Shown here: positions 1 through 64,000 of the stretch, in pieces
Position numbering within the stretch: the first letter of the stretch is position 1
Layout of the letters: every line of letters begins with the position of its first letter
Assembly (NCBI GenBank): GCA_026419785.1
Contig: JAODTK010005914.1
Span: 62,001 to 126,000, forward strand
Origin: Sclerodactyla briareus
Lineage: Eukaryota; Echinodermata; Holothuroidea; Dendrochirotida; Sclerodactylidae
DNA: 64,000 bases
Direction: 5' to 3'
Position numbers and translations under genes: made by a program
The notes under the pieces: model-generated
The model's database searches: none
What the model saw: the letters and a program-made list of their open reading frames with translations, nothing else
What the model was told of the DNA's origin: nothing

Positions 1-243
1 CAACCATCTCAACTGCCAGTACACAGCCACCTAGGGAAAAACCTCAGGTGACTGCTGGGATTGTCCCCGCATGTGGTTTCTTGCAAAGCGTTCACTGATA
101 CACTCCTCGCCATTTCCTTCTGCTGCCCAAGGCTAATAATGCATTGTATCTCATGTGCTTGTATAAATGGATTGTTATTGTTTTGTAATCAATCATTCTA
201 TTGAATCAATTCATTCTAATTGTTATCTCTCATCATCATACAG

Positions 244-419
244 GGACTCGTCTTACGCAGTGGAGCGGTCAGCCTTGATGGACCATTGTCTCGCCTGCCT
301 GAAGACCATCACAGCTGTACTACAGAAATGTGTGCAGTCACCAGTAACAGCAGAGGATAATGAGCTTTCAACAGCTTTGAAAGATATTCTAAAGCTGTCT
401 GATGATATATTGTCTGAGG
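244..419 (+). CDS. THADA: THADA-like exon (N-terminal part)
   Basis: The open frame starts after a pyrimidine-rich stretch ending in TACAG and stops at a GTAAGA donor. It encodes DSSYAVERSALMDHCLACLK then TITAVLQKCVQSP and an acidic tail ending LSDDILSE. The leucine- and cysteine-rich helical pattern suits an armadillo-type repeat protein. It lies on the same strand and upstream of the recognised THADA exons, so I assign it by position. I could not align it to a precise vertebrate segment. Confidence 0.6.
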
Positions 420-3202
420 GTAAGATGGTAAAAAAAAACTTCCCTGAAACTGATTTAGGTAATATCTACTCCTTAACTTGATGGTCAGTTCGCAGCAGCA
501 TTGGTCTACTTTAAAAAAACTTTGCTCCCCAGATGATAATGGATGAAGAAGAAGAATATGTGCAAGAATAAACTGGTATGCTGATACGTGGGCCCATTCA
601 TATAATGTGCAGTCTAATAGTATATGGACCGTTAGTTGGCTTTTTGAGGAGGATATTTTCTATAGAATAGCGGAAGAATGTAATGGTATCAGTGACACTT
701 TACAACCAAAATATTCCTGGCTCGAATCCCAGCAGTCACCGGACGATTCTCCCTGGGTGGGCTTGTACTTTACTCAGTTGCGAGGGGAGAGGTCTCAATG
801 GTCCTCACTTCATGGTTCGGGGCTGTGATGCAAGTGGATTTTCTGGGGTCACTGGGGTTTGCAATAATTCCTCATCTGTCAGCTGTGAGCAGCAGGTTGA
901 AACTTGGACCTTGCTCCTCCAGGTCCGAGAAAGTGGTCCGTCCTGGAGTTCAACTGATAGTCCTTTCAGATAGGGACATACAATGGCAGTCCCCTGAAGC
1001 AGGTTGGGATTGGTTACAACCCCTGCCTCGTTAACATCTGAGCACTAATCGAGAAGAGGATGCGAGCTATCGCCGGTGCTCATCTACGATCAATACGGCC
1101 AGGGTTCCTAAATGAGCCTTAATCGGCTTCCTGAACCCGTAGAAATCAAATCAATCATGGGATCATGGAGCAGCATCAATGCCGCATTGGTACACATGGG
1201 TATTTTGCCTATTTTGTGTTGATTTCTTTTTGTCTCAATGAATTTGTCCCTTTATGGGACCATAGCCATCTCTGCAACACCGAATACAACATATTTATAG
1301 CGAAACAAGAAGTGTAGAAAAGTGCTACATTTCAAGACAATATCACATATCGAAGTGCAATTTCAGTGTCTTTGTTCATAGTTATACAAAAGAGTAGGCA
1401 CTGACATAGTCGATGAACTAGATAGCTGGAAGATGAATTGGGTTTCTCCCTACCTGAATTAAACCATAATGGAGAAACTGTTCTGTTCTCATGCTTCTTA
1501 GTGTCTGTATTACTCATAGCTTCAGAATGTTTTCTTACTCACTGTGGGATGGACAGTAGCCGCATCTACCATTCCGTTGAATGACAACTACAGGATGAAT
1601 TATCAGGAGGCTTAATATTGTGCAAAATTTATTTAAAAAACTTAAAATGCCTCGTCTAAACCTGGGGTCACTTCCTAACTTGATACATACCGTGGTACCG
1701 AGTTAGGAGTTCTTGAAGTTCATGCTTGTGTATTGTGCAAGCTAAAAAAAAAAAAATCCCATCATGATGTCATACTTGCACGAATGGAACCTGCAATATT
1801 CTCTGTTTTCAACTGACATTCACGCTTTAATATCACAAATCTAATATCAAAATAATTAAGTCTATTTGGAAGGATTGCTGTAGTGGGTTGGTAGGTGTTG
1901 ATGGTTACTTTAGTGAAGTGAGACAACAGCTCTGCAGAGGTCAAGTTATTTAACACAGTGAGACAGTGGAATACATAACATAGTTATCTGTGTTGTTCAA
2001 CAGTGACATCATGCATTCTTGCACAGTAGATATTATCTGTAATATCTCATATAAACTTGGGAGGCAATAACTCCACATGTATTGAAAGGCACTTGGACGC
2101 TCATGTATAGATATGGTTTTCATTCCCCGTGATATAACCTCCATTGTATCCAAACATGCACTTGTCCTCCAAACGGGCATCACTCAGTTATATTCACTAT
2201 TCACTAGAACAGTGAGTTGCTCCACTTCTCCCTTCCTCTCTTGCAGAGAATTCTCCTTGAATTGGTGTGAGCACATCCGGACTGACAGTAGCTCTGCTGA
2301 ATAAGGTCCTACTGGGCGAAGAGATTGGTTTCAGACAGGTCAGTCATTCACTGAATTGTTTATAACTTGGGATTCGTTTCAGCATCCAGTTTATAGAGAT
2401 GAGGGCTAGGGTGCTTCAAGTTCAAGTCTATAAAGCAGACTGAAAAATCGCTCAATTCAAGTTATCTGCTACAAGAATTGAGGTATGTGAGAGTATTCAA
2501 AAGGTGTGTGTTTAAAAGAGATGACATATATGCTGAATAAACAGTGTCTCAGCATTGACTCTGCTTTCGATTCTGGCTTGGACAATGGTGCTAGTTTACC
2601 TGAGTTAATCACCTTAACATCTTAATAGGAAACAAGAAATTGAAAGAGTTATTGTATTTGTTCTGCTCTTACAAGCATACGTGTTAGTCTTTACTAGATC
2701 TTCCAATTTTGATCAATTGGTCAACAGACTGCTGTCTGGTTCAAAATTCCAGGAGCATATCCTTTCTCATGAAATCAACAAACTGATTTTGTGTCTGTCT
2801 CTCTCTTCTCTCTTACATATCATGGACTCCTGTCCTGTCACAATAGAATTTTATACTAAAGCAAATCCTTGTTTTTTCAATATTAAACTGTCGAACCAGA
2901 CGCAAAAAAACGCTGATATCGTGTTTGTCTCCAGCTTACAGCTTCCCTCTCAGTCTTCATAGCGGACTCTCTCATCTGCTGAATCTGTTACTATGGTGAT
3001 ACCAGGATCTCCTCCATGGCGTTCTTTGTTTCTAATGAATGGTATCCTGTCCATGTATTCCCCTACCATAATGACTCAGAAGATGGCGATTGAGGGTACG
3101 GAGGAGAGGTGCTTCCTTGTGATGTTGCATTCTGGGAGATAATGAAGTTGAACTCGTTGTGAGTAATGTAAAACATTGCATGCTGCTCTAACAGATACAT
3201 AT

Positions 3203-3238
<36 letters not shown>

Positions 3239-6200
3239 TCGGCATTGATTAAGCTCTTTTTATTGGAGATCATGTTTGAATGTTATCCATGATTCCATGA
3301 CAAGCTGAAAAGTCCATGTAATCATGACAGTATGTGTGTATGTATGGTGTGTGTGTGTGTGTGTCTGGATAAATAAAGCTCATATACAGTATGATGGTAT
3401 ATGTTTGTATATGCTTGTTTTGGGGTCATCCAAGGTCAAAAGTGGTCAATGTCTGAAAGTCTTCAGTCTAATAGAGGTTAATTTTAGTGTGTAGCTTTTT
3501 CATCGAGAGAATAGGAACCCTACTGTTTTGTTAGGAAGGTTTTAGTTTTGTGAAAACAAATGTACATTTGTGAGAAATGTCATATGTTGCCATTATTGGG
3601 CTGGTGATTTTTTACCATTTCATGTGTCAGACACATGTTATCAGAAATGAGTCAAGGAATTGCTAAGCCTTTTGACTTTCAGGTTGCAAATTCGAGTGAT
3701 AATATGGACCTATATTTACCGGTTAACCCCAAGGTAACTGACACAAATACTATATAATAAAGTGACATTTGATATAGTGCAAAAGTCATTTCAAAACAGA
3801 AATTACTTGTCCCAGTGCAACATGGTAGTCTCTCCAATGTCCCCTGATTATGTGTACTGAACTTGGATCAACGCAGTAATGGTTGTATAAGTATGGCCTC
3901 CAATGTGGCTCTTTTTCATTGATTTTGAATTCTTCATCCATATGGAACCATATAAAGCAGTCTCCCAAGGAGGCAGATCGGACCAAAATGCAACTGACTT
4001 ATTGCACTTGTAAATTGTAACTAGGGCCCCCCATTTTCAAAACTATAACACAAGTGTCCCATCCCCAGGTACAATGGCAATACACCCCAGCATAGCGAGA
4101 CAACTGTTTCCTTATCATCCTGTCAAAATCGATGCAAACTTGCTGCATTCCTGGTCAACATTGATGTGAATCCTGCGGTAAAAATCCAATCCACGTCCCA
4201 TGCATAGCCGGGACAAAATAATGTTCACATTCTAGGATGTTTCTGGCAGCTGCCCTGCCTGGGTATGGTTGGGGCATGGTTTCTGTTGACAATTGCATAA
4301 CGACATTGTTAGTTTGCAGAAAACCTGCCCTGATTGAGTGTTTATATCGTATAATTCCATTATACTCATTGATAAGATTAGGGATACTGTCAGCCATTAA
4401 AGTCATGTTTAACCAATAGAAAAAAATGGTTCTCCCTCATCGTTCTCACTATTGTTACCACCATTTTGTTTGCTTGCTTCATACAGGATGACTAGTGCCA
4501 GTTTGTCCCTATATTCATCTTCAGTCCTCCTCCAGTGGACAGTGGTAGCCAGAGCATCTGTCTCTATCCATGAGATCTGCGACAATCTTCATCGGGTCCG
4601 GGCTCATCCCTCAAACAATATTGCCGTACATCTGGAAAACGGAATCACACTATGGATGTAAGCTTGGAGACATGTTAGTATCATTCATAACTTCCTTAGG
4701 ACTTATTACTATATTCAGTCTTGATGCATTATATGAATGGCATACAATAATACCCTCCTGCCTGTCTTACTGTATTCAGAAGAGCTCTGACATCAATGTC
4801 ATGTTGCTCAAACTGTTTTTTATGTATCGTTTTGCATACTAAAAAACTGGCATTTCGTGTCCATTTTTGTGTAGCAATCCTGGTAGTCAATTTGTAATGC
4901 TACACCAAATACTCTTTGTAGTACCTTGACGAGTAATGCGATGGGATGACTTATTATCCTTCCAATTTGAGGAGTATTTATAACAATGAATGTTGTAGTG
5001 TTGTTGAATCTTCAATTGACAGCTCACCAATCTCTAACCTGACGCATTTGTCATCTTTGCCCATTAACTCCATATCCTGTTGTTAATCCCATCAAATTTA
5101 TGAACAAAACTGTTTGAGAAATGACCCTTCTGTTGCCTGACTTACTTTCAAGAGTAAAAAAACTATGTTGAATGGCTATGAATATCACGTTTGTATGATG
5201 TAACAGTGAGTGTTCAGAGTTGTCTAGTGATGTTTTTTCACGCTTGTTCTCTAAGTTCTCATATATATTTAGTATTTACCTGTAAACACTATAACCCATT
5301 CCCCCACCAACCTACCACCACCATATATGTTTAATCAAGGAGAAGAATACATCCCTTTATATACCCCACCCACACCGCGATCTGGAAAGTAATTTTGTGA
5401 CCACTTTTGAGGCATTCATGGGCACAAAATAGGATAAATTGAAATACCTGTTACTATGGAACGGGACAAACCTCATAGGTATCTACAAAGTGAGGATGTG
5501 TTGATTCCTCCCACAGGCTGCTCCTCTAAATGTTCTGTGGATAACCAGAAATTTGTTCAAATGGTTGGAAAATTGAAATGTGGGCATTTTGAAAATTTGT
5601 GGTGAAACTGGAAATGTGTTTATCAGTGTGGAGTCCATCTGATTTGCCCTCCTGGTGTTCTTGATGTTGTCTGATGTGACGCAAGCTTTTTAACAGGGTC
5701 CCCCCGCCCCGAATTGTTTGTTGGCCCTTCAATAACAGCTTTTCCATGACCAGGGTTAAGTTTGTTACTACGGGGTACCTTGTGGCTACCTCATCAACAT
5801 GCCACCCCTTCTTACCTTATCACCTCAGTCCATAGTATCGCACGTTCATCAACCTCAGTTCATAGTGTTGCATGTTTCTCAACCAATCCATAGTGTTTGC
5901 ATGTTCAGGGCAACTACAAAAGTGGTAGTTTGGTTTATTTTGGCAACATAATAACAGTTATGTTTGAGAATTAAAAACAACATGAAGTATAAAAGAAGAA
6001 GTCTCATTTTAGGTTTTGTGACAACAGTCCACCAATTTGGTAGCATCAATAATATTTATCATTCAGCCTACAATTATAACACAGTAGTGGCTGGACTCAT
6101 GAGTATATCTGATATCTACCTGTATGACTATTTGATGTATTCAGAGTATTCTTGTGGATATTTTTAACCATTAAACAACATTTTGACATGCTTGTTTATT

Positions 6201-9200
6201 TCAGTGAATATAGTATCAAGTGGGAGCTATTATTCTGAGTGACAACTAAATGGGAGAACCCATACTTTCTCACAACTAACACACTGTATTACCTGCATGT
6301 CTTTTATTATTACAATATAATCAGCGTCCAATATTCACTCGGCTTCAATTTTAGCTTCTGAAAATAAAAATTTAATTTCTCCTCAAATGCTACTTGATTA
6401 GCGTTTAATACCTGTTGATGATATTTGTTGTATTAACAGGTTTTGCTTTAGGAAACTAGATGATATATGCAGTGGCTGAAATTTTCCATGATATGGTTCC
6501 TATGCTTTGCAGGTGATCAGATACAAGTGTCGGAGTGTATTTGAAAGCCTTCTGGAAATTCACAGTATCTTTGATCAGGTAGGTACACCGGGCCAACATT
6601 TCAACCCTTTTTCCACCTTGAGTCCTATAGATCAACTAATATTTTGGTAGGCTGCTACTCTACTGCTTGTTGTTTCTCAACTCATACATGCAATTTCGCT
6701 CAGTCAATAGAGCACCAAACCTTGGATCAGTTGATAGAGCACCAAACCTTGGATCAGTTGGTAGAGCACTGGACTTTGGATCATTTGATAGAGCACCGGA
6801 CCTTGGATCAGTTGGTAGAGCACCAGACTTATCAGTATGTAGAGCACCAGACCTTGGATCAGTTGATAGAACACCAGACCTTGGATCAGTTGATAGAACA
6901 CTGGACCTTGAATCAGTTGGTAGAGCACCAGACTTATCAGTATGTAGAGCACCAGACCTTGGATCAGTTGATAGAACACCAGACCTTGGATCAGTTGATA
7001 GAACACTGGACCTTGAATCAGTTGGTAGAGCACCAGACTTATCAGTATGTAGAGCACCAGACCTTGGATCAGTTGGTAGAGCATCATACTTTGAATCAGT
7101 TGGTAGAACACCAGAGACTGGATCAGTTGATAGAGCACCAAACCTTGGATCAGTTGGTAGAGCACTGGACCTGGATCAGTTGGTAGTGCACCAGACCCAG
7201 GATCAGTTGCTAGAGCACAAAACATTGGCCAGTTGGTAGAGCACCAGACCTTGGATCAGTTGATAGAGCACCAAACCTTGGATCAGTTGGTAGAGTACCA
7301 GACTTTGGACAAGTCAGTAGAGTGCCAGAATCTAGATCAGTCAGCAGAGCACTAGACTTCAGATCAGGTTAAAGTGCTCATCTTCTCATTCAGATGTGTA
7401 GTTGCTCCCTGTGAGAGACATGATGATGTGACACTCCTATGCCATGTGAGTAAAAACACAAGGAACATGCCATCTGCCACACTCAATAAGAGTATTACCT
7501 ATAGTTTTACAGTTTCCCAAATATTCTTGGGGAATAACTTATGAATAACACCAAGTATAGGGTCATTATTTCATGGACATGGTACTCTACAAGGCGGGAA
7601 GGTCAACTGAACCAATATGTCAGGACATGTTGCTTCTCAGGAATCTACCCTCTGCTTATACTTCCAGATACCAGTGGAGAGGAGGATCCATTTTTGTCGG
7701 ACATCTAAACAGGCCTGGTCACGTACAGCTGGCACATCAGGAGCAAGTATGGGCTGCTGGCTGAGCTGGTCAAATACTTCAGAGTTGACAAGATCCTAGT
7801 GTTACGTCCTACCATTGTAAGTGACTTGATGATGGCGTGACAGAGCAATCAATAGCCCCATATGTGAGTATGAGAATTGAATCCAGCATATTTGTTGCTA
7901 AATGGGATATTTAAATTGCAAACAGGCAATTTCCATTGATGCAGGAAATGAATGAGTAGGAGGAGTGAAAGCTTGAGGCCAATTTTTTGTTGTTCTGCTG
8001 CACAATCTTTTGAATTCCAGGATGCACAAGGAAGGAGGCCTTTGTGGTATTTAATGTTATGAATACTAGTATACTCTCAAAATACTTTCTGAAACAAACT
8101 ACATTCCTAAAGCGGCGTCATTTCCAATAAAAATCGTAAAAGATTTTTTTTAGCTGCAATGATTAATAGAAAACATGTGAATATAAAATCAGGAGGGTTT
8201 GCCAAATAGCGAACTAGGGCGTCCAGCTTGTGGCAGGGTGTTCAGGCCGTAATGGTGAAGGATCTGTCTAATTGTTGAACGTACACAAAAAAAATAGGAT
8301 AATATCACGACACAATATCATTGCAGAAAGTGCATGAAGCACCTACCCCAAATAACATAGGGAAAAAAGTGAATTAGCTCACCTTGGTTACACTGGTATC
8401 GGACATGAACTATGAAAGAGACCGAAAGAATCAGTCCACCAGAAAAGAAAATTACTAATATGAGAGATAAAGTGAAATTATTATGTATGAAATTTCAGTG
8501 AATGGAAATTCAATAATGGGAATGGATTAATCCCTGTAGTTTTTAATCCTAACAAATGGCTTCACCACTGCCATTCCTACCTCTACTGTCCATGTCCCTC
8601 TACTTCCAGAAGTCTATGGTAGAACCATTCCTTGTTTTGTTTGTGTGTCAGAGTATCGAATTTGAGAACACTGCAGGTGATGGTGTGATTAGCAGTCATG
8701 CTTCAGCTGTCTGTGATTTAATTATGATTTTTTGATTCCTCCTTGACGAAGTCAGAGTAATCTTGCAGTCATGACAGTGTGTGGTGTGGTAATGTGGTAT
8801 GTGTGTATGTAACGCGGGCTTGTGAACACGATAACTCAACTCGACCAGCACCTCGATCGATTAAGCTCATACTTTGGTATGTTGTGTTCCCCATGATGAG
8901 TACAGGCACCCATTGTTTTGGGGCAGTCAAGGTCATCTGAGGTCACCAGAGTCATAAGTCTGAAACCCTTGTGAATACCAGATAGTCCAGAATGGTTTGG
9001 TCTTATCGGGTTCAAATTTGTGTGGTATGCTTTCTTATGGGGAGTCCAGAACCCTATGTTTTTGTATATGTCGGGGTGAATTTTTGAAAAATAGAAAAAA
9101 TTTGTGCAAAGTCAATAATTGCGAATTTTGGCGTGTGAACACGATAACTCAACTCCACATGGATGGATTAAGGTCATACCGTCTTTTTGTTCCCCATGAG

Positions 9201-12200
9201 AGTACAATGAACCCTATTGTTTTGGGTCAGGTCAGAGAACGTCTGAGGTCACCAGAGGTCAAGGTAGAAAACCTTGTGCACCCGATAAGTCCAATGGTTG
9301 GTCCGATCAGGTTCAATGTGGTGTATAGCTTTCTTAATGGGGAGTACGGAACCCTATTGTTTCTGGTATGTATAGGTCGGGGGTGATTCTTGTGAAAATA
9401 GAAAATTGTGAAAGTCACTATTTTGGCCCATTTCGGCTTGTGAACACGATAACTTGACCCTACCTGGATGGATGACGCTCATACTTGGTAGTGTGTTCCC
9501 CATGATGGTACATGTACCCTATTGTTTTGGGGTCAGGAAAACCAAAAGAGGCCACAGAGGTCATGATGAGTCCATGAACCCTATTGTTTTGGGTCACCAG
9601 AGGCCAGTCCTGAAATCCTTGGACATAGTGATGAGTAGCTATCTTATCAAGACTAATCGGAACCCTATTGTTGGTTGGTAAAAATGTGAAATTTGTCAGA
9701 CGATCATGATTTCCCATGATAAGCTCCTACTCCCATTTGTCTTTTTTGTGTCTGGACGATGGTTGTCAAAAAGAGTCCGAGGAATCACTAATCCTTTTGG
9801 CTTCTGTTATTTGTCTCCACAGCCGCAATGAGCTATGCCAGCTATACCAGCAGCACTACGCTGAGCCAAATCTACAGCCCAAGCTGGTGTGAAACAAAAT
9901 GGATACAACCACGTGGTGATCATGCAAGGTGAACAAAGAACTGGAAACAACAAGCAAGGTATCTCACCCAGGTAATTAGCATAAAGTTTACAAAGAATTC
10001 ATTTTGTAATGTCACTGACACAAATATTGAAATCTCCAGGAACGGTGCTCTCGCTGGCCTTGATAAAAACCATGAACTGTATGAGATAATCGCGTAGTGA
10101 CACTGGAATGGGGGGTTTCAGATCTATATGTCGTATTCATTCGCACCGACTCCTGTGACGAGCTGGTAGCAAACCTGCATTGCTCAAAGTTGTGAGTGGG
10201 CGCTGCGGGAGGAAGGCCCTTCTCGAATTGAATATGGTAAGAAGGATTATCTAGTAATTTGTCTCAGCATAACAAAAATGTTCAAGGAACACTGGTATCA
10301 CTGATTGACTGTTGCACGACCCCTACTCCAACTAACTGTATGTTTTTTTTTACCTCATTAGCCTGTGGATTGAAAGTAATATGACCGTCAAAATCTCCTT
10401 CTTGAACGCTCCAAAATGAGATATAGCTGGGTTAGTAGTGTATGAAAATTGGGGAAAGGGAAATTGTGGAAAGAATAACGAAATCAGTCATTTTGGCTGA
10501 CTAGGGAGATTTTAACCGTTGGCTTATTTTGATAATTTTTCTAACAGATTTTGTTCGGTTGCTAGATATAGGACAGATGCATGAATCCTTGTTAATTGAC
10601 GGTACCTAGCAGTAGGTGCCTCAGATGATGCAGTGATAACTTACGTAAGACCCCCCCAGGACCACACACCACCCCACACACAACATTGAGATGATCAGAA
10701 AATTGTATCCAGGGTCAGTGATTTGAGTCCTTGGATGAAGTCAGGAACGGGAATATGCGTCATGCAGTGGCTGTGTGTGTGTGTGTGGTGCCTAGGCTTG
10801 TGGAGAGCATAACTTGACCCCACCTGGGATCGGAAGAGCTCATACTGTTATGGGTGTTCCCCATAATGAATACATGATCCCTATTGTTTTGGGGGTCAGG
10901 TAATCAGAGGTCATTAAAGGTCAAAGTCTGAAAATCTTTGGACAACGAATGCCTGATCTGATCAGGTGAAATTTGTATGCCCAGCTTCTTATGGGAAAGT
11001 ACAATAACCCCATTAGTTGGGGTGTGTAGACTGGGGATCATTTTTGAGGAGAGATTAGGAAATGTGAAAAAATTTTGATTTATCATACCTCACTGTACAA
11101 TTTCAGCTTGGTAACACAATTACTCATGCTTGGTAGTGGGTCATTATTAAAGAGTACATGGTCCCAATTCTTTGGGGTAAGTCAGTGGTCATTGCCTCGA
11201 GAGAGGTCAAAGTATGATGTTATGCTATCCTTGCTTGAAAGTATCTATAAGTAACCCCAAAGATATCAGGTATTGTAGTCAAAAATTTCTTGGAGTCAGG
11301 TGAAAGGTAATCAGTAAGTGAGTGAAAGGGTATGAAGGCAGTCAAGGAATCACTAAAGCCTATTGCTTGGCTCTTGGAATTTGGACATCCCATCTGTCTA
11401 ACATGTCACTAACAACTACATGATCATGGCAGATCTTCAAGTATATACTACGTGTGGTAACCACCAACGAGCATTTTGAAAAAAACACATAGTAAGGAGC
11501 TTAAAGTTGCAAATGAACGGTGGTGTGTTCATTAGAATCACTAGACGTGAGCTCATAAATGTTCTTAGTAAAAGTCTATAACCTCATGAAATTTCAACTG
11601 AAACGTGATCCTGAATTAATGGACCCCCATTATCTTTATTCTCTGCACAGTACTTCTCCCTGGTGTGTGACGTTTCAGTCCATCAGTATCATCACGTGAT
11701 TGATGCGTCAATTCTGATGTTCCCGTATAGAGGACCCCAGCAGGCTCAGTGTGACAATCACCAGGGTTTAAGATCGCGAGGGCGTAGGGATAGTGAAGAG
11801 TGCACGATAACGAGAGAGGACAGGAATCGACCCCACATCTGTGGAGGGAATTGTGCCTGCCTCTGTGCTACAACAAGCTCTCTCACATCATACTGCCACG
11901 TGAGTTCTCTAGCATGTGGCTGGTAGGAGGCGAACAAACAATATCTGAGAAGAAGAAAAATAAATTTTAATAGTGTGTGTGGTTGGTACCAAGGAGTGTT
12001 TGTCGTGTCTATGGGCAGAATACTTTTTGTCAGCACCTTGCCTATATTTATATTCCACTAAAGCATGTGATGATGAATCCAAAACAAGAGGCAAATAGTG
12101 AGTGCTGGCAAACTACCACTTACTGGTGATGTGCAGTGTAATTTATATGGCAGCTACCAGTGCGGAACAAACGTATTAATTTTGTTTTGTGCATAGTTAT

Positions 12201-15200
12201 CTAATAAGGAACTAATTAGGTATAATTTCCATCACCTTATTCATTTTTTTTAAAGGTACTATTAGATTTCCAGATAACTTTACTACTCAGTACTAACCTA
12301 ATTCAGTTTGATAAATTCAACAGGACAAGAGATTCAAGGTCACATGAAGGTATATTCAAGATGACTCAGAGCTCTAAATTGCCTAATTTGTGCAAATTTC
12401 TGAAGTTTGTCTGAAATAAATGAAAGTTTGTGTATATTTCCAGTTGATGGAGAATTTTTACTGGAAATTGCCAGGGCCCACTGATAGGCATTATATATCG
12501 TTGTTTCACTCAAACAACCTCTTTGTTTGAATATACCAAAAACATTATTAAATGGACTTTTGGTGTTTCAAGGGGGCCTTCTTTGTTAAAATGTCTAGTC
12601 TGACAATTGTTCTCATACACAGCCTGGGAACGCCCACTGTGTAAAGTCCAGGCCAAAATGGGTCTATCGCAAGAATAGAGGAAATGCATTGTCAGAAAAG
12701 TTCAGAGTGGACGATTTTAAGGCTAATATCATCACAAACAGGAATTTGCTTTTAAAACAGCATCCAAACCCCACACCCCAATTTGAAGGTTCTAGCATGG
12801 TGCTTGTGGAGATATAACAATTTACTTTTGAGGAATTCGAACGAATCTGCTGACTTTACCGGGTGGAAATATGATGCAAAGACCGCCCATAGACCCATTT
12901 CGCACCATGATTTATAAACAGAAGACAGAAAGGTGATCACTTAGAAATGAATGATATTATATATATATATTATGATGATATGAACTTTTTATTGTAACCC
13001 ATCTATAGTTTGTTTGGTATTGTGTAAAAGATTTTGAGAGTGCATGTCTCACATTGACTTGTATTATTGGGTTTCCATGCTGTCCCCTTCCCCGCCCACG
13101 ATGTCAGGAGTCACAGACATATCGGATTGTGTTTTATCAGTATACACAAATCGGCTAGAATTTCGGTCCGGAGGTTAGGGCTGTCAAAATGTAATAAACA
13201 GAAACGTACAAAATTGCAGTCAATTAACATGACAATTGGCCTGTGAAAAAAATTATGAAACACCCTTATTTTCAGCTTTCTGCAGATGCCCGGTCTCTTC
13301 TCTGTGACTCTTATACAGGACAACAGATAGTTCACAGAGAGGATATGGATCTTCTTCGATCAAGCTTTGCCTTCTACAAATGGCTAGTCAGCTGGCTGCT
13401 GCAAGAAACAGAGGGTTACTTTTTGTGGCCCTATTAAAAAGGTGGAATTGGTTGTTGAAAAAAACTACAAGCATCATGAGATGAAACATTGATAAAGAAC
13501 TTTTTCAACTCCCCCACTCATCTCATGCGTCCCCTAACCCCCCCCCCCCCCCCCCCCTCTCACCCCCCACAAGTGACCGAAAAAATAGTGAAACACAAAG
13601 TGGGCATTTGGCATATTGTGTTGGCAGTTGAGGCAGCACAGAGATTGTACAGTGTCTTCAGGAGCCTAACTAAATATCCTATACTGACAGTTATTGTGTG
13701 GGTTGGTAGAAATCACCTCGAATTACTCAGAAAGAGTTTTGATGGGAAGTGTATGAGGGGATAGTGGTTGTCATCTCTTCAGACTGCCTGTAATGCTGGA
13801 ACAGTGGGTTAACCACTAACGCATAGGAGGTTGTGCATTCTTCATGATCTAAACAAAGAATCCTGTAAGCTCATGTGAATATAGATTATTCCAATAGAAT
13901 TGGTTTAAGTTACAATGTCCTCTTCTACTACAGATTGATTTTGTTGGGTGATTGTATTTATTCGTGCCAATGTAAAGTTCCCAGTAATCATATTATGTTT
14001 CAAGCACATTCTCACTCTCTAATATCTCTGCTGGAGTCAGATGTCCAACTTTCTATGTGTCCTGACTTCAGCTCCCCCCCCCCCCCCTCATCCTTCCCCA
14101 AGCAGGCACTGATCTGCCTTTGTTACTCATTGGCTGGCAACCCCCCCCCCCCACCTCTTCACTTATCTTATCCCTCCTCAGGATTAGTGTCAGAATAGTG
14201 TGATGTTCATAGGTCCCTCAGTTCCAGGTCTTTGTTAATGCCTCGGAAATTATAATTGTATCAGTGCAATCATAATCTGCAGGTACCCAATGAATGAATA
14301 TACAACAGAATGCTGACAAAAGAACTGTAAATTCTGTTGGGGACACCCCAGTAAACCTGAGTTTAGAGTGCACTGCGTTCAGATGAATCTAAATGGACCC
14401 AATAGCACTGATACCAGTGCTTTGGGCATCCCAATGCACCCAGGGAGAATACAAGCCTTCAAAAGGTGCTCTTGAATCACAGCCCTTGAACCCCATTGTT
14501 CAGTGGTGGCAGGCATTTAAAATAGACTTATCATAGTGCTTTAATCTGGATGCATCCAGATGGGATTGGGTTTTACAGCGTGGCCCCTTGGTTGAAATTG
14601 ATGGTTTGTTCAGTGTATGTCGGTTACGTGTTGAACCACTTCAAGATGCTTTGGTAGATGGTAGTGCCAGCTTCCGTTGATCTCAGGTGCTTGTGTTATT
14701 CAGTTGTCATGGTCCCGGGGACAAAACAGGTAATAGAGAGGTCTGTACTTATATGTGTTTTGTAGTGTTTCTTGTGGTGTTACGACCATGTCACGTGCAA
14801 CCTATGATCAAGTCCACATTGTTTTTGATCCTTGACGAAGTCGGGGAGGGAAGTTATGCAGTCATGCCAGTCCGTGTGTGTGGATGTATGTGTGTGTGTG
14901 GTGTTTGTGTGTGAAGCCTGGCTTGGGGAACACGAAACTCGACCTCCACCTGGCTGGATGAAGCTGCATCTTTGGTATGTGTGTTTCCTATGATTGAGTA
15001 CACGAACCCTATCGTTTTGGAGGTCAGTAGAGGTCATTCTGAGGTCAACCAGAGGTCAAAGTTGAAAACCTTGGAACACGATAGTCCAGAAGGTTGGTCT
15101 GATCAGGTTCTATAAGTTGTGGTTTTTGGTGTAGCTTTCTTTGTGGGAGTACAGGAAACCCCATTGTTTTTTGGTACAGGTCGGGGGTTGATTTTTGGTC

Positions 15201-18200
15201 AAAAATAGAAAATTTGTGAAAAGTCAATAATTTGGCAATTTTGGGCTTGTGAACAGGATAACTCGTCCCCAGCTGGATGGATTGAAGCTCATACTTGGTA
15301 TGTGTGTTGCCAATGATGGAGTACATGAACCCTATTGTTGGTGTCAGGTCAGAGAGCATCAGAGGTCACCAGAGGTCAAAGTCTGTGTGAAAACCGTGTG
15401 ACAGATAAGTCCAGAATGGTTGGTCTGATCAGGTTCAAATTTAGTGTGTAGATTTTCTTGTAGGGAGTACAGGAACCCATGGTTTTTGGTACAGGTCGAA
15501 AGTGAATTTTAGTCAACAATATAAAATTTGTTAAAAGGAAATTAATTGGCCACTTTTTGGCGTGTGAACACGATAACTCGACCACAACTGGATGGATGAA
15601 AGCTTCATACTTGGTATCGTGGTGTTCCCAATGATGAGTACATGTACCCTATGTTTGGGGTCAGGGCAGAGGTCATCTGAGGTCACCAGAGGTCAAAGTC
15701 TGAAAACCTTGTGACACAATAAGTCAGAATGATGGTCTGATCGAGTTTCAATTTGTGTTGAACTTTCTTATGGGGAGTACAGGAACCCTATTGTTTTTGG
15801 TATAGGTCGGGGTGAATTTGGTCAAAAAATAGAAAAAATTGGTGTGAATGAAAAGTCAAGTATTTGGCCACGTTTGGCTTGTGAACACGATAACTCGGAC
15901 CCCACCTGGATGGATGTGAAGCTCATACTGGTATGTGTGTTCCCCATGATGAGTACATTGAAACCCTATTGGTTTGGGATCAGGTCAGAGGTCATCTGAG
16001 GTCACCAGAGGTCCAAAGTCTGAAAACCATTGTGAACACGATTAAGTCCAGAATGGTGGTCTGATCGGGTTCAAATTGTAGTGGGTAGCGTTCTGTGGGG
16101 AGTACAGGAACCCTATTGTTTGGTATAGGTCGGGGGTGATGTTTTGTCAAAAATAGAAAATTAGTGAAAGTCAAATTTGGGCTAAGTTGGCTTGTGAACA
16201 CGATAACCTCGACCCCACCTGGAGGAATGAAGATTTGAAGCTATACTTGGTCATGGTGTTTCCCATGATGGAGTACATGAGGCCTAATTGGTTTGGGTCA
16301 GGTCAGAGGTAACAAGGGTCAAAGTCTGAAAACATTGTGAACACGATAAGTCCAGAATATTTGGTCTGACGAGTCAATTTTGATGTGTAGCTTTCTAGGG
16401 GGAGTACAGGGAACCCTATTGTTTTGGTTATAGGTCGGGGTTGAATTTTGGTAAAAACTAGAAATTGGTGGAAAAGTCAATATTTGGCCAATTTGGCTTG
16501 TGAAACACGAGAAACTCGACCCCACCTGGGATGGATGAAGCTAATACTTGTATGGTGTGTCCCATGTAGGACATGAACCCTATTGTTTTGTGGACATGTC
16601 AGAGGTCACCAGAGGTCAAAGTCTGAAAACTTGTGAACACGAGAAGACCAGAATGGGGTGGGCTGATCAGGTTCAATTTGGTGTGTAGGCTTTCTTATGG
16701 GGAGTACAGGAACCCTATTGTTTTTTATTGAGGCTCGGTTGAGGTGAATTTTGGTCAAAATAGAAAAATTGGTGAAAACGTCAATAATTTGGGCAATTTG
16801 GGCTTGTAAACTTGATAACTCGGACCCACCTGGATGGATGACGCGGCATACTGGTTATGGTGTTCCCCATGGCGGAGAAGAATAGTCGAGCGGTGTCAGT
16901 GCGCTTGCAGGCAACAGGTCCCGGGTTCGAATTCCAGCCGACTGCCCGGGCGCGTTTTCCAGAAGTGGTGTTCTTGCCGTTCGACTGCGCGCTGTTCGGC
17001 TAGGTTCCGGTCCTGCCTGTTGAGCAGTGGGCTTGGTTAATTCGGGGGGGTTGTTTCGGGGGGGGCACTTGCAATAGGGGTCTCGTCGGTCGGCTGTGAG
17101 ACAGTCGCGTTCGAACATCTTATCGCTCTCCAGGTTTGAGAAGTGGTCAGGTCCTGAGTTCACTGACGATCGTCGGATGGGGACGTAAAAACGGTCCCGG
17201 GCAGAGGGATTGGTGCCTCGATATCATCTGAGAACTAGTACGAGAAGAGAAGGCGAGAGCTTTGTCGCCGGTGCTCATCCACGATCAAAAATCGTCTAGG
17301 TTCCACGATGAGTCAAATTGGCTTCCTGAACCCGTAGGTCACCATAGGTCAAAGTCTGAAAAAACCTTTGTGAAACACGGTTAAAGTCCAGATCAGTTGG
17401 TCTGATCAGGTGGATATTTGGTAGTAGCGTTCTTATGGGTATCAGGCACCCTAGCTTTTTGAGTATAGTCGGGGGGGAATTTTGGTCGAAAATAGAAAAA
17501 ATTGTGAAAAGTCCAAATTTTGGCCAATTGAGGGCTTGCTTGTGAACATGATACTTGACCCAACCGAAGGGATGAGTGCTCCGCACTTGTATGTGTGTTT
17601 CCGATAATGGTTCATGGAATCCTAATGTTTTGGGGTCAAGAGGTCAAAGGTGAAATCCTTGAAATTAGTGTGTTAGCCGATCTTATCAAGAGTATAGGAA
17701 CCTATGATTGGGTTAAAAAAAATTGAGAAATTTGTCAGCGTTATGTTTCCCACAGTGAGCTGGTACAGTCTCCCCATTTGTCCTGAGTCTTGACTATAGG
17801 TTTGCAGAAAGAGTCAAGGCTCACTAAACCTTTTGCGTTGGTGAATACTTCTTTCTCCCGTGAGACCAGATGTTATTCAGATTTGACGAGAGAGCTCTAA
17901 GTCATATGGAAGAGATGATGAAGACCCAGTGAGGGGAGGTGATGGAACGAGGAGAAAGAGGCTTGGCGTGATAACTAAATTGCCTATTAGGTTTGTCTAG
18001 GTTATTTGTTTGAGTAGGTATGCAGTGTGTGACATTGCCTTGTTGTACAGATTCCCAAGTATCAGTGCTTGTTCTGTTCACCTCGAATCACACGAAGTAT
18101 GACCAAATTAAGAAAGGTGATTAGGTGACGGAGAAAAGGAGAACGGCCGAGCTAACAAGTTGAGGTGCTTGACAGGCATGCTAAGATGGGGGGGGGGGGG

Positions 18201-21200
18201 GGGGGGGGGGGGTTTGGGGTTGTAGGGTCATGCTCAGGTATTCATTTAATTTACTAATTCACAAACTTATCCTGTTGTGTTCAGTAAATGTTAGTTTAGT
18301 GAGAGGAGGGCTGCGAATGAAAACCCATGACGGAAACATTGGAACAAGCACAGAACCTAAGATATTTCAACCACTTCTTTCATCCTTGTTATAGAGAAGA
18401 AATGTATCTGTGTAGTCACAAGGTGTGTCTGTTGTGATACCCTCCTGTGAACACAATAAGGGGCCAGATGGATGGTCTGATTGGTATCATACTTGGGATA
18501 GTGGAGTAACCATGTTGACCGGTACAGAAAAAGGGATTTCCATCATTCAGTACCACTGCTAATCGACAGAGCAGAGTTTGAAACGCCTCGGAACTGGTCG
18601 ACCGACAGACAATCATGGTCAGAAACAATCTTGAGAACCTAAATATTTTAAAAAACTCCTCGAATACCTTCCACACGCCAAAGCTTGAAAATTGTCTCAG
18701 CCTTTTTATAGAAAACCAACTGGGAAATTACTGTAGCTTTCATCTGAGCATCTAAAGTGCTGTAGTGTTACCTGATTGAAAACTCCACATTTAAAAATGT
18801 GTCGTCAACATATGTCATTGACGGAATTTATATCACTAATAATTCACCTGGGTATTTACTTTCCTCGAGGATTTCCTTGAATGGATGGTGCTGGTTACAA
18901 GTAGAGGGGCGAAGACTGTAACAGCTACCCTAGGAGGGCAACATCTCTCATGATATAACAACCATCAAATATTATTCAAAGGTGGTGATTATTTAGTTTT
19001 AAAAATGCTAAGAGGGAAATTCATCCTGGCATCTTTGCCACGAGTTGAATAATGAAAATATACATATATATAACTATTATATGATGACAATTCCCAGGAA
19101 GTAAAGTAGTTAGTAATAAGAAAATAGAAGTAACAGAAAATGAGGACCATCTTTAATTCACCACCGTCACACAGTTCGTCGGGCAGACACAGTGCTGCAT
19201 GGTAATTTAAATTCAAGTTGCGCAGGAGGGGAAGATTAACTGGGAGACTATAATGGCTCCTGGGGTGGAGCAGACAAGAATGTACTTGACGGAGAGTTAA
19301 GAAATGCTACTGCCATTGCTGCGAGAAACACCCCCCCCCCCCCCTCATCATATCCATCCTATTTCAGTTCATAGATGCTTGCATTCTGGTAAGAGTGTAA
19401 GCAGGTTGTCAGGCTTCAGCCTGCTTGTAGAGTGTGGCTTTAGGTTCCAAGAACAATTTCGGAGACGTAAACCTAATTGTCAAGTCTACACATGCCAAAT
19501 AAATAATACACAGAATGAACAGGGCACCAGAACAGTAACCCCCCCTATACAGAAATGACAGTCAATAAACAAAATTTAATAGTTCACCTAATTTTTTTCC
19601 ATCTCTGCTCTCTATTACTGGTCACTGGGATCACTGCTTTTCCATTACTGTGTAAAGCTTGTCTGTTGTACTTTGTGAATTATTTTGACAATAGATTAAC
19701 TTATCGGCTTCTGCACACTGCCCAAGGCATCATTACCATTCCCTACTCCATAGAGAGTAGCGCTAGGAATCCGGTCACGTGAGAAAATCAATATCTTGCC
19801 GATCATAAAATTTGACAGATGATAATCACAAATTTGACGATCTGTCGCGGGCACAGTGCAAATGATGAAGCATGTTTCGCATCCGTATTAGTTCACTGCC
19901 TGTCTCTGTGAAACAACACAATTTTATTTTTTTTAAGTTGCTGCAACTCATGGAAGTGTGCAATTACCAGTTCAGTGCTAGTGGCACCCATCCACACAGG
20001 AGAGAGGCACACTGATTCCACGCCCCTAGCAGACATGAACAGTGCATTCTCTTCATGCGTATTTTTCAATATCGACCTATCAGCGTTACTTAATTTAATG
20101 TGTTTCTAGTACATTTCGGTGTACCTTCGTGATGGCAAAGCCCTTGCCCCCACCATGGTACTACAAACAGGGTCTAGCACATTTGTGTTCATGCATCACG
20201 GACCAAGCTATCTACCAAATTTTATGAAGAGTAATTCTACAAATACCCATGTGATTACAAACTTATTTGCCTGGAAGGTTCTCCCTATTTGCTGTATTTC
20301 TTTCCCAGGTGAAAATTGTCCTGTTTTACAACTATGAGAGTCTGTGGGCCACCAGGGGATGTACCATTTTTCTTCAGCAGCTGAGTGATACATTTGACTC
20401 CAACAAGGATCATGGCCTTGATCTGTGAAAGATATCAACGGAAATCTCTGGATGGGAGGTAAGTTATGTGCGATCTGTGACCATGCCTACTCAAAGAATA
20501 TCGCCATATAAATAAGCTAGTTCAGAGATAGCCTCCTGCACATGCGTCAGTCTTCTCTCAACGGGCTTCCGAATAATTTCTTACTGCCGAGGTTAGCTGG
20601 CCACAGTAGTTCCATGGATAGGCGTGATCTGTGAGAAAGAAACTCGTGTTTTGTTACTCCCTAGTTTGTCAACAAAGAAGTCTTTTAATTCGCTTAACAT
20701 AACGAGAAACATGTTGTATATTAAATTCCTATGATTACTATGTGCCAATTTAGCCAGAAATTCCAAGAAATTCACATGACTTTTTCACTCGCAGTGCCAC
20801 GGTGGTATTATGTCCTGACTCCTGGCTTCCCCGCAAGTACCCGACAGTATAATGGAATATTCATCTTAACTGTTAGTGCATGGCGTACTCCTCTACGCTG
20901 ATTGGCCGCATGTCGACAGTGATTGGTCGGCTTTCAATCAGTTCCGTTTGTAGGGTTTAAATATTGCGGTTCATTTTGGGGAGGGAGGCCTGATGTTTTC
21001 TGGACTATTAATAGTGTGACATGGTAAGTATATTACAAGTTTTTCGGTTGATATTTGTCAAATTCCAGGCAGTTTTAACAAGTCATTGACAAATTTTTAC
21101 TGTTGAATTAACGGAGAATGAGAGTCCCACATTAAAGATGACTATGGCGGAGTCTCCCGGTGGCCGAAGTTTTCCCGGCCGGGGATCGGATGATTGATAA

Positions 21201-24200
21201 ATTGAATAATGCCCTGGTTCTATCTTCGAACTAGCTTATTGTCTTGGTTTATGATTCTTGCCTGTAGCTGCCGCTGCCGTCCATGCATGGTCCTGTCTCC
21301 ACGGGCACCTGCGGAAACACTCCTGTTAAACTCTAATGGCATTGGATGGTGTCCTGAAACCTTGTCTGGGCACCAGACGTCCGCCTCAGAGAATATTGTT
21401 CGGAAATCAACGAGGACATCGCCTCAGAGAATCATTGTTCTGATGAAACCTTGCACTGATGTCAGCCCAGACAGAATATTGTCTGGAGACCCCTCGACCA
21501 CAGACGTCCCACCTCAGAGAAATATGGTTCTGAAAAATCACGCAGACATCAGCCCAGAGATCTTGTTGAGACCCGCTCGCACAGACATCAGCCAGCAGAC
21601 AAAATATTGTTCGGAAACATCGACTACAGTGCGGCTCAAGAGAATTATTTTCTGAAAAGTGCACAGACGCCAGCCTCAGGAAAATATTGTTCTGATTTAA
21701 CCTCACACAGACGTCAGCCTTAGAGAAATATTGTTCTGGACCATCGCACAGAGGCTGCCTCAGAAGAATATATTTTTCTGAAATATCAACATAAGCCAGA
21801 CTCAGGAAACTATTGTTCTGAGCCTCTCACGGACAACAGCCTCAGAGAAATATTGCTATGAAACCTCGCCGGGACGTCAGCCTTCAGGGAAAATATTGTC
21901 TGAAACCTTGCATGCGTCAGCCTCAGTAAAAAATAGTGCTACTGAAACCTTGCGAGGGATGTCAGAATCGGAGAATTGTTGCCACTGGCTGGGGCTACTA
22001 ATTTGCATTATTTACACCTATCTTCAGGTTCGTCAACTTTTTTGAGATCTTTTGAGTCATCCAAATCCATACCCTGGGTATGCGTTCACTGAGTCTGAGC
22101 TTGTTAATGAAATATGGTCTTTGTGGAATACATTTGGCCCCAAGGAAAGTGATGAAAACCATTTGAGGTCACTGGAGGAAAGATTAAACAAATTTTGGAA
22201 AGTTCATAGATTTTACGGATATCTAGTAGAGCTGATTACATTTTGTAGTAAGTAGAGATTCTCTTGAGGTGTATGCAAATTGTAAGTATTTTTCAGGATT
22301 CCAACCAAGCTTAGTGCTTGAAAGCAAATGATGTTCCAGCTATGGGTTCTGGCAGCTCTGGATCGCAGGGATATAGTGATGCACAGCAACTTCATGATCT
22401 CAACTCCCAAATGGAAAATATATATTTTTCATTGCATATATATTGCAAACATTGGCCCTGATTGACAATCTGCACACCTGAGTAGACAAAATCTCCTTAT
22501 GACCCATCCCTGAGTATAGGAAACTGAGAAAGTGACCATTCAAGGTGGTAGCACTTTACAACAGGTTGAAGAAAATGCAGTTTTGAAGTGATCATATATA
22601 TGCTGTTTGTTCTCATACTATATAAAAAATCATGTCAAGTTTTGTGGTTATTCTAGGCCCTGCTTGCGTTATGCCTTCAAAATGTATGGCTGTTGCTCTT
22701 CCGGCTGCGGTCTAGCCCTAAACCTCATCCACTGCGAGACTGCCGGCATATTTACGGAGGTCATCAACTAAACAAGAAACAGTCCTCCACTTAAGACAGC
22801 GAGTTCAGACAACAAGGAGAAAGTCCAACTGGTCTGACAGGACGTGTGCAAGCGTTGAAGAGCAGATCAGTAGAGGACGCTCTTCATTGCTTCGAGGCGG
22901 CTATGAGTGGACCTCTGATGGTTGTGCCTGCCCCACCCCCCAACTGTATAAGAGCAATGTGAATGATGTGAATCCAAGGTGAGTTTTTTTTTTTATGGTT
23001 ATGACTTGCCGAGCAGAGGATCAAAAACCCCTTCAAGGCCCGAAAGGGTGAGACGGATACTGCACCTCATGTCGCCGAATCCTTCACCAGGTACACGGAA
23101 TAAGGCAATGCTCCCTTTGGCGGATACCTCAACTGTGAGGTGGGAGGTAATCACACGCAGATGGTACACTTGCCCCTACCATCGTTTGTCCCTGTTACGC
23201 CAATCTCTCGTGCTGAGCGCCCAGCGGGAAGCAACAGGTTCCATTTTTTTAAAGTCTTTGGTACTCTGACCGACCGGAATCGGAACCCCTGTCTCCCAGG
23301 TGGAGGCCACGAGACGCTCCACCAATTGTGACAACTACTCGGTTTAGAATGAAACCACAAACTATATATTCAATGCAATTCCTTATTGCCAATAAAAAAT
23401 CCAGATAAACTGAAAAATCTATAAATAGAGAGATGGATAAAATTCTGATTAAGACAAGCTGAAGAATGTTAGCATATGACGTTGAAATCACTGAGAAATG
23501 TTAAGACTAAAGACATTTAATGGAAGATAACAAATTGATGTTGTGTGCGTAATATAAAATAATCAATCACCAATTTTTTCTGGTAACATGAAGGCAAGAC
23601 ACTGATGCCAAGCGTTGTGTTGTTGTACTCAAAAAAAAGGCCTAAATTGTTAATCAGACCATGAGGGTTAAACTCAACCAAATATAGCATTGACTATTTG
23701 CCTGCTTGTAGGGTACACACTAACAAAATGCATAGTGCAAATGAATAGGATTGTAAGATTGGGTCCTCCCTCTGCCTAGATGCTGGAGTGCAGTGGAAAA
23801 CATTATGGACTGGGAAAAAGAAAGTATCAGACACACGTTCTGAAAAGATTGATAGAGTCAAGAGACTCAAATCAACAGGAAGGGATTTCCATAAGCGGGA
23901 ACATAGTTAATAAAGCATACGGTCACCATTTGTTTTGTGCGAGACCTGGGAACTGAAGTTGATATTGAATATGGGATATGAACCGGTCTGCGTTGAATCT
24001 GTGAGTGTAGTAAATATGTAAATAGGCTGGGTGGAGTATCAGTTTTGATAGCAGGAAATGGCACATGATGAGAACCTTAGAGTCTATACGATGAGAATAG
24101 CCAACCAGTGTCGCTCTCTAAGAATCGGGGGGGACATGTGTGAAATTTGTTACCCTGCGAACTACAGGGCACAGCTGTGTCTGGGAACTCTTTGTAGCCG

Positions 24201-27200
24201 AGGCGATAATTGTTAGTGAAGCCCACAGCAGGGTCAGTATACTGACAAAATCAGAAACCATGTTTCTCAGCAGGTGATCGTACTTTAGGTCACATGCGTA
24301 GAAACAGAAAGTATATATCACCATACATTTTTGGTATGATGTCTCAAGATTTTCAATGCCATTTGATGAATTTGACTGTGATGCTGATCCCACAGTGGAA
24401 GTATCATGTTCCTCGGGTTTCAAGACCCCAGTTGGCTTCATAGCTCAATTGGTAGGGTGATTGCACATGAACTCAGAGGCTGGTTGCTCAAATCTGGTGG
24501 AGCCATGAGCTTTTCACAATCTCCAGATTCCCAGCCTTCCATGATTGCCATGCTAGGTTCTCACTCACGGGTCTCCAATTTTCCAAAATATATATATTAA
24601 TGTAATACACAGCCCCTGTGCTGCAGCCTACCAACATATTCAAAATGTACATGTTAGCGAATAACACATTAAGCCACAATTTGGCAGGGCTGTCGCAGAT
24701 GACCTCTAATCTCTTACAAGGGTAATGTTGATTAGTTGGAGGCTGTCATTAGACTGACACCTGTTTGGCCCTCATTTACCTTTCCACCTAAGTTCCCACC
24801 TACCTGCGATTTTGTCCTGGATAAGATCTCACATCCTCTGTCGGTCATTGCGGCTGAACTATAGAGTGATAAACATAGATATCCCTCAATCACGTATGCG
24901 CTTTTTCAGGGACATGCAGGACATTCCCAGTGGGTTGGCGCTATTCCAGCGTGGTGGTATCCTTATGTCATGAAGTACCTGGAGTGGCATCGCCGACGGT
25001 CTGCAGCTCGTCACCAGAAGGGTTCTTGCCCGAGAATGAAAAAGGTAAAAGGGATGGCAGCAGGGCTCTTTTACAATGGGTGCACTTGTTTTCTGGTTGG
25101 CATTTGATGTGGTGCATTCTCAATGCTCTGTATACCTTATTATAACATGAAATGCATTCAACTTTGGTACACAACTGTGGACTTAGCACAGTCATTACTT
25201 TTTTGAAACTAAAAGATGACCTCCACTCCACGACTGACAAAATGGCTTTCTTTTTTTTTTCCCTACACTCTAAACTTTAGGGACCATTCCGATTCAGGTC
25301 CATAACCTTGAGAAATTTGACTCAGATTCATACAATTGAATTTGAAGTAACCTGCCATTTAAGGGAGGAGCAAATTCAGGCAACCATTGAACTAGGCAAA
25401 TATCCACAAGCAGCACTTTTTGCTTCAACACACAATGCGCTGTGATATTTACAGAAGTAGTTTAATATAGCCGCTATCAGGCCCGTGTTTTAGGAAGTGT
25501 TTGTAGGTTATTGAATGGTGGTTTGGCCAGCTATTTATTTAACTAGGTATGCGCATATCCTTTCCTGTACGTTTTGTGTTTCCCTGCATCCGATGCTGTC
25601 GGACACAACGTTTCGATGTGGGCTTAGTAATATAGAGCAACACAGACTCATGAAGACTACAGTTGAGTGGTCACATGACCTATAATCAAGATCAATTAAG
25701 AGCAACCCTTGGATCTAAGTACCATAATCACTCTATGAATTAGAATTGTTGTTAATTTTGTTGCTAGCAATATTTCGCCAAGGTACCTCCAACCCCTCGT
25801 AGCATGGTTATAGGCCTGCTGTATTAAAGACTGATGACAACATGTGGGACAATCGGGTAGGTGCCTCAGAAGGCAATTTATGTTACCACCCACACAGTCC
25901 TTGTGATCTTACAGACGTTTTCAGGCACGCCTGAAGATGGGGGTGTCATCTTCTGGTAGTCACCCTCTGAGGTCTTCCATGTTTCCCCACAATGACCTTG
26001 TATGTTGCGGGAGAGCATGAGGAGTGTCACTGACATTGGTTCACCTAGCTATGACCTTACCTCTGGAAGGCGAAGACCTGTACATGCTGCTTGTAATCAT
26101 GTAAGCTAACCCTGAATTTTACTAAGTTTAATGTCAAAGTTTTACCTGGCCTCCATGCAGATGTTACAGTTTGCTGTGACTAAACTAAGGGAATATGGAA
26201 ACAAACACAAACCATACCAAGTGTTGTTACTGTCCTTCCGTCCTTTACGCGCGTTAGCAAGATTATTCAAGAACCGTATGTGCTAACGTGATGTAGTTTG
26301 GCATGTAGAACCTGGATGACAGGTATGAACTGATACAAGATTTTCAGCAGCCTAAAATATGCTAATTAAGTGGTCTAACTTGCAATAATTTATGCAAATG
26401 TTAAAGTTGTCAGATTCTCACGAGAACTTGTTGGATGTGTCTACCATTGTTCCCGAGAAATTTAACAAGTGAAGTCGGGTCACTGGAGTCTTTCATTGTT
26501 TAATTTTGCATAATTTAACAATTTTTGAAAGTCGTTTAGATTCCACACAACTTGGTAGATGTGATCCACCTTTGATCCTGATAATTTTTGAAGTGACAGC
26601 TGGGGTCAGTAGAGGTCTTGTGATGTGCCTAAATTTGCACAATGTATTCAATTTCACACTTGGTCGAATTTGCAAACTCAGTAGGTATGGTTTCGTTTAA
26701 CATTTTTCTGAGCGAATGTGTTTGATTTTCCGCTTCGATTGAATTCCATTATATAATCGCTTCTGTTAGAATAAAGCACTGAGAACGAGTAACCATAGCT
26801 CCTGTGACAATTGTGCTGTTCTACACAAGCAACCCTCTCTTACCCAACCAATTTATTCCGTTGAAATAGACCTTCAAAAATCCGGTACATTTTTGTTTCC
26901 TCTCTTCTTGCCTGGGACGGGGACCAAATGTGGAGGTTTCCTAGCTTCTTTAGAATAGCACTGAGGAACGAGTAAACCATACCCCTTGAACAATTGTGCT
27001 GTTATACACAAGCAAACCCTCTCTTACCCAACCAATTTTATTCGGTTGAATAGACGCTTTCAAAATACTGTAACATTTTTGTTTCCTCTCTTCTTGCCGG
27101 GGACTGGGGACAAATGTGGAGTTTCCTACAAGATTAGATATATATTGGAACATCTTTTGACTGCTGCAATGGGGTAGTTTGTTGGTGTGTGGGGGAGGTG

Positions 27201-30200
27201 GGGTAGGTGTTTGCTGCCTGGCAGGGGGGGGGGGGGGATGGCAAATCCTTGCGCTTGGGAAATAAAAGGTCAATGAATAATGAAGTAATGAATTTTTAAA
27301 AGGCCAAAGAATCCCTGGCTTCTAAGGGGATTTAGAAAAAGAACATTTCAAGTTTGGATTTTGGGTCAAAGGAGTGAGCTGACTGAGCTATAATCTATCC
27401 AAATTTTGGGTATTTACTGATAGAAAGTGGAAGGGGGGGGGGGAGGGGCATGAAGAGGAAAAAGCAAATTGAGGGACTTTTGTAATAGAGTCAAACTTAT
27501 TATCGGGTCAGTTTTTTAGTTTTTATGTTTTTCTATTTAAAATAGGTGATGTCGTTTTGCCATGACGATGGTCTTCATGAACTAGTTGGTTGTGTATAGT
27601 GTGGTAGTGTAGTGAATAATAGAACCACCGATTGCGAAACCAGGCGAGATACTTTTTTGGCGACGCCTTGTCTTAATAGGCCTGTTGATCACCTTGTTTT
27701 TTGTTTTCATTGGAATTACCACCACAGCAAATCAAACAATATCGCAGAGCCATTCTATTAAATTAAATTGTTACAGTCTAAAACACTCCATAATCTCATG
27801 GCGATACATTAGGTACACTAAATGAAGCTGGGAAAGACACTGTTGTAAAATAGCCATTGCTGGAAGGACTGGAGCATCTGACTCACTAAGAAATTGCTGT
27901 GGTATCGCGTTTGGAATTCCCTCCGCGCGATAGTATTGGGCAGCCGAAACTTCACCATTTTCGAGGGTAATGGAAAAGGTGAAGACAGTCAGACTTATAT
28001 CAGTATGAAGTGATTTCCTCTTTCTCTTTTACTCTCTCCTTCTTTTTTACTTACGCTTTTTTGCTTCTTTGTCTTATACAGGTTGCTCACTCCCCTTCTT
28101 TCTTTAGTGTTCCATTGTTGTGGTTTTGGGGTGGAGCGGTGGATAAGCTGTTTATACAGCCTTTTCATTGTCTTTCTCTCATTCCAGTACTTGATATCAT
28201 TTGGACGATAATTGCTATTGCTGTTACATTACATGTTGTTTGTTGGGAATGGATAAATGAATTGAATTGAATTTGGAATTGCAGCCAGGACCCCCTGTTG
28301 GGTCCTACAGAGATTATGAACTCCGATGTGTGTGTCGCTCTACATAAAAAATAAAGTAGGCGAGAACAATTGAGGGGGGGAGCTTTGGCACTTCTAGTTG
28401 AACCAGAAGGTTTAAAATGGTAGATTGGATCTTAATAATTTATAGGTGTAACCAAGACTTTTGTGAAGGAATTACTTTCTTTCTTCGGCATAGGAACATC
28501 TGATATATGATCAGCTTACAAAATTATTATAACAGAACATTGTTATGATAGCTCGTTAAAAGGAGTCGAAGGCATTTTCTGGCTACTATTACTAAATGGG
28601 AGAAAGCCTAGATTTCATCTTGACAGCAGTTATAATTACAGGGATTATCCCAATGTGTGACCAATAACACACAGGCCACATATTGTTTTTTTGCTATCAG
28701 ACTCAGCGAACCTCAGGTATATTACAAGAGTTTGATTCATCATCTGAGATTTTAGTTAGTGGACGACATGGGCCAATTTGCTTCTTACAGCTACTGAGGA
28801 AAAGCGAGTCTAAGCAAACCAAAGGGGGGTGCATTCGGCTTGCATATGCTGGGTTTGAAAAAACTCTCGTGCCACATTATGGAAGGTAAGAAGCTTACTC
28901 AAGAGGATACGACAGTCTTTAAGTATTTAAAGAAGCTGCTCCCAGTTAAAGTAGCTGAGATTCATATGGTGTGTCAAAAGGGTCATAGCAGGCGATGTTG
29001 AACGGACAGTGTAAGAACAATCTTTGGAAGTTCTCTTGAGAAATTAACATATCCTACCAGCACAAACCTTCACAGATATCCTAGAATGGCTTATCAACAA
29101 TTAAAATAGTAAAACATTGAGGATGAATTGGATACAGTTTAATGAAGGCCACTCAGATGACAGGAGAAATCGCTTCTCCAGCTTCCTGCATAATAGCAAT
29201 CACCCTTGTATTAATTAGCACCATGAACTTTATTGCAAACATTCATTTCTAATACGTGTTCTCTCAATCTGTTGGAAATATGTGGGGAAAGCAACATATA
29301 AAAATGAGAATGAATCGATGCAATTATACTATAATTGAAGCCACAATATGCAATAATCATGTCTAATTTTTGGTTAATGGGACCCAACTGACAGCAAATG
29401 AGAGGAAATCTATTCTGTGTCTGTTGTACTGTAACATTATGTAATAAAGTAGCATAGCTAACATTCCTCAATAATTATGTATTTATTTTTGAAGGCAACT
29501 TTGCAGAAATAAATCTGTTCTCAGAGCTCTTTACATTGAAACAAGAAAGAGTAATATACAGTGAAGAAGAAAAAGGCTACAAAATGATGGGGATACTAAA
29601 ACTTCCGAACTAAGAAAATGAAATGGTTAGCATGCTTCCGGACTTATATAAACAGAATGTTTCTAACTATTTTACACTTGACAAATCCACCTATACCTAA
29701 TGTGATTGACTTTTAAAAAATTTGTAGTGTTAGACCTAGACAGGTTTGTCTATAACAGTTACCATGCCATTGTATCATTTAGGCTCAATTCAGGAGGTTC
29801 GTTCATTCGTTCCGATGACAGCTGAGCAAATGGAATCACAGTAAATTCTAATATTTTATGTTTTAGGACAACCAATCAGTTTGCAATCGCCTCTCTTCCC
29901 AAAAGAGTGGTTTGGAGCAGATACTCCGTGAGGTTAACTGGAGGTACTGAGGTACTCTGTGCTACCAGGAGGAGTGCTGGGGTACCATTCGCTGTACAGG
30001 TAAGTGACCGTTCACATAGGGAAACTCTATAGAGCTATAATACCCCCCCTCCCACATGCATTTCAGGGGACATCCCATTTCCAACATGGCTTGCAGGAAA
30101 GGCGAGCACCGTTCAGGCAGCAATGGCCCCTAAGTCCTCTGACATTCATAGCATTGGGATCATTGGCCCCCTGCAGCTAGGCGCCTGTGTCCAGAGTTTT

Positions 30201-33200
30201 GCATAATTTATTATTCCTCCTAACTTGTGGGATGGTCCATGGATTTTTTTCTGTGAAGGCTCGGAACTTAGACTGGGCAAAATCCAGGGTCCAAGCAGCG
30301 GAGTCATGAGTCGAGTCACCAAAGCCCCGGGTCTAAGTCTAAGACCCGAGTCCTTCCAACTGGGTCTCAAGACGGTCTCGGGACCCCATAAACCAGAACC
30401 GGGTCCTCCGACACTGCTCCACATGTAAGCGAAATTGTACTGAAACCTTCAAATGTAGGAGGATCATGTGGGAAGCGGGTTACAGTCATGCGTTGACATG
30501 GAGAGAGAGGGCGATGAGGTGTACAAATAGCATAAGGACTGGCTGGGCGTGGTCGTCGATGTGAATTGTGACTCGAGGTGAGAGGGTCGTTTTCTCATGT
30601 CTTTCTTCAGGTTGCAGCAACCGGGATTTCAAAAACTCGTATCGACGGCACCGGGAAAGTCTCAGTAGTGACGTCTCATAGCCATACAATTGTCGTCATT
30701 CAATCTTTGTTTTCTTTGCTTGAACACAAAGTCAGAAAGAGATTAGCAACATTTTTATATGTGCATATTTGTCTTTGTGTCATGCTGTTCCATAACAGTT
30801 TTCTCGAAGCTATGAGCATGTTTTTGAAGGATTTTTTTTTTATGTAATAATAATCCTGATTAGAATTTGGGCATAAAGTCACCTGATTGAGGCAAGTAAA
30901 TAGTGTATGTTGCGCGGTGTTAGGATAGCAGGATCAAGGATGATAGTATGAGCTGAATTGTTGGGGTGCAGGCATATAGGGGACCGATATCAGATACCTT
31001 TGTATGATGGGCTTTCCAGCACAATTGTTTTACGTAAGTTATGTTAATTTGGGCATAATTTATGTAAGATTGTCAAGTTTGTCAGTTTTTAGCTGAAACT
31101 TGGTGAATGCGGCTAACCATCGTCCACACGAACTTCAAATACAAATTTGTTGGGTCCCGGAGGTTGTTTCACTGAATACTTTAGTTAACATTTTCCACAG
31201 AATGTGATGCCATATCATACGTGTTATTTATTATCTTATTTAATGTGTGAAGCATAAAGCTGGTAACTATATCCCCTCTATGGTGCTTTTCGTTGTGCCC
31301 TTATTATCCGCAACAACCATTTCCCTCTTTCGACCTCTCAGATCAGAATAGTTTAACTGCTACATAACATAATAGAAACAGCCACTGACCACAGTTCAGC
31401 ACTTCAAGAACAAACTTGTTCCACATTCTTCTGCATTTTATAAACACCTTTCACAGGTAATTTTACATGAAACTAAACCTTTTCGATTCCTTGATGAAGT
31501 CAGAGGAATCTATGCACTCATGACAGTGTGTTGTGTGTGTGATGCCTGGCTTGTAGTCACAATAACTATCAGATCTGGTTGAGAAGCTCATACTTGGTAG
31601 GTGCACCATAATGATTCATGGAACCCTTGTGGGAGTCCGGTCAAAGATCATTGCGGTTCGCATATATAACATGCTTAGTCCGGGATTCCTGGTCCAATCA
31701 AGCTTGAAATTTGGTGTGTATTTGCCTGTTAGGGGATACAGACATCATTTGTGTGAAGAAGGACAATTTTGTGGTGGAAATTTTTTGGCCAATTTCAGCT
31801 TGCAAACGTGAATAACTTGACCCAATCCAGAATGGATGAAGAAAAATCGTCATTTGTTTAATTTTGTTCCCCATGATGAGTAAATTACCCTATGGCTTTG
31901 AGTTAGGTTGGAGGTCTTTTGAGGTCACCAGGCCAGTTTTGAAACCCTTGAAACATACATAAGTTCTTTTTTTTTTTTTTTTTTTTAACGTCATCACTTG
32001 CCGGACAAAGGACCCTACCTATACGGCCGCCCAAGGGGTGCGGAACCTGGATTATATCGCCGAATGTCGCGGCGAAACTCACCAGGTACACTGAACAAGG
32101 CGATGCCTCTTTATGCGGTAAAAGTCTAGAGTGGTTGGACAATCCGCTGGAATTTGGTGCTTTCTGGTTTGTGTTACATGTGTGAGTGGAATACATAATG
32201 GAATATGTTGAAATTATTCTGGTTGTACTTCCATGGTGCATATTCCCAGGCACTATATTGGTGTCTTTATATCAAGGTTTTTTAGGTGTTGCAACAAGTC
32301 CATAGTATGTCATTATATAATCCTCATGGAGTTGTTTTCAACATTAAATGAATGTTGTCTGTTGTTCCCTGAATCCTCACGTTTGACTTACTTTTCTCTA
32401 TTTCTGGGAAAGGCAAGTGTTGGCACAGAACCGGACGTGATGGGGATACCAACTTCAAGAACACCATGACGATACTGACCCAGATACTTCTGATGACGAC
32501 AGTGATAGCAGTGTGAGGACAGGTAGGGATACAATGTCTCTTTTCTCTGTTCTCCCTACTGGATTAGATATTCTCGATGGCAATGTACATGTTATTATTT
32601 ATAGCTGTTCTCTGTATCAGCAACTCAGATGTACAAATAAACCGCTCTAGCTGACTGCATAACGGTATTCTGTATTGTGCTGCGGATATCACCTAATTAC
32701 TCAATGTTTCTTCCATCAGTCTTTTTTTTTATCGCACACAGTATTGTTACCTGATTTCTACTCCACGTCTCTGTTATGCTAGAGGCCAATGGTCAAATAC
32801 AAGTGACTTGCCTTTTGTACATTTTATTTACTACATATGGCAGCCAAACCCCCTACCAAATTTAGCCGCCCTAGTGAGCTGAGTGGGCGCAATCTATTGC
32901 CAAATTTGGCTTTTGACATCATGAGGGAAATCACATAGTCCCCTGTAATAACAAATTCCCATCATGTACTTTAAAAATCTTAAGTCAATCATGTACTTTT
33001 TAAAATCTTGTAACAAACAAGTTATAGATGGGATCCTAATAATAACTTACAAAATCCATTCACCCAAATGTTAAAAGAATTCTCTCATTCATTTCTGAGT
33101 GAATACATATTTTCATTTTGAATACCATATTCTGGTACAATGCTGCCAGAAAAACTGCTATTTACTGTTGTAGAGTCTATTGGCAGCCTTGAGAGGTTTC

Positions 33201-36200
33201 CCACCGTGATGTATAAGTCTCAAATTCCTTGGAGTAAATTAAAATAACTTCTCTTTTTTAATAACAAGGTCAAAATAGGCTGGAACCTCCAAATTTGGGG
33301 TGTGGGGGTTTGACATTTCTCTTCTTCACTGTGCTAGTTCAGAGGAAAAACTGTACATGCCATTTGCCTAAAATGCCAAAGGTATGATGAGGTAGGTTAA
33401 CGTGTTCAACAAAATCTCAGCAATGCCTAAGTCAACAACCTTATGGGTGTAGAAAGGCACAAGACAAGGGGAGATGGCAAAGTAGGACCTGTAGTTGTTT
33501 CTCTTCCTCTTTACAGGTTATGCTCTTAACATCTCCGAGTCTCTGTGTATCGAGACTCCGACTGGTTGAAGTGTGCGGTGATGAAGAGTGTTTCCATTCC
33601 TGGCTGAACGGTGTTCAGGCGCTGTGCAGGCTTCGCTCCACCACCAGTGGGCGAGTGAGTGAACTGTCCGAGCTTCATAGCTGAATCCCCTAGTGACATG
33701 CACTCTGTGCCTGTCTATGATAAGTGGAGCACCTTGGGAATGCTACTAGGATTTACCACACAAAGAAGGAGCTCATACGCCATTCTGAGCCTGGTCATTT
33801 GCTGGAGGCGGTGTAATGGATGAACGTCAATGCTATCAACCGGAGAAACTGTACATTTTTAAATCATTGGAAAAATTGCCAGAAATTCAAGGTTTATTAC
33901 CCTCTTCTCTGCCTCTGACTGTCAACACCCATTGATATGGTGTTGGAAGCGGAGATTCAATGAATAATCGGTACCATCCAGGTATGTGATGCAGTATGGT
34001 TCCATCCAGGTAGTGAGAAGAATGGTACCTCCAGGGTATGTGATGCAGTATGGCCATCGGTATGTGATTCTGATGCAGGTAGGTGTACCATCCAGTATGT
34101 GATGCCAGTATGGTACCATCCAGGTATGTGTGCAGTATGGTCCACCAGGTGATGTGATGAAGGTTTGTAAAGCAGTTGATGATGTGTTTAAAAACAATGT
34201 GTTCAGTGACCAGAGGATAGTTGGCCTGATAGGCAGGCAGCTATTGTACACAAGAAATAGAAGACCTGATGTTGTTTGATTTATTGCTCGCAGGGATAAA
34301 TTCTTTCTGCGTCTCTGATTAGTGAGATCCCTTTTGCTCTTCTACCTCCACAGGTTCGAATTCCTCTACCTTGCTTCAGTGCCATGGTCACGAGGATATT
34401 GGTGCAACAGAGAGAAGGATGAACTAAGAGAAGAACTGGTAAATTACAGTCTGATTGGAAAAAAACTATTTCTACATTTGTTTTCCAGCTGATGGGAGCA
34501 ATTCACCAGGTGGGTGGAAACAGACGCCTCAAGCCATTCATTATTAGGCAGAAGTCTAGGGACGTGAAGTGGTCTCATGTTGAATGATTTTAACTTTTTG
34601 CGATGGAGAAGATAGTTTGTGACTTGATGCAGATATAGTTGTAAGAATTTAAAGCCCAATGGTCATGTTAAATATGACTGGACTTTTGTACTTCTTCTAT
34701 TTATTAATATGACAGACGAAACGCCCCACAGGATACATTTGAGTGTACCCATAAGGCACGATCAGCTAAATTGCAAAATCTCCCTTTGACATCACAGGGG
34801 GAACTGCAGAATCCCCTATGATACAAAGTCAATGTATAACATGTACTTTTGAGAATATTTTAGCAAACTATAGTTGGGATCTGAATAACAACCCACAAAA
34901 TGGTTCAGAAAATATTTTTTAACACGTCTCACTTTATTTGAATACCTTTTTTGGTCATTCTGTTAACGGCACAGAAATGCAGCATTCACTGTGTAGGGTC
35001 CTTGTGCGCCCTTGCATTGTTCCCCCTGTTATGTCATAGATTCCTCAAATTTCTCACAAAGAAATTTTAATATTTTCACCAGCAACATGCTAGATACCTG
35101 CAATAAGGGTGTGGGGTTTTGACATGGTCCTCTTTCACGGTGCCAGTTTTTAAATCAAATCTGTTGGCCTCTAATAGCAGGTATTATATCTATTGATCAT
35201 GAGCACGGAGTGTCAGGGCAGGGTTTACGTGGAGCTATTATATAACTGGATAGGACATGACATGTATTCTAAGAAAAAAGAGAGTGAGCTACACGGAAGG
35301 ACAAGCATTGTATTTATATGTGTAAACAAGTATATTCACAAAATACAGTTTTGTGTTACTCAGAATTGCATGCAAAGCTGTATGGGACAAATTCTGGGTA
35401 GCATGGAATGAAAAAGTATGTGTGCATGTAATATCACCGCAAGGAATGCAATTGCGTTTTAAGCAACGGGTGTGGACCTTTTTATAAGCCTATCATATCT
35501 GGTGGTGGCCTGATGCCGAATTAATTGTACATTGCCTTGCACGTAAACATAGTCGAAGTTACAAATACAAGGGCTCTATTTTTTATCTCTCAGTATTCCC
35601 ACATACCAGTGTCAATCCACTATAGGAACATTATCGATTGATGGATGGCCGGGGCTAGGTTTTACTACTGTCGGCCCTGTATTGCTGTGAAAGCAATAGA
35701 GAAGAGTATCTATTGATCAAACATCTGTGCAGTAGGGCAATGAGTATAATTTTCTATACTCTCGTGCCTCCTGTTCGTGTTTCTATATACGCTCAGGTGG
35801 GACAACTGCTTCAACGACTGTGGTAAATCCTTGGTGGGAAGGATCATTCTGTTTGAAAAGAAGCAGGGTGAAATTCCGCATTTCCCCAATAGACAATTTG
35901 CCCCTTCAGTGACGGCTCTGCCAAACAAATTGGAATCTTTTGGTGCCTATATATATTACTCCAAGGGTCTTTTTAGAATGCACAGACCATCTCTCGATGA
36001 CATTGTGCATATTCCTGAGTATTGAAGTATGTATGGAAACATCACAGTTGCCCTCAAACCAGAATAGACGGCTGTAGGCCAGGCTGCGTGCGCTTCCACA
36101 TTTTGAATATTTAGCTCTTCCCACAAGGAATCTCAACATCTCCTTTTCCAAACCATCAAATGCTATGGCACTTGGAAGCAGCAATAGAAATTAAGGCATA

Positions 36201-39200
36201 ACACTGAAAGCGAAAGACATGGCAAAATTTTCTGACACAATGAACTAATGAGTTGCTCAAAAATTCGCATGATTGGCCTCACTTACTTCCTTTTTTCTTT
36301 CTCAAATTTTTTGAGGATTTTTTTTCCCGGTACAGTGTTCTTCCTTATCGTGCGGCATGGAAAACCTGGAAGTTCCTAGGAGTTTACCTCTGTTACTCCC
36401 AGGCCTTGAAAGTCATGGGAGGCTTTGTCTTTATAAGTAATTGTGGAATTTCTCTAATGAGGGATAATCTAATGCCTTGTATTATTATTCTTATAGTCAG
36501 TTGACTAAATGCAGCATGGGGGTGCCATGTCTGTTCAGTTCTGCCAACACGTCTAGGTCTTGGAAAGTCATGGATATGAAAAAAAAGATGGAAAGAAGTT
36601 ATGGAATTTATGGCGATAAAATTTTAAGAAGCCCCCTGGGGGAATTCTGGAACGAGTGAATACATTGACGGCTAGATAATCCAATGGTTAAAAGTTGATT
36701 AACATCAGTGCGCAATTAAATTCTAAAATAATGCATAATAGGCAGCTTTGTAAGATGTTTTAATATAACATTGGGAGACAGAAAATAATGTTGGAGATCC
36801 CTTCGGCTAATGCACTACTGTATTTCCTTTCACAGTATGGGCAGTTCGCGAGTTCTTCTCTCGATTTCCAACCCTGCTCCCATTCCTAACTCGAAAAGGC
36901 TCGCAGGAAAGTGTTCAGGTCAAGGTGAATTTAGTGTAACTGACTCCATGCATAAGAAGAATACAAATATTACCAAGATATGAAAAGCTGGTGTTCTTGT
37001 TATTGTTCATGTTTAGTTATAATGGGACTCGACAGAGTGCCTAATACGTCAAAAGAGCCTCCAAGCTATTTAGGCACACCATAAAGAACAAAATCGGCAA
37101 CAACAAAAGGCAGAAAGAAATACAGAATAGGGTCAACACAGCGACAAAGATAAACAGATGAATTGATCATAAGCTACAGAAAATATTGAGTGGTAGAGGT
37201 GAAGCCTTGAGACGGGACTTCGAAAGGTAGTGACGCCCGATCCAGTTGAAAAGGGTTTGGGAGAGCATCCCACAAATTAGGAGAAGGCAGAAGCAAACAA
37301 ATGTTTGCCATAGGATCTTAGTAGATTGTGCATACTGTGATCTTGAGCTGTTGCTCAGATATGGGCTTCAGAGCTCGGCAGAAGGAACATACAGCCTCAC
37401 ATGCTCTTGAGACTAAATCAGGAACCGGCATCAGGTATGTTACAGTGTAATGAGTAGGAAAATTTTTTAGAGGCAATTCCTGCCTTATTGAGGGTCAGTG
37501 AGGCCTGTTAAGGGGCAGTGTTGGTTGGAGGCAGCAGAGATATGTGGAGCCATGCGGGCATATGTTGTGGGGGCACGGTTCGCTGACGGCTTATAAAGTC
37601 TTCAGAGAGAGCCAAACAACGATTGCGAGCCATCCAACCTTGAAGTAACAAAGCCTGAATGAGCTTAGTGTGGTGCTCAAGGGTTATTGGCAAAGCTGCT
37701 CCCAATCATTCTAATTACAGTTAGAGCAGAGAAAGGGACGTAATATATCCTATAATTGCAAGCTTGGAGTTGCTGATTCAATTGTAAGGATTCGCAACTC
37801 TGAAGTAGAGTGTTAAAGTAATAATCCCTAAAGTGTAATGAAGAGTGAACACGACTCTTTCTGTGTTCTCTCTTTCTTGGGTACAAGCTGTTGTAACGGC
37901 ATGGAAAGCAACGTTTATTTGTTTTCTGTATGATTGAGTAGCTATATTTTTCTTATACTTTTGGTCATCGCAAATTTCCAAATATTATGCTTCTCTTTCT
38001 ACTTCCTGTCAGGCAATTGTTGGCGAGTGTCCGTCTCCATCCCAGTCTCTCGCCGACCTGATAATACTGTCAGGCATCTACACCTCATCCTATCAGGAGG
38101 ACGATACCTAGGAGTCGCCAGCCATACCATTAGAGTGGTCATAGTGGTCGCCTCATTATCAGGTGGAGTACTTTAAATACCTGACTAGACCCTGACAGTA
38201 CGGTCACCTCTATCCATCATATCAGAGGACGATACCAGTCCCAGCCACACCATTAGTGTCTAGTGCCCGTCCATTCATTATCAGGTGAGTAGCTTCATAC
38301 CCTGACTAAACGCACTGACAGTACGGTCCCCTCTATACGCTCAGGGCAGCCTCTATACCCATCAGATCAGATGGGGGACTCGATACCAGTCCCCCAGCCA
38401 CACCATTAGTGTCATAGTGCCCCTCATTATATCAGGTGAGTTACTGTTAATACCTTGACTAAACCTCTGACAGTACGGTCTATCTATAATAACCCATCAT
38501 AGTCAGGAGGACGAACAGTCCCAGCCACATCATTAGGGTCATAGTGGCCCCTCATTATGCAGATGAGTACTCTAGGCTAGCCTGACTAAACCCTGACAAT
38601 ATGGTCACATCTATACCCATCATATCAGGAGGACGATACCAGTCCTAGCCACATACAACGCCATTAGTGTCATAGTTGCCCCTCATTTATGCAGATGGAG
38701 TCCTTTAATAGCCTGACTGGACCCTGACAAGTACGGGTCTATCTATAAGTCTCCATCATATCAGGAGGACGATATCCAGTCATAGCGCATACCATTAATG
38801 TCATAGTGGGTGCCTCCCTCCATTATCAGGTGAGTAGTCCTTTAATAGTACCTGACTGGGACCCTGACAATATGTTTCGGCATTCCGCATCCATCTTAGC
38901 AAGTGAGACTGATACTTGTTCCATCCACACCATCAGTGTCATAGTGGCCCCTCATCAGATAATACCTTACCTGGATAAACCAGACAATATGGTCGCATCT
39001 GGCATCCATCATATCAAGGTTGATCGATACTTGTCCCAGACCACAGCCATCAGTGTCATACGTGCCCCTCATTATTCAGAGTGAACACCTTACCTGTATG
39101 AACCCAGACAATATGGTCAGCATCTGCAATCCCTCATATCAGGAGGACAAGACCAGTCCCGGTCATCCACGCCCATCATTCAGTGTCTAGTGTCCCACTC

Positions 39201-42200
39201 TCATGCAACAGGTAGTACTTTATCCTCACTGAAGCCTGACAATATGGTCACATCTATACCCACCATATCGGAGGACAAAGCCAGTCCTAGTCGACAACCA
39301 TCAGTGCTTCCCAGCCACAACCATCAGTGTTTTGTTGGCCCAGTCATGCACCACCCTGTCACTCACCAGCTGTGTGACACATACACTAGAAGCAAAGGAG
39401 ATTAAAAAAAAAAAAAAAATCAAATTTTTAGTTGCTTCACCTGCTCAACTTGTCATGAGGAGAGGTAATAATGTGATTGATTTGATATCTTCATTATCCC
39501 TAAGGTTTCCAATGACAGATTCAGAGAATGTGTGAGATCATCAAACACTCTTTGCCATTCACTTTTTCCGTTCACTTTCCTTCTTGTGATTTATTTTTAA
39601 TATATATTAGCCATTACCAAATTAGGACGCATAAAATTTCTCATATTTTTGTTTAATCCATAAACATTTCAGCAATGTCTCGGCCTTGCCAGTATATCAG
39701 CACGCACATGCACATGGCAGCTGAGAGCTATCAGGCAATAGTACCACTGAATGATGTCATAGCTGTAGCTAGTCTCCTTAGTCCAGTCACTTCCAATGTC
39801 TGGCCGAGGATAATAGTTTAATCATGAAATCATTCCATGGAACACTGCCATGGTGAGCTGCTTGTTCTCAGTGTTCCTTGCAGCTGTGCTTTGTTTATCA
39901 GGGTTTTCTTCCTATGCTTAAGTTTCTTGCTGTGTTTGGTTGGAGATTTGTATTTTTGTAAATTGGGCAGGTTTAATAGGAACTACTTCTGGGCAAGAAT
40001 ACCTCCTACTAGACAACTCGGCAATCCTACTGTAAATATTTTGGCAAGTATGGGACTAGACAAGAAAGTCTCATGACTATTATTGTTGAGGGGAAGTTGG
40101 GTGCACATCACAACATTTCGTCACTCACTGATTAGTTTTGCTTGCTGTTTGTAGATGAATTTTCAGGTTAAATTAAGCAGTGTTTCAGTCGCGATGTAGC
40201 ATAAAATCAGGCATGTTTTACAACACCTAGCTGTTAATATATGATCATTAGGTTATGACCCCATCTTTTATTCCCAAGGCAACATGGTCTTGCACTGAAA
40301 GATATAAATATTCGATCGATTAACCGAAAATCCAAAGTTAGCTAACCCTAATGAATCCTTTCATCCCTTCCTTTGTATTACGTGTCCATTCAGGAGAAGG
40401 AAACTCATTATTCATATTTGCTCAGCCATCTTGGGCCCTTATCACTTGAAAGGCGAAAGAATGCTTGGCTGATTTTTAATTCCTGCGGACGGGAGTTTCG
40501 AGGAATCTAAATGTCGTCAGCATAGTCTATGTTAGCCATGCGTGGGTGTGTGTTTTGTTTCATCATCCCATGCCTTGATGCATGACTCACTCTAATAGGC
40601 TTTCCAGCATTGTATTTGTAAAGACTGTTGTTGTCTCATTGGTCAATGTCTGAATGTGGAGCAAATACCAGTAATGTGAACTTTAGTTGACGCCCGGTTA
40701 GAGGCTCTTCACTCCCTATAAGGAGATTTACACATTAGTTTTAATGACTTCAATCAATGCCTACTTTTTGACTTAATTGGAATAATTCTTCTAGTTCATT
40801 TCCAATTCCAGATATCAAGGTTTTTGTCAAACTCCTTCCAGGGGTACCAGTAATTTGAAGTATAAAGCGCAGGCCAATAATTTTGTTCAGGAAGTCAAAC
40901 GGCATCTGTCGGGCACAATACTGTGCGCAATTGTTAGCACTAACACTAGCACAAATGCAACTTGAAAAACCTGGAATTAGAGAGGGCGCTCCAATGGCGA
41001 CTCTTAACAGCCGTTAACTTTGTGCTCATTCCTCCTTAGGGCCTGACGCATTTTTGTAGCGTCTAACTGTATCAGTCTCCTCATAGTTTGATTGTCTGGC
41101 TTTGGTGGTAATATTGGGCTTATGGTATCTATAGATCTATTGTGCTCTTGGCTGAATGACAATATCAGAAGTAGCAACTCCACAAACTCTTCACATGAAA
41201 ACATAACTTGCTTCGCCTGTTTCAGATATCTAGCCTGATTGATTGGGGCATCAATAAAGAAGAAGTGGGAGGCAGTTGTTGATGTCATTGAGAAGTTTGG
41301 GCTTATAGAAGTGGTCGCGCACTACTACCCTCTTCGGCTATGGCTAAGCTTCAGGTAAGTGTGAAAACCGAGAAACTATGCACTCTCGGGGGGTTATGGC
41401 TAGGGCTTCAAAAAAAAAAAAAAAAACCAAAAAAAACAAAAAAAAAAACGGGCCACAAGAAAAAAGGTAACTGTAAAACCCAAGAACTATGCACCCATCT
41501 CCACTAGGCTATTTTCAGGTAAGTGTGAAAACGCAACAGACTAATGCACTCTGACTATGACTAGCTTCAAGGTAACTGTAAAACCAAAGAATATGCATTG
41601 TAGTTTAATAGGTCACGTGAATAGTTTCATTTTGGAAGAATGGCTGAGTGATATTAGGAGTAACGGCTTTTGCAAGCAAACCTCCGGATTCTTAAGGAAT
41701 TCAGCACTTAAGTGTGTGTAGTGGCTGGTAACTTGCAATTGGCGATTAGGAATCATCTGAACACTAATAGTCGATAAGAGAAGGCAAGTTTAATTGTCAG
41801 GGCGCATTCATGCCAATTCTTGCTCATATGGGCTCAGGGTTCTCCTCGCTGAGTCCTTACTGTTGCTTCGCTAACTAACCCATAGAATTCAAATCGATCA
41901 AACCTCAAAGGTGGCTCTCAGACAATCTGGCGCTAACATCTCTCTGAGCGGGGGGTGATAGAAGCCCGATGGAACTACCAGTGATATGCCTGATTTTCAA
42001 CGAAGAGGAGACCCTTGTGCATCTGGCTGCTTCAAGACACCATGTTACATTATATATGATGTGTCATATAGCCGACGAAGGGACAGACTATCAGGCAAGA
42101 GTATATGAAGATTAGGGTGGCCAGCATCAATCATCAGCTTAGAACAGTCATTCTGAGGGTTTGCAGTCATATATTAGAACTAGTGTACTCTCGCAAAAAC

Positions 42201-45200
42201 ATTAACCTCGGAGAAAACATAGGAGAGAGGGGGATAGCCGGAATAAAGATGATAGGAAACGTAATTTATCATGCCATTACTGAATGACATATCTCTGTCC
42301 ATGTTTTACAGATGGGGAAAAAAAAACAGTGAGAGTAGCAATCCTTCTGAAATGAAATTAGAAAATGAATTGAGAATGTGATTAATTTCCATAAAGATCT
42401 CTAGCAGTATAGCGATCATGATACCATAATGTCCCTGTGACTGCCATTTAAGGTACTTTTCTGTTGGGCATAAACCTTCCTGACCAAAGATCTCACCCTT
42501 GTGACCATCACAGTACAGATCTATTGGTTAGGATACAATAACCTGTCGTTACAGGTGGTGTTAATGTTTATAAGTTTTGCCAAGTAGAAGACACTGTGAT
42601 GTATGTGATGATGTGGTCAGTCAGTATTCAGTAACACTCCCGGTAAACAATTTGAAAAAGGTTAGAAAATCAATTTGAAAACAGTTCTGTTTTTTGGTTC
42701 TTCTTTGTAGGGAAAACAAGTGCCCAACAACAAAAGCTGCCTATCTGGAGATTGCGAACAAGGCCATAATGGATGAGGCATGGATATGTCTCTACCCACT
42801 GAAGACAGATGTCACAGCTTCTTTGGGACAACAACGAGAGGAATTGTTCAGGACTTGTACTGTCAGAAATCAACCAATTTACATTGTCATTCCAACAGAT
42901 TACGTTCAGTTGTGGCCCTAGAACAAGCAGCGGCCTCATCAAGTACCTTTGTAGACTGTCAACGTTGTTCCGAGGCCAATGTGACAATATGTTGACTGGC
43001 AGCCAATAGGACGGCTATTCATGGGACCAAAACTCATCGCAGAGGGATCGTTGATGAGGCTGCTCCGCATCACCATTCTATGAGGTCAGGTCACTAGCCC
43101 TGACCACTCTACTGAACGAAGCTGCAGTGATTCTCGACACTGAAGTACTTCTAGAAGATCTAGAACCAGAGGAAGGAGAAGGACCTCTCGGAGGAGGGGA
43201 GGAGGGACTATTGTACTGAGGCGGGTGCAAGGGCTAGTGGAAAGGGACAGATAGGAATGTCTCGAAAAGGTAACAGTCTTGGCTGTAATCTGCTTGAATG
43301 AGAACTGTGTTTAAACTTAGTATGTTCTATAGTAAGCCGCCGAACTTGGGGCATTTTTCTAATTGGCCAGCTGACCCATATTGACCCTCTTCCGGACAAA
43401 TATACTGAAAAATGTGATTGATCTTATCCCATGCTTATGACAGGTACTCGTGATTCTCTCCAGTCGTCAACTTACACAGACAGGCGCCTAAGGTGGTAGA
43501 TCTACGGCCAGTCCAGTGAGCAGTTGGTTGCGAGGCTGTTGAAACTGGCAGACAGTCACCAAGTGAGGTGAGGCTTTTACAGAGGCGGTGGATGTGTGAG
43601 TAATTAGTTTTGTCATGTTTGAAACCACTCAGATAAAATTACATGGCATCATAGTAAACCGGAAATGCACTTGCTGCATGAACACTAAAGTGTTTGCGAT
43701 GGAGGGATCCATGGTGATCCTCAACCAACCTTGACTTCTACCGACTGAAGTAGTCTACTTGCCACATATTTCATCGAAATCTGACAAAAGTTGAAAAAAA
43801 CTGCATTAAAATCAAATATGACCTCCAGTGAATTCAAAAATGAGTCCTGCTGCAGTAGGGACTAACATCTACCTAGTTTAGTCCAAATTGACAAAACCTC
43901 ATGAAAAATTAGCAAATAGAGTTTATGTGACAACGCCAAACTCTCAAACTATCCGAAGTTACCATATGGACGGCATGAGTATACCAAGTTTTCAGTCGAT
44001 ACAGATAAGGCTATTTAAAGAGTTATTGCCGGATAATTGTCTGCGGAAGTCTCAGCGATGGAAATGGCCCCAGTGGCATATCCCAGGATACCACTCATGT
44101 TCAGGGATATGTAATTACCACGTCGGCACCACTTGACAATATGCTGGAAACTTTTAGGTAAGTTTGGAGCAATCTTCCATAGAATTATACAATTACAGAA
44201 GGGTGGAACCTTGAATCAGTCAATGAAAGAATCTCAAGGTTTATCTAGTTGTATCTATGAGGGGTAGCCAACTTGCATGTTAGAGTGTCGGATGTGATCA
44301 CTTGTAGCCAATTAGGAAAAAAAAAGCCGCCGCAAAGACTGAGAAAACTGGATTTTTCGAGGGGGGGGAGAAATTTTATTCACACTCTGTAGTCTCATAG
44401 TGAAAAAACTCTAATCATTAGGCGGATCCAATTATTCAATTAGATTATATAACACGTTATTGCCAAAATACTTACAATCAACAAATGAAAGCAATTTGCA
44501 GTATAAAATGGTCTGGCAACCCCGGGTCACACAATGCCAGTTCTATAAGAGGCAGTATTCTATTCAAACGCAATGTTATGAGAAATCTAATCTGCCAAAT
44601 CAACTCCAAGAGTCAACCCAAAGCAAGCTTTGACCCCCACTGCGTGCCGGGACACTACCTTATATAAATTGTATTAAAATGCAAGAAAAGACTGGACAAG
44701 GTAGAAAAATGAAATCTTGAGTTCCCCATGTAAATGCTAAAGTTTTGACAATACGAAGTGCTGTGTGGCCACATTTATATAGATAGGTAACACACCGGAT
44801 AACACATGTCATTGACATCACCCCACCTCTACCTTCAAGGTACTTCCAATGAGGCAGGGCCATGGTCTTGGGAGGAAAAGGGGGAAAAAAATAAAATGGG
44901 CATACTGCGCAGACACGCCTAGTTGCCGGAGCTATGATCCGGACAGATCGGCCTAGCCTACCTGTACCGTTGCTGACCTGAACCAGGTACTCATAAAGCT
45001 GCACAGCAGCAGAAGACTGGCTGAGGTTGGAAGTTAAAGAAAGTTTGCAGCCTAACTGAGTTTACTGATTACTGCAGACTACCTGCAGCTGATTGATTCT
45101 TCCTGCCAGAGAAGAAGAGAAGAAACAACATCCTCATCGGGGATCCATTCCCCACAATCTATGGGTGCCAAGTATCACCAGACCATTGGACCACGTTGGA

Positions 45201-48200
45201 TCGTGGTACCTGAAGAAGAATTCACAGCTGACAAAAATGCATCATCGGCATTCTCATTTGGCAATGACAAAGAATTGAAATGTTACACTTCAAAATGTTT
45301 GTCCAATATTGATTACCCACATATTTATGTATCGCAGGTGTGGCATTCATATTATGTGGGAAAAATTCCAAAAAAAGTTGAACCAACACTTCACGGTCGA
45401 AGGAAGTGGCCCATTGAATTTAAATTGCTTGGCAAATCAATACTTCCATTGTTATCACTACCTCAACCCCCCCCCCCCCCCTCCTTTCCCATCTCATGTT
45501 TTTGAGGGTTCATCTCTATGCATTAAAATGAAGGTTTTTTACTCCTGGAAAGACATTCTTTTCATGGCCTCTCTTCTGCTGTGGTCCATTTTCGGTTTTA
45601 TCGCAGTGAAATATTTATTACTGAGTGTGAATGCATTTTCTCTTGCAGTCCAATATCTGTGTTTCAGTGATATCTTTGACTGGCAAATTTCTGGAAAGTC
45701 TGCAGGTGAGGAACTTTGGTTAGTTGTAAAACTTTTGCTGTAATGGCATATTCTCAGTCAGTGGGTTTACTTTCTTTCTTCTCCTTTTTAGCCCCCACTT
45801 CCAAAAAGGTATAGTATGACTATTTTGATAATTGAGCCACTTAATAAATGGACGCCATGGCAACCATTCCATAAATGTTGTGGCTGGCCATAAAATTGAC
45901 TCTGTTGAGTCATGGGGACTGTGAAGTATTTCTATTTTCAGGACAACTGTTTGGCAACACTGTCCCTCGTGGATTTGTCATTGGGTGAACTAATGTTGCT
46001 GAAGATGTCTCAAATGAAGCACAGCTGACAGTATGTACCGCCCTCTGTGATGTGTTTGTCTGCAATTACAAGGAAGCAGGAGGCTGTTCCAGGTGATTAG
46101 CTCTATGTTAATTGTTACTGCTGAGTGATGCCAAACATTCAATGATATTAAGATCTTGTTCTCTCTTATATAGCGCTTTCCTATGTCAGAGACAAAATGC
46201 TCAACAGACATTACCCCTGATCATTAGTGACTTGTCACACCCATACTATACAGCATGCACCTCTTGCTAGATCTCTCCCGAGGACCATTTCAAGACGTCA
46301 CTTATCGTGTCCCCGGGGGGACTTCCAATAGGGCTGTCACATACAGTGCTCACTACGTCTTAACAAGTTCAACATCAACAAGGTACCCACTTTACACATG
46401 GGTGGGGGTGGGACCAATCAGGAGACAAGCCTTGTGCAGCAGCACTGCGGAAAAGTCCTCCTGATCCAAGCGGACTCGAAACTCGCAATCCATGGTTTTG
46501 CAGTCTGGAGCTCTACCGACTGAGCTAATCCTCTAGTGAAGGCTTTGTGCAATCACGACAAAATGAATGGTAAACCCTGTTCCAAGTCGTTCTATAATAT
46601 ACTAGACACTCCCCGTTATCTCTGGTGGCTGTTCAAATTGGAAATATGTATACTATTTTATACAGTCGGGTAGTCAAAGTCCTCCCATGGTCTCTACTTT
46701 CATAGTATATCATGGGTGCACTCAAACCAGATTGGTACCCAAACCTGGTCACTGCATACAAATGAAATTGAACTATGTGTACTGTGCACAATATTCTGAA
46801 TATAAACAATTGTTGGCCTAATCATCGTGAAAAGTTCCCAAAAAGTAATTTTGGAAGCCATTTGTAGAAAACTATTCTATTGGACCAGTTTGATCTTTTG
46901 ACCTTGTAGTGGTTAGAAACCATTCTGAAATCAGTCATGACTATAGTTTCACCAGGAAAAAATATTATACTGGGGGTGAATAAGTCTATTATGCTAATAC
47001 ACTATTTCTAATTATTTCTACTTATAATATTCCATTAAATGACCCAAATAAATACAGCTTGATGTTCCTAACATGACTGTGTTTACTGTTTAGGCACTGT
47101 ATCTCCTATGTGCAAAAGGCAAAACTTGTTAGTTGCAAAAACTGTAGTTTTTCCATACATATATCTCATCAAATTTCTCATTCTTTGTTATATAGATGAC
47201 ATATTGTTCGACATGCCATCAAAGTAAACTCAGTTTTGCTTCTCTTTCTTAAAAGGCTTTTATATTCAAATTCACAAAGTGATTGCCTAAGGGTGCCATC
47301 ATGCTAAACCCATAGAAACTCATTTACACCAGGATTGACTTCACACAATTGTGCCGTGTGGAATTATGAAATAACATTCGTAATGATCTTTTTGCTGCTG
47401 AGCACATTTGCGTATATATTTTATAGTACAGATTCATACACAACATTTTTTTCGATGATGTGTGTCACACATTGTTTTCTTCTCCTCGTCAGTGCATCTA
47501 TACATTAATCTATGGAGGTTGTTTGTGAAGTACTACTACACTCTGCACAAAGATAATGTCGTTAAACCAGGACAGTGAAATGCCTCTCTGAGACTGCTCT
47601 GATAGCAGGGATGCCAATACCAGGTATATGTGTGTTACTCTATCTCAAATGTTAACATTTGTTTGTTTAATCATATTCTCCATAAAGGGATAAATTCCAG
47701 GTCTGTTCCTGAAAGGACAAAACAGCAACATAGTCTTGTTTGTCTGTCTTATGCCAACACCAATGGTGGTTATCACTGCATAGGACCCAGCACACAACAG
47801 GCACAAGCCTTAGTGAACAGTCGGGTTGAAAGATGATGATGAAGAATTAACACCATCACCATCATCTGCTGTGTCCAAGGAGAATGACTTGCATCTGTGG
47901 TTGTGTGCGATTGACTTCTTCTCCATGTTGATCTAACCCTGGTTTGTCCCTCGTACTCGTTTTATGGGCAAACATGCATTTTATGTGCAGCCCCGCTCTG
48001 TGGAACAATATTCCAGTTATGATTCACGAGTCTCCTACTCATGAGAATATTGAAGCGGGCATTGAAAAACCCACGTGTTCAACTTATGATTTTTTGTAAA
48101 GTGCTTAGAATGCTGTATTAAGCGCTATATAAATGCTAGTTATTATTATTATCTCATCAGTCTCGAAGGGCCGGACGAGATATTGTAGTCACTTTGCCAT

Positions 48201-51200
48201 TTCACCTATATTTACTGTTGATGGTTGCCATAGCATTGCTATGGTAACCATAGTAGTGGTTAGTTAGGTATATCACTGAGGGGGTACCCATTGGTGGGGT
48301 ACCCGTGGGTGCCGGGTGATCCAGCAATGAGGTGCACTTGCGAAAGTGTCCGTTTGTGTGTGTGTTTGTGCGTTTGCGTTGTCCGCCAGATTTTTGATGG
48401 GTTTTCTCGCAACGATCTCCATTTTTGATATGGCTGACAAGCAATTTTGCACACACTTGATTAGTCACAAAAACACATCTTTGTTCTCAGAATAAGGTGG
48501 CAACTATCAAAATTGTGGAATTTAGAGGGCAAAAAATGGGAATGTTGGGGCCAATTTTTCTCAATGTTACGAATTTTGCACTATTTTCAAGATATGTGCG
48601 ATCGAGGCAGGAATGCTTTCCACTTGTAGCAATGTGTAAAAAGGCCACCAAATTACAATTGTTCCATGCAATCGCGAAAAATTTACCGAAAATGTTGGGT
48701 TTTAGGGGGGGAAAATGGATTTTTGGACAAATTTGGAAATTGTCGAAATCTGTCTGTTTCAGTATCATCGAAATTGGGACGGACTGAATGATTCCAAATT
48801 GGTTACAAAAGGCACTGGGTAATAAAACGAAGGGTTTCCTAGCATTTAGGCTGTAAATTAACTAAAAATTTTACAAATATGAATATTTTGGGGGAAGGGA
48901 AAACAGCGGTTCCCAGACATATTTTGATAAATTTTGTCTAATTGTGACTCGCGAAAATGTAGCAGGTAGAAAAAACTGATTAGTTCCACATTTGCGAATG
49001 AGATCCTGCAACTCTGGGATTGCCTTCTTGTTATTATTATTATCACCAGAAACACACCCGAGGACCACTTAATTCCTGCAAAGTGAGACTAGATGCATTC
49101 CAATCTGGAATTGTTCTGGGCCCAAAAGACCACCTGAAGATGTCGGTATTAGCAATAACATGTCTATAGTAAGTCCATTCACTGATGGTGATGGTGTGCG
49201 ATAGTTATTCTGTAAGTCCACGAAATCAGGAACTGGTAAAGCCAATATGTCGTTATAGAATTATGAAACAGCTTGAGTTGTGCATTGCCCCTTCTCTCCT
49301 GTAAAGTAGGCCAGGCAAGATGTTGCAGGAGCCTTGTGAAATTATCACAGTTTCACGAAAACCGGCGAACTTTAAAAATTACGGCACAAATTATGCAATA
49401 GACATGTTGAATGACCTCCAGTAACCCTGAATTCATGATAAAAAAAATTGGAACTCAAGGTTAAACCATACCCACCAGGTTTCATGAAAATCCAAGCAAC
49501 TTGAAATTTCGCATAAATTAGGCAAATTAGGTACGTTGAGTGATCTCCATTGACAGCGAATCTTTGTTAAAAAGTTTTGGACTGAAGGTAGACCATATTC
49601 ACCAAGTTTTGTGAAAATCTGGCCAAAAATTTTTAAGGTTTAAAAAAAATTAGCAAATTAGACGACTTAATTAGCATATTTTTACGCTGAATATCTAGTC
49701 AGTTCTTCTACCTTATTTCCCACATCTATGTGCCAAACCAAGTCACCATAGCACCTACAGTTCACCCGTAATCTTGCTAACGAGCCTCAACGATAAATTA
49801 CATAAAATAGGCTAATTACCTTACTTAATTAGTGGACTTTTGTGCCCAAAAATCTGATCAGATCAAATTCACTCAACCCCAATGCTACCCTGAAAAATTT
49901 TTCGCAATTGCCTTTACACCGTTCGAAAGATTGCCTCAACGAGAAAGTGTGACACACACACACATACATACACACACTTACATACACACACATAAGCACA
50001 TACAACACCAGCCATAGTGACCACTAAGTCTCCTCCTGAATTTCATTCAGCGTGACAAAAATAATTTAATCAGAGCTCTTGGTAGAAGTTAATTCAAAAC
50101 AAGAGGGTGCAACATGAATAATCTAGACTGATGGAATGACCTAGTGAATGAGCCTCACTTGGCTTCCTGATTCCCCAGAATTCAAATCAAACAGTCAATT
50201 ACTATATATGATTTATTTTGACAGGAGATGGGGTTAACGCTACGCTACACCCCAGCCATGCTATCCAAGTCGCTGTTGGTCTCTTCACTCAGCTGGTGAT
50301 GGAGATGGATCCGTCAGCCTTTTTATCTGAGCTCTGTTCTTGGTCCTCTCAGCCTCTCCTTGATGATGATGAAGAGGAGTCTGCAGCCAGAGATGTAAGT
50401 CCATCTGCCCCTACAGGTTACAGGTCAAGAGAATTTGCATCTCCGATTTTGTGTCACAAAAACATGACTTCTTTGATGGATTTGATACTGGTTATGACAC
50501 ATAATCAATGCTTATGTGTTTTGCGAGTGTGTTCTTCTAACAAGCCAGCAAAATTTCATGGTTAACGCTAACATGAATAACACACCCATATCCTAGTTAC
50601 TCCTTGCCAAAATGAGGCGGAATTTCTCCCCCTGTACTATAATCAATTGCTGCTCCTCTTTGCATTCACAAATGTCACACCTTTTCCATCTATTTCGAAT
50701 ATTAATGGTCCTTTGATATGTAAACTTACATTTTTTAAAGTATGGCAAGTTGCTTCAAAACCTACAGAGATGGGTGAAGCATATCTCATACCGACATTTC
50801 AAATTTGGAGCTTCTGACTATCATTTAAAAAAAACAAACTATTATCTGGTCCAATGACATCTCAAGAGGAACAAAATTAATGTTGCTATTGAGTTTAATT
50901 GTATATGAGTAATTGCTGATTATGGATTTCTCCATGATAGAAAGGTTTACTCTTGCCACCTAGCAATTTGGCAACTGCAATTGTCGGCATCTTACGACTG
51001 CCACCAATGCACTGTTAGTAGTCCTTTGAGTGGAATGCTGTTGACCTGAATGAAACAATTACATGGCTATATATACTTATTTCCATGACAATTTGCTTCT
51101 TTAAAGCATAATGTTAACTTTCAGTTGAACTTGGTGGAGCACATCCATGTGAAAAAGTGGGGGGTATATATCCCCCCATCCCCAAGGGACGTGTGCCCAT

Positions 51201-51848
51201 GGTTGAACTCTTGGTTATTTTCTTTCTCAATTCCAGAATGAACAGGAAGCAACCAAGATATTTGAGAGAGGAGAGTCTTCATCTGAGATGAATGATTTTC
51301 CAGTGTTCCAGGCAGCTCTGGTAGCCATCGACTCCATCAGAGTGGGATGTGACCCTAACCTTCATCTTCATTCCAACCAGAGTGGAACAGATAGTGCACC
51401 GATCACAGCTTTAGGTCCTCTGAAAGATGAATGCACCCCCAATCAACGATTAGCGCCAGATCCATCCAGGGAACTTCATCTGGGAAACCCAGAAAGTCTG
51501 TGTGAGACTTCACTTAGTATGTCATCACAGACTATAGCTTCAGGGCAAGCTAGGGGAAACCCCATGCCAACTGGGGGAAACCCCATGCAAACTCTTTGTC
51601 TAGCTACAGGTTGTCATGACGACTGTGAATTATTTGCCCTAAGGGGTGGGAATATACGTAGAGGGCCACTCGGGGAGACTGCTCATAGACTGTATGATCA
51701 GCACTGCTCCAGACTGGAGGCCAGTGTACAGAGATGGCCAGCGTTTACATCAGAATCTGCATTCTTTGAGACAGATGAGTTTGAAGCCAACTGGGTAGGA
51801 CATGAACAGGTGCTTGGCTTGTGTAAGGCATCTAGCAGACCTGTGTAA
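244..51848 (+). CDS. THADA: THADA-like gene, whole visible locus (5' end outside window)
   Basis: Armadillo/HEAT-type protein of the DUF2428 (THADA/Trm732) family. Family members bind the Trm7/FTSJ1 methyltransferase for 2'-O-methylation of tRNA position 32; the fly protein is also reported to affect calcium-pump activity. More than 20 exons are listed separately. They follow the order of the vertebrate protein as I remember it: WHIRSKYG, LLCDS, TFDSNKD, SSSPEGF, LAYAGF, LCATRRSAG, ALNI, NSSTLL, FFSRFP, LYPS, LWLSFR, EVRSLAL, and an acidic C-terminal region before the stop at 51846-51848. Exon junctions keep frame where tested (32522/33517 gives VRTGYALNI; 33654/34354 gives WASSNSSTLL). The human protein is just under 2,000 residues, so N-terminal exons are missing to the left, and several internal exons were not found. 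Many exons contain one frame change, which I attribute to assembly errors; a decaying gene copy is the alternative. Introns are large and repeat-filled. Confidence 0.85.
610..1165 (+). mobile_element. tRNA-derived SINE, family A (copy 1)
   Basis: A B-box-like GCTCGAATCCCAGC lies at about 720-733, a tRNA T-arm signature of a SINE head. The 3' end, about 1038-1160, has the family tail: ATCTGAGCACTAATCGAG, GCCGGTGCTCATC, GGCTTCCTGAACCCGTAG, then a short TCAAA-type repeat. The same tail recurs at 17.2, 41.8 and 50.15 kb. The 5' boundary is approximate. Confidence 0.6.
1690..2025. repeat. Dispersed repeat, copy 1 (pair with 52.4 kb)
   Basis: This stretch matches 52410-52715 in the same orientation. 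Shared landmarks in order are TGTGTATTGTGCAA, ATCCCATCATG, ATGTCATACTTGCAC, TGTAGTGGGT, TGATGGTTAC and CATCATG near the end. Identity is moderate with small indels, so the copies are old. No coding capacity or terminal repeat is seen. Confidence 0.6.
2247..2338 (+). CDS. THADA: Probable THADA-like exon
   Basis: A strong acceptor (long pyrimidine tract ending CTCTTGCAG) and a donor GTCAGT flank 92 bp. One frame, after an early break, reads STSGLTVALLNKVLLGEEIG, a helical leucine-rich segment. The assignment rests on position between other THADA exons and on the splice sites. I cannot match it firmly to a vertebrate residue range. Confidence 0.45.
3207..3236. repeat. (AT)n microsatellite
   Basis: About 30 bp of alternating A and T ending in a short T run. 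A (GT)n run of similar length follows at about 3341-3363, inside the neighbouring TIR element. Confidence 0.9.
3291..3660 (+). mobile_element. TIR element of the 310-bp-unit family, single divergent unit
   Basis: The left end GATTCCATGACAAGC is followed by AATCATGACAGTATGTGTG. The right end is GAGTCAAGGAAT, followed by TGCTAAGCCTTTTG. These match the ends of the larger copies at 8.7, 10.7 and 14.8 kb (left GATTCCTTGACGAAGTC, right GTCAAGGAATCACTAA) and are inverted with respect to each other. The inside holds one diverged unit with the landmarks AAGCTCATA, TTTTGGGGTCA, AGGTCAAAAG, GTGTGTAGCTTT and GGAACCCTACTGTTTT. No coding capacity, so it is non-autonomous. Confidence 0.65.
4487..4657 (+). 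CDS. THADA: THADA-like exon (YIWKTESH...MD)
   Basis: Acceptor CTTCATACAG and donor GTAAGC bound 171 bp. One frame reads MTSASLSLYSSSVLLQW; towards the 3' end another reads ILPYIWKTESH, followed by a TATGGAT junction. Joined to the next exon this gives ..TMD|VIRYKCRSVFESLL, which resembles the vertebrate THADA pattern of YVW..WEHPLD followed by RH..K..F.NLL (from memory). A frame change inside the exon is needed. Confidence 0.7.
4658..6512. other. Intron, nothing recognised
   Basis: AT-rich intron sequence. I see no open frame with protein-like composition and no tandem array, tRNA-like head or inverted-repeat element. Confidence 0.6.
6513..6578 (+). CDS. THADA: THADA-like exon (VIRYKCRSVFESLLEIHSIF)
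   Basis: This 66-bp exon of exactly 22 codons lies between TTTGCAG and a GTAGGT donor. VIRYKCRSVFESLLEIHSIF fits the THADA segment that follows the YVW..W motif, where a basic stretch precedes F..LL..H. The frame is clean. A minisatellite begins about 110 bp downstream in the following intron. Confidence 0.75.
6695..7370. repeat. 27-bp minisatellite with tRNA D-arm-like unit
   Basis: About 24 tandem units near 27 bp. The consensus is TTGGATCAGTTGGTAGAG followed by CACCAGACC. A higher-order block of about 105-110 bp containing ACTTATCAGTATGTAGAGC is repeated three times (about 6826-7060). Because 27 is divisible by 3, the array is open in several frames on both strands; these are repeat artefacts and not genes. 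The unit resembles the A box/D arm of a tRNA (AGCTCAGTTGGTAGAGCAC), and the first unit starts TTCGCTCAGTCAATAGAGC. Confidence 0.9.
7668..7816 (+). CDS. THADA: THADA-like exon (WHIRSKYGLLAELVKYFRV)
   Basis: Acceptor ACTTCCAG and donor GTAAGT bound 149 bp. One frame reads EDPFLSDI, then a stop codon, then TGLVTYS WHIRSKYGLLAELVKYFRV DKILVLRPTI. Vertebrate THADA has a PFF..LL.L.WH.KGKY..L..LVE..GV..IL segment at the corresponding place (from memory), which makes this one of the firmest exon assignments. The in-frame TAA is either a sequence error or a real lesion. Confidence 0.85.
8733..9786 (+). mobile_element. TIR element of the 310-bp-unit family, 3 units
   Basis: The left end TGATTCCTCCTTGACGAAGTC and right end GAGTCCGAGGAATCACTAA are inverted copies of each other in their TGATTCCTTGAC core. 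Unit starts, recognised by GTGAACACGATAACT, lie at about 8820, 9133 and 9437, so the period is 305-313 bp. Units carry TTCCCCATGATGAGTACA, AACCCTATTGTTTTGG, AGGTCACCAGAGGTCA and ATGGGGAGTAC landmarks. The right end lies about 36 bp before a THADA exon. Confidence 0.8.
9823..9971 (+). CDS. THADA: THADA-like exon (KWIQPLV)
   Basis: The acceptor is TTTGTCTCCACAG. Candidate donors are at 9929 (GTGAAC), 9959 (GTATCT) and 9972 (GTAATT). One frame reads NELCQLYQQHYAEPNLQP; after a frame change another gives W..KWIQPLVIMQGEQRTGN. The pattern LL..M...HK..L followed by W...WV.PLL.. is found in vertebrate THADA directly after the WH..KY segment (from memory). The 3' end is uncertain. Confidence 0.65.
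10723..11351 (+). mobile_element. TIR element of the 310-bp-unit family, 2 units
   Basis: The left end GAGTCCTTGGATGAAGTCAG leads into CATGCAGTGGCTGTGTGTG. The right end is GTCAAGGAATCACTAAAGCC. Two diverged units start near 10797 (GCTTGTGGAGAGCATAACTT) and 11106 (GCTTGGTAACACAATTACTC). The AGGTCA-type segment is present (TCAGAGGTCATTAAAGGTCA). No coding capacity. Confidence 0.75.
11651..11899 (+). CDS. Possible THADA-like exon
   Basis: Acceptor TTCTCTGCACAG and donor GTGAGT bound 249 bp, a multiple of three, with an open frame throughout. The encoded sequence (VSVHQYHHVIDASILMFPYR, later NRPHICGGNCACLC) is not convincingly THADA, although other frames show LLPGV..FSP and a leucine-rich end. 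Its position between the KWIQPLV and LLCDS exons is right for THADA. It could instead be a chance open segment. Confidence 0.4.
12654..12900. mobile_element. MITE-like element with about 13-bp inverted ends
   Basis: AAAATGGGTCTATCGC near 12655 and GCCCATAGACCCATTTCG near 12885 form terminal inverted repeats with the core AAATGGGTCTAT. The interior carries CCCCACACCCCAATTTGAAGG. The reverse complement of that motif recurs in diverged form at 33.29 kb (CTCCAAATTTGGGGTGTGGG) and near 35.11 kb. No open frame of note. Target-site duplications are not evident. Confidence 0.5.
13276..13441 (+). CDS. THADA: THADA-like exon (LLCDSYTG ... LLKR)
   Basis: The exon starts after CTTATTTTCAG. The first frame reads LSADARSLLCDSYTGQQIVH then REDMDLLRSSFAFY; after a frame change ASQLAAARNRGLLFVALLKR follows, with a donor-like GTGGAA. 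Vertebrate THADA has VR.D.LGLLCES...TEIVS.EEM then NLNSQSPGVRQQICSLLKKL here (from memory), so both halves match. The frame change near 13379 is either a sequencing error or a lesion. Confidence 0.85.
14826..17825 (+). mobile_element. TIR element of the 310-bp-unit family, about 8 units, SINE inside
   Basis: The left end is TGATCCTTGACGAAGTC followed by CAGTCATGCCAG and a (GT)n run. The right end is GAGTCAAGGCTCACTAAACC. Unit starts, by the CTTGTGAACACGATAACTC motif, lie near 14931, 15245, 15561, 15882, 16192, 16498, 16804 and 17536, a period of about 306-321 bp. Each unit carries TACTTGGTATG, TTCCCCATGATGAGTACA, AACCCTATTGTTTTGG, AGGTCA clusters and ATGGGGAGTACAGG. A family A SINE interrupts it at about 16870-17337. 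Units differ from each other by many single-base length changes. Confidence 0.85.
16870..17337 (+). mobile_element. tRNA-derived SINE, family A (copy 2), inside the tandem array
   Basis: The head has an A-box-like AGTCGAGCGGTGTCAGTGCG and a near-perfect B box GGTCCCGGGTTCGAATTCC at about 16917. The tail has ATCATCTGAGAACTAG, GTCGCCGGTGCTCATC and GGCTTCCTGAACCCGTAG, as in copy 1. On the left the array stops in TTCCCCATG; on the right it resumes in the AGGTCAAAGTCTG segment. About 70 bp of a unit therefore seem lost at the insertion point. Confidence 0.75.
18187..18213. repeat. Poly(G) run of about 26 nt
   Basis: A near-uninterrupted G run followed by TTTGGGG. Shorter poly(C) runs occur at about 13540-13557, 14076-14088, 14141-14152 and 19330-19343. 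These are homopolymers likely to cause length errors in the assembly. Confidence 0.9.
18440..18540 (+). repeat. Fragment of a 310-bp-family unit
   Basis: CCTGTGAACACAATAAGG, GATGGATGGTCTGA and ATCATACTTGGGATAG align with the CTTGTGAACACGATAACTC, GATGGATGAAGCTC and ATACTTGGTATG landmarks of the array units. It is a short, diverged, isolated piece. Confidence 0.45.
18541..20308. other. Intron, nothing firmly recognised
   Basis: No array, SINE head or convincing exon was found. The vertebrate THADA segment between the LLCDS exon and the TFDSNKD exon (SLFEALFPG..., from memory) should be encoded somewhere between 13.4 and 20.3 kb, but I could not find it. Confidence 0.5.
20309..20458 (+). CDS. 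THADA: THADA-like exon (SDTFDSNKDHGLDL)
   Basis: Acceptor TTTCTTTCCCAG and donor GTAAGT bound 150 bp. The frame reads VKIVLFYNYESLWATRGCTI then FLQQLSDTFDSNKDHGLDL, then meets a stop just before the end. Vertebrate THADA has a LM.C...TFEDVK.LAFDLLMKL segment (from memory). The TF(D/E).NK..(A/G).DLL signature matches this well. The terminal stop probably reflects a one-base error, since the conserved DLL would follow in the next frame. Confidence 0.75.
20895..21030 (+). promoter_or_regulatory. Candidate nested promoter and ATG|GTAAGT first exon
   Basis: Two inverted CCAAT boxes (ATTGG at 20901 and 20922) and AATCAG at 20937 precede a TATA-like TTTAAATATTG at about 20957. About 65 bp further, GACATG at 21018-21023 is followed at once by the donor GTAAGT. 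A start codon placed just before a donor is common in ribosomal-protein-type genes. A CG-rich segment with an ATG-led short frame (MTMAESPGGRSFPGRGSDD) follows near 21139. No downstream exons were identified. Confidence 0.3.
21340..21985. repeat. About 41-bp minisatellite
   Basis: Roughly 14-15 diverged tandem units. The consensus is AATATTGTTCTGAAACC TCGCACAGACGTCAGCCTCAGAGA (split here for length), period about 41 bp with indels. The long open frames across it on both strands are repeat-derived. It lies in an intron of the THADA-like gene. Confidence 0.85.
22657..22978 (+). CDS. THADA: THADA-like exon (SVEEQISRGRSSLL ... EAAMSGPL)
   Basis: Acceptor GGTTATTCTAG and donor GTGAGT bound 322 bp. 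One frame contains RTCASVEEQISRGRSSLLRG, the next contains ALHCFEAAMSGPL. Vertebrate THADA has NLEEEVSQAENSLLQAAAAFPMYG at this place (from memory), so the two frames together cover the match across one frame change. The first third is poorly conserved. An antisense SINE starts at position +6 of the donor. Confidence 0.7.
22984..23338 (-). mobile_element. tRNA-derived SINE, family C (copy 1, near full length)
   Basis: On the minus strand the head reads CACAATTGGTGGAGCGTCTC (A box) and GGGAGACAGGGGTTCCGATT (B box), at about 23263-23335. The 3' end is a poly(A) seen as 11 T at 22984-22994. Body landmarks are TTCCGTGTACCTGGTGAAGG, ATTCGGCGACATGAGG and CTCGGCAAGTCATAAC. A truncated second copy lies at 31966. 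The poly(A) abuts the splice donor of the preceding THADA exon. Confidence 0.75.
24433..24504 (+). mobile_element. tRNA-like SINE head (family D)
   Basis: About 72 nt reads as a degenerate tRNA. CATAGCTCAATTGGTAGGGT is an A box/D arm and GGTTGCTCAAATCTGG is a B box, with GGCTTC/GGAGCC-like ends. It is followed by unrelated sequence without a clear tail, so only the head can be defended. It is too degenerate to be a working tRNA gene. Confidence 0.55.
24910..25044 (+). CDS. THADA: THADA-like exon (VASPTVCSSSPEGFLPE)
   Basis: Acceptor CTTTTTCAG and donor GTAAAA bound 135 bp. The frame reads WRYSSVVVSLCHEVPGVASP then TVCSSSPEGFLPENEK. Vertebrate THADA reads WRPVVEKLLLMSYRLSTVVS then PVIQSSSPEGLIPMDTD here (from memory). 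This is a clear match over about 35 residues in one frame and among the firmest anchors in the locus. Confidence 0.88.
25925..26100 (+). CDS. THADA: THADA-like exon (LVCC...RESMRSV)
   Basis: The acceptor is either ACAG at 25914 or TTTTCAG at 25924; the donor is GTAAGC. Overlapping frames give NDLVCCGR and LRESMRSVTDIGSPSYDL, then LPLEGEDLYMLLVIM. Vertebrate THADA has QMVLVCCWRSMKEVALLLG followed by LLTVEQVKEIGDYF (from memory). The VCC..(E)SM..V pattern and the position just before the LAYAGF exon support the call; frame changes are required. Confidence 0.6.
26225..26700 (-). repeat. Degenerate intronic repeat, family F (antisense copy)
   Basis: Roughly 120-bp units with TAATTTTGCATAATTTAACA, ACAACTTGGTAGATGTGATC and GCGTTAGCAAGATTAT. 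The reverse complement matches the 49.3-49.9 kb stretch (CACCAAGTTTTGTGAAAATC, TTAGGCAAATTAGG, ATCTTGCTAACGAGCC). No coding potential. Confidence 0.55.
26768..27135. repeat. Direct tandem duplication, about 183 bp, two copies
   Basis: TTAGAATAAAGCACTGAG at 26768 and TTAGAATAGCACTGAGG at 26951 start two copies. Both run through CAATTGTGCTGTT, CCCTCTCTTACCCAACCAAT, TTTTTGTTTCCTCTCTTCTT and ACAAATGTGGAG. Differences are mostly one-base length changes, which suggests a recent duplication with sequencing noise. Confidence 0.85.
28010..28280 (+). mobile_element. Possible non-LTR retrotransposon 3' tail
   Basis: A T-rich stretch ends in GGATAAATGAATTGAATTGAATTT, a short GAATT-type tail like those that end many invertebrate LINEs. 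The open frame across it (SFFFTYAFLLLCLIQ, then WFWGGAVDKLF) is hydrophobic and low-complexity and I do not regard it as a gene. No reverse-transcriptase motif is visible. Confidence 0.3.
28701..28885 (+). CDS. THADA: THADA-like exon (CIRLAYAGFEK)
   Basis: Acceptor TTTGCTATCAG and donor GTAAGA bound 185 bp with one clean frame. It encodes TQRTSGILQEFDSSSEILVS, then FLQLLRKSESKQTKGG and CIRLAYAGFEKTLVPHYG. Vertebrate THADA has a HLLQSRHRGAFELAYTGFVK segment (from memory), and the LAYAGF core is a family hallmark. No frame change is needed. Confidence 0.88.
29867..29999 (+). CDS. THADA: THADA-like exon (LCATRRSAGVPFAVQ)
   Basis: The acceptor is TATGTTTTAG and the donor is GTAAGT after CTGTACAG. 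Frames give LPKEW, GLEQILREVNWRY and, to the end, LCATRRSAGVPFAVQ. Vertebrate THADA reads LPEQWLWSVLEEIK then LCATRRSAGIPFYIQ (from memory); this is the strongest single match in the window. One or two frame changes occur upstream of the LCATRR block. Confidence 0.9.
31030..31200 (-). repeat. Family F repeat fragment
   Basis: TTAATTTGGGCATAATTTAT, AGCTGAAACTTGGTGAATG and AACCATCGTCCACACGAAC resemble the antisense unit at 26.2-26.7 kb and the sense unit at 49.5 kb. Roughly one unit is visible. Confidence 0.4.
31485..31962 (+). mobile_element. TIR element of the 310-bp-unit family, 2 units, right end lost
   Basis: The left end GATTCCTTGATGAAGTCAG leads into ATGCACTCATGACAGTGTG as in other copies. 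Two diverged units start near 31549 and 31799. The array breaks off in the AGGTCACCAGG segment, where the poly(T) of an antisense family C SINE begins, and no right terminal repeat follows. Confidence 0.7.
31966..32125 (-). mobile_element. Family C SINE, 5'-truncated copy
   Basis: About 21 T (a poly(A) on the minus strand) is followed by ATCACTTGCCGGACAAAGGA, TATCGCCGAATGTCG, CTCACCAGGTACACTGAACA and AGGCGATGCC. These match the 3' half of the copy at 22984-23338. The tRNA-like head is absent, as expected of incomplete reverse transcription. Confidence 0.7.
32429..32522 (+). CDS. THADA: THADA-like exon (acidic linker DDDSDSSVRTG)
   Basis: The donor GTAGGG is clear; the acceptor is probably GTTGGCACAG. 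The 3' half encodes HDDTDPDTSDDDSDSSVRTG, with an in-frame junction to the next exon giving SSVRTG|YALNIS. Vertebrate THADA has a short acidic stretch ending STVPQVHALNIL at this point (from memory). The acidic linker itself is poorly conserved, so the call relies on the junction. Confidence 0.6.
32815..33375. repeat. Dispersed noncoding repeat, family G (copy 1)
   Basis: It shares landmarks with 34720-35190 in the same orientation: ATCACATAGTCCCCTGT, ATCATGTACTTT, AGTTATAGATGGGATC, ACAAAATCCATTCA, then GGTGTGGGGGTTTGACAT and CTGTGCTAGTT. The GGTGTGGG block is also found, reversed, in the MITE-like element at 12.7 kb. Copies are clearly old. Confidence 0.5.
33517..33654 (+). CDS. THADA: THADA-like exon (YALNI ... 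WA)
   Basis: Acceptor TCTTTACAG and donor GTGAGT bound 138 bp. It begins YALNIS, has SVYRDSDWL in another frame and ends SGAVQASLHHQWA. Vertebrate THADA reads HALNILRALFRDTRLGE, then DGAKAAILGFTSPVWAVRNS (from memory). The splice to 34354 yields WASSNSSTLL, matching WAVRNSSTLL. At least two frame changes are needed inside the exon. Confidence 0.8.
33970..34160. repeat. 26-28-bp minisatellite with donor-like sequence
   Basis: About 7 units of TACCATCCAGGTATGTGATG CAGTATGG (split for length), with small indels. Several units contain CAG|GTATGT or a near variant, which matches a 5' splice-site consensus. It lies in the intron between the exons at 33654 and 34354. I see no derivation from either flanking exon. 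Confidence 0.85.
34354..34438 (+). CDS. THADA: THADA-like exon (SNSSTLL / FSAMVTRILV)
   Basis: Acceptor TACCTCCACAG and donor GTAAAT bound 85 bp. One frame gives SNSSTLL, the next FSAMVTRILVQQRE. Vertebrate THADA reads RNSSTLLFSALITRIFGVK (from memory), so the two halves abut exactly with one base missing between them. The final bases encode KDELREEL in a third frame. Confidence 0.85.
34720..35190. repeat. Dispersed noncoding repeat, family G (copy 2)
   Basis: See the copy at 32.8-33.4 kb. Landmarks here are AGAATCCCCTATGATACAAA, ACATGTACTTTTGAG, TATAGTTGGGATCTGAATA, ACCCACAAAATGG, GCAACATGCTAGATACC, GGGTGTGGGGTTTTGACAT and CGGTGCCAGTTT. Overall identity is low and indel-rich. Confidence 0.5.
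35191..36835. other. Intron, no gene assigned
   Basis: Two short plus-strand open frames (about 35777-36025 and 36253-36659) have acceptable composition (CFNDCGKSLVGRIILFEKKQ; RYSVLPYRAAWKTWKFLGVY). They match nothing I recognise and lack splice context tying them to THADA. Likely chance or old repeat. Confidence 0.45.
36836..36924 (+). CDS. THADA: THADA-like exon (VREFFSRFPTLLPFLTRK)
   Basis: Acceptor TTCCTTTCACAG and donor GTGAAT (after GTCAAG) bound 89 bp. The frame gives WAVREFFSRFPTLLPFLTRK then GSQESVQVK. Vertebrate THADA reads MTGREFFSRFPTLYPFLLKQ (from memory), a near-identical run of about 14 residues. One clean frame. Confidence 0.92.
36925..38012. other. Intron, nothing recognised
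   Basis: A purine-rich stretch at about 37080-37400 reads like old dispersed repeat (GGGAGAGCATCCCACAAATT), but I cannot assign a family. No exon or array was found. Confidence 0.5.
38013..38162 (+). CDS. THADA: THADA-like exon (SLADLIILSGIYTSS), first unit of an array
   Basis: The acceptor is CTTCCTGTCAG and the exon ends at TATCAG|GTGGAG. It encodes AIVGECPSPSQSLADLIILS then GIYTSSYQEDDT, with breaks after that. Vertebrate THADA has HPSMFLLLLVLERLYPSPM then DGTSSALSMAPFVPFIM (from memory). Downstream array units carry a better version: LYPSYQEDDT followed by SPSHTISVIVAPHYQ. The exon's 3' half plus donor is the repeated unit of the array to 39360. Confidence 0.6.
38030..39360 (+). repeat. 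Minisatellite of a THADA exon end plus splice donor, about 10 units
   Basis: Ten units of about 120-150 bp, counted by GGACGATACC or variants at about 38099, 38227, 38376, 38509, 38631, 38767, 38904, 39021, 39143 and 39270. Each holds CATATCAGGAGGACGATACC, AGCCACACCATTAGTGTCAT, AGTGGCCCCTCATTATCAG, then, in about half the units, an intact donor-like GTGAGT or GTAGT, then TTTAATACCTGACTAAACCC. The exon-like part encodes LYPSYQEDDT.. and SPSHTISVIVAPHYQ, matching THADA LYPSPMDGTSSALSMAPF (from memory). Several later units have lost the donor GT. Confidence 0.85.
39673..39815 (+). CDS. THADA: THADA-like exon (MHMAAESYQAIVPLNDVI)
   Basis: The acceptor is AAACATTTCAG. Frames give NVSALPVYQHAH, then THMHMAAESYQAIVPLNDVI and AVASLLSPVTSN. 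Vertebrate THADA reads HSPVYHSREMAARALVPFVM then IDHIPNTIRTLLSTLPS (from memory). The PVY, MAA..(A)(I/L)VP and LLS positions agree. The 3' boundary is uncertain because no good donor is seen. Confidence 0.65.
41226..41354 (+). CDS. THADA: THADA-like exon (...LRLWLSFR)
   Basis: Acceptor CGCCTGTTTCAG and donor GTAAGT bound 129 bp. The frame gives KKKWEAVVDVIEKFGLIEVV then AHYYPLRLWLSFR. The junction to 42711 reads LRLWLSFR|ENKCPTTKAA. Vertebrate THADA reads AKLWLAKRQNPCLVTRAVYI (from memory). The in-frame join is strong support. The exon's last 17 bp and its donor are tandemly repeated just downstream. Confidence 0.8.
41338..41603 (+). repeat. Minisatellite of a THADA exon end plus donor, 4 units
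   Basis: Units near 50-57 bp start at about 41338, 41394, 41495 and 41552. The consensus is CTATGGCTAGCTTCAGGTAA, GTGTAAAACC and AAGAACTATGCACTCTGA. Unit 1 is the real end of the exon at 41354 with its donor. Units 3 and 4 keep TTCAG|GTAAGT and CAAG|GTAACT. Unit 2 is swollen by about 40 nt of A-rich sequence before AAG|GTAACT. Confidence 0.8.
41700..41920 (+). mobile_element. Family A SINE, 3' portion
   Basis: ATCATCTGAACACTAATAGT, CGATAAGAGAAGGCAAG, TCTTGCTCATATGGGC and CCCATAGAATTCAAATCGATC match the tail of copies at 0.6-1.16 and 16.9-17.3 kb. The tRNA-like head was not found upstream. Confidence 0.5.
42711..43269 (+). CDS. THADA: THADA-like exon (KCPTTKAAYLEI ... FYEVRSLALTTLL)
   Basis: The acceptor is TTCTTCTTTGTAG and the donor probably GTAACA at 43270. 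It opens ENKCPTTKAAYLEIANKAIM, contains SSGLIKYLCRLSTLFRG in another frame and later SPFYEVRSLALTTLLNEAAV then ILDTEVLLEDLEPEEGEG. Vertebrate THADA has RQNPCLVTRAVYIDILF, VPGLPQYLQSLTRLA and SAFPEVRSLTLEALLEKF in this order (from memory). At least two frame changes are present. It is the longest internal exon. Confidence 0.85.
43444..43562 (+). CDS. THADA: THADA-like exon (SSEQLVARLLKLADSHQ)
   Basis: Acceptor CTTATGACAG and donor GTGAGG bound 119 bp. The 3' end encodes SSEQLVARLLKLADSHQ. Vertebrate THADA reads MGEKFLLLAMKENHPECFCK at this place (from memory), with a similar helix pattern. The upstream part (LVILSSRQLTQTG) is less clear. Confidence 0.6.
43563..45648. other. Intron, nothing assigned
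   Basis: Open frames at about 45161-45505 end in a poly(C) run and lack a THADA match. A GC-richer piece at 44820-45000 could be an old SINE, but neither box is convincing. No tandem array. Confidence 0.5.
45649..45705 (+). CDS. THADA: THADA-like exon (YLCFSDIFDWQISGKSAG)
   Basis: This 57-bp exon lies between TTTTCTCTTGCAG and a GTGAGG donor. It encodes QYLCFSDIFDWQISGKSAG. Vertebrate THADA has FCKILKILHCMDPGEWLPQT (from memory) between the exons flanking this one. The size and spacing fit and the sequence match is modest. Confidence 0.55.
45942..46092 (+). CDS. THADA: THADA-like exon (LSLGELMLLKMSQM / NEAQLTVCTALCDVF)
   Basis: The acceptor is TCTATTTTCAG and the donor GTGATT follows TGTTCCAG. 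The first frame gives DNCLATLSLVDLSLGELMLL then KMSQM; a second gives SNEAQLTVCTALCDVFVCNY. Vertebrate THADA reads HLTPKEFLIWTMDIASNERS then EIQSVALRLASKVI (from memory). The two halves line up in order across one frame change. Confidence 0.7.
46258..46536 (-). mobile_element. tRNA-derived SINE, family B (copy 1)
   Basis: On the minus strand, GAGGATTAGCTCAGTCGGTA then GAGCTCC and GCGAGTTTCGAGTCCGC form a D arm/A box and T arm/B box at about 46472-46533. The body then reads GGACTTTTCCGCAGTGCTGC, CACAAGGCTTGTCTCCTGAT, AGTGAGCACTGT and GGGGACACGATAAGTGACG. A second copy in opposite orientation lies at 54.98 kb. Confidence 0.75.
46537..47492. other. Intron, nothing recognised
   Basis: AT-rich DNA without a convincing exon, repeat array or mobile-element end. 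Confidence 0.5.
47493..47623 (+). CDS. THADA: Possible THADA-like exon (INLWRLFVKYYYTLHKDNV)
   Basis: Acceptor TCTCCTCGTCAG and donor GTATAT bound 131 bp. One frame gives HLYINLWRLFVKYYYTLHKD NVVKPGQ (split for length), another SETALIAGMPIPG. Vertebrate THADA has DTLALWKCVLTLLQSEEQAV then RDAATETV (from memory). The LW..F/V..L pattern is suggestive only; position and splice sites support it. Confidence 0.42.
47930..48155 (+). mobile_element. 3' end of a CR1/Jockey-type non-LTR retrotransposon
   Basis: A reverse-transcriptase C-terminal signature reads PALWNNIPVMIHESPTHEN (the usual form is LWN.LP..IR....F...LK..LF), stop near 48097. It is followed by GTAAAGTGCTTAGAATGCTG, AAGCGCTATATAAATGCTAG and a TTATTATTATTAT end, a typical LINE 3' terminus. 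Only the last part of the element is present. Confidence 0.65.
48221..48251. promoter_or_regulatory. 15-bp-arm palindrome resembling paired RFX X-boxes
   Basis: ATGGTTGCCATAGCA and its near-exact inverted copy TGCTATGGTAACCAT are separated by one base, with one mismatch. Each arm contains GTT(G/A)CCATAGCAA, close to the RFX X-box consensus GTNRCC-N-RGYAAC. It lies deep in an intron; function is unproven. Confidence 0.35.
48480..48800. other. Unassigned probable repeat
   Basis: Open on both strands over about 290 bp (48487-48787) with phrases such as AATTTAGAGGGCAAAAAATG and AATGTTGGGTTTTAGGGGGG that suggest an internal diverged direct repeat. No family assigned. Confidence 0.3.
49320..49960 (+). 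repeat. Degenerate intronic repeat, family F (sense copy)
   Basis: About four 110-130-bp units with AAACCATACCCACCAGGTTT, CATGAAAATCC, AATTTCGCATAAATTAGGCA and GACCATATTCACCAAGTTTT. It ends in AGAAAGTGTGACACACAC running into a (CA)n tract to about 49995. Antisense relatives lie at 26.2 and 31.0 kb. Confidence 0.65.
50100..50195 (+). mobile_element. Family A SINE tail
   Basis: AATGAGCCTCACTTGGCTTC followed by CTGATTCCCCAGAATTCAAATC matches the family A 3' end (GGCTTCCTGAACCCGTAGAA then TCAAATC). It ends about 30 bp before the THADA exon at 50225, inside the branch-point/acceptor region. Confidence 0.5.
50225..50394 (+). CDS. THADA: THADA-like exon (HAIQVAVGLFTQLVMEMDPS)
   Basis: Acceptor TTATTTTGACAG and donor GTAAGT bound 170 bp with one clean frame. 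It encodes HPSHAIQVAVGLFTQLVMEM, DPSAFLSELCSWSSQPLL and DDDEEESAARD. Vertebrate THADA has VDASIALALALAVLCDLLQQ, then LPILLGWLLGESDDL (from memory), the same leucine-rich helix followed by an acidic stretch. The junction to the last exon, RD|NEQEATKIFERGE, is in frame. Confidence 0.78.
51237..51848 (+). CDS. THADA: THADA-like terminal coding exon
   Basis: The acceptor is TCTCAATTCCAG; the frame is open for about 200 codons to TAA at 51846. It starts NEQEATKIFERGESSSEM, comparable with vertebrate DYLFEKAEVNFWAE (from memory). The rest (FPVFQAALVAIDSIRVGC; GNPMPTGGNPMQTLCL; FFETDEFEANWVGHEQVLGL) is not recognisably conserved, as expected of a divergent C-terminus. The GNPMPTG/GNPMQT pair is a short internal duplication. 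No frame change is seen. No strong AATAAA signal follows within 300 bp. Confidence 0.72.
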   Translation, partial: NEQEATKIFERGESSSEMNDFPVFQAALVAIDSIRVGCDPNLHLHSNQSGTDSAPITALGPLKDECTPNQRLAPDPSRELHLGNPESLCETSLSMSSQTIASGQARGNPMPTGGNPMQTLCLATGCHDDCELFALRGGNIRRGPLGETAHRLYDQHCSRLEASVQRWPAFTSESAFFETDEFEANWVGHEQVLGLCKASSRPV

Positions 51849-52409
51849 AACCCTGGGGGATGATCATTCTGAATTCAGTACCGATAGAGCAGTCACAATA
51901 CAACTGCTGGCTGAGGGAAAGCTGGGGAAGTTTGCGGCAAATTGGATTTCATAATTTAAATTTACAGTGCAGAACATGTGATGAACGACTGAACAATTAG
52001 CGAGAGTCATTCGACTCTAAATTAGTGCCTTCTCCCAGCATGATGTGGAGCCCTTCAACCCCCCCCCCCCTTCATAAGAGGTAGTAGGGTAAATGTCATA
52101 GTGTTGTATTTTGGCATGCATATCAAGAAAATGCTGGATGTTATGTCGTGGTCAATTGTGACAACTACATTAGAGATGCACAATTGGGTTATATGCAGTA
52201 GATTTAATGCCACAGTATTCCCATTCGTCTTGAGAGGTGAATATTAAAGGAACAGGCTTGAACCATGCTAGAACCTTATAAAACACATGAGTTGATGGGT
52301 TTTTGAAAGACAACCTCAGAATTGATTATATATAGAGACTAATATACTAGCCGGGAAGAGAACTAATTGTCTCAACCAAAACCAGATGTTCGTACGACTA
52401 CATTGCAAA

Positions 52410-52715
52410 GTCAGATGCCTTTGAAGTTTGTGCATGTGTATTGCGCAAATAAAAAAGCATCCCATCATGGAATAATGTCATACTTGCACAACCCTGCAAA
52501 TATTCTTTGTTTATTATTAAAATCAACACAAAAGATGATTAGTCTATGGGAGAGGATTGTTGTAGTGGGTCAGTGGGTGCTGATGGTTACGTTGGTGAGA
52601 AGAAGACGACAGAACTTCCACAATATTTGAGCTATTCATCTCAATGAAACAATTGAATACATGACATAATCATTGATGTGTTCAACTGTAACATCATGGA
52701 TTATTGCACAATGCT
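52410..52715. repeat. Dispersed repeat, copy 2 (pair with 1.7 kb)
   Basis: TGCATGTGTATTGCGCAAAT, CATCCCATCATGGAATAATG, TGTCATACTTGCAC, TTGTAGTGGGT, GCTGATGGTTACG and AACATCATGGATTATTGCAC align with 1690-2025 in the same orientation. Confidence 0.6.
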
Positions 52716-53779
52716 ACTAATAACATATTTTTCATATAGCACACTACACAATGGAGTCTTAGGGCGCTGTGACAACAATGAAACAAAGAGGAACAAAAGT
52801 AGAGAACAGGTAGATCTTGAGAGCAGACAATGAAGCCACTGACAGTCTCTGCATGCCTCACATTGTCCTGGAGGTTGTTCTAAAATGCAAAGGACCATTT
52901 GTATGGACTGGTGATCATGGAACTAAGTGGTAGGGAACAAGTAGAGATTTGGAATTTGACTGGAGAATACCTCTGAACAAGATTGATGAGATGAGCATGA
53001 AGCAGTTTCATGGATACATTTGGAAGTTAGGAGGATAATTTTGTAAGTAATGTGCTGGTAACCAGAATTCAACGAAGGTCACAGAGGATAAGTATAATCT
53101 AGTGGGAGGGGTGGATTGTGTCATGAGCCTCAAAACAGAAATTTGGATGTGTTGAAGTTTTGATTTATAATTTTGGATAGCTGAGATTCAGGAGACAGAA
53201 CAACATACTGTTACAGCCATCCAAATGGGAGGAAGAATGCATGTATCAATTTCTCTGTCACGTGTTTGTCAATATGTTGCATATTTGGACCCCCAGATTA
53301 CAAGCAATGATTCCCTTCGCAAGATTCAAAAGAAGTACATGGACGAAAATGAGCCCTGTGGGTGGATGACAAGAGAGTCAGCACAATACGGACTTTCTCC
53401 CTAATTCTTGTGTAATTGACCAAACGTTGGAGGTCATTACCTCCACATAAGAACATTGCATTGGAATGGTGTTTCTGCTGTATCCAATCCTGCAGTTGTT
53501 CTTCAAAGTTTGAAGATTATCTACCTAGCTTTGTGTGGGCCTTGCTTGCTGGCGGCATTACATGAAACCAGAGCTCTAGATTGATGATACTCCACAGTTT
53601 CATGGTATATCATCACAAAGGCATTATGGGAAGAAATGTGCTCTGTTTGTAGACGAACCTCTCATTCCAACCTTTAGTTTGGTGAAATGTTATTATGATT
53701 ATTGAACCCAAATTTGATTGTTTTACAAATATAGAAGCTTTTAACATAACATACAAATACTTGTTCCTATTCACTTTTT
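52716..53779. other. Intergenic, nothing recognised
   Basis: Purine-rich text such as GAACAAAAGTAGAGAACAGG and GGTAACCAGAATTCAACGAA looks like old retroelement-derived DNA, but no coding motif or boundary is visible. Confidence 0.4.
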
Positions 53780-54430
53780 TATTCCTTGACGAAGTCAGAG
53801 GAATCTATGCAGTCACAGTCTGAAAACCTTGTAAACACGATTAGTCCAGAGTGGTTGGTTCGATCAAGTTGAAATTCGGTGTGCACTTTGTTATGGGGAG
53901 TACAGGAACCCTGTTGTTTTTGGTTCAGGTCAGGAGTGAATTTCGGTCGAAAGTGGGAAATTTGTGAAAATTCGATTTTTAGCCAATTTTGGCTTGTAAA
54001 CACGACAACTCAACCCCACCTGGATGGATGAAACTCATACTTGGTATGTGTGTTCCCCATGATGAGTACATGAACCCTATTGTTTTGGGGTCAGGTCAGA
54101 GTTCATCTGAGGCCACCAGAGGTCTAAAGTCTGAAAACTTGTAAACATGATAAGTCCAGAACGTTGGTCTGATCAGGTTGAAATTAGGTGTGTAGCTTTC
54201 TTATGGGGAGTACAGGAACCCTATTGTTTTTGGTATAGATCAGGGGTGAATTTTGGCCAAAAACCGAAAATTTGTAAAAGTCAATATTTTGGCCAATTTT
54301 GGCTTGTAAACACGATAACCGACCCCTCCTGGATGGATGAAACTCATACTTGGTATGTGTGTTCCCCATGATGAGTACATGAACCCTATTGTTTTGGGGT
54401 GCAGGTCATCTGAGGTTAGCAGAGTTCAGT
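53780..54430 (+). mobile_element. TIR element of the 310-bp-unit family, about 2 units, well-preserved sequence
   Basis: The left end ATTCCTTGACGAAGTCAGAG leads into AATCTATGCAGTCACAGTC, which joins mid-unit. Full unit starts lie near 53993 and 54303, exactly 310 bp apart. Landmarks are close to consensus: ACCTGGATGGATGAAACTCA, TACTTGGTATGTGTGTTCCC and CATGATGAGTACATGAACCC. The right terminal repeat is missing. It lies outside the THADA gene. Confidence 0.8.
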
Positions 54431-54984
54431 CACCACTATCAACCACATATCTCCTGCCTTTGAACTGCATGTTACATGATACTTGATGGATGCCAACGCA
54501 ACAAGTCCCTCCCCATATTGTATATGAGGAGGGTGTTATGGATTCATACTAAAATCATGGTTTTGTAGGTCTCATATATGTCGGCAAATAGGGCCAAGCA
54601 GCTCAATCGGAGGCCAGTGATATGCCCTTGATACGTCACTGCTCGATACGCTCATCAAGACCCCTGATTTTTCACCAAACCTACTTTTCTCGCCAAACTT
54701 CCAGCAATAGCCTGTTTAGAGTTCCATACTCTTGCTGAATTGCGCAAGTTATTACTGCATTGCCCGCTAGTTTTAATCGCAGCGGTAAATTGTATCGTAC
54801 GATAGGCGAGTCCTTTGATGCTTCAGCTTTTCCAGAGATGTTATAGAGACGGGTTTCCCTGTTAATACAGGAAAGGTGGAAGTGATGATTGGTGGTACCA
54901 ATACTTGGAATTCTGTAGATGCTGGAAAGGAGATAGGTACATGATAGTGTAGTGGTATCAAAGGCAGACTGGAGGAGGACTCTC

Positions 54985-55220
54985 AGTAGGTGGATTAGCT
55001 CAACTAGAGCTCCGCACTTCAAAAACCATTTATTGGAATCCCATTGAAAGCCCAGGGACTTTTCCGCAGTGCTGTTGGACAAGGCATGTCTCCTAAATTG
55101 TCCCATGCCACTCAGTTGTTGAAGTAGGAACCTTGTGAGGTTTTTCATGTTAATAGTGAGCACTGTTTGCGACTGCCCTGTTGGGAAGTTTCCTGGGGAA
55201 CACAATACAGTGACGTACTG
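54985..55220 (+). mobile_element. tRNA-derived SINE, family B (copy 2)
   Basis: GTGGATTAGCTCAACTAGAG then CTCC starts the head. The body reads GGGACTTTTCCGCAGTGCTG, GACAAGGCATGTCTCCTAAA, ACCTTGTGAGG, AGTGAGCACTGTTTGCGACT and GGGGAACACAATACAGTGACG. It aligns along its length with the minus-strand copy at 46258-46536. The anticodon-arm region is altered. Confidence 0.7.
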
Positions 55221-58200
55221 ATGTGGTGAACAAGCCAGAAATGCATGCTGTCTAGTACGAGTGCGACAAGTCATTGATGATCAGGAGTAATATCTGTGAA
55301 GTGTTTGAGCATGATTGTAAGCACCAGATTTATTATCACTAAGGAAGTGTTTAGTCTTACAGATGATAGCCAGCCTATCTCGAGTAGTGCTTATACGATG
55401 GCTGGTAGAAGTTCCACGAGGTGGCTTGAGAGAATGGATGAGAACTTATAGTAGTAAGTGGAGAGGTATTTGGAGATCACTGGTTACTAAGATGGAGTAG
55501 GCCAAAAGTAATAGGGTGAGCCATCCGGCTGAAAGAGGTATTCAGAGAGAGCCTAAAACATTTAGAAATATATGATTATGACCAGAAGAAACGTACTGCC
55601 ATATTAGTACTGCAAGAAAAGAAAGACAAACTCCGTTGTTTCTCAATTCTGGTTGTTTATTCCACTGTTTGTTTGCAAAGTCCACTTATTCACAGGGGGG
55701 AGGCGCATATGCCCTAACAACAGCTAATTTGGGGTCAAGATAAATAAAGCATTCACTTTAATTTCTATGTTAAACAAGGTGATGATAATATCTGAATGTA
55801 AACAAATGGAAAGCGCTAGCTACAACCCTCATATATTTTGAAATCCTTTAGCTGTGAGACAATGATGCTAATGAGAGGTAAATGGGAACATCCAGTTAAC
55901 ATGAGGACAAAGATGCTAATATTCATCTTCGTCAGTATTTCTAAAATACAGGATTGGATTGTCTCGCCCTGCGATCGGACAGAACCAAGAGCAACTGCTC
56001 CTCAGATATCAGGATGATTAATAGGAAAATAATGATATTCTTCTCTGTTTAAACTAGAGCACGAATAGTGCACGTCGCTTCAATCATGTCCAAAAGAAGG
56101 TGTCAGCCTTTGAGGGAATTACATACAAATGCACATGCCAGTGACCACAAACCGCTCCTTCAAAGTAATGAGGCTGAAGTTGGACCATGTTTGCTAGGTT
56201 TTGTAAAATTTGGCAAGCCCAAATCTGCATAATTATGAAATTAGACACATTGTTTTACCTACAAAGTTTACCCTTCTCTTTCAGAAGTATTTGAAGAACA
56301 GAGGTGTGGGCTAACTCCATTGAGTTTCATGGGAAAGCATCCTAACAATGTGCCTAACTTATGCAAGCTAGACACGTAGGACTCGCAAAATGAGAAGGCA
56401 GACAGTAAGTCGCAAGCGGTAATTGAGAAAAGTTTGCCTTGAAAGTGAGTTTGGACAATGAGCTAATAAAAGGCATTAAATAAAAAATGAAAATTGAATA
56501 CTCTTCATAGGCTGAGATGCCGTTTGCATTCTACCACATAATGGCTCATCATATTCCTTCAACGACTTCTTCCAAATTTGTTGAACTCCATCAATGAAGT
56601 ATGTTTTTTTCATTGATTTCTACTAATTAACCCAATTAGCCTGTCTGTGATTGTAAGTGCGCATACTCACCACTGAACAGTTCGGGGAGAAGCTTCTCCA
56701 TAGCAATAGCGTTACGGCTTATTTTTAAACTGTCACCACTATTTAAGAACGCAACCAATTAATCCCATGTCTGGATGTTATTGTTAAGTATGTGGGGATT
56801 TGTAAAGTTTTGTGTTGGCAGGATTTGTAATTTTAGGCAGTTTCGAAAGAAGAGTTTCGAAAAATCATTCTGCGCACTGTACGTTCAATGCCGAATGCTA
56901 TCGTTCCCTCATGACCTTTGACACAACATCTTTCTCATCTCATTAAACTGTAACTCCGAACTGGCTTACATCAATCAGTCCATGGACAAGCTATAAGATC
57001 CGCAATGCCTAAAGGGCAACTTACTTATCTTTGTAGATGCAATTATTTATACTATGGCTCATCATGCCCTTTTAATGATCTTTGACCTAAATTCCTGAAG
57101 ACTCCATAGGTACAACCAGTCATTGTATCAAGTGCCATGGTAATCTAACTTAATCTGAATTCCTATTTGTTTGCATGAAAACTTGTTATGGCCCTTAGAC
57201 CTCGACCTTCAAGTGGTCAAAAGTGACCATGTAGTCAGTCAACAAAATCTGGTTCACGCCAAGAAATTTAACAGACCTGAACTTTGCAGGACTTCACTGA
57301 AGCAGAAATATATCCTTGAAAAAAAGTAACAGCCATGATTTTTACAACAGGTAATGTGTTACATATTCTTGTTAATAATATCAAACCTAATCTATTCAAA
57401 AACTAAAAGAAGAAATAGAATACTATCATCAAATGAGAAGAGAAACAATATTTTAGTACTTATGTACAAGAATTTGCAAAATACGTTGGATGAGTGCCAA
57501 AATTTAAACATGGTGAGCTTTGTACCACTACTTAATTACAAATCAATAACACCTTTAGCTGCATAAGGCATCGAGTTGTGACAAGGAATTGAAATCATGA
57601 CAATCCTGATGCAAAGTAACAAACGTTCTCTACTGCTAAATTAGTTTTATTCCACATGAAAAATAGGAAGATCTCTAAACGAAACTGAGTCAATTTTACT
57701 GTCAATTTTACCGAATATGTTAGCCTTGATAATCCTTGTACCAGGACGTGTCCAAGAACCAGGTTCTGTACTAATATTAAAAAGCAGGCTAAGTGCTAAT
57801 GATGTCTCTGGAAATGTTTAACTCCATTACTGATTGTATACCTACAGCAAACAGTCAAGTTACTGCAATCGGATTAATATCAGTTACAACATGTGAAATG
57901 GCACACACATACGTTCCAGACAAATTCATCAGCGGTTCAACCAAATTGTCTTTTTTGACCAGCAGGAATAGCAGTACTCTCAATGATGTCAGGAGAAAAA
58001 GTACCAAATAAAGAGAGAGACATGGATAATAATTTGGTCAAAATATTGGGCAAGCCATGCCCCAAGAACAGGCGTGTGCCAAGTTCAATTTATCAAATAT
58101 TTGGGGAGGGGAAGACCAGTGGAAGTGGAAAAATGTTCTCTGATGCTGAATCCGAAGTTCAGAATTGGTGAGGTACTCTTCCCGGACTACAGAAAAAATA

Positions 58201-58285
58201 TTCCAACTTATAACTGAGGCTACAAAGAAGTGCAAAGGTATAAAATAAATAGAAACCTACAATTTATCACCCCTGCATCATGTAG
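55221..58285. other. Intergenic, old repeats only
   Basis: Scattered pieces such as TATGGCTCATCATGCCCTTT (57055) and AATGGCTCATCATATTCC (56530) resemble the roughly 200-bp repeat at 62 kb. A piece at 56160-56350 resembles family F (GGACCATGTTTGCTAGGTTT). Short open frames at 57354-58171 have no recognisable family. Confidence 0.45.
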
Positions 58286-61200
58286 TTAAACATGCATTTT
58301 GGTGATCATCTGGAAACACTTGAGACCAAAGATGACAGACTCGTGGGGGGCCTGGCAATTCCCCCTGGTTGGGCCCATGTCATTGCTGGCACTACCCCTG
58401 CAGGATACCACTCGCAGCTGTCGGCATGGTCCATGTGACCGTGGGCCTATCTCCTGTGACAACAGGCAGGGGACTGGGCTGACCAAGCAAGGGCATAGCG
58501 CCTGGGAATGAGGCACTGTTCTAGTCGTTCCCCCAACATTATCAAGGAAAACAGGGCCAGGGGCACCGAAGCAAGAATGGAAGGCATGGCTGCTAACGGT
58601 GGGGCATCTGTCACCATCGAACCATATGGCCCTGCCCCAACCAGGGGAGGTCTACTCAAAATAGGACTCAAACCTGTTACGAAAGGTCCCAGCCCTAAGT
58701 TTGACCCTGTTGTTCTGACTGCGGAGCTGGCAACTGGGGGGTTTGCGACTGTGGGCCCAGTAAACACTGGTCTTGATGCCGATGAAGTATCAGCACCAGA
58801 GGACCACGCCCCTGATCTAACAGGACCAGGTTCATCTGCGCGACAAGAATTTGGGGAAGCATCCCCGTTTCCCGCAGCACCTATGGAGAAACCAGCCTCT
58901 TCTCGTTGATGCCTAAGAGTATTCGGGGGTGACTGTGGTTTTTGTGAAGTCACCATCTCTTTCTTTACGACCCAATGGCCGGAGTACCTCCCCCCATTGC
59001 CGGTTGACATTGGGAGCCCCAATATTACAGGTACCTAACTTTGGTTCAGCCAGCCATGAGTGAGACACCACTGGTATCGTCTCGGCTACCCCTGTCCTTG
59101 GGTCTGGTCCCCAGGAGTGGGTTTGAACAGACCCAGTCTGTACAATCCAAGGAGGTGCTTCAGATGCTCTTGGTATTTCACTGACCCATGGTACTTGCCC
59201 TGACATCTGATGTCCTGCATCTGTGACCAGAGAACTACTCTCCAAAGGCAGAGATTCTCTCCCTTTAATGGTAATCGGCCCAGCCTCTGTGATAGCGGAC
59301 CCTGAGACTGCAACCCCAGGCCCCCCCACATTACTTACACCTGGTTCTCCTCCGACAAATGGTTTCGTCTCTGATGCCTCAGGTAGCTGTTTGGAGGCCC
59401 TAGACTTTGAGGATCGTTTTTTGGTAGCCTTCGAGGATGAGGATGATGGAGGTTTCGGAGCTGTATTGGTGTCAGCCGACGGAGACACGCTACACCCACA
59501 GATTACCTCTAGCATCCTTATCTTACCAAGAATCAACTGCTCAGCCTGGCCAGCAAAGTAGCCCTTCTCCACCAGAAACTGTAACAACTCTGCATCCTTC
59601 TTTGTGCTCAGCTTGTTGAGTTCCATCAGGTGGATTTCCTCCACAACCCGTGTCGCTTCGAGTGGCCCATCCCGACAGGAGAAATCTTGCCAAGGAGTTT
59701 GAAGGCTGCCTTCTCGAGGCTGATGAGAGCTCTCTTTTTCTTTTTCCTCAGGTTCTCTCTCTTTCTCCTGAGGACTCTTGCCTGTTAGCTTTCTCCACTG
59801 TTCTTCACTAAAGAGGTTCTGCAGTTTTTCCCAAGTTTTATTCACATTTGACATCATCGTTAGCACACCCTGGTAGAGCTTGTCCGTCTCATCAAAGATT
59901 TGCTCAAGAAATTTCAGTTCGCTAGGACACGGCTGGAACCGGGCCTCCCCAGATTCGTTGTAGATGGCCGAGCCCTTGCGCTTCAGTAGCTCAACCCTGA
60001 GGTCTGCTATCCGAGACGCTATTTCTTCCAGCACCTTAGCAGTAGCTTCACACCTGCGGACGTCCTCCCCTCTCGGGTTCTCCGGCATCTTGGTGAACCT
60101 GGCACAGTTCTGGGCGAAGCCACTGCTAGGTTTGTAGAGTGTGTTGTTTGTGCGTGTAGCCACATCAACGTAGGCCTGATAAAACTCCCATCGCCACTTC
60201 TGCTGCTCGCCCAGATAGTTCAGAAAAGCTCGCTTTGATGTGAAACAGCTTCTTCTTCAGCGGGAACAGCTCTGTGGCCACGGCGTTGTTGAATTCATGC
60301 CTCTTGTTATTGGGACTCTTGTGAAGGAACTCATCCAGCATCATTGGCTTCACATTGTCCCTCAGGTTATATTCAGCAGCAGAGTTCTCAGGACTGGATT
60401 GTTCACTCCCACCAGTAATGACAGCCCAGAGTGGATAGAGGATATGGCGCTGGATTTATACCGGATTCCTGTGGCGTCCTCCGAGTCCTCATTACCATTC
60501 TCCTCTTCTGCCATGTCTAATTTTACTGGGTAGTTTTCAGCGAAGGAATTATTCGACTGTCTGCTGGCCTTTTTTATTGACCTTGTATATTGGTGTATCG
60601 CTGTATCTTTTGATGGCCCGAGCGACGTGTTTGGATGATGACGTTGATGGGAACTCATGGCTTCTTTCAGGTTTAGAGCTACTTGTGTGCTCTGTCTTTA
60701 TTTTTTCTCTCTTAATAGATCCACCAGGATTATCAGACTTGCCACCTTGCTCAGTTTCCACCAGACCTGATGTACTGCTTGTAGCGGGTGTTGTTCCCGC
60801 AGCCCCAGCCTCCATTTCCAATGGCTTGAACATGCGCACTCATCGTGATTGGCGCAAAACCGGTGCAGTCTCCCTGCAGCTTGTTGGGTTGTTGCTCGGT
60901 GGAGTCATTGGCACTGTTAGCATCTGCCGGCAAGAAGGGTATCCCCTGGATGGGGTCATTTTCGTTGTAACCGGAATGGCTGAAGCTCTGTGACGCCATG
61001 CCATAGGGGTTATTTATTGGAAAACTTTCTGAGAACGGTGGGAATGGCTGGTTCATGTTATTTATGGACTGTATGTTAGCTGACGACACAGCTCCTACCG
61101 AGGTCTCTGACGCAGTACCCAGTATGGATCGCATATTGGCTGAAGCCTCGGACGTGGTATCCATTATGGACTGCAAGCTGGTTGATGACACAGTTGACGC

Positions 61201-61360
61201 TGAGGCCCCTGTTGTAGTATTCATTATAGCCTGCATGTTAGCTGGTGACGCAGCTGGTGCTGAGGCCCCTGTTGTAGTATTCATTATAGCCTGCATGTTA
61301 GCTGGTGACGCAACTGGTGCTGAGGCCCCTGATGTAGTATCCATGAATGACATGCCCAAT
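58286..61360 (-). other. Minus-strand cluster of biased open frames, family unknown, broken
   Basis: Several overlapping or abutting minus-strand open frames cover about 3 kb, the longest over 400 codons. Composition is rich in Ser, Thr, Pro, Glu and Lys, with a helical, charged central part (KVLEEIASRIADLRVELLKR) and low-complexity flanks. The 5' end contains a 60-bp direct repeat. It looks broken, with roughly four breaks. I see no zinc knuckle, protease, reverse transcriptase or integrase motif. It could be a gag-like first ORF of an old retroelement or a single large exon of an unknown host gene. A possible acceptor (TTTGATCAG on the minus strand) lies just upstream. Age cannot be estimated from one copy. 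Confidence 0.45.
61020..61350 (-). repeat. 60-bp tandem repeat, about 5 units, in frame
   Basis: TGAGGCCCCTGTTGTAGTAT then TCATTATAGCCTGCATGTTA recurs at exactly 61201 and 61261 with one difference. Diverged units lie on either side. The 60-bp period equals 20 codons and encodes SPANMQAIMNTTTGASAP-type repeats on the minus strand. Confidence 0.85.
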
Positions 61361-62069
61361 GGCCCCTCAGCACATCTGGGACCACTGTCACCTGATCAAA
61401 GTAAGAGAAATTAATGCAAATTATTTAATAATATTCCTGATATTTTAACTACAGCATGGACCAGTTTATGAGCACTCAAAATAGTCATTTTGACCCTAAG
61501 TCATATGATGTTTGAGATCACATTAGAGACTCCTACCAAGTTAACTGTGCATAACTAAAGACACTTTTGTGTTCATAATTCTGTTAGCATTATAGCGTGC
61601 CAGTTGCCACAGGTCACATTGTCACACATGTTTGGTATATTGGGATGTGGATTCTAATACAGGTGTATACCTGTCATGTTATCTATATATGAGGAACCTT
61701 TTTTCATGCAGTACCAAAAACAAGAGCACCAATGATGCTGTTGCTCAAACCACACATTGAGAAGAGACATAATGGAGTTATGTGTTAAATGAGCCTGTGG
61801 TGGTCCGTGAAGCTTTTTACCTCTCATTACATTATCTGACCTGCTCTAAAACACTATGACACCTTTTCAAGAATATTCAAATGGTCTTTGTAAAGAGAAA
61901 TGCATTTTGACGGGGTCAATATTTCACAAAATGGCCGATTCAAATGTTATATTGCTAACGGCATTGGTTTTCTGTTTGTTTTCCCTCATAAAAAAGTGAA
62001 CATGTGATTGTGAAGGAAGCGCCACTCAAAGATGTTCCAACAGTCAATGTCCATGAATGTTTTGTGGAC

Positions 62070-63320
62070 AAATCCATAAAATTAGTCATTGGTTGGCCAA
62101 AACAACAATTGCAAACAATAACCTATTGTGCCCTTTCAATCAGGGACGTAAGTCAGTTTGATCTGATGGGCTGGGGGGGACAGGTTTTTTTGGGGGGGAG
62201 GGGTTGAAAGTAATTTTGGCATGCAAAAATATGATTTTCTTCACAGCTCAAAGATGTCACAGTTGCCAAAGAACCATTTATTCACATTTCATTGTGAGCC
62301 AAATGGAGAATTTCCCACAATGGCCTTCGTGCCCCTTCAATGACCTTGGGCACTGGCCTATGGCCAACGCCAAAGGCTGGTGTCCCAATAGTTAAACTAT
62401 GTATCCAAGTTCAGTTAACATCCATCGAGGATGTGCAATTGGTGGCCAAAATGAAAATTTCATGCAATGGCCTATTGTGCCCATGCGATGGCTCTTTGTG
62501 AGCCATTGGAGAATTTCCCACAATGGCCTTCGTGCCCCTTCAATGACCTTGGGCACTGGCCTATGGCCAAAGGCTGGTGTCCCAATAGTTAAACAATGTA
62601 TCCAAGTGCAGTTAGCATCCATCGAGGAAAGTGCAATTAGTGGCCAGAATGAAAATTTCATGCAATGGCCTATTGTGCCCTTTCATATCATTTGACAATG
62701 ACATTCAATGAACATTTTAACTAAAGTGTGGTCGACATCCATCAAACAATGACTAATCCCCCTTGTTCGCCCAGTACCATTCGGCGACAGGGAATTTGCC
62801 TCTGCTGCTAGTCGCACATGGAACAAGCTACTGTGCAATTTCCGAAATGCAACTACTTCGAACACTTTTAGGAAACATCCTAAAACATCTTTGTTCCTGT
62901 AAATAAACAGAACTGTTTTTGCTACTACATTTTACTGTATTTCCTCACTTTTTGATGAGTTTCTTGACAATCTCTTTCGCCTTTCGACATCCATTGACGA
63001 ATGGTTGTTTGGTGCCCTATAATACAACTTTTCACCAGATTTTACTGTTTTAACTCTACTGGCACTACATCACATTGCATGAAAATATGTGTACAAAGAA
63101 CACCAAATCACACCATCTCCAAACTAGAGCATCATTGCTGCTGTAGCTCAAGATCATAGGGCCAAGAAGGCAGTTTCAAACAATGGCCTATGTGCCCCTG
63201 TAACAACTTTTGACCTTGATCTTCATAAGGCCTGTCAATAAACATCGTTACTCCGTTTGGTCAACATCCATTGAAGAATGACCAATTTAAAGAGAAAACA
63301 GCAATTTCACACAGTATTGT
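62070..63320. repeat. Degenerate tandem repeat of about 200 bp, incl. a near-exact duplication
   Basis: GGAGAATTTCCCACAATGGC at 62305 and 62508 starts two close copies, period 203 bp, each with CTTCGTGCCCCTTCAATGAC, CTTGGGCACTGGCCTATGGC and CATCCATCGAGGA. More diverged units lie near 62070, 62690 and 63170-63300 (TTGGTCAACATCCATTGAAG). A LINE fragment sits among them at 62.77 kb. Confidence 0.75.
62771..62910 (+). mobile_element. C-terminal end of a non-LTR reverse transcriptase ORF
   Basis: The frame gives PVPFGDREFASAASRTWNKL then LCNFRNATTSNTFRKHPKTSL, stop at about 62900. This is the usual CR1/Jockey-type ending (FG.RAFS.A....WN.L...R....F...LKT.LF). An AATAAAC lies just after the stop. 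Only the last 45 or so codons are recognisable. Confidence 0.65.
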
Positions 63321-63854
63321 ATATAGGCTATAGTGAAACACCAGTCATCTCTCTTCTCCATTGAGAAACCCTGGCTATGTCACCACTGTTTTGTGTTCAC
63401 CCACCTGAGCTAATTATTCCAAACAATTTTGCTAAATCTAGGCCCTACAACAGAGGAAAATGTGGGAATCTAGCATCATTATTAATTAAACAAGACAGAC
63501 TCACTCACAAATTCTGCCACAGTCGTGTGTCAGTCAGGAACATGTGCCAAATTCACTGAATTGAGCATTTATAACAAATAAAATCTTAATTGACTGTGAT
63601 AATTGGTGAGGATCAGCATAGGCCTAGGTCTATTAAAGTTGTTGTTTTACAGGAAAAAGTTGACCATTACAGTGAATTTGCAACCTCCTGACTGTCGAAT
63701 GGTTCCTTTAAGAAGAGCCACTGGCATACAGTGTGAAAACAGACAAGGTTCCTGCCAGGTACACAATTGAGTGAGCCTAGTTAGGCTTCCAGCTGAAATT
63801 ATTGAGACAAGATGAATTAGGGAATAAGCTCTCTGTACATGTAAACATCGGCAT

Positions 63855-64000
63855 CTTGCATCTACCACACACAAAAAAAATGGGGATGCATATTGATCAA
63901 ACATTATCTTGGAAAGTACATGTAGATTATCTTTGCAATCTTAGTCAAGGGGAGAATTGCTCTTTCTAAGAAGGATTTCAATCAGAAGTTCTGCAATTTC
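63855..64000 (+). mobile_element. Fragment of a non-LTR reverse transcriptase, runs off the window
   Basis: KMGMHIDQTLSWKVHVDYLC then NLSQ corresponds to the YLGV.ID..L.W..H...L..K(L/I)S block found downstream of the catalytic domain in CR1/Jockey-type reverse transcriptases. The continuation shifts frame (RIALSKKDFNQKFCN). The rest would lie beyond the right edge. Confidence 0.55.

Follow-up and report, generated by a model that had tools for sequence, protein, structure and literature searches.

Several described systems place a tandem repeat at a splice site. The VNTR in intron 18 of ABCA7 starts with the GT of the exon 18 donor, and use of the donor one unit further on keeps 25 bp and leads to a premature stop (PMC5954066). 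In IFI6 (6-16, G1P3) downstream units of a minisatellite are reported to serve as donors, giving three mRNAs (Turri et al. 1995, cited in PMC4526556). Tandem arrays of dual-specific AG/GT splice sites have been reported in UBC and VCX3A; PMC10809524 describes recursive removal through such sites for UBC and suggests it for genes with tandem repeats. It is also accepted that introns can arise by tandem duplication of AGGT segments (PMC3443670), with a case in potato (PMC4974935). The array analysed here, which adjoins a THADA exon within a 64-kb stretch of DNA (the window), is a real exon-edge minisatellite and, given ABCA7, IFI6, UBC and the AGGT duplications, is of a kind already known.

The likeness to each of these systems has its limits. 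As in ABCA7, a tandem repeat follows directly after an exon and contains its donor, but the ABCA7 units are of 25 bp, in humans, with length and splicing measured, whereas the units at THADA are of ca. 120 nt, include ca. 96 nt of coding exon and are known from sequence alone. As in IFI6, the minisatellite supplies several splice donors, although donor use is reported there and the donors here are candidates, with frames closed as assembled. Each repeat unit in UBC and VCX3A has an AG/GT that is a potential donor or acceptor, as might be the case for the THADA units that keep the site; however, the units of UBC are coding monomers for which splicing was observed, while those of THADA are intronic and keep the site in 3 of 10. 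The intron gain model shares with our locus an AG/GT duplication that offers a ready GT...AG pair, but at THADA the duplication would have widened an existing intron, with no new intron shown.

The plus strand of the window carries a THADA gene, most likely that of a sea cucumber (Table 1). Joined translations of the putative exons matched a THADA-like protein of Holothuria leucospilota in a protein search (E 1.8e-21), the same query matched a hemichordate THADA-like protein at E 0.06, and tblastn with the Holothuria and hemichordate proteins found the exons ordered along the plus strand. The 25 segments that represent the gene were chosen, and some of them are weak matches. The original prediction had taken the coding part of the repeat for THADA sequence lying between the exons that encode FFSRFP and MAAE, and in this it was right. 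In frame-tolerant alignments to the Holothuria protein (P0001) the upstream (REFFSRFP) exon matched residues 1204-1217 at 11 of 14 positions (36847-36888) and the downstream one at 20 of 32 (39714-39811, two frameshifts allowed). Between them, 19 of 24 positions of 38035-38108 were identical to the Holothuria protein (three frameshifts allowed), and tblastn aligned an array copy (38590-38643) with THADA residues 1241-1258 at 72% identity. The string HPSYQEDDT is common to the array exon and Holothuria and absent from the five other references compared. Together with the Apostichopus match of the neighbouring gene, it makes a holothuroid the most likely source; a COX1 search gave no match. The acceptor of the array exon (ctctttctacttcctgtcag/G) scored 6.8 and that at 39673 scored poorly, at -1.2; a splice from the first donor to 39673, which removes an intron of 1510 nt, restores the conserved THADA order. 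All four matches of a protein search of the assembly fell, at the sensitivity of the search, on this single locus, and a second THADA copy was rejected. One weak second DUF2428 match lay on another contig and did not resemble the window at the DNA level (E 1e-3); a PF25151 search gave one sub-threshold match, elsewhere only.

Table 1. Features of the THADA locus and its surroundings (slashes mark splice boundaries; positions refer to the window).
Feature	Position	Strand	Basis or remark
THADA gene, 25 candidate exon segments, first to last	242..51837	+	tblastn and frame-tolerant alignment to Holothuria leucospilota THADA (P0001)
Upstream THADA exon (REFFSRFPTLLPFL...; cag/TATGGG ... AAG/gtgaat)	36836..36924	+	boundaries by eye, unscored
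THADA exon, 150 nt with first donor; 3' part is the array source	38013..38162	+	acceptor score, alignment to P0001
Minisatellite, ten units of 118-153 nt	38056..39360	+	starts: u1 38056 (exon end), u2 38189, u3 38310, u4 38463, u5 38590, u6 38721, u7 38861, u8 38979, u9 39102, u10 39233
Exon's own 5' splice site, CAG/GTGGAG as assembled	38163..38168	+	score 5.0; one extra G relative to consensus CAG/GTGAGT
Intact u2 donor, CAG/GTGAGT	38285..38290	+	score 12.5; AG/GT acceptor-like too
Intact u3 donor, CAG/GTGAGT	38436..38441	+	score 12.5; AG/GT acceptor-like too
Intact u6 donor, CAG/GTGAGT	38830..38835	+	score 12.5; its AG ranks first among the acceptor-like AGs of the array
Rest of intron after the array	39361..39672	+	run of A at 39404-39419
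Downstream THADA exon (...MAAESYQAIVPLNDVI...; MAAE exon), acceptor atttcag/C	39673..39811, end approximate	+	alignment to P0001
Neighbouring gene	58.9-60.9 kb	-	two database matches, one to an unnamed protein and one to a protein of Apostichopus japonicus (61% identity, 62% of query covered)

Ten tandem units of about 120-150 bp had been foreseen, and this is what the array contains. The first unit is the exon's own 3' end, and nine further copies, homologous to it and in the same orientation, continue to 39360. The consensus unit, of 122 nt, is made of ca. 96-98 nt of exon end, the site CAG/GTGAGT and ca. 24 nt of intron; the exon's splice donor was thus copied together with its coding part, as proposed, and all ten units are homologous to the exon end. 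The intron-derived part is shorter than predicted, 19-31 nt in the eight units so measured, or 21-31 nt with the cut placed at the CAG, instead of 30-40. Identity to the exon's own end is 76-86% for u2-u6 and 67-71% for u7-u10, and the ten units together depart from the consensus by 178 substitutions, with insertions in 48 runs and deletions in 24. In the unit tree u7 and u8 group together with 98% ultrafast bootstrap, and the other nodes have just 14-78%. Extra copies are peculiar to this exon edge: when the 25 exon segments were searched with their flanks against both strands of the window, one (38013-38163) had copies, with six matches at E <= 1e-3, and a wider exon-edge duplication in THADA was rejected. 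Searched as DNA by a method that can miss repeats, the whole assembly (319 Mb in 3171 contigs) yielded the array once.

Donors were scored with a generic donor matrix. The units carry the exon's donor region, but a strong CAG/GTGAGT stands at the donor position in 3 of 10, rather than in about half of them, and the ladder of equivalent 5' splice sites that had been envisaged is not supported. A dead donor, CAG/ATG, is common to u4 and u5, and the site is lost in u7 and u10; u7 has a donor-like site of middling score (7.5) off the donor position, at 38903. For comparison, the donor of the THADA exon ending at 29999 scored 12.7. We infer that the extra G in the exon's own donor is an ordinary assembly error.

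The quality of the assembly bears on how far such details can be read. Under a strict frameshift penalty THADA showed 22 frameshifts and seven stops in 2887 aligned nt, while six reverse-translated relatives, used as controls under the same settings (20-23 of the 25 segments usable in each, the remainder dropped for short alignments), gave no stops, and frameshift counts of 0 in five and 1 in the sixth. At its loosest setting the frame-tolerant aligner over-calls (1-7 frameshifts per control), so the stricter figures were used. At the loose setting plus and minus frameshifts in THADA are nearly balanced (22 and 19), with 14 against 8 under the stricter penalty, and insertion runs between units exceed deletion runs just twofold, which makes the error signature not specific. 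The neighbouring minus-strand gene, compared with the Apostichopus protein P0122, has no stops and nine frameshifts in ca. 1.5 kb, of which four fall where conservation is high. Of the matches from family searches over the whole assembly, 5 of 11 for HSP70 and both for CCT contained in-frame stops; the four tubulin matches were free of them, which indicates that the assembly is not bad throughout. We have taken the THADA frameshifts as assembly indel error rather than the mark of a dying gene, and much of the indel variation from unit to unit is probably assembly error too. Since small indels affect both THADA and its neighbour, the unit lengths, the frames and the weak donor of the exon are untrustworthy, and it is unsafe to read this assembly unit by unit. 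As assembled, 2 of the 9 unit spacings are divisible by three, an unreliable figure.

What a later donor would do to the protein was examined on the intervals from 38163 to 38285, 38436 and 38830. All nine frame readings are closed as assembled, with 1 to 10 stops each, and the intron piece of the consensus unit has stops in all three frames. The exon would grow from 150 nt to 272, 423 or 817 nt. In pairwise alignments over Holothuria residues 1228-1290, 107 of 120 relatives had no gap and the largest insertion was of 4 residues; an inserted unit at the junction was absent in all 120 relatives fetched (119 from 120 listed of 835, Holothuria being left out, plus P0002). With the frames closed and the relatives lacking an inserted unit, a later donor would, as assembled, cut THADA short instead of adding the in-frame unit allowed by the original prediction, and the array copies probably add no protein. 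Isoforms made through later donors could be only truncated or non-productive RNAs, unless a second splice repairs them. An ordinary coding expansion was rejected, all frames being closed as assembled, and productive donor isoforms of the IFI6 type fail likewise as assembled, for want of an open frame.

The history that in our judgement probably accounts for the locus starts with a single tandem duplication, in which the last ca. 96 nt of the THADA exon, its 5' splice site and ca. 24 nt of intron would have been copied into that intron. Ordinary minisatellite unequal exchange or slippage would then have expanded the segment to nine intronic copies. The exon's own donor would normally be used, giving the 150-nt exon, and the array would leave with the intron, its copies drifting free of selection; splicing from a later donor, if it occurred, would produce one of the three longer exons, with a premature stop. 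Most likely, splicing today proceeds from the first donor and the array is neutral DNA within the intron.

An alternative is that the array acts as a true ladder of competing donors, giving a pool of THADA isoforms that would be mostly non-productive, so that unit number would tune the level of THADA by poison splicing, in analogy with the ABCA7 VNTR. Each of the three intact donors scores 12.5, where the exon's own, as assembled, has 5.0, and in ABCA7 retention of one VNTR unit causes a frameshift and a premature stop (PMC5954066); however, the weak first donor may itself be an assembly error, and the later donors lengthen the exon to 272-817 nt, which leaves this alternative unlikely. Taken literally, the donor scores of the exon and of u2, u3 and u6 favour a downstream donor. 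If the donors were used, near-identical 5' splice sites would stand in a natural series 150, 272, 423 and 817 nt past one acceptor, offering a test of the role of position in splice-site choice and of the tolerance of the cell to a minisatellite starting at a coding exon. Otherwise the array is a commonplace case of an exon edge seeding an intronic repeat.

The intact donors could also play a double role. The end of the exon is pyrimidine-rich, and for this reason CAG/GTGAGT is acceptor-like as well. If splicing were recursive or dual-specific, a unit's donor could be joined to the AG of CAG/GTGAGT in a later unit, regenerating a donor and removing units singly or in blocks; THADA mRNA would then stay constant whatever the genomic number of units, a self-cancelling intronic minisatellite. 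With an acceptor part of at least 1.5 and a donor of at least 7, thresholds chosen after the array was seen, there are seven AG/GT dual sites on the plus strand of the 64 kb, three of them in the 1.3-kb array, and nine on the minus strand, one inside the array at 38970. The acceptor part of the three array sites (donor part 12.5) scores 1.9-4.3, above 39673 (-0.4) and below 38013 (5.8) on the same scale; on the other acceptor scale the eight best acceptor-like AGs of the array reach 2.1-5.3, where 38013 has 6.8 and 39673 has -1.2. The use of tandem dual-specific site arrays in human UBC (PMC10809524) and the recursive sites reported at far ends of exons in human lariat data (PMC10156609) are consistent with such a process. 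Yet similar dual sites occur elsewhere in the window (four others on the plus strand, besides the nine on the minus), and an AG/GT with both contexts at each unit boundary, as in UBC, is found in 3 of 10 units under these post hoc thresholds. We regard recursive removal as distinctly improbable.

The remaining explanations turn on the assembly and on the state of the gene. False tandem copies built from noisy reads could make the array largely an artefact, and the abundance of indels in the assembly of this locus fits such an origin, but the units share substitutions, divergence is greater in the far ones, and subfamilies are not what random read error would produce. Support is weak at most nodes of the unit tree, which tempers the argument from subfamilies; even so, an artefact is very improbable. 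Least credible of all is that in this species THADA has become a pseudogene in decay, with the array decaying alongside it, as the seven stops and the frameshifts in 14 of 25 segments (stricter setting) might suggest, since codons are still conserved between frameshifts, the unrelated neighbouring gene has the same type of frameshift without stops, HSP70 and CCT matches contain stops too, and no second THADA locus emerged at the sensitivity of the protein search.

Within the preferred history, in which the first donor is used, the reading of the exon end deserves comment. In frame-tolerant comparison with Holothuria u5 scored 76, the exon's own end (u1) 60 and u2 56; as u5 outscores u1, sequence alone leaves u1 as the conserved unit unproven, and we attribute its lower score to indels in u1. 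VIVAPHYQ, previously given as the THADA reading here, is probably in the wrong frame, and ISVIVPLII, one base off, resembles the ...KMIPLVIRC of Holothuria better. By eye, the ISVIVPLII frame would be in phase with the 39673 acceptor. The junction so drawn (by eye, not computed) joins the exon end ...ISVIVPLII-AG to C-AAT-GTC... and reads ...PVYQ... before MAA.

The repeats with units of ca. 305-317 bp, found at three places in the window (see the table), have ACACGATAA in common among the consensus units of all three, and they possibly constitute a single satellite family. Four frames, with both strands represented, run open across the 27-bp array, for 171-203 codons each.

Other repeats and the neighbouring gene in the window
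Feature	Position	Strand
27-bp array, ca. 23 copies	6708-7309	
Repeat, unit ca. 305-317 bp	8817-9537	
Repeat, unit ca. 305-317 bp	14919-16871	
Repeat, unit ca. 305-317 bp	53817-54408	
Apostichopus-like gene, related to an uncharacterized protein of Apostichopus japonicus	58916-60936	minus

A further tandem array, of period 28, lies in a THADA intron (33970-34159); its unit, GGTACCATCCAGGTATGTGATGCAGTAT, contains the donor-like CCAG|GTATGT, and no copies of the ends of the adjacent exons turned up in it when the exon segments, flanks included, were searched against the window. As for AG|GT sites scoring as both donor and acceptor, the one at 20309 (donor 7.0, acceptor part 7.3) immediately precedes the THADA segment 20314-20458 and, if real, would give an exon with a donor-like GT as its start. 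Another, on the minus strand at 38970 (acceptor part 3.4, donor 11.5), falls within the ten-unit minisatellite derived from a THADA exon end (38056-39360).

The Apostichopus-like gene carries nine frameshifts as assembled. Beside it the minus strand is open for 214 codons, a stretch that encloses three 60-bp repeats (61157-61344) with 88% matches and without indels.
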